Of a DNA stretch of 20,688 bases, positions 1-20,688 are shown piece by piece (position 1 is the first letter of the stretch; every line of letters begins with the position of its first letter). The stretch is from Leucosporidium creatinivorum (Eukaryota; Basidiomycota; Microbotryomycetes; Leucosporidiales; Leucosporidiaceae), in contig BCKL01000021.1 of NCBI GenBank assembly GCA_001600635.1, positions 479,412-500,099 on the forward strand. The letters are read 5' to 3'. Both the position numbers and the translations under genes were made by a program. The notes beneath the pieces were generated by a model that did not search any database, was not told the DNA's origin, and worked only from the letters and a program-made list of their open reading frames with translations.

Positions 1-193
1 TACTGTGCTCATTGCGAGCTTCTCATACAGCTCCAGATGAATCGGTAGCTTTCAATCTCCACGTCTGGCGCACCTACCTACAGAATCGCCCAACTGAGCT
101 AGACCCCCCTTCCCCCTTTCGGCACCCTCGCTCACTTTCCCTCCGCTTCATCTCACACGGTCGACACTCGAATCGCCTACAGCTTTCCAACAA

Positions 194-2701
194 ATGGCTG
201 AAGCTGTACCCTTTGATCCTTCGTCGCACTCGCACCGACGATTCAACCCTCTTACACAGGAATGGGTCCTCTGCTCTCGTGAGTGATGCGCCGCGCTAAG
301 ATGGGTTGTAGCGGTTCAAGGAAGGGATAGGGAGGGCTCTGACTTGCAGCGAAGCAGCGCGAGAGTGATGCGGAGGGATTGAGCTACACAGGCATAGCAG
401 AAGAGGCTACAGAGGTGCAGAAGAGCGGCTCATCCGGCTCGAGACGGCGCCCATTGTTCTGCTAGCGAGCAGCTCGGCGGGGTCGTCTGCTGCGGTAGGG
501 TGGCAGCTTGTACCCCGATGATCTTCTCCGTGCTCTGCTGTAGCTCTATCAGCAGTGCACTCGCCTGCAGAGCCACAAATTCACTTCTCTGGAGTCCGGC
601 GCGTGTTCTAGCCGGTCGAACGCTGTAGTGAAGGCAGCTGGGTGGTCGAGGGGAGGTACAGGGGAGGCTGCAGACTACGGTCCATCTTCTCTTGCTCTCA
701 GCAAGGGCGGAGAGCTGTCTTCGGCGAGTTCACTCCAGCCTCATCTTCGCGCACTCCTCCCATGCTGCAGAGGATCAACAGGCGTCCTGACCAAACGAGT
801 GGGCTGCGGTTCGCACTGCTGTGGTTGCTACTCGCTTCGAGACAGGCCAGCCTGCTTTCTCGGCGATCATCTTCGGTCGACCTTGCTGCTCGGCGGAGGC
901 TGAGATGGCTCTGGAGGGGGGTCCGTCGGCGATGGCGATCGCTTTTTCGCCAGTCCGGTGCTTACTCCTCGACCCCTGGTGATGATGAACCGTGCTGACT
1001 CCTCCGTCATCTTCTTTCTGTGATTCCTTCCTCTCTACCCTTCCCCCTCTTCTCCGCCGAAACCCTCCACCTCCCATCCTTCCACCCTGCACAACAGCTC
1101 ACCGCACCAAGCGACCGTGGCAAGGAGCGGTCGAACCTCCTCAACTGGACGCCCGACCGGCCTACGACGAGAAATGCTATCTCTGCCCGGGCAACGAGCG
1201 AGCTGGAGGAATCAAGACTGAGCAGTACGAGGGGACGTTTGTGTTCGATGTGAGTCATTCCCATCCCTCACCTTCCCGAGCTTCCGCTGATGAGCATTCT
1301 GCGCCACACCAGAACGACTTTGCGGCCCTCGTTGAGACCTCGGTGCTCCCTCCGGCCCCCTCGGCGCAAGGAGACGCCGTCAACTCGCTCTTCCAGCAAG
1401 AACCGGCGAGGGGAAAGTGCTATGTCATCTGCTTCTCCCCGAGGCATGACTTGACTGTGGCGGAGATGAGCAATGAGGAAATTGAGGGAGTTGTCAGGAC
1501 TTGGTGAGTTCGGGAGAGGTCGACGGCGAAGCAGGAGCTGATGTCGAGTCTCGTGCAGGACCAAGCTTTATGTCGATGTCTCGATCGAGCACCCGTGGCT
1601 CAAGTACATTCAGATGTAAGCTGCCTCGACTCACTCGCTGCTCGGCGCAGGCTGACCCCACCTTCGCGCAACGTAGCTTCGAAAACAAGGGCTCGATGAT
1701 GGGCTGCTCGAACCCTCATCCTCACGGACAGGTGCACTTTTTGCTCTCCGCTGTCCAAAGTACGGCAGCTGACTCTCCGCTCGCTCCCTCGAACAGGCCT
1801 GGTCGCTTTCCTACANCCCCNCCCGTCCCGCCACGATCCTCCAATCCCAGCGCGACTACGCCCTCTCGCAGTCTCCGATCCCTAACGCTCCCCTTCTGTA
1901 CGCTCTCTCCCCTCCTTTCCTCCTCAATTTCGGCGCTGACACTCTCCGGCTCTCACTCAGAGCCAACGGCAAGCCCTCCCTCCTGCTCAACTACGCCGCT
2001 TCCGAGCTCGCCAAGCATCACAACGGAGATAAAGACTCGAGGGTCGTGCTCGTGGGCAAGCACTTTGTCGCCGTCGTGCCATTCTGGGCGAGCTGGCCTT
2101 TCGAGACGATGGTCATCCCGTTCCAGTGAGTCTCGATCGTCTCGCTTACTCAGAGGTAGAAGGAGAAGCTGACGCCTCGTCGCTTGGAACAGACGCCACG
2201 TCCCCTCCCTCGCTGCTCTGACCGAGGAGGAGGCCAAGGACCTTGCGGCCACCCTCGGCGCCATCTCCCGCCGAATGGACAATCTGTGCGTTTGGCTCTC
2301 TTCTCTTCCCTTCTGCCAGCTCACTGACGCTGCACCGATCTCTCCACAGCTTCGAATGCTCCTTCGGCTACTCGATGGGCGTGTACCAAGCTCCCGTGCA
2401 CCGTCCTCCGACCGCCGAGGCTGCAGACGATTGGGCAGCTTACGCTCAGCTGCACGTCGGCTTCTACCCTCCCTTGTTGAGGAGCTCGACCGTCAAGAAG
2501 TTCTTGGTTGGGTGAGTGCTCGGCGTCTTGCATTGTCTCGCCTTGCTGCTCGGCGAACGAGGCGGAGAACGAGGAGCTGACGATCTCCTTCGACACAGGT
2601 TCGAGCTGTTCGCCGAAACGCAGAGGGATATCACACCCGAGCAGGCGGCTAAACGGTTGAGGGAGTGCGATGATGTGCACTACAAGCAGAAGAAGGAGTA
2701 G
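194..2701 (+). CDS. GAL7: Galactose-1-phosphate uridylyltransferase, copy A
   Basis: Leloir-pathway enzyme that exchanges UMP between UDP-glucose and galactose-1-phosphate, expected in the cytosol. Ten exons: 194-278, 1098-1249, 1313-1503, 1559-1615, 1677-1731, 1797-1897, 1961-2125, 2193-2285, 2350-2511, 2599-2701, giving 387 aa, normal for the family. Visible landmarks are the N-terminal [10 protein letters not shown] followed by [11 protein letters not shown] (joined across intron 1), the zinc-site CYLC at residues 55-58, and the active-site HPHGQ at 176-180, where His178 is the expected uridylylated nucleophile. The C-terminal [21 protein letters not shown] is the family hallmark. The start is the ATG giving MAEAVPFDP just before the conserved N-terminus. 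Two N bases (1816, 1821) leave residues shortly after HPHGQ unknown. The last residues are YKQKKE, against YKKK in copy B. No other Leloir gene is in the window. Confidence 0.95.
279..1097 (+). other. Very long first intron of GAL7 copy A (819 nt)
   Basis: Donor GTGAGT at 279 and acceptor ACAACAG ending at 1097 join S-P-H-R-T exactly as in GalT proteins of other organisms, so no coding exon is missing inside. The other GAL7 introns are 55-87 nt. A typical short-intron acceptor with its own CTGAC branch motif (CTGACTTGCAG, ending near 350) lies only ~70 nt into it, and a GCTGAC lies near 994. Short open frames inside (for example 628-998) have no recognisable product. GCTCGGCG occurs at 472 and 888. 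Confidence 0.8.
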
Positions 2702-3176
2702 GGCTCGGCGATAGAACTGCTGCGGCTTTGCATCGACATAGAAAATGCACGGAATAGATGCTCATTAAGACTATGCAACCCTGCAGACGACCGAGAGACC
2801 GCTCTGACTTTGTGATGTACTGCTCGGAGGGGCAATTCGATCACTGCAAGCGCTGGGAAAGCGCGACGTTCTCCTTGGCTTCTCACGCTCTCGACGCAAA
2901 CTCGTCGAATCAAACTACGACAAGGTGAGTCTCTACTCTGCGCCTATTCACCTACAGCGCTTGATCCTTCCACCATCGCTCGAGCTCACCTCGCCCTCTT
3001 CTCTCCGCTTCATCTCTCGCTCCTTCGCCATCCTTTTGCTATAGCAGACCAACTCGCACTTCTACCGGACTACACTCGACGACTCTAGCTCTCGCTTTTA
3101 CGCGCTCCAAGCCTCTCAGAGCGCTACATCACCATCACCCTCGAGCTCAAACAACAGCCGCTTCCGCTCTCCGGCC
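2702..3176 (+). promoter_or_regulatory. GAL7-A terminator region and promoter/5'UTR of the TEA gene
   Basis: This is 475 bp without a supported coding exon. The AT-richer stretch around 2735-2775 is a plausible 3' end for GAL7-A. GTGAGT at 2925, with possible acceptors at 3046 (TATAGCAG) or 3158 (ACAACAG), could make a 5'UTR intron; the nearer CAG at 2957 would make only a 33-nt intron. GCTCGGCG lies directly after the GAL7 stop (2703-2710). No TATA box can be assigned with confidence. Confidence 0.4.
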
Positions 3177-4503
3177 ATGTCGTCTTCCAGCAACCTCCGT
3201 ACGTTCTAGCTAAGCAGCCACAGATCAAACGATCGCTAATTCGTCTGGTCACCTACAGAACCGCCCTCCGCCACCTCTACACCTCGCGCGAAGCGCGGTC
3301 GACCCTCTGTCGCCCCTTCCTCCGCTTCTTCGGCGATCAGCACCTCTACACCGCAGAAGAAGATCAAGTACGAGCCAGGAACTGTATTGGATGAGTCCGG
3401 CCAACTCTGGAACAGCGAGCTCGACGAGGCGCTCATAGCGGGTGAGTCCCGCTCTCGTCGCGCGCTCAAACAATGAAGCGGAGGGCGTTAGAAGCGCATT
3501 GGCTGAGTTGTCGCCGTACACGACAGCTTTCAAGGTCATCCCCAACATCGGACGCCGCACGGTCGTGATTGACGGTCACTCCCTCGGCCGTAATGGACTC
3601 GTCGCCGAGTACCTCCTCCGCCGAACGGGCAAGAGCAGGAGTAGGAGTCAGATCCAGTCGCACATCCAGATCTTGAAAAAGCACAACCCCAACGACGAAA
3701 AGCGTTAGTCACATCGCTCGTCCTCGCCGCTTCAAAGAAGCCTCGGCTGACCAGCTCCCTTCGGGTTCGCAGTGCTCGCCCTCTTCGCTCAACCCGCCAT
3801 CGAGGGTACCGAGCCCCTCTCCCTCAACTTTGAAGCCATCCTCGGCTCTCGACACCCTACTACCCTCGCCGCCATCGCCGCAGCCGCCTCCTCCGCCGCT
3901 CCCTTTTCCGCCGGCATTGATCCCACCATGTACATCACTCGAAAGGGTATCCTCGAACAAGAGATCGTCGTCGATTTGGACGCGCCGAGGGCTTCGAGGA
4001 GGAGTAGCAGTCGTGCGCCTGGGACGAGCGAGCGGGCCAGCTCGGTCGCCGCGAGTGAGGGAGGAGACGCCGAGTCGAGCAAGGCTAAGGCTACACCGAG
4101 GCCTGCTAGGGTCGCGGCTACCAAGGAATCGACGCCAAGGAAGGCTGCTGCGCCGAGGAGGTCGACCAGTAGGACGCCTAGGAAGAGTTCGGGGTTGGCC
4201 GCTGGGGAGGGAGGAGCTTCGGCGAGTGCGACGCCGGCGAGGAGGGGAAGGAAGAGCGCTGCCCCTCCTGTGCCGGTCCTCATCGTGCAGGGTAGCAAGC
4301 AGGCGGTGGAGGATGCGATGGCGGTCGATGGAGTCGAGGGCAAGGAGGAACTCGTGATTAGCGACCAGGTCCTCATCGCGACGCCGCTGCCAGAGATGGC
4401 TGCAGAAGATCAGCCGCTGGTGGTGGCGACGGAGAGGCCAGAAGTGCAGCAGGGATGGCTCGGCAAGGCCAAGGGAGCGTTCTGGAGCATGGTTGGCTAC
4501 TGA
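3177..4503 (+). CDS. TEA/ATTS-domain transcription factor
   Basis: Predicted nuclear DNA-binding regulator of the AbaA/Tec1/TEAD class, 370 aa. Exons: 3177-3198, 3259-3441, 3527-3703, 3773-4503; all three introns are phase 1. The TEA domain spans about residues 57-125: W58, then the helix containing IPNIGRR, GRNGLVAEYLLRRTGK, and the recognition segment SRSRSQIQSHIQILKK, which matches the TEA signature closely. It is interrupted by intron 2 at Ala69. An AT-hook-like core (KRGRP, 19-23) precedes it. The C-terminal part (residues 128-370) has LSLNFEAILGSRHPTT, then a long basic, Ser/Pro/Ala-rich disordered stretch; no YAP-binding domain like that of animal TEADs is evident. The start is the first ATG whose short exon splices in frame. 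Target genes cannot be told from the sequence. Domain call strong, exon 1 fairly sure. Confidence 0.88.
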
Positions 4504-4526
4504 GTGGCTCGGCGAGGAGTTTTGAG

Positions 4527-4587
4527 GTGAGCTCGCTTTCCGCTTCCTGCTCTCAAGCCCGGGCGCTGACTTCTTAACATCTCGCAG
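4527..4587 (+). other. 3'UTR intron of the TEA gene
   Basis: This 61-nt segment begins GTGAGC, contains GCTGAC and ends CTCGCAG, the same design as the coding introns here. It starts 23 nt after the TGA stop, closer than the ~50-nt distance usually associated with nonsense-mediated decay. Splicing is predicted from motifs only. Confidence 0.6.
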
Positions 4588-5103
4588 TGTGTTCTTGGTA
4601 GATTTTACTTATCGTTTAGTCCTGTTCTACCAGCGTAAGATGTGCTCTCGACGCTGCTCGGCGACTGCGAGACTCGAGAGCGAGCTGTAGAGTCGCCCGA
4701 CGCGCCTCAAACCTCGGTAGCTCGGCCAGGCGTGTATTTGAAGCTGTTTTACATTCTTGGATACCCACTGCTGACCTACAGCTCGTCAAGTACATCGTGC
4801 GGAGGCGGTCTGAGCGTGGCGGCTAGGAGTCGACCGTCCTTCAAACGCCTCTTGCCCTCCGCCACATCACTCGATTTTTGTGCAAGCTCGCTACACGGCT
4901 ACAGGTGAGTCTCCGATCGCGCTACAGGCTGGTGGTGCTCTCTTGGACGCCTGCTCGCTGCTCGACAAGCGGTGGCGCGGCTGAGCGCTGAGCAGAGATG
5001 AGATGAAGAGGCTGACTTGGAGCGACTTCGCGCAGGGCTTGCAGGACAGCAAGAAGAGCGACCAGCATCTCAGTACAGCTCGACAAGCGCGTCTAACAAG
5101 AAA
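4588..5103 (+). promoter_or_regulatory. Intergenic region and 5'UTR (probable intron) of the next Myb gene
   Basis: This holds the end of the TEA transcript (AT-rich near 4598-4625) and the promoter/leader of the gene starting at 5104. A likely 5'UTR intron runs from GTGAGT at 4905 to a CAG at 5035 or 5044, with GCTGAC near 5011. GCTCGGCG occurs at 4656. The open frame at 4642-4908 has no recognisable product and is not called as a gene. Confidence 0.45.
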
Positions 5104-8100
5104 ATGTTCCCCTACCCCGGTCCAGCTACTGGTGAGCGCTTCTCGCTGGCTGATGCTCGAAGCAGAGGGCGCTGTAGCTGATGCGCTGGACCTACAGGTG
5201 GCCGAAGTCATTCCAACGATCTACCCATCGACTTCTCTCCCTATCCCGCTCCCAAACTCGGTGAGTAGACCTGCTCACCTACAGCCCGCACGGACCGCTG
5301 ACGCCCTCCGCCCCTTCGCAGAACCTTCCGTCTCTCCTCCTGCCGACGCTGGGCAGCACCCCGCTACGCACGCCTCCTCCGACGAAGGCTCGTCTTCCGA
5401 CTCGCAACCTCTCCCGACCGCCGGCCCCGATGCGGACCCTAATCGTGCTCAAGTCAAGGGACGTTGGGCGAGCGAGGAGGAAGCCGAGGTGCTCGAGTGG
5501 ACGCCTCTGTACCTCAAAGCTGGCAAGTCGTTCGAGGATATCGCTCAGGCGTTGACCAAGAGGAGGAGTACGGCAGCCGTCAGAGCTCGCTGGAACAAGC
5601 TCGCCGAGGGCAAGGAGGAGTTTGCTCATCTCATCAAGAGGAAGAGGAGTAGGACAGGTGAGTCGTTTCGCTCTCCCTCGCGAGGACGAGTGTTGATCTC
5701 GCTTCTCTCCGTCTCACAGCTACCGATGAAGGAAGCGATAGGGCGTCGTCGTCTACCCCCGGTCCCGCTCAAGAGCCTGCGCGCGCGAAAGTCGAGTCGA
5801 TCGAGGTCGGCTTGGAGGGAGACATGAGGGGAGGTCCTTCTTTCGGTGGATACGGGTATCAAGGTGCGCGTTGCTTCAGCGTCTCCCTCTTCGCCTGGCT
5901 GACCCTCGTCAAGCTCCAGCTGCTCAACGACTTCCCACGCCGGCGCCTTGGGACATTGACGAGGATGCTCGCTTGACTTCTGCGGTCTTGCTTCGTGGAG
6001 AGGATGACTGGGAGAGGGTCCGTCAGGAAATGCAGCCGAGCACTCGTACGGCGCAGGAGCTGAGGGAGAGGTGGTTCACCGCTACGAAGAGCGTCGATGC
6101 CGGTGTGCCCATTCCACTGTTCACGAGACCTTGAAGTGTTTGCTCATCAGCTGTCTATCCTACAACAGCCATCCGAAGCCGAGGGATGTGGAATCTCCCT
6201 CTCCCCTTTCTTCAGGCCGCTCTCGCCAAGGCTCCCGGCTTCGACCACCAAGGACACCTCTTCCTCGACAGCAACAAGAACTGGACGCCCATTCCCCCCT
6301 ACTTCCCGTCTCCCGCTACCGACGCCATGCACCAGAGGACAGCTCAGCAAGCCCAGCTCATCGCTCGCGAAGCCTCTTCCTCTCACGATCCTCGCTACTC
6401 TCGTCCGCCCTCGAACGTCGGTGCTTCCACCTCGGCCTCGCTCGACGCTCTCAGCGCTTCTCGGGTCTCTGGATACGACCAAATGCTCGACAAGATCAAG
6501 GCGGGAGGTCCCATGTCGAACGCCCAGCAGCAACAGCCTCACGAGAAGCCGGCTTCGTCGGCGCCGTCGCTTCCTGCAGCCGAGGAGCGCGCCAAGGCTC
6601 ACATCGCCGCTCACACCGCCGCTCAACTTCAACCTCGTCCTTCTCACGGCGGGTTCGGAGGAGCCATCCCGCCCTTCGTCAACAAGCCGAGCCCTCTCGC
6701 GACCTCGACCGTCCTCTCGGCGAACGGCATCGACCAAAGCTGGGGTGGAGGAGGAGGCGCACCGAGCATGGGAGTCGGTAACGGTGCGGCGTTGAGCACG
6801 GAGGCGGGATCGACGAGCGGCGAGGCGCCCGAGACGAGGACTCTGGGATCGCTCCCTCCCCTCAGCCGCTCCGAACCCGCTCCTCGCAAGTTCGAGCTTC
6901 CTCCTCTCCCCGGCTCGCAGCCTTTCAACTTCAAGCTCCCTCCCATCGCATCCGTCGTCCCCACTCCGCCTAACAGCTCTTCGGCGCCCCCCAGCACGCC
7001 CGTCCACTTCCAGCGTCAACCGCTCCCTATCTCCTTCCCTCAGCAGCCGGCTCCCTCCACGCAGACGCCTCCTATGCAAGCTCCCTACCACCTTCACCAG
7101 CAGCAGTCGAGCGCTGAGCAGGCGCAGAGGCAGCTTCTGAGCCGCGTTTCGGGAGCCGTTTCCGGCGGATCGACTCCCGCCTCGGCGCCTCCTTCCCTTC
7201 AGAGGACGGCGTCGTACAACTACGACATGTTCAACACTCCTCTCGCGCCTGTCAGCTCCATGTACACGCTCCCTCGCACCCAGTCGACTCCCGCCCTCTC
7301 CTTCTACAGCCAGTCGCCCGCCAACGGCGGCGCCTTCGCTTCGCAGGGCATCTCTCAGTCCTGGACGCCTGCACCCATCCAGCCCTACCACCAGCCCTAC
7401 AACAACCTTCCTTCTCTTTCCATTCTTCCTCATCCTTCCACTCCCGACATCTCCGCCTCTGCCGCGACGGATTTCCTCCCCGCCGCCTCCTCCACCACCG
7501 CCGAAACGACGAAAGGTCCTTCTCCTCCCTCGACTCCTCGCGCTCGCTCGGGCCGTGCCGCTTCGCAAAAGGCCGGCGAGTTGATGCAGAAGCTCGTCAA
7601 GGAGTCGCAGGAGGACGACGACGAGGAGGAGCAGGAGGAGTGGATCGCTCGCAAGGCTGCGAAGCCCAAGTCGGGCAAGGCGCCGGCGGCGAGCGAGACG
7701 CCGCAGGACATGGACATTCCCACTACCGAGGAGGAACCCACGGAGCAGGCGCAGGAATCCGAGGAGGAGGACTACGGAAGCGACGAGGAGTGGGATGGCG
7801 AGGATTCGGGCGCGGGCGCCAAGCGTGGGGGAGGGAAGAAGAAGCGCTCGGCAGCCTCGAAGAGCGTCGCTCCTTCCTCCAAGAGGGCAAGGACCATGAG
7901 CGAGTCGTCGCTCTCCTCTGCTATCGAGACGGATGAGGCGAGGACGCCGGCCGAGGGAGCGAGGCTCGGAGGTGTCGGAGAAGAGGAGGAGATCGAAGTG
8001 GAGGACGAAATCGAGAGGATCGTCAAAAAACCCAAGATCGACTCGCCGAAGAAGGAGCCGGCGTTCTCCATCGTCGTGAACGTCGCTCAGAAGAAGCCGT

Positions 8101-8126
8101 CGTCGAGCTCGCAGGAGTCTGCTTGA
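5104..8126 (+). CDS. Large two-repeat Myb/SANT-like DNA-binding protein
   Basis: Putative nuclear transcription or chromatin regulator, 888 aa in this model. Exons: 5104-5131, 5198-5260, 5322-5657, 5720-5863, 5920-6104, 6216-8126. Myb-like repeat 1 is at residues 76-125 (W79, F101, W121; GRWASEEE then AVRARWNKL) and repeat 2 at 200-245 (W201, W221, W242; PWDIDEDARL then LRERWFTA), each in its own exon. The rest is disordered: Pro/Gln/Ser-rich from about 270 to 690, then acidic (EDDDEEEQEEW) with basic nuclear-signal-like clusters (GGGKKKRSA, SSKRARTM, VKKPKIDSPKK). The long last exon carries the tail. The start is the ATG giving MFPYPGPA, just after a probable leader intron. The CTACAG at 5284 would leave only a 24-nt intron, so the 61-nt form ending at 5321 (with GCTGAC) is preferred. 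The 6104/6216 junction is the least certain. Orthology unknown. Confidence 0.78.
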
Positions 8127-8142
8127 GCTAAAGTGGTGGATG

Positions 8143-8204
8143 GTGAGCTGCGCCTGTCCTCCTCTTCGACGAAGATCCGAGCTGACTCTCGTCTACATCT
8201 GCAG
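8143..8204 (+). other. 3'UTR intron of the 5104-8126 Myb gene
   Basis: This 62-nt segment runs from GTGAGC through GAGCTGACTC to TCTGCAG and begins 16 nt after the TGA. It matches the local intron pattern closely. Predicted from motifs only. Confidence 0.6.
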
Positions 8205-8399
8205 TCTTGGTTCTAGCTTGGTCCGTTTCTAGTTCTCCCTCCGTTTCGCTTTACCCTCCTCGTCGCTCGGTCGACGAGGTCCTCGCTTGCTTGTAGTCCT
8301 CTTGCTTTAGTGCTCTCAATTCGGACATAGCCCTTTTGGTGAACTCGCTATTGCACAAGAGAGACAAGCGTATCTACACAAGCAAGCCAAGCCGACACC
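8205..8399. terminator. Convergent 3' region between two Myb genes
   Basis: The genes on either side converge here, with stops at 8124-8126 (+) and 8400-8402 (-). The stretch holds the overlapping 3' ends of both. T-rich and mixed sequence around 8205-8350 is consistent with 3'UTR, but no single polyadenylation signal can be assigned. Confidence 0.35.
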
Positions 8400-10388
8400 T
8401 CACTTCAAGCCTGCTCTTCCCGACCAGACCTCGCCGAAGGTGGAAGCTTCGCGCCTCAGCATGGGTTTGATAGCTGAGCTTCCGCTACTGGCAGCCTGCA
8501 TGTATCCCTGAGGCGTCGAGGCCTGTCCTTGAGCTCCCGCTCTGGCCAGACGAGGCAGCGAAGGCCAGACAGGAGGGTTGGGCGTCGGCGCTGAGAAGCG
8601 AGGAGGCGGGAAGGGAGTGACGGGGAAGGGAGCGACGGCATGGAACGATGGCGATGGGTACACAGAAGGTGCGGGAAGTGGGATGTGATAGCCGTAGGGT
8701 ACGGAGTGAGGAGGGAAAGGTCTTTGCGAGCTGGTCGGCGCCTTCGGCGTTGAGAAGTGTCCGGGTGAGGGAAGGAAGTAAGGAGCTCGGACAGCTGCGG
8801 CAGCGCGACGATCAGCCCTGATCTTTTTTGGACTCGACTCTATCCCGACATGCTCACCTCTAGCGGTAGGAAGGAACACTGGCTCGCTTGAGGGCTGGGG
8901 CTGGAGCTGTGGTTGGACTGAAGCAGGCGAGGGGAAAGCTGAGGGTTTTCGAAGGTCAGCGAGAGCTACGTATACGATCGGCAGAAATATCTCACTTTGC
9001 TCCAGCTCGAAGACCACGGGCGAGGCGCCCTCGTCGTCGTCCTTGTTGAGCAGCTGGTCGATGCGAGTCACAAGCTGGGCGCGACCGCTCTGCTGATGAC
9101 CTTCTTGGGACGAGATAGGCACTTGATCGGCTCCAGGGGTGCTCCAAATGTCCTCCTCGACTGTTCGGAGAGAATGGTCAGCGAAAGCTGGAGCAAGGAT
9201 GATCACCGAGCTCACCTTCCTCGTCCTCCTCGCTCACTTTGACGAGCTCATGATCTAGACCCTCTAGCTCCCCCCTAATCCTCTTCTCGAACACAGCCCA
9301 GGTCAGCCTTGGAGGACCCGTCAACGTCGCCTGAATCGTCCTGTCCCTCGCCTGATCCCTCGCCCTCCTCTTGTTCGCTCCAATCTCCTTCCTCGTCTCG
9401 ATCCTCCCTCTAATCTTCCCCCATCTCGCAGCAATGGAAGCGCCTCCTCGTCCTGGGAAGTTCTCGACGAGCTTGGCGTACGAGTGGTGCTTGGTCGTGT
9501 CGCCGGTCTTGAGGGCGATGAGGAGCGAGTCTTCGGCGGGTTGCCAAGGGCGCTTGCTGAAGGTGTCTTCCGGAACGAGGTCGGTAGGGGAAGACGTGCG
9601 ACGGTTGGTGGTAGTCGGACTGTAGCTGGGGTCTTCTTCCTCTTCGATGCCGGCGTTGGAGGAAGAGCGAGTCGCCGAAGCCATTCCCTCGGAGGCAGCT
9701 GGCGAGCCCGAGACGATGCTTCCGCGTCGTTTGCTGGGAGTGTCTTCGTACCAGTCGTAGGCATCGTCGATGGAGCGCTTCCTGCTCCTCGCTTCGAGCT
9801 CCGAGCCTTGTTTCTCGCCTGCGAAGAAGAGCCAGTGAGCTCGGTCTTCCATCGGACAGCATCTTGGCAACGCACCTTTACCCCTTCCTCCCGACTCGAT
9901 GACCTTCCATCTAGCTTTATGCGCTCCGCCAGACCTCGCATTCCCACCCTTCTTCTTCACATCCTCGGCGATGGCATCCCAGTCGACCGCCGTCAATCTC
10001 GGTCCTTTGCCTCCACGAGCTTCCGGTTCTTGCTCGAAGACGGCGCTCGAGCGGTCAGAGTGGGCGGTGAGAAGCAGCTGATCGTCGTTGGTCGTCCAGC
10101 CGAGCTTTCCCCCGTAGCGACGAGGCTCCACCGGCGACGAAGGCGGTTGAGGTGCGACTGGGAGAGGAGCAGGCGGAGGAGGCGCTGGTGGGGGAGTGGC
10201 GCTGAGGGGTGACGAAAGTGGTTGAGGGACGACTGTAGTCGACGCCAGTCCGGAGAGAGGCGTTACTCGTCTGCAGCACCGCATGCGCGTCAGCTCAGAC
10301 TCGCGGGCGCTTTCGACGAGGCGCTGCTGTAGCGTCTCGGGCTGTAGAGTAGCAGCAGAGCTCACCTGCTTCCGCCTATAGCTCGCAT
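8400..10388 (-). CDS. Two-repeat Myb/SANT-like DNA-binding protein
   Basis: Putative nuclear regulator, 574 aa. Exons in coding order: 10388-10366, 10270-9876, 9818-9216, 9160-8996, 8938-8400. The first repeat-like unit is at residues 65-133 (GWTTNDDQLLL, W66, W105, W129; HKARWKVI) and has a longer than usual loop. The second is at 229-275 (RPWQPAEDSLLIALK, W231, W272; IAARWGKI). Each lies in its own exon. Between them are basic stretches (SRKRS, SKRRGS); the C-terminus is Pro/Phe/Ser-rich and disordered. The ATG at 10388 splices in frame (phase 2) and is preferred over a GTG three bases upstream in another frame. In intron 2, GTGCGT at 9875 is the preferred donor; GTAAAG a few bases earlier is possible. 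The gene converges on the Myb gene to its left and lies tandem with the one to its right. Function beyond DNA binding unknown. Confidence 0.75.
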
Positions 10389-10745
10389 ACACTAGAAATG
10401 AAGAAGGCTGGCGAAGTCGGGAGAGGCGACGAGCGCGACGAGGTGATGGCAGAAGCGGAAGAGCGGAGGCGAGGGTCGAGCGTCTGTTGTCGCTCTTTCC
10501 GGCTGCCTTCGCAGGTTGCTGAAGCTCTGAAGAAACTCGCAGCTATGACAGTAAGAGGGAAATCGAACGCTATCTGTAGTCTCGGACATAGCGCGAGAGC
10601 GAACGCCGAACAGAGTCGTCTTGCTCTCGATCTCGGGCATGCTCTACGGCACTGAGGGACTGCTTTTTGCACTGCACAAAGACTCTAGCGATACATGGTG
10701 CTGCCGTACTGCTTCCACCGACTTTCCAATTTCTCTCCCCGCCGG
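10389..10745 (-). promoter_or_regulatory. Upstream region of the 8400-10388 gene
   Basis: This stretch separates two genes on the minus strand and should hold the promoter and leader of the left one and the 3' end of the right one. The open frames at 10398-10655 (+) and 10376-10672 (-) are GC-rich, Arg/Ala-rich and resemble no family I know, so no gene is called. No clear core promoter element was found. Confidence 0.4.
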
Positions 10746-10809
10746 CTGCAGAAGATCGCCGAAGTCAGCTTCCAGTCTGTGTACTTTGAGCTTGCACAGC
10801 AATACTCAC
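10746..10809 (-). other. 3'UTR intron of the 10822-12693 gene
   Basis: On the minus strand a 64-nt segment runs GTGAGT ... AAGCTGACTT ... TTCTGCAG. It begins 12 nt after the stop codon, like the 3'UTR introns of the two plus-strand genes to the left. Predicted from motifs only. Confidence 0.6.
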
Positions 10810-10821
10810 CTCAGTCCACAC

Positions 10822-12693
10822 TCATCCCCTTCTGAAGAACTCGCTACATCTCGCAGCTAGCAACGCCTCCGCCTCGGACTGTGGCGCCGAGTATCGCTCG
10901 AGCCTCGACCAATCCTCCTGACTCCATCCCTGCACCTCGCCGGGTCGCTTGAAGTCGGTGGTTTCGTAAAGTCTTGGTACTTGTAGATGAGCAATGCTTC
11001 CGGTAGCTTGACGCTGGACGAGGGGATCGTTCGGAGAAGAGATAGAGTCGGGCGCCAAGGTTGCCGAGGTGGAGGGATGAGGGTGGCTGGTGTAGCAAGG
11101 CGTGAGGAACGATCCGGAGGAGGTGTAGGTCGAGGAAGCAGGTTGATGGATCATGTCTTCAGGAGGGCTGGCAAAGATCGGTGGGAAGGTTGAGGTCGAC
11201 GGTTCGGGGGCACCGAGCTGGAGCGGCGGGATCCACCAGTCGGAAGCCGGAGTGATGGGAGCTCTTTGGGACTTGAGGTCTAGGTAGGGTTTGATCAGTA
11301 TAAGATCTGGTAGTCTAAGAAGACTGAAGCCGAAGACACACCTCCAGCCGACGACAAAGTTCTCCCATCGAGCTCGACCTTCGGCGGCTCGCGTTCGACG
11401 ACCGTGGCCGCCTGCATCTCGACATCAGTCTTTCCCTCAACCCAGCCGTACAGTCTCCCCAAAGCAAGCCACTCGTCTTTGCCCATGGACTGCTTCTCCG
11501 CCTGTCCCGCTCCTTCCGCTTCCAGACTCGGCTCGGCGGTGGTCGAAGGCTCGGTCGTCGTTTGGTTTGCGAGACAGGGCACGTCGAGCGCCAAAGGAGC
11601 GAAAGTGAAACTGGAGTAAACGTGGTCGGCTTGGGAGTTGTAGGCCTGATCTAGCAAGACGGTGGGGTTGAGCGAGTTGAAGGGCGACTCGGTGGGAGAA
11701 GTTGAGGGAGCGAGATCGGGCGAGGCGCTGCTGGACGACGGTGTAGAGCCCTTTACTTCTTCGGTAGTGGTGGAGGGCACAGGGGCAGGCGTGGTCGAGG
11801 TGTCGAAGACAGAAGGACTTGCCGACTCAATTCGGCGGTCGACTCCGAGCTTCGGTTTGCTTCTCTTAGAGCTCGACTTCTTTGGAAGACGAGCAACGCC
11901 TGTGATGTAGTCGGGCTAGTGAGCGAACGACGCTGAGCTAGGACACACGCAGAGCTCACCTTTCAACCCTCGATTCGCCTCCCTCTCGACCAAGCCCCGC
12001 CTCTTAGCCATCTCGTACTCATACTTCCTCTGCACCGCCTTCTCGGTTCTGTTGACCCCCAGATCCGCCGCGATGGTCTTCCAAGCGACCTTGCTGATCG
12101 CTCCGGCCGTCGCCTTCTGATTCTCGGCGAGCGAAAGGAGCAGCTCGATGTCGGCCGAGGACCACGACTTGCCGTCGAGGTTGCCACGAGAACCCTTGGA
12201 CGCCTTGGATTTGCTCTTCGGATTGTTGGAGGATCTGAACGTGATGTCGAAGGGAGAAGGTCGAGTGACGGACACCGGTGCGCTGGTCGAGTCGGGTTCG
12301 GAGGGAATGAAGAGGCTGGAGGAGGCGGCGAGGACGATGGAACTGGTTGTGTTGAACATGGATGAGCGGGAGTGCTCTGTAGGCGAGTACAAGTTGAGTC
12401 AGCTCGTCATTCGACTGTTGATCTCGCTGCAGCTGGGACGCACTCAGCTCCGTCGGTCTGCCCTCTTCCAGCGCCTGCAGCTTCGGCGCAAGCAGCGATC
12501 CTCTCTTCTGCGACGAGAGTTTCGTCCGGTGCTGTACCGGTAGCGCAAAGTCCGAAGGCGGTCGAGCATCGACCTCTGAGGCTGAGGTTGGGGCGGCAGG
12601 CTGAGCTGTGGTGAAGGGGAAAGGACAAGGGGGGGCGACGTGCTCTACTGAGACTACTCCTAGGCGTAGTTTGACGACAAGGCCTTCCGCCAT
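10822..12693 (-). CDS. Single-repeat Myb-like DNA-binding protein
   Basis: Putative nuclear transcription factor, 560 aa. Exons in coding order: 12693-12444, 12376-11960, 11899-11342, 11279-10822; all introns are phase 1. One Myb-like unit at about residues 153-210 (KSWSSADIELLLSLA, W155, W182; VAWKTIAADLGVNRT, then AVQRKYEYEMAKRRG) lies wholly in exon 2. The third aromatic position is Tyr202 instead of Trp, as in several Myb-like families. A Ser/Lys-rich basic stretch (137-147) precedes it and KKSSSKRSKPK follows. The rest is Ser/Thr/Pro-rich, ending in WSQEDWSRLERY and a charged tail. Intron 1 uses GTGCGT with GCTGAC. Intron 3 is less typical (GTGTGT donor, CTAG acceptor). The start is the first ATG of the open frame (MAEGLVV). 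The N-terminal 80 residues have no recognised domain. Confidence 0.75.
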
Positions 12694-13090
12694 CCCGTAG
12701 CTCCTTGAGAAGCGAGCTGTGATGGTTAAGCAAGAGGAGCAGCGCAAGGCGAGAGCGAGAGGAGGCAAGGTCCAAGCTCGGCGCGGGGAAATCGAAGTTG
12801 GGAAGGAAAAGGGGCAGGCTGCAAGCCATCAAGAGAGGCGAGAGAGGTATCGTGCAGTATTCTAACGAGGTCTCGAGCCCTCTAAGCCACCTTGCAGAGC
12901 GGCGAGAGTAAGGCTCGGCGTTCGCCCCTGCATGCTATCTCTCGAGCGAGATGGGAACAAACAGAATCTTTTCAGTCGGCAGTCACAAGGTCAAACTAGA
13001 GAGCAAAGGGGGTATCCTATCAAACAAGCAACTCCGTCCGTTCTTCACCAAGCAACCAAGCAAGCGATCCCTCGTCCGAGCAAGTCCGCC
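12694..13090 (-). promoter_or_regulatory. Upstream region of the single-repeat Myb gene / 3' end of the Myb-C2H2 gene
   Basis: This is 397 bp between tandem minus-strand genes. The right part (about 12940-13080) is richer in A/T and holds the likely 3' end of the Myb-C2H2 transcript. The left part is the promoter/leader of the gene starting at 12693. GCTCGGCG occurs at 12913. Nothing else can be supported. Confidence 0.4.
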
Positions 13091-16000
13091 TCAAACCCTC
13101 GTCCTCTCATAGCTTCCATCAGCCTCTGCGCCCTCGACAAGCGGCACCTCAATATCCCCCCCACCAACCGCGATATCGCCGTCCTGGACGACCCTCTGCT
13201 TCTTCTGCTGCTCCTGGCTCTGCTCGGCGTTATCCTCCTCCCTCGCCCTCTTGCCTGCGCTTCCTCCCACCTCCAGATCGCCAACGGGAGCGGGAGGAGG
13301 AGGAGGAACGAACTGCAAGCTCGACGGGACGGGCAAAGTGTCGTCCCCATCCGTCTGCTTGGCCTCGGCGAGCGCGGTGGCTTCCATCGCTTGGAGCTGC
13401 TTGAGGAAGTCGTTCTCGTTGAAGTGGGCTTGCGCCTCGGCGGTGGAAGGGGCCGCAGCGTCAGAAGCGTCTCCCTCGGCGGCGGAAGGGTCGCGAGCGG
13501 GAAGGTTGTCGCCGGCGGTGAGGGCGGGGTCGAGGTTCTCGGCGAGCTCCTCGGCTCCAGCGTTGGATCCTCCCTCTCCCGAAGCATCGTCTCCCTCTCC
13601 TCCTTCGCCATCCTCTCCCTCCTCGCTCGCCGCCTTGGCCGCCTTGCCCTTGCGAGTCTTGGTCGAGCCGCGACGAGCTGGAGCGCCGGCAGCGGGCTTC
13701 TTCTTGGCGGGGAGTTCCTTCTCCTCGATCGGCTCGTAGCGGTGGGTCGTGCCATCCTCGAGAGGCTCGTCGAGCTTGACGGCGCGTTGCGCGTGGACCA
13801 TGGCCATCTGAGGGAGAGGAAGTGAAAGGTCAGCGAGGTGCGCTCGGAGAAAAGGAAAGGCTACGTACGTGCTGTTGGAGGTTGTCCTTGCGCGAGAACG
13901 ACTTGGTGCAGCCCGTCATTTGGCAAGGGAAGGCTGGTGGAGGGAGCGAGGGGAGAGTCAGCTTCACCACTCCTACAAAATCCCTCGCGCCTCGTAGCCG
14001 TCGACCTCGAAGCAAGAATGGGAAAGCGAAAGAAGGAAGCCGACTCACGCTTCGATCCCATATGCACGCTCCTATAATGCCTCTTGAGATGCTCGCTCCT
14101 CTTGAACGCGGCGCTACAGTTCTCGGCGGGGCAGGTGTGCACCTTCTTAGCCTTGCCCGAGGGGGAGAAGAGCTTGCCCTTGAGCTCTTCTTCGGCGAGG
14201 GTGCGACGACCGCGGATGACGGAGGTGGGAGTGAAGGGGATGGGAGGTTTGGCGACGAGGGCTGAGGCGGGGAGGAAGACGGGGGATTCGCCGGCGCCTG
14301 TGGTCGTGTGCGAAGTAGGAGAGGATGTGGTGTAAGCTTCGGTGTGGAGGAAAGAAGCCGAAAAGAGCGAAAGGTTGACGCACGAGTGAAGGTGTGCTTG
14401 CCCTTGACGCCGGGAGCCTTGGGACGGATGCGAGAAGCGGCCGTCTTCTTGGGCTTGGGAGCAGGTCCTTTGGCGTCCTCGTCCCAGTCGGCATCGCCTG
14501 TAGTGAGCGGACCGGAGCCAGTCGAGGTCAGCGTGTGTCTCTGTCGGCATCTGATGGCTCGAGGTTCTCGGCGCCGAAGCTCGGAAGCGAACTCACCCTC
14601 AGCCTCATCATCGTCCTCAATCTCGAAATCATCGTCTCCCTCGACCGCCTCTCCACCCTCAACCTGCAAATCGCCCTCAACTCCAGCTTCTCCCTCCACC
14701 AAGAACTCCTCCTCCTCTTCCTCCTCCTCCTCGGCCGGCTTATGATGGGTGTTCCACCTCTGCCTGCACGCCCTCCACGTCCTGTTGTGTCCCACATCCG
14801 TCGCGATGGATTGCCATGCCGCTTCCGTCTCGCCACCGTGCTTGGCGTAGGCAACCTTGAGCGCCTCGTCGTCCTCGCCTGCCCAGCGGCGGAGAGGGCC
14901 GCGAGTGACTTTCTCGACGGGCTCGGGGGAGGAGGCCTCTTCGGGTTCGGAGTCGGAGGAGGCGGCTGTTGTGAAGCAGCGGTTAGCGATGAGCGAGATG
15001 AAGAGGGAGCGAGTGACGAACCCTCTTTGTAGATCATGCCTCGGGGGACCTTGCCGTTCGGTTCGACGCGCTTGATGCCTGCAGGGGAGCAGCAAAGTCA
15101 GCACAGAGCTCGGAAACGGCGCCGAGACGGCTGAACTTACCACGGTGCAAGTCGGAAAGATGGTTATACCATCTCTGACCACAGACCTGGCTCCTCTTGC
15201 CGAGCTTCTCTCCAATCTGGCTCCAGTTCAAAGGCGGATCCTCCTTGACGGCCTCGAGAAGCTTCTCATCCTCCTCCTGCGTCCAGCGACTCCCACCAGA
15301 TCTAGCGCTCGACTCGCGACGCGGGGGCGCCTGACCCTGTTGCTGCTGATTGTGCTGGTTGGCGACTTGAGCGAGCAGAGCAGCTGCACCACGATCATCA
15401 TCGTCGGGGACGTAGTCGTCGTCTCCTCCGCGATGAGGGGGCGAGTGCTGGTGGTGGTACCCTTGAGGTGGGAATTGAGCGCGAGGGGCGTAGGCCGAAA
15501 GAGCGGGCTGCTGCTGAGGGAGCGCCGGCTGGGGAACGCTCAAGTTCAAAAGGTGGTGTGCAGGAGAGTTGGCGGTGAGACGAGGGTCGAATTGGTGAGC
15601 GCCGAGAGGAGGAGGACCGCCGCTGCCGCCTGCGCCGAGTTGACCGAGGCCGGGAGGAGGAGGAGGGCGGGGCGCGCCGTAGGGCGAGGGCGATCCGTAG
15701 TGAGGGATGGGTCCTACTGTTGAGGTGTACAGGTGAGCTGTGATCCTACAGAGAAGTACTCTGCGCAACGCCTCACCTCCGAACTGCTTTTGCTGCTGAG
15801 AAGGGCCGACTTGGAATGGAGCGGGCTGTTGCTGTTGGAGGTGAGGCGGATGAGGGAGGCCGTAGGGAACGAACGGCTGCTGCTGCTGCTGTTGCTGTTG
15901 AGGCGGTTGCTGTTGACCATACTGGTACACGGGAATATCATGCTGTGGCCCAGGGAATCCTGTAGGACAGCAGAACCAAGCTTAGCGAGCGCTACCAAAC

Positions 16001-16102
16001 AAACGAGACGGGATCAGGCCCCTCTCTCTGTGGAGCTGTAAGGGACTCACCTGGGGGAAGGAGCTGCTGTCCAGGGGGTCGATTCGACTGTCCTTGATCC
16101 AT
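13091..16102 (-). CDS. Myb-C2H2 fusion transcription factor
   Basis: Predicted nuclear factor of 793 aa with two kinds of DNA-binding domain. Exons in coding order: 16102-16051, 15959-15777, 15716-15141, 15078-15022, 14965-14597, 14497-14384, 14297-14049, 13933-13869, 13807-13091. The N-terminus is Gln/Pro-rich with an 8-Gln run. Myb repeat 1 (221-266) has the classic W223-W243-W261 spacing (SRWTQEEDEKLL, QRWYNHL). Repeat 2 (315-362) has W317, W340, W360. A 9-Glu run and acidic region follow. Two C2H2 fingers are at 506-529 and 537-560, both C-x4-C-x12-H-x4-H, linked by MGSKPFPC; the helices KRSEHLKRH and SRKDNLQQH resemble Msn2/4-type fingers. The tail is acidic, then hydrophilic. Repeats and fingers lie in separate exons, and the last intron falls right after the first His of finger 2. 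Two junctions are weak: the GTTCGT donor at 15021, and the intron-6 acceptor, for which AAG at 14337 is an alternative. Confidence 0.85.
14706..14732 (-). repeat. GAG/GAA codon run (9 Glu) in the Myb-C2H2 gene
   Basis: Nine consecutive Glu codons, eight GAG and one GAA, read as CTC/TTC on the plus strand. They lie just after Myb repeat 2 and start an acidic region. Such a run may vary in length between strains. Confidence 0.9.
15877..15900 (-). repeat. CAG/CAA codon run (8 Gln) in the Myb-C2H2 gene
   Basis: Eight Gln codons in a row, ending with five CAG, within a wider Gln/Pro-rich N-terminus typical of transcriptional activation regions. It is a candidate length-variable microsatellite. 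Confidence 0.9.
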
Positions 16103-16529
16103 TTTACTGCTGTAGCCGAGTAGCGGAAGCTGACAGGGGGGTGTGGCAGGAAGGAGAGGAGGCACTCGCCAAACCCTGACTCGCCACCTCAAGACTTCGG
16201 CTGGGAGCCGGACCAAGCTGCTTGGGTGTATCTCACTACAGCTTCTGCTCCTCTAGCCTGTTCTGCTCAACTACAGCTTCAGTCTCTTGCTCCTGGCGCC
16301 CCTCGGTCAGCTCCAGGTGCCTTCTCCCCTTCCACCGGCCGATAGCGAGTGCGGTGCGATTCTCTTCCCCTTCTTTCGCTCAATCTGTAGTCGAGTACAG
16401 CGCTCCAAATCGCACTTTTGCTTCATAAAGTATCAATGCATAACTCTAGTGCTTCGAGATGTCTATAGCGCTCATTCTATCCCATTCGTCGCCCCTCTTT
16501 GTCCTCCCTTCCTGCTCGGCGAAGCCTCT
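16103..16529. promoter_or_regulatory. Promoter of the Myb-C2H2 gene and 3' end of GAL7 copy B
   Basis: The two minus-strand genes are 427 bp apart. The right half, about 16400-16490, is AT-richer and probably carries the GAL7-B polyadenylation region. The left half should be the Myb-C2H2 promoter and leader. This sequence is unrelated to the 3' flank of GAL7 copy A, so it marks the inner end of the repeat. GCTCGGCG lies at 16514. Confidence 0.45.
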
Positions 16530-19031
16530 CTACTTCTTCTTGTAGTGCACATCATCGCACTCCCTCAACCGCTTAGCCGCCTGCTCGGGCGTGATGTCCC
16601 TCTGCGTTTCGGCGAACAGCTCGAACCTGTGTCGAAGGAGGTCGTCAGCTCCTCGTTCTCCGCCTCGTTCGCCGAGCAGCAAGGCGAGATAATGCAAGAC
16701 GCCGAGCACTCACCCAACCAAGAACTTCTTGACGGTCGAGCTCCTCAACAAGGGAGGGTAGAAGCCGACGTGCAGCTGAGCGTAAGCTGCCCAATCGTCT
16801 GCAGCCTCGGCGGTCGGAGGACGGTGCACGGGAGCTTGGTACACGCCCATCGAGTAGCCGAAGGAGCATTCGAAGCTGTGGAGAGATCGGTGCAGCGTCA
16901 GTGAGCTGGCAGAAGGGAAGAGAAGAGAGCCAAACGCACAGATTGTCCATTCGGCGGGAGATGGCGCCGAGGGTGGCCGCAAGGTCCTTGGCCTCCTCCT
17001 CGGTCAGAGCAGCGAGGGAGGGGACGTGGCGTCTGTTCCAAGCGACGAGGCGTCAGCTTCTCCTTCTACCTCTGAGTAAGCGAGACGATCGAGACTCACT
17101 GGAACGGGATGACCATCGTCTCGAAAGGCCAGCTCGCCCAGAATGGCACGACGGCGACAAAGTGCTTGCCCACGAGCACGACCCTCGAGTCTTTATCTCC
17201 GTTGTGATGCTTGGCGAGCTCGGAAGCGGCGTAGTTGAGCAGGAGGGAGGGCTTGCCGTTGGCTCTGAGTGAGAGCCGGAGAGTGTCAGCGCCGAAATTG
17301 AGGAGGAAAGGAGGGGAGAGAGCGTACAGAAGGGGAGCGTTAGGGATCGGAGACTGCGAGAGGGCGTAGTCGCGCTGGGATTGGAGGATCGTGGCGGGAC
17401 GGGNGGGGNTGTAGGAAAGCGACCAGGCCTGTTCGAGGGANCGAGCGGAGAGTCAGCTGCCGTACTTTGGACAGCGGAGAGCAAAAAGTGCACCTGTCCG
17501 TGAGGATGAGGGTTCGAGCAGCCCATCATCGAGCCCTTGTTTTCGAAGCTACGTTGCGCGAAGGTGGGGTCAGCCTGCGCCGAGCAGCGAGTGAGTCGAG
17601 GCAGCTTACATCTGAATGTACTTGAGCCACGGGTGCTCGATCGAGACATCGACATAAAGCTTGGTCCTGCACGAGACTCGACATCAGCTCCTGCTTCGCC
17701 GTCGACCTCTCCCGAACTCACCAAGTCCTGACAACTCCCTCAATTTCCTCATTGCTCATCTCCGCCACAGTCAAGTCATGCCTCGGGGAGAAGCAGATGA
17801 CATAGCACTTTCCCCTCGCCGGTTCTTGCTGGAAGAGCGAGTTGACGGCGTCTCCTTGCGCCGAGGGGGCCGGAGGGAGCACCGAGGTCTCAACGAGGGC
17901 CGCAAAGTCGTTCTGGTGTGGCGCAGAATGCTCATCAGCGGAAGCTCGGGAAGGTGAGGGATGGGAATGACTCACATCGAACACAAACGTCCCCTCGTAC
18001 TGCTCAGTCTTGATTCCTCCAGCTCGCTCGTTGCCCGGGCAGAGATAGCATTTCTCGTCGTAGGCCGGTCGGGCGTCCAGTTGAGGAGGTTCGACCGCTC
18101 CTTGCCACGGTCGCTTGGTGCGGTGAGCTGTTGTGCAGGGTGGAAGGATGGGAGGTGGAGGGTTTCGGCGGAGAAGAGGGGGAAGGGTAGAGAGGAAGGA
18201 ATCACAGAAAGAAGATGACGGAGGAGTCAGCACGGTTCATCATCACCAGGGGTCGAGGAGTAAGCACCGGACTGGCGAAAAAGCGATCGCCATCGCCGAC
18301 GGACCCCCCTCCAGAGCCATCTCAGCCTCCGCCGAGCAGCAAGGTCGACCGAAGATGATCGCCGAGAAAGCAGGCTGGCCTGTCTCGAAGCGAGTAGCAA
18401 CCACAGCAGTGCGAACCGCAGCCCACTCGTTTGGTCAGGACGCCTGTTGATCCTCTGCAGCATGGGAGGAGTGCGCGAAGATGAGGCTGGAGTGAACTCG
18501 CCGAAGACAGCTCTCCGCCCTTGCTGAGAGCAAGAGAAGATGGACCGTAGTCTGCAGCCTCCCCTGTACCTCCCCTCGACCACCCAGCTGCCTTCACTAC
18601 AGCGTTCGACCGGCTAGAACACGCGCCGGACTCCAGAGAAGTGAATTTGTGGCTCTGCAGGCGAGTGCACTGCTGATAGAGCTACAGCAGAGCACGGAGA
18701 AGATCATCGGGGTACAAGCTGCCACCCTACCGCAGCAGACGACCCCGCCGAGCTGCTCGCTAGCAGAACAATGGGCGCCGTCTCGAGCCGGATGAGCCGC
18801 TCTTCTGCACCTCTGTAGCCTCTTCTGCTATGCCTGTGTAGCTCAATCCCTCCGCATCACTCTCGCGCTGCTTCGCTGCAAGTCAGAGCCCTCCCTATCC
18901 CTTCCTTGAACCGCTACAACCCATCTTAGCGCGGCGCATCACTCACGAGAGCAGAGGACCCATTCCTGTGTAAGAGGGTTGAATCGTCGGTGCGAGTGCG
19001 ACGAAGGATCAAAGGGTACAGCTTCAGCCAT
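16530..19031 (-). CDS. GAL7: Galactose-1-phosphate uridylyltransferase, copy B
   Basis: Second, inverted GAL7 copy, 385 aa. Exons in coding order: 19031-18947, 18127-17976, 17912-17722, 17666-17610, 17548-17494, 17428-17328, 17264-17100, 17032-16940, 16875-16714, 16626-16530. It encodes the same protein as copy A, including CYLC (55-58) and HPHGQ (176-180), up to the last residues: it ends YKKK, two residues shorter. The three exonic substitutions in the last exon (opposite 2629, 2635 and 2653) are all silent, and the other two lie in intron 9, so both copies look functional or very recently so. N bases at 17404 and 17409 fall in exon 6 and a third (17441) in intron 5. It is divergent from the Myb-like gene starting at 19445, so the two may share a promoter region. 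Confidence 0.93.
18128..18946 (-). other. Long first intron of GAL7 copy B (819 nt)
   Basis: Mirror of the copy A intron with no difference found by reading. Such identity over long noncoding DNA is unexpected unless the duplication or homogenisation is very recent or the assembly has reused one sequence. Confidence 0.8.
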
Positions 19032-19444
19032 TTGTTGGAAAGCTGTAGGCGATTCGAGTGTCGACCGTGTGAGATGAAGCGGAGGGAAAGTGAGCGAGGG
19101 TGCCGAAAGGGGGAAGGGGGGTCTAGCTCAGTTGGGCGATTCTGTAGGTAGGTGCGCCAGACGTGGAGATTGAAAGCTACCGATTCATCTGGAGCTGTAT
19201 GAGAAGCTCGCAATGAGCACAGTAAGGGGAAAGGGCCCCACCTGCTCGGCGCCGAGCTGGCGAGCCAGGAGGACCGGCGAAGGAGGTCTAGTGGTTCAGC
19301 AAAGGCAGGAAAGTGCAGATCTAGTTACCAGTAGTCACTGAAAGGCATTCACATTCTGCACCCCACTCGAACCGTCTGGCTTCTCGACCTTCACCGCTCC
19401 GCTCCTCTTTCTTGTCACCTCGTTTCGCGCTTCTCGACTTCGTC
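19032..19444. promoter_or_regulatory. Divergent promoter between GAL7-B and the three-repeat Myb-like gene
   Basis: This is 413 bp between two divergent start codons. The left 193 bp belong to repeat arm B and are shared with GAL7-A; the right 220 bp are unique in the window. No Gal4-type CGG-N11-CCG site was seen. The part at 19290-19370 is less GC-rich and a pyrimidine-rich leader (19380-19440) precedes the Myb ATG. Confidence 0.5.
19244..19257. repeat. Perfect 14-bp palindrome GCTCGGCGCCGAGC
   Basis: This short palindrome is its own reverse complement and consists of two head-to-head GCTCGGCG-type half sites. It lies 19 bp outside the last visible base of arm B, inside the divergent promoter. 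It may bind a dimeric factor. Confidence 0.85.
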
Positions 19445-20688
19445 ATGGAAGCAGTGAAATACACAGCTACTATCGTACGGATCACTGCACCTACCCTTTA
19501 CGCAACGCCTCAACCGCCTCGCTTTCCGCCCGCCGAACGCGAGAACGGGGTCTCAGCGCTCATCGTGTCTTCGAAGCGCGCTGCAAGTCCTGCTGCAGGG
19601 GAGAGAGATTTCGGAGTAGCAGCTAAGAGGGCTAGAAGGAGTGCATCGAGGTCATATGGTGCTGGAGAGGGCGCGTCACAGCAGGGTACGTCGAGCCCGC
19701 CTCGTTTCTCAGCTCTGAGAGCTCCGTTGACCTTGCTAAGGTGTGCAGAGGACTCGAGAAGCATCTTCACCGAATCAGCACCCGACCTCGACGCTCAACA
19801 AGCTCCAACCTGGACGCCAGATCTCGATTCGGTGCTGCTCCAGTCGGTCGACTTCGTCTGGGGTCACGGGCAGAACTGGACGCCCATTTTCGCTCGCCTC
19901 GGTATGTTCGAGCAGGATCAAGTCTTGAAGCGCTACGTCGAGCTCGCAGATCGTCATCATCATCGGCAAGGTGCGCATTTGGCTGGCAGTGTCTTCGCCA
20001 AGCATCTTGCTGATCCGCTCTTCCTCACCAGCTACTCGACTGTACGGCACTGAGCACCGTCGAGGACAACTGTTTGGTACTCTCTCCAAACTCTACCCAA
20101 TCACGGAGCGACTGGCTGACCAGCTCCGCCTTTAGGACCGCTCCCAAGCCCCGACTCGGCGCCTTGGAACGACAAGGAGGACATCGCTCTGCTGGCCGCT
20201 GCTCGCGAATGTGCCGGAGAGGCTCATGGATACCCGACGGCGGTGGGGAGCGGCAGAAGCGTAGCTTGCATGAGAGAGAGGCTCGAGGAGATCGATCCGC
20301 TCGGTGAGCTCCTTCTTTCTCACTTTCCCGACTGCCGAGTTCAGCAAGAGAGGAGGCTGCTCGCTGAGACTCACTCCACTCTACGTCATACTCTCTCATT
20401 CACTCCAAATGATCTCCCCTCCGCTTGCGACATCCACGCCTCGCCTCAATCTCCACCTCGGCGCTCGAAGGCTGGCTGTCCGCCCTCGACGGCAAGCTCG
20501 CGCAGGTCGAGAAACGAGTGCCGAGCAAAGCAACTTGGAAGCAGATCGGAAGGGAGATGAGGATTGAGCATCAAGGCTGTCCCTACACCACCATTGAGGT
20601 CAAGAGCAGATGGGAGAAGCTGTACGGATTGACAGGCATTGTCCGAGCAGGTGAGCAGTCCCACTATGCGTCGGTACGCGATTGATAC
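19445..20688 (+). CDS. Myb-like DNA-binding protein with up to three repeats (cut by right edge)
   Basis: Putative nuclear regulator; 285 codons are visible and the gene runs off the window. Exons: 19445-19685, 19749-19970, 20032-20076, 20136-20303, 20471-20650; a GTGAGC donor at 20651 starts an intron that leaves the window. All introns are phase 1. Repeat-like units: residues 101-146 (TWTPDLDSVLLQS, W102, W124, Y143), residues 179-219 (PWNDKEDIALLAA, W180; the later aromatic positions are not obvious), and residues 226-276 (W227, W248, W273; ATWKQIGREM, VKSRWEKL). Each lies in its own exon. A basic segment (AAKRARRSASRS) near residue 65 may be a nuclear signal. The start is the ATG giving MEAVKYTAT. 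The fourth intron (167 nt, AAG acceptor at 20470) is the least certain, because in-frame stops block other acceptors. Confidence 0.7.

Follow-up and report, generated by a model that had tools for sequence, protein, structure and literature searches.

At the end of scaffold C21, the assembly has two complete-looking GAL7 genes that face each other in the arms of a near-identical inverted repeat. We regard a real, older pair of inverted paralogues subject to gene conversion as the best explanation of this arrangement, probable rather than secure. The window analyzed here is the whole stretch of 20,688 bp, bases 479412-500099 of a 500,099-bp scaffold, in a genome assembly of 27.7 Mb and 63 scaffolds. 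The ten-exon gene and a TEA/ATTS domain in the window, together with STE3-family matches elsewhere in the genome, are signs of fungal content. A repeat search with a minimum length of 40 returned a single inverted pair in the window, with arms A and B (Table 1) separated by a spacer of 13,834 bp, so the inverted duplication described by the first-pass annotation was recovered in the sequence, as were the 819-nt first intron (279-1097) and the 193 bp of arm that precede the ATG. A 2.7-kb repeat lies far outside what chance would give, and the inverted arms around a unique spacer have the form of a palindrome. When arm A was searched against the whole genome at the DNA level, two places matched, namely the two arms, and no third. 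Three things can be seen directly: two complete frames, two different 3' ends on unrelated inner flanks, and the confinement of every clear difference to the inner 161 bp of the repeat.

Table 1. Features of the window, in window coordinates, with the basis on which each was delineated.
Feature	Position	Strand	Basis
Arm A of inverted repeat; base 1 adjoins a 2,810-N scaffold gap	1-2695	+	Repeat search, base-by-base comparison
Arm B of inverted repeat	16530-19224	-	Repeat search, base-by-base comparison
Inner 161 bp of arm A, with all 7 clear mismatches to arm B	2535-2695	+	Base-by-base comparison
Ns in arm A	1816, 1821 (mirrored at 17409, 17404 in arm B)		Base-by-base comparison
Ns in arm B	17404, 17409 (mirrored in arm A); 17441 (arm B only)		Base-by-base comparison
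GAL7-A (galactose-1-phosphate uridylyltransferase), 10 exons, 387 aa	194-2701	+	GT-AG gene model
GAL7-A exons 1-5	194-278, 1098-1249, 1313-1503, 1559-1615, 1677-1731	+	GT-AG model
GAL7-A exons 6-10	1797-1897, 1961-2125, 2193-2285, 2350-2511, 2599-2701	+	GT-AG model
GAL7-B, 10 exons, 385 aa	16530-19031	-	Exon structure as GAL7-A
TEA/ATTS domain exon, regulator-type gene	3532-3702	+	PF01285, E 1.6e-13
Open frame, weak Myb-like domain	4985-5824	+	PF13921, E 0.001, below Pfam cut-off
Open frame, very weak Myb-like match	9181-10542	-	PF00249, E 0.032, below cut-off
Open frame, weak Myb-like domain	11919-12398	-	PF13921, E 1.2e-4, just below cut-off
Open frame, Myb domain	13833-15227	-	PF00249, E 1.3e-7, over cut-off
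Open frame, clear Myb domain	15037-15981	-	PF13921, E 6.6e-11

Both GAL7 copies had been called intact-looking, and this holds: each has a complete ten-exon frame, both GalT domains and the HPH motif. The GAL7-A model is the better scoring of two models that read through. Its spliced protein matched PF01087 (1.1e-63) over residues 7-188 and PF02744 (2.9e-49) over residues 205-385; this domain scan was run on GAL7-A, from which the GAL7-B protein differs, N codons aside, at the last residues alone (KQKKE in A, KKK in B). In both proteins, Ns in the assembly leave two residues as X. GAL7-A aligned with the solved enzyme 1hxq_A over residues 6-384, and it matched nine distinct solved sequences, with almost end-to-end coverage in five. 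SNPHPHGQ is present in both copies, with the same letters aligned in 1hxq_A; HPH is the active-site motif of GalT. Both domains, the full length and the HPH motif place the genes in the GalT family, and a search of the genome with the N-terminal GalT family found these two genes alone, with two exon matches each.

We compared the arms base by base. They differ at 8 of 2695 positions, one of which is a C (1784) set against an N (17441) and is the sole mismatch in the outer 2534 positions. The seven clear mismatches (2535, 2584, 2629, 2635, 2653, 2687 and 2693) all lie within the inner 161 bp, which corresponds to a divergence of 4.3% there. If mismatches were spread uniformly over the arm, the chance of finding all seven in this segment would be 2.7e-9, and when the three N sites are added, for ten sites in all, the chance that at least 7 fall there is 2.8e-7. 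The arms are thus a mosaic, with seven differences in 161 bp and no clear difference (three N sites) in 2534 bp, and the interior is probably a shared consensus. The similarity between the arms stops at the stop codons (the A stop ends at 2701 and the B stop is 16532-16530). The inner flanks beyond them, compared over 2 kb each, gave no alignment longer than 25 bp and are therefore unrelated.

The differences at the 3' end behave as coding differences. In the last GAL7 exon up to base 2686, 3 of 17.7 synonymous sites and none of 69.3 replacement sites differ, a signal that consists of 3 changes in 29 codons. Across the earlier exons (353 codons, two N codons left out) there were no differences in 246.7 synonymous and 806.3 replacement sites. 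Judged from the sequence, the 3' pattern is what two separately evolving coding copies under purifying selection would give, and it suggests that the GAL7 3' ends diverged as two coding genes while the remainder was homogenised or partly collapsed. Since the 3' ends appear to have diverged as coding sequence, the data call for two GAL7 loci or, at the minimum, for two tails of the gene. A pure fold-back artefact, in which the arms would be identical and neither would have sequence of its own, was rejected because of the seven clear differences, with their coding constraint, and the unrelated inner flanks.

The interior of the arms has to be read with more care. Two of the isolated Ns are mirrored between the arms (Table 1), and a mirrored pair is scored as N = N, which hides the base. 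Because these Ns are mirrored, the identity of the interiors does not amount to two independent observations; the interiors are likely a shared assembly consensus rather than independent sequence, and the near-perfect identity of the arms is in part a product of genome assembly. Probably the Ns mark differences that the assembler could not place to either copy, and other differences between the arms may have been merged silently. The first-pass annotation had reported no difference over the outer 2534 bp. No clear mismatch was found there, but the C opposite an N and the two mirrored N sites qualify that statement. As a general caution for reading genomes, when isolated Ns are mirrored and one arm begins at the edge of a gap, such a lack of differences is unusable for dating a duplication.

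We infer that Ns mark copy differences, and evidence from the same scaffold bears on this rule from both sides. In the first 200 kb (C21:1-200000, 20 loci), all 57 of 57 isolated Ns lie inside a single inverted repeat, another near-identical one. Isolated Ns were absent from three further stretches, each of 8-10 kb. To the left of the gap that borders the window, C21:473818-474171 carries 15 isolated Ns in or near a gene that we take to be UBA4/MOCS3-like. This N-bearing stretch occurs once in the assembly, so Ns are not always tied to a placed repeat. In the one exon translated (locus coordinates 4691-4800), which covers 7 of the 15 Ns at this locus, 6 of 7 fall at a single codon position, the silent third (binomial 0.007), and they seem to fit real variation rather than bad base calls. 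The lack of a second copy counts against the rule. So do the codon positions in GAL7, where the arm-A Ns lie at position 2 of codon 187 (1816) and position 1 of codon 189 (1821), neither of them silent; the arm-A base opposite the one-sided N is intronic. The bases adjacent to the Ns, when examined, showed nothing telling.

The outer end of arm A is a second place where assembly enters. Because base 1 of the window is the edge of the gap, this end is a contig end, set by an assembly break and not by any observed loss of similarity. To look for a larger duplication, we compared the outer flank of arm B with the sequence to the left of the gap, and no match longer than 24 bp was found.

The unmarked identity of the remaining gene needs either gene conversion over most of its length or silent merging by the assembler. 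The fact that the assembler kept apart 3' ends that differ at 7 of 161 positions indicates that the two interiors probably do resemble each other far more than the 3' ends do, and for this reason conversion is favored. Under the preferred explanation, the duplication would be of an age that allowed 3 of about 17.7 synonymous sites to diverge in the last exon, and intrachromosomal (ectopic) gene conversion between the arms would since have wiped out differences over the outer ~2.5 kb. The few differences that remain, at the N sites, would not have been assignable to a copy, so that both arms were written from one consensus, and the assembler would have broken off arm A where the outer end of the repeat could not be resolved. 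The inverted orientation would favor persistence, since a crossover between the two arms turns the spacer around and does not delete it; inverted pairs are expected to outlast direct pairs on this account. Any functional gain would probably lie in GAL7 dosage. The near-identity had been taken to imply either that the duplication is very recent or that gene conversion is ongoing. The arm identity cannot be read as recency, and the first of these is not favored, given 3' ends that differ in a purifying-selection pattern beside a remainder without clear difference. Conversion fares better, with the reservation that the mirrored Ns and the gap edge suggest interiors written from a shared assembly consensus.

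The strongest rival is an assembly chimera, in which locus A holds a GAL7 3' remnant, or a more different copy that was left unresolved, and its contig was continued with the consensus of copy B as far as the gap, so that the perfect interior of arm A would be copy B written twice. We consider this possible, though clearly less probable than a real converting pair. It would account for an arm that starts exactly at the gap edge and for Ns common to both arms at mirrored positions, and near-identical arms also meet a gap or scaffold edge at C21:60531 and at the start of scaffold C13. Contigs also end at the unresolved outer ends of genuine repeats, however, so the gap does not discriminate between the two, and locus A has its own diverged, coding-constrained 161-bp 3' end, which means that some second copy exists.

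A very recent inverted duplication without gene conversion, in which the new copy was joined to an older GAL7 tail, strikes us as unlikely. Such an event would leave no clear differences over 2534 bp, as observed, and the larger mirror on C13, with no differences in the bases sampled, indicates that young inverted duplications may occur in this genome. But a GAL7 tail would have had to lie exactly at the insertion point beforehand, and the Ns suggest that two or three interior differences are already present. That the arms are two alleles, from a diploid or a mixed culture, written into one scaffold is very improbable: isolated Ns do occur in the UBA4-like exon without a second copy in the assembly, but the inner flanks of the arms are unrelated, and there is no sign of general heterozygosity, as the isolated Ns of C21:1-200000 sit inside one repeat pair and three other stretches of 8-10 kb have no isolated Ns.

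The arrangement had also been called unusual. It is less so here, as other gene-scale inverted duplications were found on C21 and C13. A second near-identical inverted pair, C21:60531-65413 / 99176-104059, is 99.1% alike, with 26 N positions mirrored and 5 one-sided. A terminal segment of 722 bp holds 42 of its 43 clear mismatches, and the opposite end is a gap edge; beyond the gap the similarity goes on at ~91% over ~0.6 kb. This pair shares the anatomy of the GAL7 pair: a gap edge, a diverged end and mirrored Ns. Such a picture would be expected if Ns stand at differences between near-identical copies that the assembler was unable to assign. C21:1-200000 contains three self-matches longer than 1 kb, all inverted (99.1%, about 98% and 88.5%), and the latter two have a common axis near 122.4 kb. 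No direct self-match above 1 kb appeared in the same region at a word size of 28, a setting too strict to pick up more diverged copies. The nested inverted matches at C21:109060-116114 / 128838-135564 (88-98%) lie around the 122.4 kb axis, and the arm at 113 kb carries a 462-codon open frame.

The start of C13 mirrors itself on a larger scale, with 1-55100 against 61073-116172, position 1 pairing with 116172 and a spacer of at most ~6 kb. All mirrored bases that were sampled are equal (7,828/7,828 aligned and 900/900 more from six places, 8,728/8,728 in all), a figure that describes a sample covering the smaller part of the arms. The central 300 bp is not a palindrome (88/300). Either a terminal inverted duplication of young age or a fault of the assembly could lie behind the mirror. 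It was noticed through two galE matches of equal score and is not a random sample. Inverted doublets that end at an assembly edge thus recur in this genome, which weakens the claim of an unusual arrangement and keeps the artefact explanation alive. A broader reading, that the genome holds many gene-scale inverted duplications, repeatedly homogenised by conversion and able to flip the blocks they enclose, is in our judgment doubtful. If it were true, the ages would run from apparently new (C13, with identical sampled arms) to old (88-92% on C21), and the regulator genes between the GAL7 copies, on a scaffold with many Myb-like genes, would form a block that can invert naturally.

The GAL7 pair is most likely a short gene-converting inverted repeat, and thus of an already known kind. 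Human Y palindrome P6 is an example of a gene-converting palindrome (PMC3723533), and the likeness lies in near-identical inverted arms whose identity is kept by arm-to-arm conversion. Compared with that palindrome, the arms here are 2.7 kb and carry one metabolic gene on a fungal nuclear scaffold without an STE3 match, and conversion at GAL7 is deduced from one genome. A second study (PMC12510652) concerns the Cryptococcus P/R loci, in which, according to its authors, divergent inverted pheromone-gene copies may promote inversion loops and may act as repair templates for gene conversion. These loci share with our pair the inverted gene copies in a fungus; GAL7, however, is not a mating-type gene, and it encloses a 13.8 kb spacer with regulator-type genes. 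In a literature search for duplicated or inverted GAL7 with gene conversion, no such pair appeared in the titles and opening lines of abstracts among the matches listed. If the pair is real, it would be a clean case in which gene conversion holds inverted metabolic paralogues together, so far without any indication of a neighboring sex or mating-type locus and with GAL7 standing apart from the GAL1- and GAL10-type matches.

A mating-type reading of the scaffold was considered; in a search with the mating receptor family STE3, both matches are on C25 and none is on C21. GAL1 and GAL10 were not found beside GAL7, and neither family had a listed match on C21. A partial galactokinase-domain match lies at C6:870659 and the best galE-type match at C5:564404, where the exon scores are under the family's whole-protein cut-off. 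A GAL10-GAL1-GAL7 cluster is described for many basidiomycetes (PMC10218983); the locus here shares with that cluster GAL7 of the Leloir pathway and differs in that GAL7 is doubled and lies away from the galactokinase- and galE-type matches.

The spacer had been described as a regulator cluster, which is fair for part of the block, where several genes for DNA-binding proteins (Myb, TEA/ATTS) were found. The window has 40 open frames of at least 150 aa, and a Pfam scan covered ten of these, nine from the spacer and a tenth from beyond arm B. Two of the ten had Myb matches over the Pfam cut-off, three stayed below it with Myb-like matches that were weak or very weak, and the other five had no Myb match. 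Within the first of the weakly matching frames (Table 1), the stretch 5465-5602 scored 23.5 bits in the genome search, just over the cut-off. The frame at 13833-15227 also has a weak zf-C2H2 match (E 4e-4, below cut-off), which may belong to another exon or gene. Six segments of the window look Myb-like, among them one in a frame that gave no Pfam match; compared with the first segment, the identity is only 18-30%. C21, which makes up 1.8% of the genome, holds 18 of the 52 genome-wide matches to PF13921 at E up to 1 and 12 of the 34 over the cut-off; the binomial value of 1e-18 for this concentration treats exon matches as independent, which they are not. Frame 19325-20050 beyond arm B has Myb-like-looking repeats and no Pfam match. 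By eye, GAL7-B and the gene with these repeats have apparent back-to-back starts over ~413 bp (window 19031-19445), and 193 bp of this shared upstream interval lie inside the repeat arm.
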